A stretch of 64,000 nucleotides of DNA from Allacma fusca. Lineage: Eukaryota > Arthropoda > Collembola > Symphypleona > Sminthuridae. Each line of letters starts with the position of its first letter. Within the stretch, counting starts at the first letter, position 1. Positions 1-64,000 of the stretch are shown here, one piece after another. The DNA lies in NCBI GenBank assembly GCA_947179485.1, contig OX359246.1, positions 35,133,632 to 35,197,631 on the forward strand. The letters run 5' to 3'. The position numbers and the translations under genes are program-made. The notes under the pieces are model-generated. The model was given only the letters and a program-made list of their open reading frames with translations, was not told the DNA's origin and did no database searches.

Positions 1-831
1 TCTTCAATCAACAATGGCAGTCTCCAGAATAGAAGATATTAAATTTTTAAAAGTATATACGCTTTTTCGTCTGTTTCATTCTTGTTTCATAATTCAATAA
101 TGAATGCCCTAACATTGCTGTCTGTTTGTGCAGGTCATGTCACGCCCAAAATGCTCAAGGGAGGGATATATTAGATTATTTCCTAAAAGACCCATAAATG
201 TTTCTACATTTCACGAAACCTATTTGGAAACATGCTAAAAATTTAACTTCTTCAAAATTTATTTTTTTCAAAAAGTTTCTGAGTTTGCATCTATATTCGG
301 TTTTTGAACTAGCAAGTTGAACAAATTCGGAAAAACGTTGAAACAATTTATAAGGGAAATGAAGATTTTTACCATAACCCCTTAAATGAGCTAGAGTGTG
401 AGCAAATCGTATCTTGGGGCTTATACACTGAACACTAGTACAGAAAATACTATTGTCTCATCCTGCACAACCCTAACGGTCTAGTTATTTTCAAAGAAAT
501 GACTATTAAATCGATTTCAAACTGCCGATTGTGAGGTTAGGTAATTTTCCTTTTCCATGAAGGAATAAATCTTGCAATGGAAATTTGGGAAGCTACTACT
601 TTGCTTGTTAGGATCTGGGAGCTTTACTCCCACCTCACCTCAGTACTTATTCACACATTTATCCCGTACCATCTCACAGCAAATTTCCAACGTTTTGGAT
701 CTTCAAAATATCTCACTTTCACTTTAAGAATTCGGCGTTTTCAAATTTCAACCCCTTTTTCCGACGAATTCAGAAATCGGAGCACACAACACATGTGGCA
801 AAACGCATATACCCTTAAAAAGCACTGTATT
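1..831. other. Intergenic, no gene seen
   Basis: AT-rich sequence with no credible coding frame, splice-bounded exon or RNA gene. The one open frame of about 100 codons (577-888) runs into the T-rich end of the adjacent transposon and has no protein-like composition. The last eight bases (824-831, actgtatt) are the left target-site duplication of the transposon. Confidence 0.6.
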
Positions 832-1900
832 CAGGGTTGCTGTTTTTTTTTTTTAAAAAATCAAAAAACTCGGATTAATTTGATTTAAATAGAATTTTTT
901 GATTTAAATAGGATTTTTTTTTATTTAAATAGAATTTTTTTGATTTAAATAGGATTTTTTGATTTAAATCAGCGTTTTATGATTTTAATTCAGAATTCTA
1001 TCGCACGATTGAATCACCATACAAATTTTTGGATTTTAATTGTCTTAATAATATTGTACACTGTTAGTGCCAATGAAACTTGAACAATTAGTAACAAATA
1101 TCGAGAGAAAATTCCAAAATCAAGCCAACTAATATGAAATACAATGCTGGCTGCAGATCAATCCCAAATATCAAAAGTATTTTTTTTTAATTGTAACAAT
1201 TTTGCATTGATTTCTGTCGTAGAAATCAAACGCTGTGCAGGACAAATACCAGCTGTCTCATTTGGATTTTTATTGCTTAGATGTAATTATGGACGGGATG
1301 GTCGAAACTGGTGGGATAGAAAAATTATTTACAAATTGGGAATATTCGGTTTAAACAAATGTAAATAACTGTCGGCACAAAATTCTAACATTTAAATTGT
1401 GCCACTGCCAAGACGGTACTCTTTAGAAAGATTGGATGTTGAGATGTTTTTGTATATACTGGTTTATTTTCGGGATGGGACAATTTCTGGACATGAGTAA
1501 TGCCCATGTGATATTTCGGGACGGGATCGGGATACATATTTTTGACCCTGGATTTTTGAACGATATGAAATCTTCTGTAGGACAAAACAAGCATCCCCAG
1601 CAGAAGCTCTAGTAATATAGAATATTTCAAAACTCAATCGTATGATGCAGCTTTTGTGGCACAGTGACACCTTGTCCAGAAAATCAGAACAGAAACATAC
1701 CAAGATTATACTGAAAATTGCCAAATGTAAACTGGTCTCATGCCCAAAATTCATAAAAACGCACAAATGTCCATTTTACAACGTTTTGAGACGCCAAATT
1801 ACATTTTACCTAACCGTGAAAGCTGAAGAGTCAATTTTGATTTAAATCATTGATTTTTTATTTAAAAAAAAAATTAAGTGATTTAAATCAAGCCACCCAG
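832..1900. mobile_element. Non-autonomous hAT-like DNA transposon
   Basis: The element spans 1,069 bp. Its left end reads CAGGGTTGCTG and its right end reads CAAGCCACCCAG, whose reverse complement is CTGGGTGGCTTG. These form imperfect terminal inverted repeats of about 12 bp of the CAGGG type seen in hAT elements. It is flanked by 8-bp direct repeats with one mismatch (actgtatt at 824-831, actgtgtt at 1901-1908), and an 8-bp duplication is the hAT hallmark. Subterminal arrays of a gatttaaat-plus-T-run motif occur at about 875-985 on the left and 1838-1892 on the right. The interior has no frame resembling a transposase; the longest frames are 100 codons or fewer and unremarkable. It is therefore probably mobilised in trans, or a decayed deletion derivative. 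Family assignment rests on the ends and duplication only. Confidence 0.7.
870..985. repeat. Subterminal repeats of the hAT-like element
   Basis: About five imperfect copies of a roughly 20-25 bp unit built from gatttaaatag followed by a T-run lie just inside the left terminal repeat. The palindromic core TGATTTAAATCA recurs near the right end (about 1847-1892). Such subterminal motifs are the usual transposase-binding sites of hAT elements, which is an inference here. Confidence 0.6.
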
Positions 1901-2895
1901 ACTGTGTTACATCCATCAATGTCTCTACGCACACAACACCGAAACCACGGAGGTATCATCAACTATATGCGTACATACTTAGTACTACTACTACTAAATA
2001 CATACTTTAAATCCTTATAAGCTGCTCAGGGTAACTGTTTTGCCAAATAAGCATGTGTGCATTTCTTACATTTAGGCGAATATAATCCATGAAATAGAAA
2101 TGTATTCAATTAAAACCAAATTTAAGTTTTGAAGAAATTTCATTTCCTACAATTGACACGTGCATATATATCCGCTGATAGGATCCGATAACTGTTTCTT
2201 AATTTACGGTAGCTTCGGATAGGACAAGCAATTCCATTTTTAATCCGGTGGAAACGAATTGAATTGAATATACTTCAATTTTACCGGTACAATATTTGGA
2301 TACCCGATTCTTTGAGAGCCTTACACTAATTAATTCCTGTATTTAGCTAACTTTTGCCCCTAGGCGTTTATGCATTTAGCTACTTTATGCCTTGCTTATG
2401 TACTTAGATATACCTTATGCCTTTAGACGGTTATATGATTAGCGACCTTATGCCTTCACAGGTTGTCTTTAGCTAATCAATAGTTGATCTAAAAACATTC
2501 GTAATTTTGCATGACAATATAATTATTTACCTCATAATAATTACTTGTAGCTACTTACAATTAGATCATACAACATTTCTTCCCAGTTCATACCTCTCAT
2601 TAGGTCAATAATTTCCATGGCTCACAAATGCAATATTAGTATTACTAAAATGTTTTGTTCCCAAATTGTTCTCAACTATAGTTAAATATCTCTTAAAAGC
2701 TCATGCTATTTGACACGTGCATTCTATTATAATCATCTCATGCCCTTATTTCTCCATGTCAATTACTTTCAAGAGTGTTACAGCTACTGTACATCATCAA
2801 CAAGAGTTATATTTCTACTCGAAACTGAAGAAACACTTTCTTCCTTGAGTGTATCCCGTGAGTGAGTAAACCAAATACATAAACTGGTCCTCGCA
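1901..2895. other. Intergenic, upstream of Gr-like gene A
   Basis: No gene is seen. This stretch holds the right target duplication of the transposon (1901-1908) and then about 990 bp of AT-rich DNA leading to the start codon of the first chemoreceptor. The promoter must lie here, but I cannot point to a specific core element with confidence. Confidence 0.5.
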
Positions 2896-4284
2896 ATGTT
2901 ACACACTCAAGGTATTAAAAAACTAGAGACTTTCTTCAGAGTGTGTTGGTTTTTGAAAATATCCCCTTTCAAATGGGACAGGAAATCGAAGAGACTAAGC
3001 AAAATTCCAGCCTTTTCCCAGCTACTGATTTGGTATGTGTTGATAGGGATCCAAGCACTCCACACTTGTCGAGGTCTCACACAAATAGGTTTGGGGTTAT
3101 TTGGGAATTCCAGCATGAAGATCAGCAGTGCTTATTTGATCTTGGGAGTGACTTTTACAACGGGGAATTTCTTTATGGCCGTTGCGTACAACGTTATAAT
3201 TGTCGGGAATTTGCAAGAGAATGCGGACTGCTTAAACCAAATGTTCCTTATAAATGAAAATCTTTCGGGTAGGAAATAAGATGGTTTATTATATTTCATA
3301 AAGACGCCACATACATACTTGAATTGACAAAATATTCCTTCTTGGCATTTAAAAGACGTCCTAACATACAATGATTTTTTTTTATATTACAGAGAAATTC
3401 AAGCTGGATAGAAAAATTATGAGGACATTGGACTCACGTTCCGCTTACCGTTGGGCAAATAAGCTCATGTCGTTCATGGTACCAGCTTTAATGAATAACT
3501 TTGTCTTCACTGCCGCCATGGTCCTTGCAGACAGTCAGGATCCCCGATGGAACTGGCAATTGTTTAGTACAAGTACAAGTCCGAGTGTCCGATTGGTTCT
3601 TTGGGCCATCTTTGAAGGATACCTGTCATTATTTATGATCAGCAATGCTGTCATTTTCTGGTTCATAATGCCCGTCATTCACATCTTAAACACGATTTAC
3701 TGGCTGAATTTCCTCCAGTAAGTTTACTAGAGGAACCAGTACCTCCATTTATGTATATGTCATTGCAGCCACAAAATATAAATTATTTTAATTTCATATT
3801 CTCTCCCCTGACTAGGGAATTAAACAGGAGGGACCGAACTGGAGGTAGTATTTCTGAGCGGATGAAAATATACAGGTCATTGGAGGTCCTGATGGTCATT
3901 TACAATCGATGTTACGCGGATATGACCTGGCCAACAAATATCTGCTCCAATCTGCACTTCCAAGTCCTCTGTAGTTACGTGACCATCCGACTACAAAACA
4001 GTTTGGATAATATTGCGGTATTGTTCGTGGCGGGATGGTGGGTGTGCTTCATGATGGCAAACTACTTTGCGTATCCAATGGGTGGGAGACTAACTGAGAC
4101 CTCTAAGGAACTCCTACGAACATGGCAGGGCCAATTGAGGAGCAGATACGAAATCAAAAGACTTCAATCTTTCCGCCCTCTGTCTATAGAAATTTGTTAT
4201 TTCCTCAAGATGGACAAAATGACCCCCTTAATGGTGATGTATCTGGCTTCAAGTGCCACACTTAATTGCTTACTGCTACACTGA
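2896..4284 (+). CDS. Gustatory-receptor-like 7TM chemoreceptor A
   Basis: The CDS is join(2896..3268, 3393..3717, 3816..4284), giving 388 codons including the stop. Intron 1 is phase 1 (donor GTAGGA, acceptor TTACAG) and intron 2 is phase 2 (donor GTAAGT, acceptor ACTAG). Both phases agree with the reading frame and match Gr-like genes B and C below. The protein starts MLHTQGIKKLETFFR and has a cytoplasmic-type basic N-terminus with SPFKWDRKSKRL. Several hydrophobic spans follow, roughly at residues 38-60, 75-100, 145-170, 185-225, 270-300 and 305-325, plus a C-terminal span ending in NCLLLH. The last segment, DKMTPLMVMYLASSATLN, resembles the final helix of arthropod gustatory receptors. Grs are tetrameric ligand-gated cation channels of sensory neurons. 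The ligand is unknown. It is the only one of the three on the plus strand, and it lacks the Lys-rich loop of B and C. The length of about 390 residues is normal for the family. Confidence 0.75.
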
Positions 4285-5610
4285 TCCTTTACGTCTGTCC
4301 CTTTTCGGTCAACGACCTCGTGCTGAGGGACATTTTACATGGGAGAAGCTGGAGCTAGCAAATATGTATATTAAACATAAAATTAATTATAATTTAATTT
4401 AATTCATATAATTACACTATAGCGGAGCGTCTTCAGACCCTATCAGTTCGTATGTATACGTACTTGCCTAGGGTTTCGACAATTATTAGGAAATATTTTT
4501 GCAATGTGTAAGCACATTTGGACATGATAGTAATATATTTCGTAATTGTACTCCTGTAAAAATTAGATTATATTGTGTGTAACAGTATCCTCTCATTTTA
4601 ATTCTCGCAATTAACGTTTGCAGTAACTAAATATTATTGAAGGCAATCATTGAAAGTAAAACCTATTATATATTATTGGAAACCCGGTATATGTATATCT
4701 ACAATCGAAGTTCCTTACAAAAGTGCGATGGTTGATTTGCGAGTGCACACGTACAATTAGTTTTATAATTATTGGCAAAGCTTAAAAAATTCTGTCAGGC
4801 TTTGGATAATAAAATAGTCACACCACGACAGAAAGATTATTGTTTTTAACTCATCATGAAATCATCATGAAAATATTAAATCAGGAAGAAATAAACTGGA
4901 TTTCGACATTTCGTTACGTCAAATGCACACTTTAAAAAAAAAAATCGCTTTAACAATTTCGAAAATCCGTACTTACGAAAAGTGAACAAGCATTCAAGAT
5001 TGCTCTTCAAATCCGTTTCCCTAAAATTTGAAAAAAATTTAAACGCGTTTCATGATTTTGAAAACTCCTCCGAAGATGGTGGGGAAGTCCATGTCTGAAA
5101 TAATTCATTTGAGAAATCATTCATCAGGGAAATTTCGATTTAAATAACGTATTTCGGTAGACTCCGACCAACATTTTGACTACGATGTCGAAACGATCGA
5201 CATAATTTTTAATTCTAGAGCCATTAAATTGTTTTAAAAGCTGTGAACCACGGAGCTGGACCAGGTCCAAACGGTTTTCTCACAAATTACATTTTTAAAG
5301 GAAACAAAATTTGAATGGATCAATACTTTATTCTGAATAAGCTTGCAATGTACTTCACTATAATTTTTATCATCCATTTTCTACCTGGGTCAAACATTAT
5401 GTCACTTATCAAATTCAGAAAGTCATTAGCATCTAATATAAAATCCTAAATATTTAACATTACAAGCTTCAGATATGGGGATTCAATTTAATTGGATATA
5501 CATGTAATGTATTGCATGTAAATGTGAAGGGACCCTCCGTTGAATAAGGCTCCTCATCGAAGCTGCAGGATTTTGCGTTGTATTTATCTTTAAAGCCCAG
5601 CATATTATAT
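4285..5610. other. Intergenic between converging genes
   Basis: This is the tail-to-tail gap between Gr-like gene A (+) and the ionotropic receptor gene (-). No coding exon is seen. It should contain both 3' UTRs. A minus-strand AATAAA (plus-strand TTTATT, 5327-5332) is a plausible polyadenylation signal for the IR gene, about 280 nt past its stop. Confidence 0.5.
5327..5332 (-). terminator. Candidate polyadenylation signal of the IR gene
   Basis: TTTATT on the plus strand reads AATAAA on the minus strand, about 280 nt beyond the IR stop codon. The assignment is by motif and position only; such hexamers are frequent in AT-rich DNA. Confidence 0.3.
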
Positions 5611-7879
5611 TTATGATTTATAAACAAACTCCCGTATCCACCTAGCTTTTTCAATCCAACATTTGTGATACCAGATGATTTCGAACAAGAATACACAGAT
5701 GGCTATGCTGTACAATACCATTCCTGATCTCATCACCACCGCCATAAAGTTGAGGATCCTCCCAGGCTTCTTATCTCCCTTGACGGATTTTCGAACACTA
5801 GTCAGAGTCCCTGGCGCCATTTTCATCATTTGTTGGAACTTCATCTTGGAAATCCGACCATGTTCCTCCTCCCATTTCCCCAAAATCCCGCTCTCTGTCA
5901 TAGTCCCAGTGAACCGATCGACCGAGTTTGTCCAAGGGGAGTCCTTGGGCAATGCAAAAGTCCAAACACTGTCTCCAAACTCGGAGTCCCGAATGACAAT
6001 CGATTCACGGTATTTTTTTGGTAGCAAGACTTGAGTCCAAACATGGAGCAAGGAATAGTACGATATGCAAGTAAACCGTGGTCTGTTAACAACATTCCAA
6101 ATGCAATCAGCTAAACTATATTTTTCATAATTCCTAATCATCCCTGCGTATTTTTTACTTCCGTTGAACAAACTCTTTACAACGCTGATGTCCGTGTGGG
6201 ATCCCCAGTTCCAGGATTTGAATCTCGGTGATGTGAGATCCGATAGGAACTTGATATCCGGCTCGATACTAGGAACCACCAGCTTGGACGTGAGTGTGGC
6301 TTCGTGACATGTAATTATGATGATGCTAAAAACCCACCAACAGTATAGTTGCCAACGTATAGCTGCTATGGAAATGCATCGTAGCTTGAGCATCGAATTT
6401 TGCAAGTACAGGATCTCGAAGAGTAAGAAAATCGTCCTTCGTAGTTCGGTCCTGTTGACATACCATATCCATTGGATTATTATTACAATAATAATTATTA
6501 CCTAGCCTTAACTTTAACCAACAACTGTTTCCAGGACATTTTGGTAACAGTAGTTTAGAATCGCTTGCATAATAATATTATTACAATTAAATCTCTCAAG
6601 ATTCAACATATCTTACAAGTGCTTACAAAATTTGCTGGTCTGAAGTTGCCCGGCGGCTTGCAATAATAACAGCAATTAGTATCAGAAATACAAGCAATGT
6701 TCCTGATAGGACGATGCAAAGTTGAAAGGTTTGATCGATAATCACAAGAACGTCGATCCCATTAATTTCCATGACCTGAATTCTTAAAAGCATTGAAATC
6801 CTATTTCGTGTGTAGGCTCGAGTAAGCTCGATTTCGTGGGTTGAAAAGAGATCCGGAGGATAGCCTATGGCAATAGCATTTTTCTTATTGGCAGTATTGA
6901 GTTTCTGTAGAAACCTCTTCAACTTTCCGGGGGTATTAGCGTGGTATATTTCCGATTCTGTAACTTCGCTAATTGTTAGATTCAATGACTTGCTCCAATT
7001 AACGAGGATTCTAAGTCCTGGCTCCCTCACTAACTCATCGCTGTTCCTGCTTTGCACTGCATCGTTTAGTTGGCGAATCTCATCGGGTGAGCCCAATCGG
7101 TAGCCACAAACAATTTCGAATGAATTTCCTTGCAAGTTTTTGTCAAAATCCGGAAATAGTGTGGCCTCGTATTTGACAACGTCCACTTCTCCAAGATCAC
7201 TGTTTCCCCGCCAGGTGTAGCTGCGAAGGATGTGGTGTTTGGCATTACAATGGTGACAAACGGTGGAGACTGTCAGTTTTGGCAGGGCAAGGGCAATGTG
7301 AACGCATTTAATTTCTAGTTTATATTGCATCGACGAGTAATCCTCGTGCAGAAGAATAATACCCTCATTTGGGTTCCGATTTAAGAATAAATACCTATTC
7401 CCGTTGTTGATTGTGTAAGGGCTCATGAGTTCCTGTAATTTTAAGAGCGTGAATTTCCCCAATTCTGGACTTGTTTCTATTGCAAAGAACGGCTGAGGGT
7501 GCAGAAACTTATTGGTGTTCAGTCGGGAGTAACTTTTTAGGAATGGGAAATTCTCTGTTTTGTATTTTGAGAGTTTAACATTTAAAAAGGGTATGAAGGA
7601 GAGACTCAAGTGTTCAAATAGTCTGTTAAGATCAACGGTATTATTTCTGAACGGATTTTTAGGACTAGTCTCATTATTGATAAGATCGAAAGTTGCAAAT
7701 ACAAATGTGAAAGAATGTTTAGAATAAATTTCATTTGTGATTTTTATAAGTCCGATAGTTTCCAGCGCCGAACAGTTTTCTGTAATAATTATTGCAGATA
7801 AAATTGCAGGAAAATACTGATTTATTGAGATCAAAAGTATTAAAATATTATGGGAAGATGTCGTTAATCGTAGTGTCAT
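5611..7879 (-). CDS. Ionotropic receptor (divergent IR, iGluR-like channel)
   Basis: The CDS is complement(join(5611..6451, 6627..7879)), encoding 697 residues with one phase-2 intron (donor GTAAGC, acceptor CAACAG). The start is the ATG at 7879, followed by a hydrophobic signal-like stretch (NILILLISINQYFPAILS). A long extracellular part of about 380 residues includes Cys-rich CHHCNAKH. M1 lies at about 384-407 (TFQLCIVLSGTLLVFLILIA). The pore region and M3 lie at about 419-475 (RWQLYCWWVFSIIIIT, then TLTSKLVVPSIEP, the usual exit from M3). The S2 ligand lobe at about 575-615 has FALPKDSPWTNSVDRF and TESGILGKWEE, the classic iGluR/IR pattern. M4 lies at about 650-676, with a short tail. The M1-pore-M3-S2-M4 order shows a complete channel subunit. 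It is too divergent to place among conserved co-receptors (IR25a, IR8a, IR76b), so I read it as a tuning IR. The intron falls directly before the pore. Confidence 0.82.
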
Positions 7880-9203
7880 TTTTGACGCTGTCGGAACAAT
7901 TTTCAGAGGTATTTTACTCTCAATATGGGAACTCTGAATGAAGAAACGTTACAAGTTACAACCACTTCGTGCCGTTCGTGCATGTTTGTGATTTCATTTC
8001 AAAGTTTTGTGTTAGCATTTTGTATCATTCATTATAACATATATTTAAACCTCCGCACGTGAGTTTGGTCAAATATACATATAGTGCTGTAATATTGTAA
8101 GGTTTGTTTGTATGTGTTACTTTTGCTGTCTTCATTCTTAATAGGGTACTGTTTTGTGGGGAGACATTTTGTTAATTTAAGTTTAGATCGAAGTTGATGA
8201 ATAGATCTAAACTAAAGTTTGAATCGAAATTCAGGTTGGAATAGAAAATCAGGTCTGACTTGATGCTGAATTTTGAACCGAATTTTAAGTTCTATTATCT
8301 GTAGATATATATAAGGTCGAGTAATGCCGAAACGTTTGATTCAAGTATGAATATTTTTTTAAGTTTACATTTTGACTGTAAATGGTGTTATTGGTGTTTG
8401 AAATTAGTTTGGAAGAGCGAATATTGTATGTGATGTTTTTATCTCTGATTCTGCGTTGTGGGAAATCTGGTGTATTATAGTTTTTTGGCTTTTGCAAAAC
8501 CATAATATATAAAATCAAAAAACTCATACTACATTACAACACTACCTTAATGCATAATATATGATGTGTAGAAGTTTAAGGTCATCAGGCAGTAGACGCT
8601 TGGCGCCTGCAAACGCATTTTGGTAATGTGCAGTTTGTAATCAAAATTTTGATTAGCTTTGAACTTGAACCTAAATCACTTCACTGTAAATTATTTATGA
8701 ATACAGAACGCTAGAAACAGTAAAGTTTTGAATAAGGTCAGGAACTTCGTCAATTTCTATTTTTCAATTATATTTGTACATGCATCTAACCAGGTCAAGG
8801 TAAGTAATTATATAAAGCTATGCTCATCTAGAAAACTAGAAATTGTTTAGAACTAAATTGATTTTATGAAATTATTAAAACACGCACAGAAATGATTTAA
8901 TACAACTTATGAAACTATCAAAACCTCATCAAACAAAGATCCAAATGAAAAGTTTCGAAAGACGTAATTGAAGCAAAACATTTTTAAATTAAAAGGAGCA
9001 GAATCAATCCGAACTTACAAACTTGGAGGTGATAAGAATTGGACTACGAACAGTAACATTATGGAGCAGGAGCTAAGGTAGAAACTTCTGGAATAATGTG
9101 CAGTATCTGACAACAGGCAAACTCTTCACAAGGATACGTAATTTATCTGACCTACTGACTACATGCCCGGAAACTTCTTACCCCGAAACCAACTGCTGGA
9201 TAT

Positions 9204-9296
9204 GTACATATCGTCGTTGAAGAGGCAAAATGATCTACATGCTGTACAAAAACCATAGCATGTAGATCATTTTGCCTCTTCAACGACGATATGTAC
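9204..9296. repeat. Perfect 40-bp inverted repeat (hairpin)
   Basis: The arms at 9204-9243 and 9257-9296 are exact reverse complements over 40 bp, separated by a 13-nt loop (gtacaaaaaccat). The arms begin gtacatatcgtcgttgaag. A transcript from either strand would fold into an uninterrupted 40-bp stem. It lies between two chemoreceptor genes. It could be a hairpin-RNA or miRNA-like precursor, a recent inverted duplication, or an amplification or assembly artefact. The sequence alone cannot decide. Confidence 0.95.
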
Positions 9297-9387
9297 CTAT
9301 TGATCACATCCATTTGTTTCTATTGGCTGGCTTAATACTTACAAGACAAGGCCATTACAATTAGCAGATGATGCGCACCTAGCTACC

Positions 9388-9732
9388 TGATTTCCCGTTC
9401 CTGCTCTTTTAGTGTGCGGAATCGAAATAGTAGATCTCCAATAACCAGCGCGTTGTATCTTCCTTCGCTTTCCGTCATCCTGTTTTTAATGACGGGTTCT
9501 CCCGTTCCCTGGTTCAGATTACTAATTTCTTCGGATGAAATCCACTTCATTCATTGGATACTCTTAGCATCGTCGATTTTGAAACGAATGTCAGAACGAA
9601 TGAATCCTACCATTGGAGGCAACGTAACTGAACTCTAAGAATCATGTCGAAGTCATCAAAAGAAAACCCATTTATTTTCCCCTGGTTCCAGGATTGAATT
9701 CCATGTAATTGCTTCTCATTTATGAACCAGGG
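9388..9732 (-). pseudogene. Broken coding-like exon of unknown family
   Basis: On the minus strand this 345-bp block begins after an acceptor-like CACCATAG and ends at a donor-like GTAGCT. Within it, protein-like translation appears in two frames in succession. The first carries QLHGIQSWNQGKINGFSFDD and runs to a stop at about 9620. The second carries MVGFIRSDIRFKIDDAKSIQ, then an in-frame TGA, then RYNALVIGDLLFRFRTLKEQ. One frameshift and one stop codon therefore separate stretches that read well. I do not recognise the family. No intact continuation was found on either side. It is most simply a relic of a duplicated or inserted gene; chance open frames are the alternative. Confidence 0.3.
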
Positions 9733-9851
9733 CTATGGTGAGTGCATATTTTATTTCACATGATACTTCTTATGCTGCCACATTTTGTCACTTATTTCCT
9801 TCGTGATTGACAAGAACATCTATATTATTGCGTGCAGGTAGAATTACTTAA

Positions 9852-9857
9852 TTTATT
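9852..9857 (-). terminator. Candidate polyadenylation signal of Gr-like gene B
   Basis: AATAAA on the minus strand, about 150 nt beyond the stop of Gr-like gene B. Assigned by motif and distance only. Confidence 0.35.
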
Positions 9858-10008
9858 TCCAGCAATTTCACATAATTACTGACATCTGCTACTAATGAGA
9901 GCGTCGCCCAAAAAACTCATATTATTTCCTCCAAAGCTAAACGTAATTATTAAGTAAATAGATCGTGTCCCCCTAGAAACTGGAATCCAAGCGTGACAAA
10001 GAAGCGCT

Positions 10009-11427
10009 TTACAACAATACACAGTTGATAACAAAATTAAAGACAGTAGACCAGATCGTGAGGATGGTTGACTTTTCAATCACATAAGAATTGCCAACTT
10101 TGATCCCCAATGTGAACATCGACCGGAAATACTTCTCCGCATCCGAGCCCAACGTAGTTTGCCAAGAGACCTGGTACGACCCGGACAGCTCATTCGTCTT
10201 CCCCATCGGTTCATACACATTCACCTCTATTACCATCCACATGAGCATCCCCACCGGGAAGATCATAAAGCCCCCAATGGGGATCTTGCCATAGTAAGTT
10301 ATGCTCACATAAATGGCCATGACATGCAAGCCAATGTTGAGGCATTTGAAGGTAGGGACTATGATCCGAGTACAACATTCATTAAAATGAACATTGAGCA
10401 CTTGGATGGCTTTGTAGTTCATAATAACTGCAGATCTTGAGATCGGTTTGTTGATCGTCCGGACCTCCTCTTTACCTGGAGTGGGTCTGCGTGTGCCAGA
10501 ACAAAATCTTGGGATAAATCCCATCAACCGAATATTTATAAGGTGTCAAAAATCACCCCAAGTTTTAACTTACCTGCTTAATTCATACAGCCAATGATTT
10601 GTACAGACAGGATAGATCATCATGATGTAGAAAGCCTCATTGAAAACATAACAAAATTTGATTACATGAAACCATTCCATCGTACTCCACATGTAAATCA
10701 TCCAGGCTTGCCTGTCCTCCGGGGCAATGGGCAGGTATCTAAACATGTACCGAGGACTGTCATGATGTTGTATAAACATTGAGGCAGTCATTGAGGCATA
10801 CACGAACATCATATAGAGGGAAGAGAAAACGTTCCCATCGACTCCATCCGTCGGTTCTTTCTCTTTTTTCGCTTTACCAGCTTTCTTCTCAATTTTTTTC
10901 TCCTCCCCTGTCCCTTCCTCATACTTTTCTTTTGCGGTTGGAGCACAATATTTATCTACGGTGTCAAACAGGACAAGTGTAAGGCTCCAATGAGTATAAT
11001 TTTTAAATACTAAATCCAATTCCAGATATAAGGAGAGGGTAATATTTTTTTAAAAAAAGAACTTACTAGTAAAATGCTTGTCCATGGAAAGAATGTGATT
11101 GATCAGCTCCGCTTGCTCCGGAGCATTTATCCAAAGCTTCAAATGAAAGAAAAACTGGGAAGTCCAAGTGATTGCAAACATGATATCCACAGCAAGATTT
11201 GAAATGTCTCGGGTTTCATACACGATCCCAGTTACTATGCAGTAATACAGATTGAAAGTCATAACAGCGGAAACTATACAGTTGATGCCGAATAAAAGCC
11301 ATTTGACTTTACTCTGGCTGACATGGAGTGTTTCAGATTCGGAGTCCCATTTGTAAGGCAGGGCGCAGAAAATTGATGCGAATTTGTAGTGATGCCCGAG
11401 GTATTTGTAAGTCTTTCGGTTTAACAT
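10009..11427 (-). CDS. Gustatory-receptor-like 7TM chemoreceptor B
   Basis: The CDS is complement(join(10009..10486, 10574..10955, 11067..11427)), encoding 406 residues. Intron phases are 1 and 2, as in genes A and C, with donors GTAAGT in both cases. The chosen start is the ATG at 11427 (MLNRKTYKYLGHHYK), because genes A and C also begin with ML at the equivalent place. The frame stays open a little further upstream but without another ATG. Hydrophobic segments lie at about 42-66, 74-96, 160-182, 195-235, 290-335 and 385-406. Between the second and third is a Lys/Glu-rich loop (about 127-155, including KKIEKKAGKAKKEKE) that would be cytoplasmic in the Gr/Or topology. The C-terminal region (FRSMFTLGIKVGNSYVIEKS) aligns well with gene C. 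It is a predicted ligand-gated cation channel subunit of unknown ligand. Confidence 0.75.
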
Positions 11428-12842
11428 TTTGTCTATAAATTGACGGAGCAGATCCAAACAAATTGTAATTCGTGCCTAAAATATTAAGGATTTTTTTCCG
11501 GACAATACAATGAAAGATCCCTTCAAAGAGCTGAAGATTCAACTGAAATGTCCTAAAATACTAAAATTCTGACGCAAACTGTCGTCTCCATTGAAAACAC
11601 ACTCATTTTAAAATGAGGGGGAGCTTGTCCAGTAAAGGAGAACATGGGCTTTAATTGCGATGCCAATGGGTTACATGCATTTTCTAAAATACCCAAATAC
11701 TAATAGTGTCCGTATGAGTTTGTAAGTAGTGGCAGGTGGGGCTATGCGAGACGTTAGGAATAGTCATCACGTACCTACATAATATCAAGTATAATTGTTT
11801 AACAATTACAAAGAAACATCCATGTCAAGTCATCCGCCCAAGCAAAATTTGGTTCGTTTGCAGGTTTATGGAAGTTCCGTGCTCAAGTCATTTATCATAA
11901 ATTCCTCGGAAATACAAGGACGCCGGGTAATAGGAAGGGATTCTCTTTCTCGTAATCAAGCATTACCTGCATTTTCTGACACAGTTGAGTCCTCATTATG
12001 ATTATGAAGTGTTGTTAAATACTTCATTAATTGCTTGTACCAGTTTGAAAGACTAGTTCATAATGGCAGCAGCTGTGAGAGTATATAGTGACATCACGTA
12101 CCGTAGCTAGTCATAGAAAATGACTGCTGTTGGTATTACATACATATAGTAACAGTCGAATATGAAAATATCCAAAATGCATCATCAGCTTACGTATCTG
12201 AGAAAATGTTCATTTAGCTTTAATACAGCTCAAATATGCAAAGTACAGGAAATTTCCTGAGGAACATCCTTAGACCTGCCAACATTACAAGAACATAAAG
12301 TATGGCTTTATTACCATTGTGTACGTACATCCGTACTTCACACTCTTCAATTAAATCCATTCGAACATTCGAATCTTTAAGGGATAAAATACAATTTCAA
12401 GGAAACATTTCTGAAAGACCATTTCACAAAATCACATGTATTATGATGCTTACATTCTAGGAATCATAGTATTTAAAATAGTAAATAATAGACTTATTTT
12501 GGTCCGAGTAATATTTTATGTGTAACCCTGAAATATGGATTTTGGACCGTTTGTACATGTAATTATATACAAGGGTTAAAATATATCTTAATAATGGCGT
12601 TTGATCACCCAGGCGACAGTGCATTCGTGTTTCAATAAATATAAATTATTAAATTACTCCTTAAGCTTGTTTGAAGTTCCAGACCAACCTTCCAGCACTG
12701 ACTAGAACTATAAGTAGATACATATGTATCTGCATGGTAATATGCAGCTGTGCTAACAATAAGAACTACGTGAAATGAAACCTTCTCTTCCAACCTGTTA
12801 CCATATGTATATTCATGCCTAATGCGTTACTCCAAATAATAA
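11428..12842. other. Intergenic between Gr-like genes B and C
   Basis: About 1.4 kb of AT-rich DNA between two tandem minus-strand receptor genes. It should contain the promoter of gene B and the 3' UTR of gene C. No further exon, RNA gene or organised repeat is apparent. Confidence 0.5.
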
Positions 12843-14735
12843 TTATTTACTATACATACAAATCAAATCAATAACAAGATCAAAAACAATGCTCCAAACA
12901 ATGAGGCAAGTCGTTTTGGACATGGAATAAGCAATGGATACCTTCACTCCAATTGACCTCAAGGACCGGAAAGTTTTGTCATAATTCCGGCCCAGATGAA
13001 GTCTCCAAGATTCCTTGTACCCATCGGACAGCTCCTTGATTTTCCCGAGTACAAAGTACACATCCGACTCAATCACGAACCACATCACCACCCCAATGGG
13101 GAACATAGCAAATTCCCCTGTGGGTATTTCCTGATGAAATGTCACGCTCACGAAGATAGCAATCACATGAAGACTAATATTTAGTATTTTGAAGGCCGGT
13201 ATGAGCACCCCTGCACAGCAAGAATTGAAATGAGCATTGATAACTTGGAATGTTTTGTAATTAGGAATCACTTCCGCTACTGTGACGGGCTTTAGGATTT
13301 TCTTCTCCTCGCCTGATTTCCCTGTTGGACTGCAATTTACATACATTCAAAAATACATTACGTTCAAATAAACAAATCAGGAACGATATTCATTTTTGAA
13401 ATTATAGGAAACCAATCATCGGCTTCACCAAATAATAAAACTAAATTAACCACCTTGGCCACTTAGGCCACATTTGTTAGGTAATTCCGAGCAACTTTTA
13501 CAATAAAATTCATTTTCAGGAATCCGGTTCGGCTTGGAATTTGGAACTTGAGAAAGGAAGTTAATGTAAGTTAATCTAATTTACTGTAAATAAGGGGTCA
13601 AAAATTGTGATAATCTAAAAGCATTACGCCTAGCTTATTAAGTCTTGACAAAATCAAACAGCTCATGTATTTATTTGTCATTCATAAAACCTGAGCTATC
13701 ATTATACAACACCTACATGTGATCCTTTGAATTAGTATGGGGGTCTTGTATAGATATATCCCGCTATCCCCCCCCCCAACCCAAATGGTTTTATACACCT
13801 AATTCTGAATTGTTCCAGCAAACATACCAAATCACACAATTGAATTGAAGAAATCATCACAAATCTTACCGACTCAGCTCATGTAGCCAGTAGTTGCCAG
13901 TATGGGCGTAGATGATGAAAATATAAAAAACATTATTGAAAGTCATGCAGAACTTGAGGATATAAGTGACCTCGGCCCCAACCCACAAGTAAAACAACCA
14001 AATTGGCTTGTCTTCCGGAGCGATGGGAAATCCCGAATAGAGATATCTATCATCCTCAGGATTTTTCACAAATGATGACACTATCAATATAGCATACACG
14101 AATGCCATGTACAATGAGGAGAAAATGTTGTCATCGCATCCATCACTTTTCTCCTTTACTTTCTTGCTCTTCTTCCCTTTCCCTCCACTGTCATTTGCTC
14201 TCTCCTCATCAGTCAGGAGGAAAGTATTCCTTTCAGGATCTGGCAAGTATTTATCTGGAAGAATTATAAATAAGATCCTTTAAAAAGAGAGCCTTTTTAA
14301 AGAGCTTTAAAAAAAACTATCCTGGAGAAAGGTAAAAAATAACTATTGCGATGGCTATTTCATTTTGATATCCTTACCTGTGTAATAGCGGTCAAAGCTT
14401 AGAAGCCTATTCATAATTTGAGCCATCTCATCGGATTTTGTCCAAGTTTGATATTGGAAAATAAAATAAATAAAATACACGAAAACATATAGGAAATCTA
14501 CGGAGAGCTTGGAAATGGGACGGTTCCCAGTGGTCACTCCTATAAAGACAGTTCTGTACATCCAAATGGTCATGGCAAGGGACAGGAGTACGTTCAGAAT
14601 GCAAAAAATCTTCCTAACTCGGCTCATCCCAACAACCCTCCCCATTTTAGAATCCCACGTAAAAGGTATTGCATGTAAGAATGCCGCGACTTTGTAATGC
14701 TGGATTAGAAACTTGTGACTTTTTTTACTCAGCAT
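12843..14735 (-). CDS. Gustatory-receptor-like 7TM chemoreceptor C
   Basis: The CDS is complement(join(12843..13329, 13870..14254, 14378..14735)), encoding 409 residues. The ATG at 14735 gives MLSKKSHKFLIQHYKVAAF. Introns are phase 1 (donor GTAAGG, 123 bp) and phase 2 (donor GTAAGA, 540 bp with a C-run near 13770). Gene C aligns with gene B throughout. Shared features are a W-D-S block near residue 25 (PFTWDSK versus PYKWDSE), a Lys-rich intracellular loop (GGKGKKSKKVKEKSDG), then NIFSSLYMAFVYA, PIAPEDKP, WLHELSRPTG, HFNSCCAG and FRSLRSIGVKVSIAYSMSK. B and C are thus neighbouring tandem duplicates, and A is a more distant relative. It has the same predicted role as gene B: an odour or taste channel subunit in sensory dendrites. 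Confidence 0.76.
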
Positions 14736-16977
14736 TTTAACTCTGGCCCTGTCTCAAAATATCTTTTTTTCAGAAAGATATTTTCAAAAAGATTTACTCT
14801 TAATTGTGCCGACGAACTGAATGATTTTTAGAGGAGAAACTACTTTTCCACACTCAAGAGTATTAGTTGAGAAATACAACTCTGACTTACATTGTCTCTG
14901 TTGCAATGCTCCGCAGGTAATGATACGGAATTTTTATCTACTTTACTGAAATAATTATTATATTGAGCAAGGATGTAGTTATAGGACAGCCTACAACTCA
15001 TTAATTATGTCACTATAATAAATTGATTGTTTCCCCAGAGCGAGTCCGTCTTGAGGGGTTCGAAATATACTTAAGAAAAGTATTTCCCAATTTATTACAT
15101 TCCCTATTGGGAAGGTACTCCTCGGTTCAAGACAATCAGGACAGCTGCTAATGATGTATTTGGAAGGGGGAATTAAGTGATTATTGAGCAATAAAAGCAT
15201 CTCTCATTTTTCCCAAATGCTATTACAAATCCCATAGAATTGCTGTTAAATGTTCAGTGACGTCTGTGGGACTAATTTATTATTCATATTAATAACATCT
15301 TGAGTCGTTTCACCCAATTAGGGAGTCCGCATGACTCGGCTTTCTGTTCTTCTTAAAAACTTGTTGGTGAAAGTAGATACTTCCCCTCCATATATCCGTT
15401 ATCGACTGGTATCATTCTTCCCCGCCATGTTGTCAAGTATCATAAATACTACATGGGAGGGTTTTGACGTAAATTTTATGTACAAAAAAATATATATATA
15501 AAATCTCAATCTGCATATGGAGAGTTTCCTATAATTAAGGTCAGGAATCTCCTTTAGGGATATATGTATAGCGCCCTTTATTATTTTCAGGGAAATATTT
15601 TCAGAATGTTTTCCTTCGTGTGCATTTTCATAATAATTATTGAGGACACCTGCAAGGCGAGAGATTTCCTTTATGATTATTGGCCCTTATACCTGAAAGT
15701 TCTGTAGTAATTATTTATAGGGGTGTGATTACAATCAGCCTCAGTACTTGAGTTTATTACCGGAATATACTGATAGTCTCATAAATTTGTACTTAACTTA
15801 CTAAAGTATACTTTATGCTTGGATGCAATTATTTCTTAGGTGGTCCGTCAAAATGGCATTGGAAAGTATGAATGAAAATTTATATATGCATACGTATAGA
15901 AACGTGCTCATAACTGAAATAACTACATAAAAATCGATGGTAATACAAAATCGTAAAGTAAATTATAGGTTGGAATTGCAACGGTAAACTGAGTCGGTGA
16001 CTATGTCTACTCCAAATTCCAATAATTCTGAATGAACACTTATGCTTTTTATTTGTATTTAATTTGTAGCAATTAATTTGTAAGCACCAAATTCCATTAG
16101 GAGGGCTTGGGAGTTCTGAAACTAATGATGACAGCTTGCTAAGGATTGGTTTCGCTCGTATACTTTTTTTAATGGATATATGTCATTAATACTAATATCC
16201 AACTATATACGAGGACTAATTCCCTCGTGGGCACAAATGAACTAATTTATTGGTAATTAGCTACGGACATTGTTACCGGTAATCACAAAAACCTGTCCTT
16301 AATTGTGCTAATAAAGTTCCGGCTCGTGGACTGATAAATGGGAGATTGATTCTAGGTTTGATAAAAACAAAGCTATAATTATTTAACATTTTTTGAAGCA
16401 AGTCCAGGAGCTAGGTTTTTTCTTACAGTGGAAGGCTGTATTTTTAACCCCTGAGGGAAAGGAGATCTTTCCAGAGTTCCCTATAGAGAGGGCATACTGC
16501 AGTATCAGAAAAATTTGTTGGAGTAGATAATGAATCCGTAATTTCCTAGCTGCTGGGGATAAACTCTAGAATTTGGGGAATGTACATAAATAATTGCTAA
16601 TCATGCCATTCAGAATTTCGCACATGACCTTGTCTCTTGGTATAATTTTTTTTTATTAGAGCATGATATAACACCAATTATTATAGCACATTTAGCTTTA
16701 TAATTCGACAGTATAGAATAATTCAATTGGTGTGCGTTGTGAATAAATAGTTTTGCATGCACGCATGTATGTATTTGGAAACAATAAAACATGTATGAAA
16801 TTAAAAAAATATTGAAACTCAGGTACTCATTCTTATGAATGACACACAATAATGTTTTTTCGTAAATATAATTAATTATGTATATAGTCAATCTTCCAGA
16901 GACAGGCAGGAGGAATTGATTAGCTTAGAAATTGAAGATCCAGGAGAGGCTGCTGAAATCTGATGACGAGAGTGAGT
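14736..16977. other. Intergenic between Gr-like gene C and CHK-like gene
   Basis: About 2.2 kb of AT-rich sequence. Short open frames (for example 14991-15200 and 16610-16891, minus strand) have no recognisable composition or splice context. I see no gene, transposon end or array here. Confidence 0.5.
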
Positions 16978-19492
16978 TCAGGAATGAGAATTATTTGCAA
17001 ATTTTAAATAATAATTTACTAGAGAAATCATTGCAGCACTGCTGCCCTCAATCTTGTCCGGGTTGTCATCAATCCATTTGCTCAGGAGTACGTTGAACTG
17101 CTGGCTAAAGTCTTTAGGATCGCTCACTTCCAGACTTTGAATAGCCTCGAATCCAATGACTAAGAAAATCCCGAAGAGGAATGACATGGTTGACTTTTTC
17201 CCAAAGTCTTCTAGAAAAGCCTGCAAATTAATATAACATCAGAATTATCAGCATAAGCACATACAGATATATAGACCCTGTACACGATAACTTATATTAC
17301 GTCTGCAGGACTTTATGCACCGAAACAATTAATTATAATTGCATTAATTTTTCTAATATTACATTCATGGATTAATATCAGGGAGTAATAATTATTAGAG
17401 TCAAATTATACCGCACCTCATAGGTGAATTCAAATGGGTGTCCCAAAAGTTCCACGTTTGCTTTCAGTCCATCGAAATACAATTGGAGGAGCTCAACACA
17501 ACGATCCCGAACATCGGATTGACCGCTCAAGAAAATAAAATGCGCGAGGTCCAGGCTAGGCGAACCCAGACGAGAGAGCTAAAAGAATAAAAATAAGGTC
17601 ATAGTTTTAAAATCATTCTCATAACAAATAACACCTCAAAATAATAATTAATTTGCGAATTTAAAGCTCCTTTCAAAATAGTGTCAATTCACTTCGAATA
17701 GCTGGATCATCATAATAGATTGCAGGACCAACAGTAGGATTAGACAATTAATTATTATAATGAGTGACTCATAAAATTTCCCCTACGAAACATTAGCAGA
17801 AGGTAACCGGTATTTATATAAAATTGTAAATATAAATATTTCCACCGCATCGGTATAAATCTTAAAAATCCCCACACATTTCCTGGTATAGTCCTGTCCT
17901 CATATTTAATTCTAGGTGTACATGCACTAAAGCTACTACATTCAATTTAAATTTATTCCAGTTGAGAGCAAACCCAAAGGTTACACTTTCGCACGGTTAC
18001 AAGACTACAAAATAAAACAATATCGTCTCTATATGTATCTTCGATATTCCGACTGGAGGACCAATCGGACCGACAATCAAACTAAACAACATTCCCACAG
18101 ACATATAATTATTATCCATTCTAATCTCAAGACAGATGACAAGCCCCCATACCTGGAAATCAATGAAGACAACTTTCTCATGATCGCTACTAAACATCAT
18201 GTTGTTGTTCCAGCAATCCCCATGACACACTGTGGTAAGTAAATTGTCCGCTTGCAGACAGTCGTAGAATGTTTGTGCGAGCTTGCCTCTAAAGCTTCGC
18301 AGAAATTCGTACTTCTCGTCCTTCTCTTCATGGTTGCTCCTCTAGTAAAAAAAAAGAAAGAAAAAAAATTATTATGCCATCTGACCTTCATCAGTCATTC
18401 CTGCTATCTGTAATATTTATCTTCAATGTCAATAACATACATTGAATTATCTCAAATAAGAATAACAACCTCGCATTTACATATATCCAACATCGGTACG
18501 TTGTACAAATAAACAGGAAAGTAGGGCAGTCAAAGGACTCAAGTATATTACCTTGATAACTTCTATCGACATCTCGTACGAAGGCTCAAAGGACTGAGTG
18601 ATCATCCCAAAGTTGTCAAGTGTAATAAAAGTCTCCTCAAAATTCGGATGAGATTCCAAAAATGCATCCTTCCCCCCAGCAATTTCTATCATCACATGCG
18701 ACACTGCATGGAACTTCGCCAAGCTTTCTATTACAAGCCTAAATAAAATTTAAAAAAGTGTCATCGATACGGTATCAATCCACAATCCACACTCAACACT
18801 TATAATAGTAGCATTAAATAAAATTGAAAATTCGTCTTCCAAATTTAGATCCTCACTTGGCATGATTAAAATCCTGTCTTTGCTTCTTCGGCAGAACCAC
18901 ATATCCCTCCTTGGATAAATTCTCCATAATAATTACATTCTCATCAGCGAAGTACGTGAGGGGGAACATGTCAGTAACAAAGGCACTGTTTCTACAAAAC
19001 AAAACAAAAAGAATTACAACCCTCAACAATGACAAGAGCTTCGTCCATCAAAAAAGAGCACTCCTCATAAATCCAACAATAGTAATAATAATAATTGTAC
19101 CAAACAATAATAAATTCCTGACAATAAATTCTTTTTTATTACCCAATCTTTTAATTTTTTCACATAGAATCTTACCCATCAAGTCTCTCCTCACAGAAGG
19201 CCTTCATCTCCCTCATGTATTTAGTGAGAAAAATCCCTTCATTCAACATAACCTGGGTCATCTGGGCCTCGGCCTGGGGGTCAGGCAAGGGAGGAAGTCT
19301 TTTTTTAACGAAAAGTTCCATAGGCTCTTTCCCATTATCGAAGACAATCCTCACAGTCTCCACTACGCTGGCCGTATGCTCCCCTTTGAGCTCCGTCGGC
19401 CTTGTCAAGATCACCCTTGAAATGCTATCGAGGATCCCATTCGACTCCAGGACTTTGCTGAACTTTGCCTTTAGGTCTTCAGCCTCTGCCAT
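16978..19492 (-). CDS. CHK/EcKinase-like small-molecule kinase
   Basis: The CDS is complement(join(16978..17220, 17417..17578, 18153..18341, 18552..18738, 18857..18991, 19176..19492)), encoding 410 residues, the usual length for the family. All five introns are GT-AG and their phases (2, 2, 0, 0, 0 in transcript order) keep one frame. An N-lobe segment (ETVRIVFDNGKEPMELFVKK) carries the likely ATP-binding Lys. Next come ENLSKEGY (hinge area) and LAKFHAVSH. The catalytic motif CHGDCWNNNMMF lies at residues 252-263 and the Mg-binding VFIDFQ at 271-276. A C-terminal region with a hydrophobic helix (MSFLFGIFLVIGF) completes it. The HGDxWxxN and DFQ motifs define the CHK domain of the choline/ecdysteroid-kinase-like group. 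Members phosphorylate ecdysteroids or are implicated in detoxification. The substrate here is unknown. Catalytic residues look intact, so it is probably active. Confidence 0.85.
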
Positions 19493-22400
19493 AATTCCAG
19501 ACTTTTTTTTTCCTTCTTATACCTACTGTTTAAACGGGAGGAGAAAAAAAATAACTTGATGATAAGAATTATTCCTCAATAAATCCTTTTTAGATCCGAC
19601 AATATTTCTTATATGATATGTGTGTGCACAGCTCGGGATAGCGGAGTTGTGTACTTTGTACAACCGACCCCCCACAAAAATCCTATGATACTAACAGCTT
19701 GAGCCAAACTATCCTGCCCATCTGTTGACACTCAACAGTTGGACATCATCTCCTTCCACACAAGGGACATCAAAACCACTACTGCTCATCCTCACACCGA
19801 CAAAAAGAAAAGTCTCCTCTCAACTATCGCCATAAAGGATGTGACTATGTCTTACATCCACTTTATCCGCAATAACCTCCGAGCACATGCCAAGGACATG
19901 GTACAAATCCTATCTACCAATATTATACTTCCCCAAAGAATTTATGTTCCTTCTGATAGTGAGAGTCAAAAAACTCCAAGCTCTTCTCTTCACATACACA
20001 AACACACACACACACACACACTCACACGTTTCTCCAATAATAGTAGATACAGCAAGCTTGCGTCAAATAAATCATGTTGTTTGCAAATAACAACTTTAAC
20101 AGACACACACACACTTCATCCGCTTGTAAATTACTGATCGTAAGCAGTATTGGGGAAACCCACCTATAATTTGTAGTAATTTCAATAATGTTTTTTAAAC
20201 CTTGAATGCACGTAAATTGTTCAATTAAACACCCCCCCCCCCTTTGATGCACAAATGATTTGCGGCTCTTTATCCTTCTTCAAAAAATTTTTCAGGGATT
20301 GTTAGAATGTTGACAGCTATTTATATGTCTCTTGTTAATACAAATTAAAGTCTAAAGTCTGACAAACCTTCTCTGAACCCTGCTCAATTATACTGTGAGA
20401 GCCTGGAATAATATCCACCTGTCTTTACTTTTTCTTTCACGCCTGTCCCACATGGGAAAAATGTGATCCCAATGTCAAATTCAGTACTTCCTTTCTCTGA
20501 CAGTTACTCAAACCAGGGAACTACAAATATACAGTAATGCTTATGACAGCATTAAGGGAGCTAGAAAATATATAATGTGAAATAATTCGACATTAGTACC
20601 TTGAGAATAGATCCTGGGACCAAAAGTAGAGGAAAGGATGGGAAATCAAGTTAGGGGGAATGATATTGGATAAAATCTGATAGCTCTCTGGCAAATAATA
20701 GTACTACTGAGAGGAAAAAAACTCCAGTTATTTAATAGCTCTGGGAAATATATCCCTTACAAAAAGTGTTTCCTCAGAGGAATAGACCGGAGAGAGAGAA
20801 GAGTGCTACGCGGGAAGGGAGGACTCACACTTTATCCCCTTTATCCCTTGACCCACCTGTAAAATAGGTCACCCACCAGTTCTAGAACCTTCCCAATTAC
20901 CCAGTTACATGTAAAAATGTAAATGAAGCTTCCTCTTACTTGAAAATATGGGAAAAACAGCTCTCTGCTTAAAAAAATACTCCACTTTTAATTTTTTTTT
21001 AAACTGTACAAAAATCACTGCTCTACAGTCCACTAGGCCGACTCCCCCTTTGCCCTTGCACCATTCAAAAAAAATGATACGGCAGGTGTTCACGTGTTCA
21101 CCCAATCTATAATCATGGACTATATTTTTTCTAAATAAAAATACAAGAATTCTTCCCAATCCTACTCTTGAGACACTCACAACTAAGGGCTAATGTCATG
21201 GGTAATAGAGATGAGCCGCACTTTCTTATTTCTCCCAAGACAACTCTGACACATGCTGCTCCTGCTCCTGCTGCACTGTATGGTCACGGGACATGAAAGT
21301 AGGTGCAGTATTACAACATCAAAGGCATACATATCACCTAGTGGTGCACAAAAATCCACATCATCAAAAGCCCTCTCCATATTATACAAATGCTCCGTCC
21401 CAAACTTCAACTTAAGTAACCTCATCCTCTATGTATGAGAAAAAAAAAGTACAGTAATGCCAGCAAGTAAGTATACTTATACATAGCAGAGATCCCTCAC
21501 TACAATAAGTATACACACATTATACAAATCCACTAAAAGCAAGGGAGCACAACTTTTCCCCATGCTCTCCTCATTCATATACATACAAAGGGAAAAATTG
21601 TATTTACAACCAAGCCAAGGGAAAGGACAGACTCCAATAGAGAATCCCATTGAGTGAGGATTATTCTCTGACGTTCGAGGAAAAGCCGGAGAGTCCTTGC
21701 CTCTGGGAAGTGTATATTATTAGTAAACACATGGGAAAAAATAATTGCTAAGATGCTATCCCTCCCTCCCTCTTTATAAATTTTTGAAGGATTTTACAGT
21801 CTATGTTTTTAGGGTACATTCCTTTGGGGATTTGGAATTCTGTATTTCTGAGACTCTCCTCCTCCCCCCTGGGGACATGATGATATTTTAAGAAGCTCCC
21901 TCTGGTGGGGGTCTGAAATGTTTCTCTTACTCCTTAACATATATTTACTGGGAATATTCCCATATAGCCAGTGTCAGTGGCTGGTAAATATTATACTTGA
22001 GCACACAGTACAGTATGAGACATGAGAGCGGCTACCAAAATAATACTCACGAAAGTTTGGTGGAAAGAGTGCGGTGGAAGGATACCGGGGGCCCCATGAA
22101 GGTTCTGATCGGCACGAAACACGGCTCAAATCAGTTTCTAAATAGAAGGAAATAGTACGGAGGGGACAGCTTCTCTGGGTCTCAATTTCCGCCTAGGTTT
22201 CGAACAAGAGGAGCTCCAAACACCGTACTGTATCCTACCATCGTCGCAAACTACATTGCTGCAATACGGTGCAACAGCGAAACTTACAAACGTAACATTT
22301 AGATTGCTTTCCTCGGTACACTCACACACCTTTAGATGCGGAACATTCAAATACACATTAATCTCTATCTCTCTTACTACTTCTCTTCTCTTTCCCTTGT

Positions 22401-22700
22401 TTTCTTCCTAGAACTTTACCCCATCATTTAAATAATTCCCGTCATATAATCCTATAGACCAACTTCCTCCTCTCCTTTATTTATTTCCGTCTGTGTATAG
22501 ATTTCCCATATGTAAGAATTTTAGAGAGAGAGTCCTCCTATCTCTGAAGTTACATACTCAATTTGACATATAGTCAACAAAATAGTATTTCCTGTGGAGT
22601 ACCCACTTAATAATAGCAAACGTATATATCCTTGATTTAAAATATTTCAGGAGGTGGACACTCCTGACCTCTAGTGTTTAAATTTGGAACTATTTCGAAT
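19493..22700. other. Intergenic between divergent CHK-like gene and CSTF1
   Basis: No coding exon is seen over about 3.2 kb. It holds a CA microsatellite (about 19991-20027) and an 11-base C-run (20232-20242); the remainder is anonymous. Open frames such as 19739-20137 (+) are generated by the CA repeat and surrounding low-complexity sequence. Confidence 0.5.
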
Positions 22701-23707
22701 GTAGTTTTTTAAAGTGTTGTGTGAATCATGTGGGCAAAGTTTTGAGGAAATTTGTGGGAATTTGAGGGGATTTGAATTTATTAGGATTCAGGATTGAGGG
22801 AGCATCAAAACGGGAAGGAGGAAGACATCGAGAGAGAAAGTTGGATTTTTTGGGATTTTGAGGAAAAGGTAGGTGAAGGATGAATTGGAATAGTTCTTTT
22901 TATTAAGAAATAAGGATTATTGGAGAGGGATTTATTTTGGGGATATTTTGTTACATTTTTTTTAAGGATTTAGCTTGATGGGGATTGTTTCAAAATATTA
23001 GGTCAAGTTTGTGTTTAATTTTGTTGAAGTTTGGGTTTGATTTATTTGGTGGAGTTTGTTTTTAATTTTGATGAAGTTTGTTCTTGATTTATTTGGTGGA
23101 GTTTGTTTTTAATTTTGTTGAAGTTTGGGTTTGATTTATTTGGTGGAGTTTGTTTTTAATTGTGTGGTTTGATTTATTTGGTGGAGTTTGTTTTTAATTT
23201 TGTTGAAGTTTGTTCTTGATTCACTTTTTGGAGTTTGTTTTTAATTTTGTTGCTGAAGTAAGTTTTTACTGTTTTGGTTTATTTTAATTTGTTAGTGAAG
23301 CTTGTTTTAAAGTTTGTGAATTGAATAGTTTATGATTTTGTTGAAGTTTGATGTAATTCATTGGGTCAAGTTTCTTTGCATGATTGAGGTAGTTTGACTG
23401 AGGAAGGGTAAATTGCTTATGGTTTGATAAAGTGCGGTTTGTTTTTCTCGAATTTATTAAATTCAAGAGTGTGATTCATGTAGAGTGGTTTGAAGGGCTT
23501 GTGGGATGTTATGCAATTTTATGAAGTTGAGAATGAATGTAGGCGTGTTTAAATGTTTCGGAAGATAATTGAAATTTGAAGTTGTGGGGTGTAATGAATA
23601 AGTGGTGTTTTGTTGTTTAGTATTTCAGGTTCAGAGGATTTGCCCTGTGGACTTTGGAGAGTTGGGAAGAATTTTGTTGAGGAGGGAAGATTGTTGAAGG
23701 TTGAGTC
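22700..23707 (+). promoter_or_regulatory. Probable CSTF1 promoter/5' UTR with a UTR intron
   Basis: A G/A-rich block ends in GAGGAAAAG followed by a GTAGGT donor at 22869. A T-rich stretch follows and ends in TATTTCAG at 23621-23628, an acceptor, 79 nt before the CSTF1 ATG. This suggests a non-coding first exon ending near 22868 and a 5' UTR intron of about 760 bp. The minisatellite at 23001-23252 would lie inside that intron. The inference rests on splice consensus only, and the transcription start itself is not located. Confidence 0.4.
23001..23252. repeat. 47-bp minisatellite upstream of CSTF1
   Basis: Imperfect tandem copies of a T/G-rich unit contain ggtggagtttgtttttaatt followed by ttgttgaagtttg and a ttgatttattt tail. 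The ggtgga landmark recurs at 23048, 23095 and 23142 (spacing 47), then at 23180 (38, a shortened copy). A degenerate copy follows near 23229. The plus strand is strongly T/G-biased throughout. Confidence 0.85.
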
Positions 23708-26066
23708 ATGAAGGAAAAGGAAGCGGAGAACCCGGGCTTGGGAGATCATGTGGACCCGAAGAATAAGTTGAAAGTTAGGGAGCTGGTTCATAAACTTATT
23801 ATTAGGTAATTAATCAAATTATTGGTTGTAAATTGTGGTATTTGGTGTTATTTAAGGATATTTAAAAGGAAATAGTATTAGATTCTAATCCGGCGTGTTT
23901 CGATTCAATGTGTTTCCTGGAGTTTAAATAATGTTGGGAATGCGAAAGGATTTGAATAAATTGAATTTGTAATGGGATGTATAATTTTATCATTGCCTTC
24001 ACATTTTGTGCCGTTACTTTATTTACATGCGATTTTATACATATGTACGGGAATTTAATATTTACAGTCAGCTCTTTTACGATGGGTTCCAGCAAGTGGC
24101 ATCTCAAATGATTCAGCTTACACATCCTGACAGTCCTTGTCCGCCTTCGGATAGACTCGTGCACTTGGTAACGCTAGGACTGGAGCAGGAGCAAAAGAGT
24201 GGGTTTAGAAAGTTTTTTTGTTGTCATTCCTCGGCGTGGGTGAAATTCTAGATTCTTTTATGAGTTTAAGTTACCTGTGTTCAAAAAAATTAACTTGATG
24301 ATATTTCGGAGGTAAATGTTACGTTAATGCGGTATTATTCTAGACTATTTGTTTAATGTTTAGCCCAAGGAGCGAAGATTACGAGTATCTCTACTAAGTT
24401 TGATCATTTGGGAGCTGGCTTGGACTTGGAAAGTATGAATGAAGCCGCTATCCAAGCTCCAGAACCGTGTCTTTATGAGACCGTGTATGTTACTGCTCAT
24501 AAGGCTCCTTGCAGGGCTGGGGCTATTAATTCGGATGGGTCACTTGTGGCCACTGGAAGTGCTGATACTTCTATAAAGGTAATAATGCCTTTGATGTTAA
24601 TATTGGGTTTTAATATTTGTGGGTTGTATTTGAAACAATCATTATAATTTGGAATTGCGAATTGAGATATATTTCTACTAAATCGATATAATAGATCCTG
24701 AGTGTGGAAAGAATGTTGGCGAAGTCATCAGATGTGGAGAGCACGGAGCCGCAAGGTCATCCTGTTATTCGAACTTTGTATGACCATGGAGAGGAGGTTA
24801 CCAGCTTGGAATTTCATCCTAAAGAGCAAATTCTAGTATCTGGGAGCCGTGACTGTACTGTGCGGCTATTTGATTACAGTCGGACTTCCGTGAAGAAAGC
24901 TTTCCGTGTTATTAATGTGAGAATTACTGTCTCCCGTTTTTGTAATGAGCGATAAATTTGATTTGTGATCGTGTGAATTAGCAACTCCTTTTTCTCTTTA
25001 GAAAATCATCAATATTCTTAATTATGCCATGCCTAGCAATTACTTGAGTTCAAATTCGTTGAAGTTTATAATTTTGTTAACATTAGGAATCAGCTCAAGT
25101 TCAGTCGTTGTCATTTCATCCCACGGGTGATTACTTGATTGTTGGGACAAAGCAGCCCGTCTTGCGAGTTTATGATGTGAACACGTCACAATGTTTCGTT
25201 AGCAATCACCTGGATGGTTGTCATAAAGGCGAAATTATGTCTTTGGCGTAAGAGAGGAGCTATGCTCTTAAATGCTATTAGTTATATACTGTATTGTACT
25301 CTGGAGGGCTCTCAATATTTTGGTTGTTTAGGTGGTCGTCCGACGGGAAAATGTATGTGTCAGCTTCCGTTGATGGTAGCATAAAGATTTGGGATGGAGT
25401 TTCCAGTAAATGTATAAACACCATTGCAAAAGCTCATGATGGTACTGAAGTTGGTTCTGTTACGTTCACTCGTAACAATAAAGTGAGTTAGTTCAGTAAA
25501 AATCGTACATATAACAGCTTAGATACTGTGACAGTATAAATTGTTAATACGGCTTCATTTATTGTTCCGCACCGTCTAGTATATCTTATCATCCGGAAAG
25601 GACTCCTTAGTCAAACTCTGGGAATTATCAACATACCGAAGCTTAATAGCTTACACGGGAGCCGGTGCCACAGGAAAGCAGGAATTTACGTCTCAGGCAT
25701 GTTTTAATCATACGGAAGAGTATGCAATCTACCCGGATGAAGCCACCGTCTCACTATGTGTTTGGGATGCCAGGACGGCTCAGAGACAGAATTTACTATC
25801 ACTTGGTAATTTTTATTGCTCAATTTAAGTCGCCTTTATTTCCATTCTATTTTTTAATAGTTCTGCCTATAACTTTAGGTAGGAATATTCCGTATAATAA
25901 ATTAATAACAATTGCATTACGAATGTTTTATTAAAACAATATATTATTCCAAGGTCACAACGGTCCAATTCGTCGAATCGTCCATTCAGCAGTATCCGCT
26001 GGCTTCCTTACCTGCTCCGACGACTTCAGGGCTCGCTTCTGGTACCGAAGGATGGTACCTTTGTAA
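23708..26066 (+). CDS. CSTF1: Cleavage stimulation factor subunit 1 (CstF-50)
   Basis: The CDS is join(23708..23805, 24068..24198, 24364..24578, 24695..24916, 25087..25247, 25332..25482, 25580..25805, 25954..26066), encoding 438 residues against about 431 in vertebrates. All eight exons join in frame at GT-AG sites; exon 2 uses a weaker GTGGGT donor. An N-terminal homodimerisation region comes first ([20 protein letters not shown]), then a linker, then WD40 repeats running to the C-terminus. Clear family blocks are [98 protein letters not shown] and the terminal [13 protein letters not shown]. CstF-50 is the WD40 subunit of the CstF complex, which binds the GU-rich downstream element and stimulates pre-mRNA cleavage and polyadenylation in the nucleus. 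The first 17 or so residues are rich in Lys and Glu and specific to this sequence. No defect is seen. Confidence 0.95.
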
Positions 26067-28540
26067 ACTCCATGAAAATGTTAATTTAAACTCCATTTGT
26101 AATTTTGCTATTTTAGTGTTTTCTTAAAATCATTGTTTTCCACATTGTATATATCTTACTTATAGTACCAATTATTACATTTTTTTGTTCTTTGATCACA
26201 TTACCTTCTACAAATGAGCAGTTACAACATTCAATTATTTTATTCAAGGTAAAGCAAATCATCGACCTAAAGTATCTACTGTTATCTACAATCTCTGTTT
26301 AAAATAAAATGACTGATATGCAAAGAACAATAGATACTGAAAGTTATCTATAGCACACTTATCTTGTAGCTAACAGCTATACAGTATGCCCGTAACTGAA
26401 CCCAGCCCAAGCCTCGTCATAAAATCACATTAAGGGTGGTTATTTCTACACTGTAAGACATTACCATGCCTCTGTTTGAAGTCTCTTCTAGTAGCTAATT
26501 ATACTAACCCAATTATGTACCATATGTATCAACGCCTTCTCTTCCAAGCGTAGCGTAAAGCATCGCATTGTAATCCTTTGATGTAATGTATCCCACAAAG
26601 GATTCATACCCTTACAAAAAATCCTATGTACTGTACTAACTTACCTCCAATCTTATCTCGTCATAAATCATTTTTGTTTCCCATGTGCCGGAAATTCACG
26701 AAAAAAAAGGGTATTGTTGTACAAAATATCCTTAAATAAATGATTCCTGCTTTTGATTTCAGAACGAAGGAATATGAAAAAAAAATGTCTCGTCTGTATA
26801 CAGTCCACCATCTGTGATTCGATGGGTGAGACACATCTCTGACTCTCAGAACATCCCATGGCTCCGTCCTTTCCTATACTCGTGCGAGAGTGAAGCATTG
26901 GTCTAAACTCGCTATATAGTTTTGCAGTACTTTCCAACATCGCTTCTCTCATCTGACTGACTTGACAAAAAAAAAGATGTGGAAGATCCTGAGGCAAACT
27001 CAGCTATGGGAAATATATCCTCTCTCTCTCACACACACACACACTAAGTTAAAAAGCTCCTTGGAATAATAAAATAATGTTCTGAGATGAGTTCGTGCAT
27101 AGCCAAGAGCAGCTAGCTACAAGTTCACAATTTGTTTTCACTCTCAATGAACTCTGCATATAGTTAAAGAGAGAGAGAGAGAGAGAGAGGCTATACATTT
27201 ATACATACCACCTTAGAAAAGAAGCTCGAAAGATTTTTACAAGATTGAAATTACTATTATTGTGGAGAGTATATTGGAAACATGGGAAATTCATTGACCC
27301 TCCTGAAAATCCTGGAACTTTCTACTACACGGACAGACTAACTTCAAGTGCTGAAAAAATATTTTCTCCTTTTTATACTCGCTCCTATAAATTCCCCCAA
27401 TCAGGATTTTCCGGTCGAGTAAATGGGTCAGAATAAAAAGTGACAGGTGGTATCATCAACTTGTAACGCTCTTCATTTGCTACGACAACAACAACACTTC
27501 TTACAAGCTAATTCCAAAGAATTTATTTATACAAGTTTCCCTTCAATGTACTCAATGGACACAATACACACACATAAGAGGCTAGAGCTCTGCTATTGAT
27601 TTTTAACAAGAATGTTCATTCCAACATTCAAAGGATGGTTATTGTATTCAATGTGACCCGAAAGTGTGCACAGTTATCTACAAACATTGCAAAGCGTTGC
27701 AATTTCCCTGGAATTGTTCCTTATCTCCAACAACGTAAACATCATTACACAAGAGCTCTCCTGATATTGACCGTCAAATTGTCTCCATGCTCCCAAAAAA
27801 AATTAATTAACCAAAGCTGCAAATAATTCTGAATACTCAAGATCAACTTTTTCCCTTCCTTGTGTCTGTGTGTGTGTGTGTTTTTTTTATTCTATTAACT
27901 ATACAATTTACTCTTATTACAAAGTTCCATATATTTCTGAACCGTTCAATAATAATTATTATACATCACTCCAAATATATATATTTTTTTGTGTATGTGC
28001 AAATGTGAGACATTACACATGACCGACCTTAAACCCTCAGGTATAAAATAGAACTTCAATGACCTAGGAGGTTAGATCATTGCTTCCTTGTGGTTGCCAT
28101 TGCCATATAGTATATAGCGAAAGTAAGGAGGAAGAGTTTGTCACTTTAAATTTAGCTTATGTTGGGAATCCGTAGGTGATCCTGGTCTACACACATCTGT
28201 TTATTGTTTGTGTGCCAACGGGAACCGACTTTGGCTCTGACCTCTATAATCTGATTCAAGAGATTCAGACAGGATTTTATTTCAGTGAACAGATATCCTA
28301 TGAACTTGGTTTCCCTGGAGTCGGTGTCTGCGGAAAAATTTTGGAGGAAATATATTTTTTTTCTCCAATCAGGGATAATTATTCATTTGTAAAAAGAAAT
28401 TATTTCTCTTGTCTCTCTCTATATTTTTTTTTTCTCTTCAAAATTGAGTCAATAATTTTGAATGAGTTTGAACTTGATTGATTTGGGTGGTGTTCGTCGA
28501 GTTCGTTCTGGTCTCCATTGTTCGTCGGGGATTTGTTGTG
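26067..28540. other. Intergenic between CSTF1 and LRRFIP2
   Basis: This should contain the CSTF1 3' UTR and the promoter of the upstream LRRFIP2 first exon. Simple repeats occur at 27021-27044 (TC then AC), 27168-27189 (GA) and 27866-27881 (GT). No coding exon is supported. Confidence 0.5.
26303..26308 (+). terminator. Candidate polyadenylation signal of CSTF1
   Basis: AATAAA about 240 nt beyond the CSTF1 stop codon. Assigned by motif and distance only. Confidence 0.4.
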
Positions 28541-31500
28541 ATGGAGCGATCTGCGGAAATCAAGGATAATAATGTGGGCCATATCGGCAGTCGTCGACGA
28601 GTCATTAGTAAATCCCATTACTCTGCAGAGGATCAAGCTTTGGATCAAATTGCTAAAGAGGTAAATACTCTAAGATATTTATATTGGGGCTTATAATAAT
28701 AATTATTTATATAGACTATGGTGTCTCTGCTGAATACTAATACAACTCTCAAAATGTGTGTACTTTTGAAAAATATTAAAACCTGTATAGACCCTTGGCA
28801 AATGTTTGTCCTGGGATTTGTTTAACATCCAAGGATTAACAAGTAATTATGTATCCGCATGCACTTAATTACCTCTAAATGCATAATGAATGGAAAGTAA
28901 ATAGTAGTGTGGGAAAAGTTGATTAAACATGGGGCTTTTAGCAGAGATATATATTCTCTCTCTCTCCCAGATATTTACATGCACACAAGGACCTGTGAAT
29001 TTTCTGTCTTGTGTCATTTAAATTCTTCCTACATCTGTAGATACACACATACAGATGTCCCACAACATCAAATCTACGTGTGACTTTAAAACTAACGAGC
29101 TCAAAATGTTATTACCTAATTAATTTATCTACAAAACTCCATCATGTGCACGTACACATAAGTTTACTTGCTCAGGGGTAATTACTACAAAGGTTCTATA
29201 ACCAAAGTATTTTTATCTTGTTCCCTCTGCAAACGTAAAAAAAAAAGTTCAGTAATTATAATTATTATAGATTTGTACACCGCGGATTTAATTAGCAATA
29301 ACTTTATGATTTAACATATCCTTCAGATAGAGAGTATCCTTTACAAATTATTAAAATTAAACTAAATACATGGAATTGTTATGGAATCCGTGAGAATATC
29401 AAATGGGATTTTCAAAATTGTACGGGAAATTTTTTTTATTGCCCTATCCTACATATAATCTAGAAGAAGCTTCATAATGTTTCTACTGTATTCACAGATA
29501 TAAGTCCATTGTATTCTATACCATTGTACTTTTGCTTGGATTAAAAGTCCACTATATACACATCCAGCTCCTTTTCACACATACATCAATGGCAGGCAGA
29601 CACATCAACTCTTGCAGTAGTCCTGATACAAAACAATGAAAAAGCAGTCCCCCGTAAATTATGTAAGTGCAGGGAATGTACATACTTAATATGTTCTAGT
29701 CTACAAATGCTATTTAAATAGAGCAACTGAATAAGAGGAAAAAAAACGATGAACTCCACTGAAATCAGTTCAAGTGGAACAAATCCTAGCTGGTCTTAAA
29801 TCACTGTTTCAAAGTCGGCTTCTGTGTACTGTACATAACCTATTGGTATACTTATAATAGATATGTATATAATATACCAGGGAGATTCTATAGAAATGTC
29901 AACATATGTACATGACGTACATATGTATGTAATTACATATATACATTTCATAGAAATACTCCTATCCCAGCTCACCCTTAGACTCAATTAAGTGTCAGCA
30001 CCCATTCATCAAGCACACTGCAGCATGATAGTTTTAATGCTCCTGACGAAAAATCCAATTATGATGGTAGCGGAGTTCTGGTAGTAAAATGTAGTGAGAG
30101 AGGCTCTCTTTAAAAGAGTTTAATATCAACATTTTGACAATGAAGGTCTATAGTAACCGCAAGTCAGTAAATTATAGAGGACGGGACAATGAGTGCACTT
30201 TAACAGTAACGACTTTCACCACAGATTGCATTCCCAATTAGTCCCATGGATGTATCCACCTTGGACTCAAAGCCCCCGCAATCAGTACATCCCAACAAAA
30301 GCATAAAGATCTCTGCACTTTCCTCAAAAACTTAAGTAATTTCGGGTAATAAAGCTCCATATGAAATCCTTACGATTATGGTTATATCTCTCGCCCTTCA
30401 AAAAAAGGCAAAGGAATGACTGGATTGGAAATTGGTGTGAAAATAGTGATCGGGCCCAAGTGATTTTTTTCCCCTTTCCAGATCCATTCCACTAAAAGAG
30501 CTCTCATACAAAAAAAAAATAGATATACATAAGGATAATTACATTCAATGCTGAATTTCATTCCTTACATATGTATCTATTAGGAAAGGGTTAGTATAAG
30601 GTCTAGACGTGTCTAATGGAGACAAATTCCCATCGATTGGGCCCTTTCCTCAACTCTCCCTACTCCTTACACAGTGGCAGTTTACAGGGTTGAGTTTGTA
30701 CCCCACCTCGGGCTTTTCACACAACCCCGACTCTGTACATTTTATTTCTCCCTGGTTTCCCCACGTATAGTGTCATAGTACGAACATGTACAGTGTTCAC
30801 GTCTTTGGTCAATTACGGTAAATTGACGGGACTCTCCCACTACAATGTATTTACATCCAGACGCATGGACACACATTTCTCGGAGTTCCTTGTCGGGCGG
30901 AGAGTTGTAGGGAAAGCCCGGTATTTTACTTTTAAAAACTTGTGGCACTGCAGCTCTTATATATACTGTTGGAACAGGAAGAGGAAAAAGCAGGAGCAGG
31001 AACAGTATCAGCAGCAGTAGCAGCAGCACTATATAGGGGATACGGATTCATGGGAAAGGTTAAAACTGACGGCGTGACGGGCTTCCTGGGCTTGACATTG
31101 GGAGGAGGCAAGTTGAGTGAACCGGGTTATATGTACTCCTATAGGAGGGGATGGAGGGGGCATATACTATTTCTGCAATTCTTATTCGGTGCGGTTCTGG
31201 CGGTCGATGCGAATGCCGGCATTCATCATCATTCCCTGATATTTCTGTCAGGCTGTTGTTGAAACTTTTCTCACAACTGGGAAATTTGAGGAGGGTGTGT
31301 GTATGTGTGTGTGTAAGTGTAGATATGTATGTGTATGTGTGTATGTGTGTATGTGTGTGTGTATGTGTATATGTGTGTGTGTGTATATGTGTGGGTGCGG
31401 ATTTTATGATTACAAGGGAAATAGCGTTGTTTTTATAAAAATAGCTGAAACAACTTGAGGGAATAATTTGTATGGAGATTGTACTCAAATGATACAATAA

Positions 31501-34500
31501 CTAACTTGTAACTACCCCAGAAATGAGTAAATTGCTGTAGGTTCTGTCTTTGTATTTTTTTCTGTATAACTATCTATACTTAATGTAGAAATCTATATGT
31601 ACTCACTCCTCCCATGGAACATAGGATTTGTTGCCCATTCACAATTTATAAAATCTTTGAGCCAAATGGTCAAGGAATGGATGATTAAGACTGGGGGAGA
31701 GATAATTCAAAAACAGAGAGAACACACTCAAAGTGTAAACATCTGTTGGACAAATCCGGATTCGAGATTGTTCTCTGAACTGTGTTCTATATCTATGCAT
31801 GTGTGAATTTCATAGGAGAGACAGTGGATGTAGATATCTACACCACATACTATGTAGAGACTCCACACCAAACTGTGCTGGTAATTTCCTATTAAAGTGT
31901 AGAGTTAGCATACGAACATAGTCATGGGGAAAAGTAGAAAATTAGGACACACCTCTAAATGTGTTTAACAGATTCAGAGGTGACGTCAGATTTGCATCCT
32001 GTGTGCGTATGTTTGGGCCTCTCACTCATCACAACTACATACAAGAGCCTCTCATATGTAGTAGATATAGATAATTACATATAAGCACTTTGGAGAATAA
32101 TATTATTGAGGGTTGGATATTTAAAAGACTCTTTACAGGATGATGTGCCAGCTAAATCATTTTGGATTTGAGAGGAAAAAGGGACAACGGCTTTGGATTA
32201 ACTCAATAGTAAAAGAGATTGAGTGTATATAGTTACTCATATATGAAGGTTCTTGAAGGATCTCTTGTATATGTCAATCCTACTCCAATCTCTATGGCTC
32301 CAAGATCTGAGGTTTTGTACCTACATCTGGCGTCAGCATTAGCATAAAATTCATTCATTCCAATGAATTGAATTTCCATTAATTTTTAAGGCTTGAGTAA
32401 GCCCCCTGTTATTACTCCATCGGTCGGACCTATACATATAGTAATTGTAGGTTTAAGACCAGACCCTATGCTGACTCCAATGATGGCTCATAAACATAAT
32501 GTAATCAAATATATGACATGGTCGTAAGCATAAAAGTCGAGGAAAACCGTCCAAGTCAATGCTATTGGGGGAGGATTAGGCAATTTTTATCGTGTTTGTA
32601 CAACGACACGCACTGATGACTTCTCTCTCTCTCTTTTTCTCTCTCTCTCCGTCTTTAAAAATCTATATACACAAAATTATGCACACAAATTTTATGAGCT
32701 TTACTTCATTATAAACATCAACTGCACTCATAACCTTAGTCAATTTTTATCACCCCTTGCCTTATATATTCTCTCATCTCTCAAAGCTCTGAGCCTGCCC
32801 ATAACCACACATGTGTAGCATATTATGGGATATTGTACACCGCCAGGAGTACCAAATGACCAAAGGTTTAGTCAGTGGTAATTTCTAACCACTACTTTTT
32901 CTACTCTACTATTCACACAGACACATACACACACAAACACACACACACACACACACACACATACATACATCCACTTCTGAGAACAACGCTTCAAATTATA
33001 ATTGTTTAAAATACACTTCCAAAGTATTTGCGCAATGGAAGCTTCATAATAAAAATTAGCCAGTAGTGAGCGCTATAGCAGTAGTAGTAGTCCCAAAGAG
33101 GGATAGCTTTGAAACAATAAATAATGCATGGGAACATATCTCCATAAAATATTGCATAATATATAATGGCTCTGCTTAACATTACAAAACACTTAAATCA
33201 ATGATTAATTGATGACTTATTGCTTCACATACCTATTTACTATATATGACTCTTTTAATGAGCTCACTCAATCATCTCTATAGACCCTAAAGCCATAATT
33301 CCCAGTACATAAGGTACAAAGTCGCTATAGGTAAAATCCTATGTACAGAAGGTGTGGTAATACCTTTACTACAAGATTGCGGAGTAGGGACTACAATAAT
33401 AATAATTATTATTATTGCACCACAACCGTAAGAAATTCTCCACCTGCACTCCGCCAGGGACTCTTCAAAGGGAATTTCGGGAAAGTGTGAATAAATTGGA
33501 TTAATTTCCAGTCAGAATTTCACACATTGTCTTTCCCTACCCTGAAGAATTCCCTGTAAATTCTTGCATTTGATTTGTACAGATATTTCCCTTGAATTCT
33601 TTTATACACGTAATTTATAGTACGTTTTTAGGAGTAAATGAAACTAATGATGTGGGTTTCAATTCATTAGGATAATTTTTCTTGATTTGTATGAGCTCAC
33701 AAAAGAGGTAATTATTGAGATATCCTTTACACTTGTCAAAGTGTAATTAGATATTAAGCAAGTATAGGAAACATAAGTTCATACAGATCCAAGGATTACA
33801 GGGAAGGGACAAGATTAAAGGAGAGGGAAAAAAAGGAAAGAATAAAATATTGTTATCAGTCCATCTATCCGCCGCTTCATGTTAAACAATGAGCATGGCC
33901 GGATCAAGTTTGGAAGTTCTCATAAAGATGCTTGCCATTTCCTCAAGTCGCTCTCCGTCTCTGGCGCTTTTGGCACGAGGATTCAGAATATAAAGGTAGT
34001 AATATTATTATTGCCAACACAACTCCTTGGCTCGGTGAAGTTGAACATGACGATGGGAGGAAAAGATCGAGGATCTTCCCTATATGAATGCTATGTATAC
34101 TTAATCTTCGCTTGTATTGTTAACTACATGGACGTTCTCCTTCTCAGCCTCATGCGATAGCCCATACATATACATAATTACATACATAGTTATATCCTGA
34201 GGATATCAAAAAAGTTTAAACTTCGTTGGAGAGAAAACTTGTCTTTTTCGTACTGTGGCCCTCCCTCGTGACTCGTGAGGGTTCTTTTAAAGTTTACCGC
34301 CTCATAAATCAGTCAACCTTTCCTCAGTTGACATCATTCTCCTCTCATGATGTTTAAGTTTCAAAAAATTTTTTGAAGGAGTAACGCCAAAGCTGTCAAC
34401 ACTTATCTCAATGCTGTCGCTCCTATATATCGGGCTTGACCTTCAGAGCCCAATGCAATATAACTACAATCTTTTTTTTTTGGGGTGTGGGGATTTTTAA

Positions 34501-37500
34501 AAACTTCAGAAATTGAGGACCGTTTTGAGGAAAATAAAATGTGGGACTATCATTTCCGTCTGAAATTTGTGAAGGAACTTTGTCTGTGACACAACTGCTC
34601 TCCCTGCATTTAATATGTTGTGTCTAAATTCTATTAACCCTTTTGGCAGAGCTCTCGAATTGCATACGCATTTGCATAGTTGTATCATCAGCATCAGCAT
34701 ATTTTAGCATTTTCTGTTTTGATTCCTCTCACACCCACGAAATCATAGGAAGCTCCATGTGTTGTTGGGAGTAGGAGCTGCTGCAGGCTGCAGGCACTGC
34801 AGCAAGAGTTAAATACAAATAAGTATATACATATGAATGATACTCTTTAAATGTTATCAAATGTGATACAAGGATCCACCTACAATGGTTCTTCAAAAGA
34901 CATTGCACAATCCTCGTTACTTTTGTCAAGCACCGTGCCAAAAAATAATAAACATAGATATATAACCAAAAATTAAAGAGGTTTACGCCATACTTTCACT
35001 CATCCGTCCGAAATATCTATATATTAGTGTCAGATTATCTATATGAAGGGAAAAAAGCCATACAAATTATGAGTCAGAGAGCCTTAGGAAAGCCTTTAAA
35101 AATCCTAATTCGTTGACGTGTCAAAGACGAGATAGAAAAGTTTTAGTCTCATCCGAATGGAATTTCTCATATGCTCTTTTACCCGGCCAGCTACCTTTTT
35201 CGAGTCTCAGACTGCAAGTTTATTTTGAGCCTGTGTTTACTTTCACTTTTGTGTATGGGACTCTCATAGTGTGTGTGTGTGTGTGTTTCTATAGATAGAT
35301 ACATATAGATATATATAGATCTCTGTATCTACATATGACAGATTGAGTATACTACACTTATAGAGTCTATCTTGGTCCGTACACCCACGCTCTAAACCCG
35401 TCGTCCTGCGTGAATGAAACTCTACTATGTGTACATTTGTTGGGTCATCAATCATCAAAGTCCTTATTTTCCTTGAGTCTCAAGTTCCACTTAAGACCAC
35501 TCAGATCCGACAATATTCAACTATCTAATCCAATCACAATGGTCCATTCCCAATTTGACTTGCCCTCTCATCAAATCTCTTATAAATACTTTTTAAAACT
35601 AATAACTTCTCATTTAAACTCTGAATCAAAAGCATCCTCCACAAATCCTGCCCATTAAAATCATCTAGTTAAGAAAAATATGGGAGTTAAAATCCACATA
35701 GGACTCCTCATATTATTCACTCCAGGGATAAAAGCTGGAGCTGAGGCATATGGGACGCTCTAGAGAACAGACTCTACACATTAGCTATTTACAAACACAC
35801 GCGTTCCAGCCAAATTTTTTCATTCACCTCGTGTCGGAATTGAGAATAGACTCTGGGCAAAAGCTCATGGGAAATCTAAATTTGAGATATAAGGAGCTTT
35901 TGCAACTGTGAAGATTTTTTTTGGAGGTAAAATTTACTCCTCATGTGTTTTGTTAGTACACACGTCCACATACATATGTATGCATACTGTAGTGTTAGAA
36001 ATAATTATTACTCCTTTACAATAACTAAAATAAGGATTCCTATACGAAGTTTAACATCTACTGTATTATATTTTCTTCACAATTATTCTTTTACAGTGTA
36101 AACTGAAAAGGCCAGAAAAAAAGATCGTAAATTGCTCTCAAAACCCTCTCTATGGGTACTTTTGCTCTGCAAATCCCCCTTCAAACAGCCAGCATATATT
36201 ATGTATACAGACGTGAGGGTAGTGTAATTCTCCACGCACAGCCGCATCTAAAATTTAATGTGGCGTTAAAATGTATGAGCAAAAATTTCAGAGGGAAGTC
36301 TGCTTCCAGTTTGCAAAGAATAGTGAGTGATAATTAAGATTCATGGTAAACAAACAGTAGCTATACAGTATATACAGGCTTGGATGGAGTGGGACCACAT
36401 TTACAATTGTGTAATTCCCCAAACCTTATGGAAATCCACGGATTAGCATGTGCTTGTTAAGAAGGTAATAATTATATGAGGTGTAGGGTGTAAGAAGCCA
36501 AGGGTAATAATAAAGCAGCTGGGAAAGAAAATTTGGAGAGATTCTAGTAGTTCATATCTTCCTATAATAATTATTATATTGGAAGCTCCTCTGTCCTCTC
36601 ATATTTAGATAGATACAGATACTAACAAAATCCAAGGGGGATAAATAAATGTAATTAAATGTAATTATCTATACGAGCTGTACATAATTACAGGAGTATA
36701 TTTTGAGAGTAGAATCGTAAATTTGTTATTTGTTATTCACAAAAGCTCAGGGCATATATGGGATATGTTAAATAATATGTAATGTGGTTCATCATTGGAG
36801 GAGGATTTTGTCGTGAGGCATTCTTTTGGATTTCTCAAAAGGAAAAGCATATATGCAGTGAGCGGTGTCAAGTTATTTCTGTCTTGGAAAAAAATGTGAT
36901 CGTGTGAAGACGTGTGGTTGTTGTGGGATATGCATTAGCAGTACTTTCTCATCTCATGTGGAGGGGCAAAAGCAGTAGTAGCAGTTAAAGGAGCCGTAGA
37001 AGCTTCAGAGTTCCCACTATTTAAGTTAAGGTATCAGCCTCTATGTCTAAATGGGGAGAAGATAAAGAAGGAAGAAAATATACTTTTGGAACCATCTCAC
37101 ACTATTCATAGCTTTGTGCTATATATGTAGATATATGCTGATGCTATTTTTTTCAAGTATAAGCATCCCTCTGTGTATAGGTCCAAAACACACCTCGATA
37201 TGCATAATTATGTGTCTGTGTATGTTTGAAGATGGTTAGGAAGCAGAGCAATTCCAAACCAGCCTACTACCATCACTTCGGTGTGCATTCCATGTACAAA
37301 CATTGGAGTAGATTTTTTGCAAGGAGGATTGTATTTAGGAAGAAAAAAAACAGGCATCCGAGTTTAGTAACATTCGGGCTTGGGGATATATCCTTCGGAG
37401 TGAGTATTACTCCTTACTCTGACTTCATACACAGTACGGAAGGATCTAATTGAAAACCGGAGCAACTCCCAGTTGATCCTGAACAACCAGTGAGTAACAA

Positions 37501-40500
37501 CTGGACTTTGTCTGGTGGTACTTAGCCTAATGTGAATTCAATCCAAAATAAATATTTCCTTCGGAAATTTACCTTCCAACTCTCTGCCCCCAAAAAATGG
37601 AGACAGACAGGGAATTTTATATTCAATAAATTTCCGGAAATTATTGCAACTAGGAAAAATTTGGTGCCCTGACCCAGGAACAACAGTACAAGTCCAACGG
37701 GGTTTGTGATTAGGGAGGGACAGGACACTGTAATAAATATTATTACAGTTCATTCAATTCAAAAGAAACCCTTCAAAATGTGAGCCTCAAGGAGGGAAGC
37801 CCAATCATGACGGATATTTACGGAAGCATTTACGTCAAGAATTACCGATCGGATCGACTCCGCCTCAGGCAAAAATATGGCTACACCTCACGCCATAACA
37901 GTACCGACAGTCTCCATTCCGATTACCCCCCTGTGGGTCAACACTATGGCCTATCCTCGGGCCTCAGCTCCCTTGCAGTATCCACTGCTGACCTAACAGC
38001 CATCTCAAATTCAAGTAATAGTGCCACCAATGCCACCCTACGCTCCTCCTCCGGCTACAGCTCCAGTGACTTTGGCTCCTCCCTTGGGAATACATATGAG
38101 AATGAGTCCAGACTCAATCAGAATGGGTACAGTCCTCCGAGTTGTTACCCGAGACAGAAAGCTACCCTTCAGTCCTTCGAGAGTCCGAGTCAGGCTCAGA
38201 AGCCTAAATATTCTATCCTAACAGCGGCAGTGCGCCTGAGCGCGGATTTTTCAGCGGGAGGTTTGAATAGCCGCGCTGCAAGCAATATTGATTTGAGGGG
38301 TCAGACGCCTTATAGTAGTCATGCGGTGTTGCCTCTCAAAACTGGCCTGGCCTCCAGACCTTACTACCAGTACCAGAGGACCTACTCAGGAGGGACGAAG
38401 ATCCGATGCAGCAGCGCCGATCCGGATAGTTCGAAGCGCCTCCTGGCTGTGGAGAATTCTTCCACTCTGCAAGTCCCCCCTGTTGTGAGTAACAGTCTGA
38501 TGATGAGGTACGGACGGTATCAGACTCCCAGTGGGGGGGTTCCTCCTCGCACCGGGAATTTTTCCTCGAGCCGATGCGCCAGTGCAGATCGGTTCTGTCA
38601 TGCTGGGACGGCGGGTAGCACACTGGGGAACAGCATGATATCCCTGGCATCCTCCCTCTGGTCACAGTACAACAGCTTCAGTAATATCTATGAGAGCAAT
38701 CCGAAGATCAACGTGACATGCATCGCTAGTCCGACTGTGGACTCTCTCGCGAGATACACTCCCGTCACGGAGCTCGCCCGGAATGTCTCGAGCTACAAGT
38801 GGGACCCGGATGAGGTTCATAATTCCAAGAGCTATGCCCTCGGCCGGAGTAACTCCAGCCTTGCCATTGGCTACAGAGGGAGCTATGAGAATAATTTCGG
38901 ATCGAATAGTAACATCGCATCGGCTTTTTCCAATAAAGCTGCCACTCTACCGTCCGGCTGGCTCCCCCCATCCCAGCGTCCCTCATTGTCCCGGGAAGTA
39001 TCCATGGAGGAGAAAGCCCAGGACAATATCTTTGAGGTAATTAATGAAGAGAAAAGTTCGAGAGGGAGTGAGGACAGTTTTAGACACAAATCCCTGGTTA
39101 CCATGAATGGGGGTGGGAAAAAGCATGGTTTTGAGTTGGATGCCGAGGATGAGGCCACCCTTGCTAGAGTAAGTTCCCTAATTTCCAATGGAAGCATTTA
39201 TGAGCGGTATTCCGAGGCGGGTTTGTCATATGTTTACAAAATACTATTATTATCATATAATCCCGCATGTATATAATTATATGTATGTCCCATATGTACG
39301 ATCCCGTTTCCTTTGCAATCTTCCCCGTTACGAAAGCGATAACATAACTTTGGACGTACGATTTCCAAAAGCTTCCCCACTCCAACATTTGCACGTGCGA
39401 GAGTGGCTCCTCCGTAGTTTTGAACACTTTGTTTATTACATTTGGTTTCGGTGTGGATAAAATCAGTTAATAATGGTAAAAAGGTAGGGCCGTCGTACAT
39501 GATGAGGAAGTTGGGTTGGGAACTTCAGAAGTTCACTCTTCTATATACATAGGGGCCTATAATGACTTTTCGAAAGGAAGTCATTGAAAGTTCGGAAGAA
39601 TAGAGGAATCTTGATTGAATCAGTTGGTGCACAAATTGTGTGTATGCACGCAAGAATTCTCTTAGGGAGTATAAATAAATCCTATGTTTGTAATAAAATC
39701 AAGGAGGGATAAAAAAAAATCCTTTTAGTTTTTCAACCCAACCAAGGAATCCTGTCAACATTAGAACAGAGCCTTGGCTCAAGATTCACTTCATGTATCT
39801 ACCTATACAGTAGACACACATATATTAACATATGTCCTACGGTGTTCCCTGTACTCACAGGGAACACTGCACTGCGGACTAAAAAAAATTCTATAGTGAA
39901 TCCTGTTTGGGATGAATTTTGCCAGAGAATTCCTATCCTCAACTGAGATTATCCCCTGTGAACAAGTTCATTTATACACTGGCTTTAATTCATATCCATT
40001 TTTCTGTGGTTTCAAGCATGAGACTTCTTATACCAGATGTAAATAGAGGACAGGCCATATAGCCTATGTACACAGAGGTCTTTACTATACTATGCCTTTG
40101 TATTTACACACTATGCTTCCATAATTACGTCCCTATACGCATGGAATCCCTACGACAGTTTCACACATTTATTTCTTTTCGGTAAAAATTTTGCTCTATT
40201 TGGTTTGACAAGATTTTGATTCTTCAGAGAGGTGTGGGAGATATACCTTCAGCTATAGAGAGTCTTCCCTCATCCAAAACAAAATCACATCTGTACATAT
40301 AATTAATCATATGCGTATACAGATACACACGTACATTCTATACATAGTATACAGGCGTGCATACATTTTTTGTGTGTATGTAATGATCTATAATGTGCTG
40401 TGTGTATAATGAACATGTCATGCAATGTTGGGCAATTGGATGTGCTCATATATGCAGGATTGCCAAAAGAGAGTGAAATAGTTGTCATGTATAAGTTGAT

Positions 40501-43500
40501 ATGGTGAGGCTCTGTCTCTGTATCGGCAGTCGTGTAGGAAGTAAAATTAAAATGAAGAGTTTATTTAAGAAGCCCTCAGTAGTAAGTAAGTAACTGCCAG
40601 TCTCCCAAACGCACACACACACTCTTTTTGAGGAAGGCGATGACATTTGTCCGACTCCGTGGAGACTCCAATGTTTAAATATATAATGTGAATGTGAGCC
40701 TGTAGGGGTCTTAGAGATTCGTAGATACATATATTTACTTTAATAGAAGGCACTGCTGGTAAGGGGAAAAAATGTCTCTGTCTCTAATGCCTACCATTGT
40801 CTTTACTCTGTGTATAGGTAAAGATATACAGTACTGTGTGTTTATATATGACGAGAAGAACAATAATAGTAAATAGTAGACTGCCGAATCTTTTTTTTCT
40901 CTCTCACTCTCTCTCTGTATAGAGAGACACACTCGTGGAAGCAACAGGAAAGCTAACTTCTGTACAAATACACACTAACCATCAAATGTGAGATAGTACA
41001 GAGAAGATGAGTTTCTTTATTTGCTGGGACTGACAAAAGGAAATGTATTATTTAAAGTTATAGTGTAGGAAGAGGATCCGCATGTTTATGCACACGGAGG
41101 CCCTTTTACATAAGTACAGTACAATATACATACACACGGTATAGTAAAGCACCAGCAGTCCGCCGACAGGATCCCACTCCATAGGGTGTAGATCCTTATA
41201 AAAGGAAATGGAATCAAAAATGGGGAAAACGTGAGTGAAACCTCAAGTTTTGGGATGGGAAATCAAAATGATTCCATTCCACTCAGGGCGATGAAGAGAG
41301 AATGGCTTCAATTTAAGTATTAGGGAAATCATTGGAAGGATCAAAAGCTTGATTGTAACGACCTCATCAATAATATTTAAACCTTCGTCTCATCAGTCCT
41401 GACATTAAAATATTCTACAAGCGGAAAAATCATTCCTACTTTTTTTTTATACACACTCAAAAATTTCAAAGGATGAATTAACTTCCGTATATGCAAAAGA
41501 ACAAGCAGAGGCATTGAGTACCTTCTCTACTGTACTCCCTGCAATTCTCAACTGTATTATAAAACATATGAAACATACAGTTTTCTGAAGAAGAACCCCG
41601 GCCCTATGTGTACTTACAGCATATATGTAATAACACATCCACTATACATAGATACAGACATTCTAACTAATTGTCTCGAGGGCAAGAACAGTTACACTGA
41701 TTGCAAATTTATAAGACCTGGCTCGTCCAACTTGCTAACCTGCATTTAATTTCATCGTAAATACTTAACAGCGAGAATTGTAGTCTCTCCTCATATTATA
41801 TATGAAGATTTTTTTTACAAATTGTCCCATGTGATCTAGTGGCAAGGATAGGAGTAAACTCCACACACACATTAGTATGCACAAGAAACTACACACACAA
41901 ATTATCAAGTACCGAAGATGATCAAGCTTTACAACCACAACTTCCAATGATTGTTAGTTCGAGGAGAGTCATTTCATGTTATGTAGCGGAGTGTCTCAAA
42001 GGCATATAGATTTTAATTATATACATGTTCCTCCACTTGTATATCCTCTTATTACATATGTACTTTGGGACTTGGGAAGTGTACAAGAGTAAAAACTACA
42101 TGGAAAACATCCCAAGCCTCCTTTTGCTCCTCTCTGTAACCAATTCCTCGAGAGACGAGAGACTTTATCAACAAGTTATTGACGGTCCGTTGTCAAACTG
42201 TTGTGTTTTCTTCGACGACGGCAAAAACACTCACATTTCCAGCCCCATGTACATAGAGATACATAACTTCCAAACATAAGTCAGGACTGTCTATCGTGTG
42301 TGTGAATTTTTCTTTTAGTTTCAAACCTCCCTTCGCAAATGCATTTGCTCTAGGGATAAGTTCCTATATCTAGGAACTACAGGTACAGTAATCCTCATTT
42401 AGGTTCCCAAAAAAAAAAACATTTTGCAGTGAGTTACTTTTTGGTTAGGCAAATGTGTGTATACTTATGTGTGTGTGTGTGTCTACTCCCTGTAACTCGT
42501 ATATAAGTAATGTGCTGGTGCGGTGGTTTTAAAAAAAAAGTTCTCTTGTGATCTTTTTGTTGAGTTGGTTTTACGGTGTTGTTTCCTCCGTTCGTTCGTT
42601 CGTTCGTGCAGCACATTATTTTCTTTTGAGATTCTACTTTCTACTATAATACGCTCCCAAGAAAAGTCGCGCAATACTACGGTATTACGCGCCATGTAGG
42701 ACTAAGCCCACTGATCCCTTGCTTTGTTTACTGTTTAATGTGTCTATATAGGAGAATGTAACCATCATATACAGTCTATGCACAGTCAGAGACTCAGAGA
42801 GAGACAGTTCGTAAACACTTTGGAAACCGTTCGGATAAAATGTACGTAGATATTTGTATCTGCTCTTCTCTTCTATAGGTACGTGTAGGTATACGTTGGA
42901 GCATTTAAATAAAATCACACGTCCCTACTTATATACACTCAAATGACAAAAAACGCTTGGAAGGAAGCTTTAAAAGCCTGAAGCCTGAACTGCTAAACTA
43001 AAAACCATTTGACTGTATACATATTATTACTTCGTAATGTAAATCCATGTATTTTCCCCCCCTCCTGGCACATCACAATCATACATACATAATTATGTAG
43101 AACGTACATACATACGGGAGTGAGTGTGCCCACAAATGTATACATAAAAAAAGCCTTACTTTTCATATATCTATATAATGGTGGTCTGGGTTGACATGGA
43201 AGTTTCACACCTGTGAGAGACTCTGAATGCTGAAGCTACCAGTACTTTAATGTAGACTTTGAAACTTGTGAATTTCAGGGTTTAAAATTGCGAACACTGC
43301 ATTTCCCTCCTCCTGTTTTTTCCTCCTTTGCTGAGCAATTATTGTTATTATTTTACCATCCAGCCTTAGACCTATCGGAGCGTTTCAGGAGTTGTGAATT
43401 TGAGCTCATCATGTAATCAGTTTGTTGTTGACTGTTCTATCACCAGCATCCAAGTTACTAGGGGTTCCCAGGTCTATAATATATACATACATAGCACTGT

Positions 43501-46500
43501 ACTGTGTAACTATAATTATCCCTTCCCTGTACTCAATCGAAGTCTCACAAATTTCCTCCCTGTTTTTTTTATTACTATCGAATCACTCCATCAACTCCGC
43601 TCTAGATATATACTAACTGAGGGATAAGAGGTGCTGTGGAAGTGTCGGGTGGACTTCAGTGTTTAATATTCCGTGGATCTGTCCGACGTGTAATTAACAC
43701 TCTGAGTATTAAATTATTGGGAGTGTAAAAACAAATTAGAAAATACGGGTGGAATTAATTGGAATCGTGCTTTACGTACGGAATTTCTACCGACCATACT
43801 GGCGTAACATTTTGGAAAAAAATATAAACCCACGGACTAATTACCCATGTACATGTGTTCCATGACATGAGACCGAGTTACCTGCTACTGCCCTTGTTGT
43901 TACTACTACTACTACTCCGTACATATTAATAAAGCCTCCAGAACTGATCGAAATGTTTTCAGTGGAGAGGGAAATTCTATATTATGGTTTCTGAGTAAAT
44001 ACAAAATAATACTGTGCAGTCGACATCAAGTATTAATCTGGACGTAAATAAAATTTACACTAACTACACCCAGGTACGTATATCTAGATATGTATATTTC
44101 TATTTAAAAAATATTGTTAATATTTATATGAGCTCATACGGGATAAATATTGACAGTAGCCGGAGGAAATAGTGTCGGCTCAGCTTCAAAATGCTATTTC
44201 ATCGGCGTTTATTTATATTTGTATTTGGTATCTAATAAGTATATCTATGGATGCCTGACTGCCTGATTCTGATTCCTCAAAGGACGTTACACCCTTCCAA
44301 TGTGGAGTAGAGCTTCAATCCTCCCTCTAAACATCTATCAATTTCAATGTTTGAGTATTGCAGCCTTTCCAGGCCTATTATGTATTTATTTTGAGGGAGT
44401 CAAGATCCTTTGCTGCAGAATTGACATTTTTTTTCTATACAGTGTGGAATAAATTCCTATCTTGTATTTACATACGCATGCATATGCCTATATTTATATG
44501 AGTATCTATCTATCAATGGAATTTTATACAATTATCTTTAAAAACGCAGAGTGTGAATCGCCACGGAACAAACATTGGGTTAATATTTCCTACTGTAAAA
44601 ATTGTACAGAAAAGTTGGGAACACCTGCAGTCCTTATTATAACCTATGCTTGATTGAACCTTATGGAGTATAAACTGTCTCGTCTCTGGTTTGAACATTG
44701 ATTATTGTCACTCACTTCTCTACCAGCCTTTGGCTTGCCTTTGGCTTGCCTTTGGCTTGCCTTTGGCTTGCCTTTGGCTTTCGGGTTGGTTGTATAGATT
44801 TAATATAAAAATCTGAATGAGACTGTGACGAAGCCCTGGATCTCCTTGGCGAATCAAATTGTAGAAGCTATAAAGCTCCATGTTCTCACGTTATTAGGGA
44901 AATCCCAATAGTTTTTGAATTCCCAAAGTAAATAATGCTTGCGAAGGTGGTTCACAATCATCACACAATAATAATGGCTCAAGTATAGATACCATAGTGT
45001 ACAGAGGGTATAATAAGAATCAAAAAAAGAGAGAGATAAAAAAAAGCTTTTAGAATAAAAATCCATTTCAACTGAATTGGAACTTCCTTCATGTGCTATG
45101 CTCATGTGGGAATCACGAGATGTAACTTTGCGTAAATCTTATAATATGATTTCGCACACCATTACTGGGAGAGACTGTCAATCCTATATATTGGATAATA
45201 AGCCGAAAGGGTAATTTACCTTAAAAAAATCCGACAAGTTTATGAGTTGTTGACGTCGTCATATGGAGATGCCAAGAGGGAAAAATAGTAAATCAGAACT
45301 AACCCAGAAGAATTGACATCTCTGTGTACAACACCGCCTATGGATGTGTGACTCTGTTCACACACAACTTTTCCGATAGCAATAAATGGCAAGTCATTGT
45401 GTGGTAATGGACGGAGAGCTGGTATCTATACTTACTAGAGTGGCCTATGCACAACAGTCCACGTGGAACAACTACACAGACTCCAGGTAAAGGATGAGAA
45501 TAATGCTCCATGGGATATAAAGGGGAAATCTATATCTATGGGAGGATATACAGTACGGATTTCGGCGTGGGCATCCAAACCCATTGCTTATGAGTACCCT
45601 CACGTTCAATTATTACATTTTAATAATTTTAACGGAATCTCGTTAAAATCTTTCTTGGAAGTACCTATACAAGTATCTACACTCACAGGAAAAAAAATTA
45701 TTTCCCTAACTTTTCCTCCATATTTTCCTCCTAGCAAAGGCTCGTGTGTACGAAACATACCTTCAAATCCTCATAAACTCAAGTTGAAAATCGCATATTC
45801 TAAACTGAAAGACATGAATAAGTAAATATGATATGAGTTTTGCAAAAAAAAATCCAAGGGACAAAATATTCCAACAAGATTGTGAATTTTGTGATGGACA
45901 GTAGACAACCCCAGGATTTTATGCCAGATCACGTCCTATTCAAATCTAGATACTTCTGCATGGAATCTTTATGGCTCACTCAAATTAGCAGGACAAACCT
46001 TCGGGATGGAAATATATTTTAATAACGTAGGAAGAGAGAATGTAAAGGAGTACGGGGAGACTCCGTATATTAACTCTCATAAATATTCCCATAGGTACGT
46101 AATTGTAAGTCCTTTGGGAGAGCAAGCTTCGTAATGTAATATGTACATTTCCTTAAAAGTCCTAAGCATTAGAAGAATTACAAGTCCGCTCGGAGGAATT
46201 TTTACGCAAGCACACACAAACAAGTGCAGGAGCTTCCCTTAATTTGATTGTTTCCATATAATCAGGTAATGACGAGCGTATACTGTAGAGATATACGCGC
46301 GTGGGTTTCAGCATTCCCTATGTAGAAATCCCTTGCAGAAATAAACATTACTGTATGTACATTTCACTTCTTTGAATGTCTCCAGTCCTGAATCAACTTA
46401 TTATGTCTATTGTTTAAAAGGCACAATTAGCTCAACAATACTTGATGACTCCTTGATAGGGCAGGAGTATAGGCAAAAAGAGAGAGAGAAAGAGAGAGAG

Positions 46501-49500
46501 AGAGACGCTCCCAATGAGGCCATATAATTCTTATATGCTCACATACATACATGCATAATTACATAAAATAGGAAATTAAATCCTACAAGTATTGTCCTGT
46601 CTGTCATTGTCTCTTGGTTCGTACACTCCAGCAATGACTGAAATAAACATTAATTCACTTGTGTGAATCTGCTCCGTTTAACTTGCTCGAAAATATATAC
46701 AGCCTCTGTTAATTATGAGGAGCAAGCCTCAAAAATCCTATTACACTTGATGCTATGCTATGAGACACAAGTCCACACAACAATTGCATGACTGTCAATT
46801 CTAAATGTCACTTGTGACAATATTGTAAAATGTTCTCAAGGGAATTTACTCCACAGAAATTACTCCCTGTGTAATATACATACAAGCTACATTCATAGGA
46901 TTTGAACATTATGAAGACTAAGGGACCCATTCAAAATTAATAAACAGTATTTGTTTCAGAGTTGAGCAGGACTTTGTCTTCTTGGTTTTTATTCGGACTT
47001 GTGCAAGTATCTATCTTTATACTGAGAGGGCTCAACAGCCCCAACTCTATAGCGGAACATATGTTTAAATACCTATTGATAGTACATCTTACTTTGGGTA
47101 ATTTTGTATGTATCTACCTGAGTAGTAGTGAGATTGTTCAAACTATAATTCCCTGTGAGGCTTCGCCCATATGTACAGTTGTATATGAATTTTTTCATAC
47201 CTACACACAAAGTGGGATCTGAGATTGTGGAAGCTTCACCGAGCTCGTATATATTCTAGAGACTGAAGTTCGAGAGACATTGAAAAGTTACTGTAACATC
47301 TACGTGACAAGGTAAGGACCACACCAAAACGTTAATAATTGGAAAGAGACTTGTGGTAATGAGCTTTGTCCATAAGTTGGTGACCATTTGCTAGAAACCA
47401 TAAAGAAACTGGTATAATTATCCGTTCCTGTCTTCCCATCTCTGTGTACTCTTCCTTTTGACATAGGAGCAGTAATTATTTATATGAGCGTACACAATCC
47501 CCTATCACAGACTACCATTTTTCTCAGAGCTCCAAGATGATCCAGTAATATTTGTGGATCCATACATACATACATAGATAGTCATATTATGTTTGTAAGT
47601 ATTCACTTTGAACTTACGAAACAGGGACGTGTAGTGGAGCAGAACTAAATGGGGAGACCCTGCCTCCGTTCCAATCTTCCTGATTAAATCTGACGGCTGA
47701 CGAATCCCATATGATTAGACACGTTCACCCCACTTAAGGCCTAGTTAAATCCCACAGTCGGTCTTAAATGACCGCTTGACAGACAACCTAAGAAAAACAA
47801 GATGGGAAGGATAGTTGTTGGTTATTAGTTCCCTGTCAGTATTTATAATACGTGTATCTATCTATATGTGTACATTTCAATAAAGATTACTATACTAACG
47901 AGGGCTCACTATATATACCTATAGGTATACAGAACTTCATCCCTCCCCCATACATATTACACTCCTGAGATATTTACATAATTTTAATCCTCCGCTCCTC
48001 CAGCATAGTTATAGACTTAGGGACGTATATTAATTTTAATTTTTCTAACATTTTCCCTCAAACAACAAATAAACTCTAAACAATATCAGATTACGTAGGG
48101 GCTCTCATATGTGTATGACAATATGGACTCCAAATACCACACATTTGTATAGGGAGGGCGCTGACTGTCTTCTAGATGACAAATCCGTTACTATGTACAT
48201 ATTTTTGTTTAGGAATTCTGATAGCGGCGCTGGGCTTGACATTTCAGATAAAACACGTTGATAAATCTAATCCCTTTTGCATAAACAGTGCACTTGAACT
48301 GACGGCTTGAGGGAAAGGAGCTGGAGATAATTTGAACTGTGTATAAATAACTATGAAGTTGTATGTAATATCCAACTCCTCTAGTTTCAAGTTTCAGGGG
48401 AGCTCAGGTATATCAAATATGGAGGGAATTGAGTAATCCATTCGGATATGTAAAATTCCTTGGAAATTAATTCCTGAGGCGTGTAAAAGTGCACTTAATA
48501 CAGTACACATTTCCCATTTTGCTATTTGTAAAGTCTGGAGATACACTTACCTTTTGAAGTATCTATAGTGAATTTTTTAAAGTAGGTATCTATAGATATA
48601 CAAGTAATTACAGTAGCTATATGCACAAATTATACCTAGGGATATACATTTAGTGATAGCTTTTTTTTAGCAACAAGGGGAAAAATTCCACTGGAGTTTT
48701 TAGTACCCTGACTTAGCCCTGGCTGTTGTGTCACATTGGAATGGTATCAGTCAACTGATACCAGAAACTGTGAGAGTATCATGTGTGAATATGCCTAGCA
48801 GTATCTATATACCTATCTGTAGATATTTGTGTCATTCCCTGAGACTCCTGCTCCTCTCTGACAGTTCAGAGGTGAGTGCTATACATATCTCAATTTTATA
48901 TGGAGACGAGAGAAAAATAGGAAAAGTAAAACCACCATTATTCAACACCGCGTCAACGACTACTACACCATACGTCCTTAATGGTATTTATTTCCTTGCA
49001 AAACTTTAATGTCATATTTGGCATTGATGTTCGAGGAGAAATATGACAGGGCAGAACGTGAGTAGGTTTCAACTTATAGAATTTCATCTTGACTACTTAA
49101 CATAGGGACGGATATCTATACGTACAAAGTGTAGTATATTTTACAATGTGTCTAAAATTCTGAGCTCTTTTGCAGGGAAGAGCGAGCACTCGTTTAAAAG
49201 TATACACTTCATGGCATATATAGCACATTATTGATGGCTCACACACACACACACACACATTACACACCGTGTACATAAACTTGAATACATTGAAACATGA
49301 ATTGTGTGAACACCGGCACATCCCTGTCCCATCATGTTATATAGACATACACAGGTGAGGATTCCAAGCTGTGTGCAATTATTATAGGATTTTCAAGAAT
49401 TGTTTTTCTTTAGGGAAAGGTGTGTATATACTTAGCTATAGAGTTATCCCCTAATGAATATTTTTAGTATGACTTTTTGGAACAATAGTTGTTAACTATA

Positions 49501-51391
49501 CTTATGTATCTATATGTATAAGTAATTATATACATATATCCCATAGCAGCCCATATACTAAAGGCAAAAGTCTATGGATGGATGAAAGGTAAATAAATCT
49601 GCGGAGGGCAATTATGTAGATGGAAGTGTGAGTGTACGTAGTTGATGGATACTGACTATAGTTGGGAGTAGACTCTATGCTCCTCTGACTGTGGGTTTTA
49701 ATATTATGTGATAAAGGTAAAGATATGTGTGTGTGTGTGTGTGTGTGTGTAGTCAGATTTGGGCTGACTCGCTCATTCCCATATGTATCTCGACGATCAT
49801 ATAAGTTCCCTCAGTTAGTCAGAAAAGTGTAGCAAATTTTAGTATGTTATTGTTTGTCTCATTACGAATTCCATGGAAAGGTATTGGAATATATTAGATA
49901 TGGATAAGCATTTAAACGGGAGGACAATAGGTTTTTACCTTTGCATACTTATATCTATGTATGCATCTATGCTCATATATATTTATATATACACCTAAAC
50001 TACAGTAAGTACACACATTCAAACAGGCCCAGAGAGCATGTTTTGGAGTCCAGCCCCGTGTAATATATTGTATGGGATAGAGAGACACTACAAGTGTCTG
50101 TAGAAACTATAGGGGCTTATTATATACCTATACCTAGATAGATTTACATGCTTCATTATGATTATTACGGATTCAGTTTTCTTTCGCTCGTCTACCTACC
50201 AGTCAGTCTTGATCACTCGTGGTTGTGGCACTAGCCAAAAATTTTTCGTTCCATCCCCAAGAACACACACTCGAACAATTAGACGGACGGTTCTGTGCAT
50301 ACACACATAATTACATATATCTACATATCTACAGACAGGCAGGCAGGCCCTGACTCTACATACACTCACCTTCTCATCTCTAAAAGCCCAATAATAAAAT
50401 GTAGCTTGGGAACAAGAAGAAAGAACGTGAACAATATTTTAGCACCACGTACGGAATAATTATTCTACATAAAGTCCCTCATGTATTGTAATTGCTAATT
50501 TGTACATTGTCAGAAAACCTTCACATCTCCTAAGACTTCTTCCACCTACATTTTATTCCCAAACACATGCACAACCATACTGCTCTCCTTACAATTATTA
50601 GTAACACACCCCATGAAGGAAACCTCCCGTGCTCAATAATAACCATACCTACAGTATATAGCAAAAGTAGTCTTCCTTTTGACACCGAAGCCAATAGATT
50701 TTTTGTGTGTGTGGAAAAGTGTCTGTGAGCCAGGAGTTCTGTGACCGTACAAAATAATAAACGTTTTTTTCTCAATTTAAAGCAATTGACAAAATTGTGA
50801 TTGGAAATTGTTATCATTACCTGTGAAAAATATATTTGCTGGGGTGAGATTATAGGGCTATTCCCTATTTGTAAATCTCCATTTATCAATAGATAAAGGA
50901 TAGATTTGCAGCACTGCCCATAGATCTTACTTACGAACTTCCACACACACACACACACACATACACATACACATACAGACACTATTATCACAGTGAGGGA
51001 GAATTTGCTCAATCTTCCTCCAGAGCGACAGCCAGCTTACCTTGAAAACAACTGAGGATTTACGAGGTTCAAAGAATATATTTACGAGAAAAGTTGAATT
51101 TCCCCTGGATCGGTGTCCATCCCAGTATACTATGAAGTAACTTGTTTGTATTTGTCATCAGTACAAGGAGTAGGAGCATCATTGGAGCAAGTATTTAATC
51201 TCTTCTGTGTGTACACTGTGGCTGTCCCTTGGTATGTACATGTGTGCGTGACGATTAAAATGGAGAGATCTCCTCTCGCCAAAAAATTCAGATCATTGTC
51301 AATGGAAGGATCCCCATCTCAGGAGATAACGTATTATTATTATTACAGTGTGCTCATCATCATTAAAGGATATTAGCTCCAGTGCTGATAC

Positions 51392-51429
<38 letters not shown>

Positions 51430-54400
51430 ACACTCGGATTTTTTTTTGAATACACACTGACTGTAATAAAAAAATTTATCCTGAGATATCTATACATACA
51501 AGGATTGCGGCTCTGTGGCAAAAGTGAGAATCAACGATAAACCTCAGATGCAGCTCATTAAACCGTCTGACAATAATAAGTGCAAGTGCTCATGCGATCA
51601 CGCGAAAAATGCACTTTCCCATCACTCCCAGTCACCCTTAATTGTGTAACTTTTGCCTGGCCATTCCTACATATATGAGGGTGTGCGTATGTCTGTTTGT
51701 GTGGACATTGAGATTATTGAATTTTTTGAGGGTCTACGCCTTCAAAATTAAAAACTAAAAATTAGGTAATTGGATTTACGAAAAACCTATCAACTTCCTC
51801 CCATCACATCATTCTCAGTGTTTTTCTTTTTTTTTTGGGAGTGAGGTCAGCCTTAGGAAAGGAGACAGATTATATAGAAGCCTTTAAAAAGTCAATAGAG
51901 AAATGTCTTCATTGACGTAATGTCCAAGGCGTTCCCAATTTTGTCTCAGCCTCTGACTCACTATTGTGTGTATCTATGTGTGAAGAGCCCAAGTGTGTAC
52001 AATACAATATAAAAGGGTTTTAACTCCCCACATAAAACAATATCTATAGATATAATTATATATATATCCCATACATCACATAAAGCCTCGTCAAAATTCA
52101 TTATCATTTGTGGTTTCATCAACTTTTTCTCCGTATAGTTCCTTCTCCCTTGACTTTTTCAAAATCAGTTGAGGATATAATATTGTGAAGAATATAGTCC
52201 TCTCCGTGTGTGTGTTTTTGCACTGTGTGTGTACTGTAAACTCCATGAGAACTTTTGTTTCAAAGGCGAGGGAGTAATGTGCTCTTAAAATATAAAGGAA
52301 TTTTCTCAAGGAATTTTTCTCACGATAATACAAAAGTATTCCATCAATTTTGCTTTCCCGTGTGTGTCTGACTGTGCAACTTCCAAATTCGCAATATCTA
52401 TTTCACCACTGAAATTTCCGAAAGTAAAGTGTGTGCAAGTGTTTTTTTTTCTGAGTGAATGAGTCTCTTTCAGTGTGAGTGTGTACAGAAAAAAATTTAA
52501 TTTAAAATTACGTTCTTTGAGAAGAAATAAAATAAAATAAAATGGAGACAGATTTGGATCTCCTGGAAACTGATATAGATCAAGTGCTCGAGACAGTACA
52601 GAGCAGTGTGGGCCAGACAATTAATTCCAAGAGAGTCATTATTCCTCAAGGTGAGAGTCTCACAATAAATGTGAAGCATTCAGTGACTGAGGATGACCCC
52701 GGAACAGCAATCGATAACCCGGAGTCGACTGTCAAAGACGAAGGTTTATTATCATTACTGGAGCGGAATAATGATGAGATCCCAATGCAGATCCAGACTA
52801 CTGCAGTGGGAGCACCCGACCCAGTCGTAATTCCCGGAGCGGACTCCCAATCTCCCGTGCCAATAAAAAATAAACAGGAGCCAGCCTGTCCTGACCCCGT
52901 CACTGCAACAGTCACTGCTGCAGACGTCTCCCTCCCAGAAGATCCTCACGAGCGAAGTCCCGAGGAGCCGAGGAAAAAAGATAAAAATGCAGAGACCGAG
53001 GAAGACCCCGAGATTTGGTGTGATGCCCGAGAAGACATCACTTCCACCAGTGTAAGTGATGATGGATTGAGTCCAAGCAATTCCTTGGATCAAGTGGGTG
53101 AGGTTCCTCTGACTGAGCCAGCATCTCCTTCACATCCACAATCTCCCTCACCATTCTCAGAGTCAGAGTCAGAGTCATCGACGGGACGCCTGAGAGAGAG
53201 CCCAGATGAGGTTCAAGTCCTACTCTCAGAGGAAAAGAAAATCCGTATCTTGTTAGAACATGAAGATACTAAAGTCTCACCTCAGAACGTTACCTCCATC
53301 GCTACATCGAACCATGTAAGTGTGATTAGTACCATTCAACCGGAAGTGAACATCATTCATGTCAATCCCCTCAAATCCGAGAGTGTGCCAGTCAACAATC
53401 CCCTCCTGATCGAGTCCCTGCCAGTCAAAGCTGCCAGTACCTCCGGCCCAAATTCACTGGTTACCATTCAAACCTCAAGTCAGTCCTTGTCGAAGGACAG
53501 TTGTGGAAACACCGGAGATTCGGAGTCTTCGACAGATCACTCTTACCTCCCAGGGACCACTACCATTGAAATTAAAGACGTTCCAAGTGACACTACAGGG
53601 ACCAGTGACGGGGAAGGAGCCAGGATTGTTGAAGGGCAGGCATCTCCTCAGGAGAACTTGGACGATACTGGGGTTCATTTGATAGAGCCTGAGTCCCTCC
53701 TAGAAAGTCCAAACGTTGGGAGTGAGGAAGAGTCCGACGTTGAGGATGACTTTGAAGAATCCCTCGAGAAATTAAATCCTAACCCTGATCCTTCCCTGTC
53801 AGCACCTCAGCGAGCCAGTGTGAGTAGTGCGAGTGGGCGTCGGTCTAGTTTTGCTAGAGGAATTAGTGTTTGTGAGGAACCCTCAGATGATCAGTCCATT
53901 GTGGATTATCTTTCGGACGTCCAGGATGGCGTAATACTATATCATTCTTTCCCCCCTTCGAAAAACAAAAATTGCTAGATGCTTTTTTTTTTATTGCTGT
54001 CATAGCTTTCCACATAACAAAACAAAACATTAGTAGATAACATCATCAGAGGAATTAAATTCCGCTCAGAACATATCCGACATAGCACTAGTAATTATTT
54101 AAGAACCATTTATAATCTAGTACGTCAAAAACTCATGCGCAAGTATCTAGATACTACTTACATCCACATTTTTTTGTAATTTCCTCAAGTCCTCCAGCAA
54201 CACAGACACATGTAGGCACATTTATAGCCACGAACTCAAAACGACCATCAAGGTTAGCGAGAGGTAACCTGAGATGAAATTGCAACTTGCACATGGATCT
54301 CAAGTAACCACACACACACACATGAGTTGAGGAGGGAGTGTAGGATTTATATGTAGATATTTTTTGGTGATATTATATCTACTAGAGAAATTTAAATGCG

Positions 54401-57400
54401 TGGATATATAGTCATCCCCAATGGATCTGGGTTGACCACACGCTACAACAACCTTCAGGATGGGCTTGCTTATTTTTTGATCTCAAGTGTGGATATTTCT
54501 ATCCAATCCGTATACATACAACGTGTCAGGACGGACGGACGGAAGGTTCCCCATTATATACGTCCCAATTTAAAATAGTATCTCCATTAATGTAACCGTA
54601 TTATTTAGGTACGGACTTGATTGCACTCTCCGCTCCTTTATACATCAGCCACTTTGTATGCATCTCTCGGGTCAGGGAGGAAAAAATCAGTTTGCGTCTC
54701 ATATCATATAATAAATATAGTCAGTGGACTGGTAAATGGTGTAGTTGAGAGGGTTATTCAGAGTCGGGATTTTCATCAATCGTTGGAGTATAGTTGACTG
54801 CATTCTACAAAGAAGTGGTCTCTCTATCAGGAAATCTTTATTATATCTATCCTCTATAGTGTATTATATATCTATAGATATACTTATACACTTCCCAATC
54901 TTACCGTTCTTCAGTCTGGTTATTAGGCATTGAGGCGAGAAATTACCTCCTCGCACGACAAAAGTTCTTCCTATTGTAGATCACATTTAATCTGTAGACT
55001 CGATCACACTTCCAAAGTATTTATAGAGTGCCAGAGCTAATAGCTATTAAAGCTAGGCAAAAACTAAGAACAATACAAAAGTAAATAATATTCACGCTTC
55101 GTGGCGATCTGCGTGAGGTCCAGATAAGAAATAGCAGTGTGAGTCCCAATCCTTGTAAAAACTCATGTCATCCATAAAGTGAATCAAAGTAGTCCCGTGG
55201 ATTTATTAGCAAGGGATCCAATCCCAATAATAGCAAATCACTGTTTACACAAAACCACTCTGATATATATGTTCCTTGTGTGTGGACGTGGACTGTCGTC
55301 GGGGACGACGCTAGTCTGAATTGATCTCAAATCCCTACTCAGGAAGTACAGTTGTAGTCCTGTGGTTTGGGGAACGTTAAATATTCTCAATTCAGGATAA
55401 AATTATGTATTCGGGAGGGATTTCAAAATTATCTGCTCTTTCTAAAGCTGGATCTTATGAGCTCTGGTTCAATTCACATTCTTGTGAAGGAATATCTGTA
55501 ATGAGATAGATACTTAAGTAAATAGTAAATACTTAATTACCTGTGTATATAAAAACAATGTACCATTGCCCCAACTGATCTAGTTCCAGAGTCAACACCT
55601 GTAATCAGAAGTGACTCTCCAAGAAAAAAGTAGCCCAGATGGAGTGTGTATAATTCCTCAATCAAAACCATTATCTCTCTGGTTCGTTCAAGGGTGGAGG
55701 TGAAAGGGTTAAGACTCCGTATAGCAGCACATTATAAAGTGACTCTTGTCTACGGTATAGCCACAACTCTAAGACACTATAATTCTAAGTTGGAACAACC
55801 ACTTTGGACTAACGTAATTTCAGGAACTAGATAATACAATTATGTCATGAGAATTATTTTCTTATTACTCACAATCCGTCCGAGCTCCAAGTACATCTTC
55901 CTGAACGCCTCATCATCTCGTACGTTAGTACATTCTGTAAAGTATACTTTTCTTGTAGTAATTTCTTTTTTGAGATTTGTTCATCTACGAGAGCTATTAT
56001 ATAAGATAATCTTTGAAAGAAGGAATTCAAATGTTCAAATCCCATCCTAGTAGTACCCCCAATATTTTCCTCAAAATCAGAGTCTAAATAAAATTTAATG
56101 ACTGGGATGATAGATGAATTATTTTAATTTAAACAAATTGGTTAAGTATGAGACAATAATTGTTTCTTCTCATATGGGATTTAAACTCAGGTTTATTAAA
56201 ACTTAGGTTTGTTAATCTGGTCAATACAAAAAAAAAAGAGTTGGCGGAACGGGACTCAAAAATAAGTTTTTTTAGGATTTCTCGTTATATGCAATAACCT
56301 GCTGTCATTTCCTTTGAGCTAACTCTTTGGACCTGAGCCCTGTGCCTTTGGAGGCTTTCCTATTCCGAATCGTGTAATTAAATAAATTGTCAAAATTATT
56401 ATTCCCTACATGTTTTTCTCTATGGGATTAAATGACCGGTTTTATATCTGTAGTTTTAGTAAATGATTGCTTTGGAAGACTCACAATCAGTGTTCGGAAG
56501 ACCTATAGGTACTTTTTGCCCCTTCCTATCTCCGAGTGTTAAAACATTGTCTTCCTCTCCTTTAAAGAGACAGCTCTGTATATTATTGGTTTAGTTTTTT
56601 TTTCTTGTTTTTTCGTGAAGACTAACTCACGACATGGTGAGGGTTTCGTCCAGAGAGAGAGAAAGAGAGAGAGGCAGGGTAACAAATAAGAAGCACTCCA
56701 GTTCATATATCTTATACAGACAAGGCGGAATTCCAATAGAGAGAGACGTGTTTGTTGTTCCGTAATTCCGTCCATACTTTCCTTCTGACTCTCCAAGGAA
56801 TTTGTATTGCCAGAGCATTATTTATGACTTCAGCTCTTATTAAATACATTGTTGAGGTGAGGATGTTGGATTTTGGTTTTTAGATACATAGGAGTGTATA
56901 GAAATCAAAAAGTAATAATAATTGTTATTTGTGTTCTTTTTTTTTGCTCCTCCCTTATACATAATCTCATATCTTAATAGCCATTGGCTTCTGGGGAAGG
57001 ATTTTATTTTTCAAACGTTTGTATGAACTTGAATTATTACATTATTAGAGTACATACCGGGGCCATAAATGTTACACCTGTTTTACGGAACTGATTACAG
57101 TACATGGATGACTCGGAGTTAGTAGTTCTGGTGCTGTGGTGCATAGCATGAAGTCATAAAAGTATGTAGGTAGAAGGATCTCTCGGATCCAAGTTGTTTG
57201 TTCCTTGGAGTCGTCAGCTTAATAATTACACGAAGGCTCGACAGTTGTTGTGAGGTTTCCTTCTCAAGCTGTGCTTTCCGAGTGCGTACCAGTAGTTGTT
57301 GGCTTTGGGGTCTCTCCGATACCCCTCACAATGTATTTTCCCTGTCAATGAGCTGATAGGAGACGGAACCGTTGATTAACTCTCTTCATCCATGAATCAT

Positions 57401-60400
57401 TGTATAAGTTTATTTTTTTTAGAGTCTTGGACTAGAGTGAAATATCCAGACAAAAATGGAATTCAATGCCTTCCACATAATTTATGCGTTTTTTTGTATT
57501 TTATTATTATTTATTAGGCTTTAAAATTTAGGAAAAGGGCCGTACATCCAAATTTAATTGTATGATGGCGAAGAAAATTATGGGATTTGTAAGATAAATT
57601 ATGGACTCTACGCGGACGTGACAATCATTAATAGCTATTGTTAACGAAAATACTAAGTTTCAGATATTCATGAATTGTATCAACTATGATTTTATAACCC
57701 TATTGTCTGAAATAACTGTCACATCCGGTTAGTTTCCAATAGGGCAGGGTCTTGACATTTTTAGTCAATAACTTAAGCCTTGTCTTCATTGGACGCTGTG
57801 TATAACTCACTTGATAAAACCAAGTAAAGTATTACTAGATCGGTCTTCCAGAAGCTATAAACTAATATTTAATCATGGTAACATTAAATTCCGGAGTTAC
57901 CAAGTAAATTTTGAAATTACGTCTGACAAATATACCCGTAAATTCAAATAAGATCAAAGCAGCGTCTCTTTTCCGAACGAAAAATCTATTTTAGACCTGG
58001 CCATTCCATATTAAATTTTTAACAGGGAAAATCGTCTCCCAAAATTTGACAAAAGCCCTGTTCAACTCCAAACTTACACTGAATTCAAGTATTTCTGAAA
58101 TCCCCAAAAAACTATCAGGTATCCTCAGAAAAAAAAACTGTATACTAAATTTTATCATGTACTTGATAAGCTAACAGGTGGACATTCTCAAGAGTTTTCA
58201 TACATTTTACTTCCCTTGGCCGGGGCTAATAAAATTAATACAGTATGGTTCTAACTGTGTTATTGTCTCTTAAAGACCAGAACCCACGATTGTCCGTTAC
58301 GAGCAAATAAAAAACAAACAACAAAAACAAACAAACTATTAAAACTGCTTGGGCCGTTTCAAATCTTAATGTCAGTTTTAATGGGCAAAATTTACTCTTA
58401 AAATTTTGCTATTGGCCACACCAACATGCACGACACCCTCAGCCTAGGTCGGGGTGTCTGTCTCCGTCAAATCCACAGGTGTGACTCCGCGAAGGCTCCC
58501 AGCACTCTGAGTCTGCTGAGCACTGCTGGAGAGTCAGCACGCTGGTGCTCATTCGTGCTGTGGCTGTGAGTGTTGTGTTGTGGATTGAGTGTGGCTGCTG
58601 AAAAGAATCCAGTTGAAAATGAGGTGGGAAACTATTTGAAAGAGTGTACGACCTTGATAAGTATTCTCTGAATTAAAACTGGATTTTATAATAAAACCTT
58701 GGCAATAAAAGTAAGTATATGAAGGACATAATATATAAGATATAGGGCTTAGGCTAGATAGATAGAAACAACCCCGTATATCCTTTGGCTTTACATATAA
58801 AAGACAACCCAGTGATTTCGTGTGGACGTGAAGCCCAGGATTTTTGAAAAAAAGAAAGAATTTGATCTTGACATAATTTTTTTAGAAGGTTCTATTTTTG
58901 AAAGTAGAAATTTTATTAAATTTAAAAAGTATCATTCACTGAATCTAAAGCTGTAGAAAAACCTACACACACACTTGTGAGATTGTTTATTTATTTGTAT
59001 ACAATTGACTCTGATTTGTGTGTATTGGTGATCATTTGATGTTTGAAGTCATTAAATAATTGTGGACCACAAGGACAATAATAGCATTAAAATTGCATTG
59101 TCGTTTCAGGGAGTTTGTCCGTCATTCTGCGTTGGTGTGGATCATTGTTGTTGGGACACTCGATGTGAACGTTCCCACTTTGGTGTTTTCCTTCTATTTT
59201 TGAGCAAATACAAAATAGTTGATGTTGGAGATCAAAACATTGTTGTAGTAACTTGTGTGTGTCCACTGTCCATGGTTTTGTAAAAATATTTTTGAAGCTT
59301 GATATGAAATAATTTTTAATATCAAGTTGTTTCAAAATTTTGTGAAAGATATCCTTTAAATCCTGGAAGTGATTTTGTCAAGGAGGTATGTTACTGGGAA
59401 TATTATAAAATAGTTATGGTGTATTTATGAAAGCAGTAGTGCTGGGATTATGGTTTGTGGTTTCAAAAGACGTATTGTAATGCTCAGGATTGTGTTTGTT
59501 TACATTAATAGGGGAAAAAATTAATGGCGGTGACAAATGCAAATCAGCCGGAGCTTTATCAAATTATTGAAGCAGTGATGTAGGAAAGGATCCTTTTATA
59601 TTTGAATGGCAAGTTGTTCTAGGAAGAAGTTCTGAATTATGGAATTTGTTCCGTTGAGTTCTGTGAGTTCATGTGTGTTTTGGGACCCATGATATAACTA
59701 TTTTTAGTAGGAGCAGGAAGGGATGTAGGAGCATAATTGGAGTTGAAGGAATGTAGTAATTAAAAAGGGAGTTAAAGTTTGGTGTTTTCAGTAAAACAAA
59801 ACAGAGTTGTGGGTAAAATGATGGCGATTGTTGGTGTGGACATTGCCATGGGTAAAGTGGAAATTGGGGGACGAAATCTGGGAATGATTATGATGATTGA
59901 ATATTGACATAATTAATGAAGCTGTTGAGTATGGATTGATTCTGATTACATTTCGTGTATGTTTACTTATAATTAATTATGTGTGAACATTTTTAAAGCT
60001 GCATTTAAGGAACGGTTATGAATCGAAACTATCGGCGGAGGTATACAAAGCAATAATTGATATTTCCCCCTTGCTTTCTTTACAAATAGTTTAAGGATTT
60101 TAAAAACCTTTGTTGTTTGTCTTGTGGAATGCCGTTTTATAGAGTGTTTCGATGAGAATGACTTTTTGAATTTATGTTGTACACACGTTCTCATTAGTAC
60201 AGTGTATATCTTTGGTTGGTAATTTAGTTAAAGTGATAAAGTAGGTTGGTTATAGTTTTGTGAGCTGCACCGTTGATCACGTAAACACTTCAGATTTGTT
60301 AGAGACAAGTTATTTACACTGAATTGCTTTTGTTCGGTATGTATACGATTGCTGATTTATAACCTTGTCATTGTCATTACTATTTTTAGCTTTCGCTAAC

Positions 60401-63216
60401 TAACGTAACCGTGGATGTTTAATATTGTGTTGTTTTATTGCTAACATTGCTGGAGAGGCTGGAGTTGGATTCATTAGTTTCTTGACTTGATGATGATAAC
60501 AACTGATTTTTCAATGATTTACAGGCTGAAGCAAGGTTAGCAGCCCGGCGCCAAGCTAGAGCTGAAGCCCGAGAAATCCGAATGCGTGAATTGGAGAAAC
60601 AACAGAAAGAGTCGGAAGAAAATGCAGATCGACATTACGATATGTATAGCTCAGGTGAGTCCGTGGTCTGGCTTTTGATTTTTTTAAAAACAAGCATGCA
60701 CTTTATGTGAAAGCCTATGTATACCGGCCAATTTGTAATTTAATAAACTTCTGTTTTGTTGCAGATGTCGTAAACCGAGCTGCTTTTCGAGTGGCTTTGG
60801 GAAGTCATCGACAACCCTCACTTTCAGTAGGTTCAGGTGCAAGCTACCACTCAAGTCGCCGAAGTTCGGAGGACTCTTCTGAAGATGGAATTGTTAGCAT
60901 TCGAGATATGCGGGTAGGTTTATCGTTAGTGGGTATTAAGTGATCTCTTCTGTACTATTTTAACCGAAAGGATTATATCTTCAAAATGTTATTATGTTAT
61001 AGCACGAACTTAAGGAATTAGAAGATAAATTTCGAAAGTCAATGGTTCAAAATGCTCAACTGGATAATGAGAAGTCTGCGTTGACATATCACGTGGAATT
61101 ATTGAAAGACAAAATAGAAGACTTGGAAGAATCTCTAGCTCAGCTCCAGCGTGAGCACCGAGATAAATGTCGAGAGTTTGAAAATCTAAAACGACTTTCC
61201 ACACAGCTCAAGGATGAGCTCGAGTACTATAAATCTCAGTTAAATGAGCGGAACGAGTTAATCAAGGTGAAGTTTATTTGCTTGGTCCAGTCGTAATCCT
61301 TTTGGTTGTTGTCATTGTATTACTGGTTCCTTGTTGTGTATTGTTATTAGTTCTAATGTATGCAACTGATATTTTTTTTACACTCCAAGCTTTTGACAAC
61401 TTTGCATAAGTACTTTATTTTAATGATTCCAATCCCTTAATAATCCCCACAGGAGTATGGTCTAGTCGTGGTGGAGAATGAGGTGGAAGTTGACTTAGGT
61501 AATGGCGAACGAGAAACTCGAATCAAGCGAACACTTGTGACTCAACAAACTGCCCAGGTTTTGTCTACTTTAGGCGATGGATCACTTGGTAAGTTAACAA
61601 CTCTTTTACGTAATTTCCAAAGTCGGACTTTGCCTCCAGTTTTGTAATTGTATTCGTATATAGTATTTGTATCTCTACTATTGTGTGTTGCTAATTATTC
61701 TAATTTAGATGTGAGACTGAAAAAAGTTTTAGAAGAGAAGAACGAATTACTGGATGAGATCCGTAGACTAAAGTTAGATTTGGAGGAAGAACGAAATAAT
61801 GCCAAAGGAGATAGAGCCGGTCTCCAAAATAACAATTCCCACAGCCCTCATACGAATGGACCTGAGAACAATGATTCTGCAGTCGACAGTAATCGTAAGT
61901 TAAACTACTTTTGTCCCTAAACTTGAAACCTAACGGTACAAGGTTATTTTCAACAATGTCCCAGTCATTTCTTATGGTTAAACATTAAATACCTACATTG
62001 TAGCTTTGTATAGCTCAAAGACCTTACAATTAAGATCAATCTGTTTTACAATTGTCACATTTAGATAGAAATGATATAAAATCTTCATTTCATGGTATGA
62101 GTATTTCAAGATACTTTTATATAACTCGTGATGTCGTCTATTTTTGTTACCTATTATAATGTTGCACTAAGCAAAATATCTTAATTACAATGATTCTGTT
62201 CCAGGTGAAGCTAATAAACAAATGGCTGATTGGAGATTCAGAATCGCGAAATACGAACAAGAAATTGCAACTTTGCAGGCCAACGTAAGTCGTCAGTTTT
62301 TCATAGAAGCGTCGGTATCCATTTTATTACACTGAATTCTCGCAGGCACATACATGTACGTACATTTGATATGGTGTGTAATTTTGCTTTATTCCAATTC
62401 AGGTTGCAAGACTTGACAACCAAGTAACTAGGTATAAGACAGCAGCTGATGAAGCTGAAGCTAGAGAAGACGACTTGAAAGTTGAAAAGCGTAAATTGCA
62501 ACGAGAGGTATGTTTTATCATTTTAAAGTTGTACTGGGGATCTATTGTTTAAACATTGGATAAAGTAGCATTAACTGGGATGCATGTTGTGATGTGAAGT
62601 TCTTAAATTGGGCATTCAAATTCCTTCGTAGTGCAAAAGTAGTGTAGTTGTAGTTATAAATCTTACCTATCCTGTCAGCAAGACTACTAATACTAGTTTT
62701 TTTATTGGATAATAACTTTCTGGCTAATTAAGGTCTGTACTGTATTGGAACTCACACAGTAATGATTGCTGCCTGTACTGCACGATATTCTTCAATGTGC
62801 GTACTTACTGATGATTTGTGTAGTAGACTCGAAATCAACTTTTTGGCATTACTTTTATTGGTAACCTTCGTAATTTGCTTTTACATCGATTTTGTGAACG
62901 CATTGTATTGGATAATTGAGCTAATAGCATGCTTTAGTGCTTCTGTTGTAGTAACTGTCTACGTTATGCAAATAGCGTTTAAGAAGTCTTTGCTTTGGTT
63001 TGCTCCCACGAGTTATTTCTTATTGCGCGGTTGTGTGTTGGAATTGTAAAATATCCAGAAAGGGACAGGTACATTAATCATACTTGTTTCTTTACAAATT
63101 TTCAGCTCCGAGAAACTCAATCAAAGTACGACGAATTAGAAACCACCAATTCCCATCTGCAGAAAAGACTCGACAAATTGAAAACGGCCAAATCTACTTT
63201 ACTCAAGGAACTTTGA
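28541..63216 (+). CDS. LRRFIP2: LRRFIP2-like coiled-coil protein (short first exon form)
   Basis: The CDS is join(28541..28660, 60525..60654, 60765..60913, 61003..61266, 61453..61588, 61709..61894, 62205..62284, 62403..62507, 63106..63216), encoding 426 residues. Every junction is GT-AG and in phase. The first exon gives [10 protein letters not shown] and ends [13 protein letters not shown]. It joins [18 protein letters not shown] and [11 protein letters not shown], the signature N-terminal helix of LRRFIP1/2. A Ser-rich linker follows ([13 protein letters not shown]), then a long coiled coil ([52 protein letters not shown], then [12 protein letters not shown] and [13 protein letters not shown]), ending [26 protein letters not shown] proteins bind the LRR domain of Flightless-I. 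In vertebrates they also act in Toll/MyD88 and Wnt/Dishevelled signalling. They are cytoplasmic adaptors. The first intron, 28661-60524, is about 31.9 kb. Vertebrate LRRFIP2 rather than LRRFIP1 is the nominal match; arthropods usually have a single gene. Confidence 0.88.
31295..31397. repeat. Compound GT/TATG microsatellite
   Basis: About 100 bp of alternating GT runs broken by AT pairs (gtgtatgtgtgtgtgtaagt and similar). It generates spurious Val/Cys frames on the plus strand and Thr/His frames on the minus strand. Confidence 0.95.
32914..32970. repeat. AC microsatellite
   Basis: An interrupted then pure AC run of about 45 bp, followed by an ATAC tail (acatacatacat). Confidence 0.95.
37807..39168 (+). 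CDS. Candidate alternative first coding exon of LRRFIP2 (b)
   Basis: A single open exon of 454 codons starts at the ATG at 37807 ([20 protein letters not shown]). An upstream ATG at 37778 is followed at once by TGA and cannot be the start. The frame ends at a strong GTAAGT donor at 39169, in phase 0, so it can join the LRRFIP2 exon at 60525. Reading on past the donor adds only an unconvincing tail to 39276. Composition is disordered and low-complexity: Ser, Asn, Tyr, Gly and Pro-rich, for example [20 protein letters not shown], with many Arg-Ser pairs suited to phosphorylation. The last residues, [10 protein letters not shown], echo [13 protein letters not shown] at the end of the short first exon, so both would lead into AEARLAARR in register. 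A chimeric isoform would have 840 residues. An independent nested gene is the alternative. Confidence 0.6.
44727..44781. repeat. 11-bp minisatellite, five copies
   Basis: Five head-to-tail copies of cctttggcttg, the first four exact and the last changed in its final base. It lies within the giant LRRFIP2 intron, with no sign of coding use. Confidence 0.95.
49726..49750. repeat. GT microsatellite
   Basis: About 12 uninterrupted GT dinucleotides. Related arrays occur at 19991-20027 (CA), 35269-35286 (GT), 49240-49259 (AC) and 50942-50978 (AC then ACAT). Confidence 0.95.
51392..51428. repeat. GA microsatellite
   Basis: About 15 uninterrupted AG dinucleotides with a short degenerate tail. Shorter GA tracts occur at 27168-27189 and 46479-46505. 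Confidence 0.95.
52542..53930 (+). CDS. Candidate alternative first coding exon of LRRFIP2 (c)
   Basis: A second large open exon of 463 codons starts at the ATG at 52542 (context aataaaataaaatgg; [20 protein letters not shown]). It is acidic and disordered, rich in Ser, Glu, Pro and Asp, for example [40 protein letters not shown] and [14 protein letters not shown]. No folded domain is recognised. The best end is a GTAATA donor at 53931, in phase 0 after [16 protein letters not shown] at 53820, also phase 0, is an alternative donor. Either would join the LRRFIP2 exon at 60525 in frame, giving about 849 or 812 residues. Unlike exon b, its end has no clear echo of the short first exon, so its link to LRRFIP2 is weaker. 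An independent gene or a different acceptor remains possible. Confidence 0.45.
53931..60524. other. LRRFIP2 giant intron, segment 3
   Basis: Intronic DNA running up to the first common exon. No additional exon is supported. A GC-richer island at about 58430-58640 stands out from the AT-rich surroundings and could be an internal promoter. Confidence 0.5.
58430..58640 (+). promoter_or_regulatory. Possible internal promoter of LRRFIP2
   Basis: A roughly 200-bp GC-richer block with CpG dinucleotides and repeated CTG/CAC words (cagcactctgagtctgctga, then gtgctcattcgtgctg) lies 1.9 kb before the common exons, in otherwise AT-rich intron. It ends in an ATG at 58619 that is followed almost at once by a weak donor-like GTGGGA. 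A transcript starting here could initiate at the in-frame Met codon inside the first common exon (RMRELEKQ). Speculative. Confidence 0.2.
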
Positions 63217-64000
63217 GGGAGGCACTTTAAAAACTAATTCTCCAAACTATTGTGTCATGTTTTCGATTTTAGAATTAGCTATTAATGTAATCATTAAAAT
63301 TAATTAATGAAGTGAATACATTTATAATATTCAATATTCTACCGGCAATTTACGTGCATGAAGTATGTAGATATTACCCGAACCCACATTGTCGTTGACA
63401 CTTGTATTAAAATATTTAATTTAAGTGCGACGCTAATCATAAATATATTGATATATTTAGTATTATTTGCGCAATTTATTCCGTAATTTTATCTCCATTA
63501 TTATATATTTTATCCGTTACTATACCTATAGTTTAATCCGCTGTTCTTTTGTGAAAGAGTTCCGTGTTAACCACATTTGTTAATCAAAATTAATTGTATT
63601 GATTTGTTAGCTACTTGAGAAACCGTTACCAGGAAGTTGCTTTCTTCTCATCACAATTAAGTTACAATAATTACTGGCGAAAAAAATCGGGAACTAAAAG
63701 TGTCCCTTTTGGGCTGGTCACATTATGCTGAATGTTCTGCTGACAAAGAAGCCTATGTCGTTGGTGATAGAACGAAATCGCTCATCTGCATTGGAAAAGG
63801 AAAACTGAACATTTTAATTCTTAAAATGACTCAGATTTGCTATTACAAAATTTTTGCAGGAGTTCATTTGCTGTTATGGCTAACGATAAGTTTCATTTCT
63901 ACTAGAAAATTTCTAGTTAAAGTGTGTTATAGTTATACTCATATAGTCTTTAAAGCACCATTTTTCCTAAATGGTTTTGTTATTACAATAAAGTACGGAA
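63217..64000 (+). other. LRRFIP2 3' UTR and downstream
   Basis: Non-coding sequence after the LRRFIP2 stop (TGA at 63214-63216). An AATAAA at 63987-63992, almost at the window edge, is a plausible poly(A) signal. Earlier AT-rich hexamer variants are also possible. No other gene is visible. Confidence 0.5.
63987..63992 (+). terminator. Candidate polyadenylation signal of LRRFIP2
   Basis: AATAAA 770 nt beyond the LRRFIP2 stop, in the context ttacaataaagtacgg. The cleavage site would fall at or beyond the window end. Confidence 0.35.

Follow-up and report, generated by a model that had tools for sequence, protein, structure and literature searches.

A 454-codon stretch inside the first intron of an LRRFIP-family gene of the springtail Allacma fusca, here called exon A, is protein-coding and is probably an alternative first coding exon of that gene. 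It lies in a window of 64,000 nucleotides (contig OX359246.1), which is the whole stretch of DNA analysed and to which all coordinates refer. Such an exon had been proposed in an earlier note on this DNA. Its coding status, the loss of coding signal at a GTAAGT donor, the phase match, the single copy in the genome and the rank of 60525, which no phase-0 acceptor surpasses outside a second open frame of the intron (ORF B), fit the proposal; the region upstream, where the TCAGT initiator is missing, tells against it.

As envisaged here, a promoter inside intron 1 would start a transcript that opens its coding sequence with exon A, which contributes a 454-residue, Ser/Asn/Tyr/Arg-rich and probably flexible head. 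Splicing from 39168 to 60525 in phase 0 would then replace the 40-residue head of exon 1 (28541-28660). In either case, a short helix-starting end would run into the common AEARLAARR helix, and either head could be attached while leaving the coiled coil intact. The long form would retain this coiled coil, through which relatives dimerise and bind Flightless-I. The added head could recruit other partners, and its composition may suit it to phosphorylation and clustering.

The host gene and its short form

In a profile search, the host gene reaches 337 bits over positions 1-300 of the Pfam LRRFIP model PF09738 (cut-off 28.2) and, by this match, is a member of the LRRFIP family; its name, LRRFIP2 as opposed to LRRFIP1, is taken from the earlier note. 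The three matches to PF09738 in the genome (392.7 Mb, 91 contigs) are each within the window, and on this count the host is the sole LRRFIP-family gene detected. Exon 1 followed by eight common exons (60525 to 63216) gives a short form of 426 amino acids, and exon A sits in the 31.9-kb intron between them (Table 1). The first position of the Pfam model coincides with the first common residue (AEAR). This agrees with a family that varies upstream of that point, and it also makes the model uninformative as a test of the junction. An Rfam search of the window gave no match.

Table 1. Features of the LRRFIP-family locus, in coordinates of the window
Feature	Position	Strand	Description
Exon 1, coding part	28541..28660	+	40 codons; 13-residue end stretch; donor GAG/GTAAAT (exon/intron), phase 0
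Intron 1 of the short form	28661..60524	+	31,864 bases; predicted from sequence
Start-stop ATGTGA	37778..37783	+	sole other ATG in 37601-37810; 29 bases before the ATG of exon A
Exon A, proposed alternative first coding exon	37807..39168	+	454 codons, ATG to donor
Second in-phase donor-like site, inside exon A	39037..39042	+	GAG/GTAATT (exon/intron)
Donor GTAAGT after codon 454	39169..39174	+	phase 0; last codon AGA at 39166-39168
Two AATAAA signals	39674..39697	+	at 39674 and 39692; basis of the proposed local 3' end
ORF B	52542..53978	+	478 codons, acidic
First common LRRFIP exon	60525..60654	+	phase-0 acceptor; opens AEARLAARR
Common exons 2-8, through the stop	60765-60913, 61003-61266, 61453-61588, 61709-61894, 62205-62284, 62403-62507, 63106-63216	+	

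By eye, WD40-like exons, perhaps of CSTF1, are found immediately upstream of the LRRFIP gene (~24357-26090, plus strand). Further away, open frames resemble those of EcKinase-type proteins (~17997-19516, minus strand) and of chemosensory receptors (2866-4284, plus strand; 5611-7948 and 10009-14753, minus strand), some of the latter being similar tandem copies.

Coding status and limits of exon A

The coding status of exon A follows from three properties. It occupies the longest stop-free frame of the window (37714-39276, 520 codons), with maxima of 244 codons in 1000 local dinucleotide shuffles and 189 in 40 shuffles of the whole window. Its base-by-codon-position information amounts to 0.0362 bits; the common LRRFIP exons give 0.0436, and the maxima are 0.0063 in 79 overlapping intron pieces of equal length and 0.0137 in 2000 shuffles. 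Finally, a genome-wide protein search with exon A (four candidates scored) found one copy, namely itself, and thus gives no sign of a repeat. Codon usage was set aside as a test in favour of the codon-position signal, being too weak to decide: with a training set of 15 sequences (16,528 bases), the log-odds of exon A are 0.087, higher than in any of the other five frames, and the maximum of 15 intron pieces is also 0.087.

Where coding starts and stops was assessed with three positional frame models, built from the first part of exon A, from ORF B and from the LRRFIP exons, respectively. Ahead of the ATG (37714-37806), the frame of exon A scores -2.3, -3.8 and -3.6 and is the best of three with one model only. 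Its signal is weak in 38899-39036 (-1.9, +0.2 and -3.1), yet the frame is the best of three each time, and it is clear in 39037-39168 (+4.9, +6.3 and +2.7 bits; other frames -9.1 to -15.6). Past the donor (39169-39273), the values fall to -6.9, -3.8 and -3.7, and the frame is the best under none of the models. GC content is 0.526 in exon A versus 0.34 in the tail, and a GC segmentation places the right edge at 39022. Coding thus appears to begin at or near the ATG at 37807 and to stop at GTAAGT. As the frame signal is lost there, 108 bases before the open frame ends, a splice at GTAAGT is the natural reading. The extent, intronic location and phase-0 donor of exon A all agree with what the earlier note had described. 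The weak signal in 38899-39036, the segmentation edge at 39022 and the donor scores, which with generic weights are 4.18 for 39037 and 3.33 for 39169, count against an end at GTAAGT, and a shorter variant is possible.

The encoded head contains 18.5% Ser, 6.6% Asn and 5.7% Tyr, and with 46 K/R and 36 D/E it is near neutral; its composition suggests that it is probably flexible or disordered. The motif repeats RCSSAD, RCASAD and RAASNID were given no weight, as they were picked after reading the sequence; the pattern R.[CAS]S[AN], one among eight tried, has three matches in exon A (shuffle P 0.001). With exon A in place of exon 1, the fused protein would have 840 residues instead of 426. At 1.97 times the short form, this nearly doubles the protein, and the earlier wording, 'more than doubling', was slightly overstated.

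Proposed splicing into the common exons and competing readings

The ends of exon A (39168) and exon 1 (28660) share phase 0 with the acceptor at 60525, whose phase and AEARLAARR opening are as first reported. The two exon ends had also been said to mirror each other, and they do so modestly. With exon 1 alone as query, exon 1 itself ranks first among 948 open phase-0 GT sites of the intron, the site at 39037 inside exon A second, and the end of exon A, with a score of 21, fourth and tied with the third. When two human motifs are added, the end of exon A comes second of 863 after exon 1, with a score of 22.3; the highest value reached by 1552 minus-strand sites is 18.7. If the comparison is restricted to the 22 sites whose donor score is 3 or more, the two sites of exon A rank directly after exon 1. 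Random draws of residues reach 22.3 in 27 of 20000 trials when taken from the last 60 residues and in 2 of 20000 when taken from the whole of exon A. Both ends carry Ser or Asp before AED (SAED... or DAED...) and lead into AEARLAARR; Ser or Asp at such a position is a usual start of a helix.

The promoter is the weakest link of the proposal, since TCAGT is absent from 37000-37850 and this region holds, as promoter-like elements, a TATATA at 37120, one weaker initiator match at 37750 and nothing else. The ATGTGA upstream of exon A could dampen translation. Use of exon A as a cassette exon after exon 1 is less likely, because 37714-37806 lacks frame signal. Three phase-0 acceptors precede the ATG of exon A, with 8, 9 and 6 pyrimidines of 17 (60525 has 10), and these counts by themselves would not exclude a cassette exon.

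The destination of the splice separates the preferred reading from an unlikely one, in which exon A starts an unrelated protein of a nested gene on the same strand, with further exons in the intron, or splices into ORF B. The acceptor scan from 39200 through 60525 covered 445 phase-0 sites, each preceded by 9 or more pyrimidines of 17. Those inside ORF B reach 125.4, the best at 52632, as a nested gene would lead one to expect; however, ORF B starts at an ATG of its own, two codons past an in-frame stop, and the frame signal from this ATG is +4.2 with the LRRFIP model versus -2.9 and -15.6. Outside ORF B, 60525 is the best acceptor (12.4) and the next scores 6.8, which leaves a nested gene without a stronger phase-0 acceptor before 60525, although the minus-strand control reaches 12.2 among 434 sites and a short unrecognised exon may thus escape the scan. 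A scan for internal exons outside ORF B gives 7.2 at best (in another phase) and 4.6 for the best phase-0 exon listed, with 10.8 for 60525-60654; it places the ends correctly for 3 of the 7 known internal LRRFIP exons and can therefore overlook short ones, which again leaves room for a nested gene. A point against a nested gene is that the likeness of the end of exon A to that of exon 1 would then be due to chance.

The open frame also allows a local transcript, that is, an intronless nested gene read from the ATG at 37807 to the stop at 39276 (489 amino acids), with its RNA ending at ~39674-39692, where two AATAAA signals occur. This is quite improbable: frame signal and base composition shift at 39169 and not at 39276. 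Least credible is that exon A is what remains of a mobile element or virus, or a frame devoid of function. In 240 kb of the genome, 36 frames reach 200 codons or more, and by eye many of them look element-derived; this and the weak codon usage of exon A speak for such a reading. Against it, the frame of exon A is intact with a codon-position signal, one copy was found in the genome, its best Pfam match (E 0.082) is below cut-off, and no match was found in PDB up to E 1 or in NCBIfam up to E 0.1. Pattern matches numbered 7 in viral and 14 in prokaryote contigs, none being confirmed as a relative.

Known LRRFIP isoforms and a possible third head

Variation at the 5' end has precedents in the family. 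In the shrimp Litopenaeus vannamei, LRRFIP2 has seven variants (A-G) with three kinds of 5' end, and the Nasonia gene has two isoforms that differ only at the 5' end (PMC3585381). The proposed springtail arrangement resembles both in joining several 5' ends to a common body, but all seven shrimp ORFs measure 876-1344 bp, so that their heads are small, none being of the size of exon A (PMC3585381). In human LRRFIP2, a choice of isoform within the same family likewise alters partners and cell behaviour, but through skipping of an internal exon (exon 7) and not through a first exon (PMC9616898). Human LRRFIP1 shares the common coiled coil used for Fli-I binding and dimerisation, and the N-terminal domain of one of its isoforms matters for Wnt signalling; in contrast, the accessible portion of that account describes no comparable single-exon head (PMC6406849). 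By analogy with these relatives, the coiled coil of the host gene would bind Flightless-I (PMC6406849). A fly relative, CG8578, is reported to bind Rab6-GTP and to be located at the Golgi (PMC4232348). Outside the family, KS-WNK1 combines an intronic promoter with an alternative first exon that is needed for condensates; this protein is unrelated and its exon adds 30 residues, so that it offers a precedent for the principle only (PMC12321387). Titles and abstracts in the open literature on LRRFIP2 isoforms, promoters, first exons and springtails mention no such head. The 454-residue head is therefore likely to represent an unusually large new form of the known 5'-end variation of LRRFIP2.

LRRFIP proteins have been linked to Flightless-I, to Toll-like receptor signalling and, in the fly, to Rab6 at the Golgi (PMC6406849, PMC3585381, PMC4232348). 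An alternative head bears on the question of how one LRRFIP gene serves such varied roles. If the preferred reading of exon A as an alternative first coding exon is true, promoter choice can swap about half of the protein in the springtail, and annotation based on protein similarity can miss heads of this kind, encoded by single, unmatched exons in long introns.

ORF B itself has a codon-position signal of 0.044 and encodes 90 D/E and 31 K/R. A Pfam search gave no match up to E 0.1, and the one NCBIfam match lies below its cut-off. The frame signal of ORF B extends as far as ~53929 and becomes ambiguous over the final 45 bases; a phase-0 donor-like site at 53931 scores -4.4, and the eight LRRFIP donors score 2.06 to 8.09. 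ORF B could be either a single-exon gene nested in the intron or a third head. It is tempting to imagine a gene with three mutually exclusive first exons, namely exon 1 (40 amino acids), exon A (454 amino acids, Ser/Tyr/Arg-rich and near neutral) and ORF B (~463 amino acids, strongly acidic), the last two placing flexible heads of opposite chemistry on a single coiled-coil scaffold. This idea is speculative and rather doubtful; if true, the choice of promoter would decide what the scaffold clusters with. Between exon A and ORF B, positions 44726-44780 hold a perfect tandem repeat of five copies of an 11-base unit.
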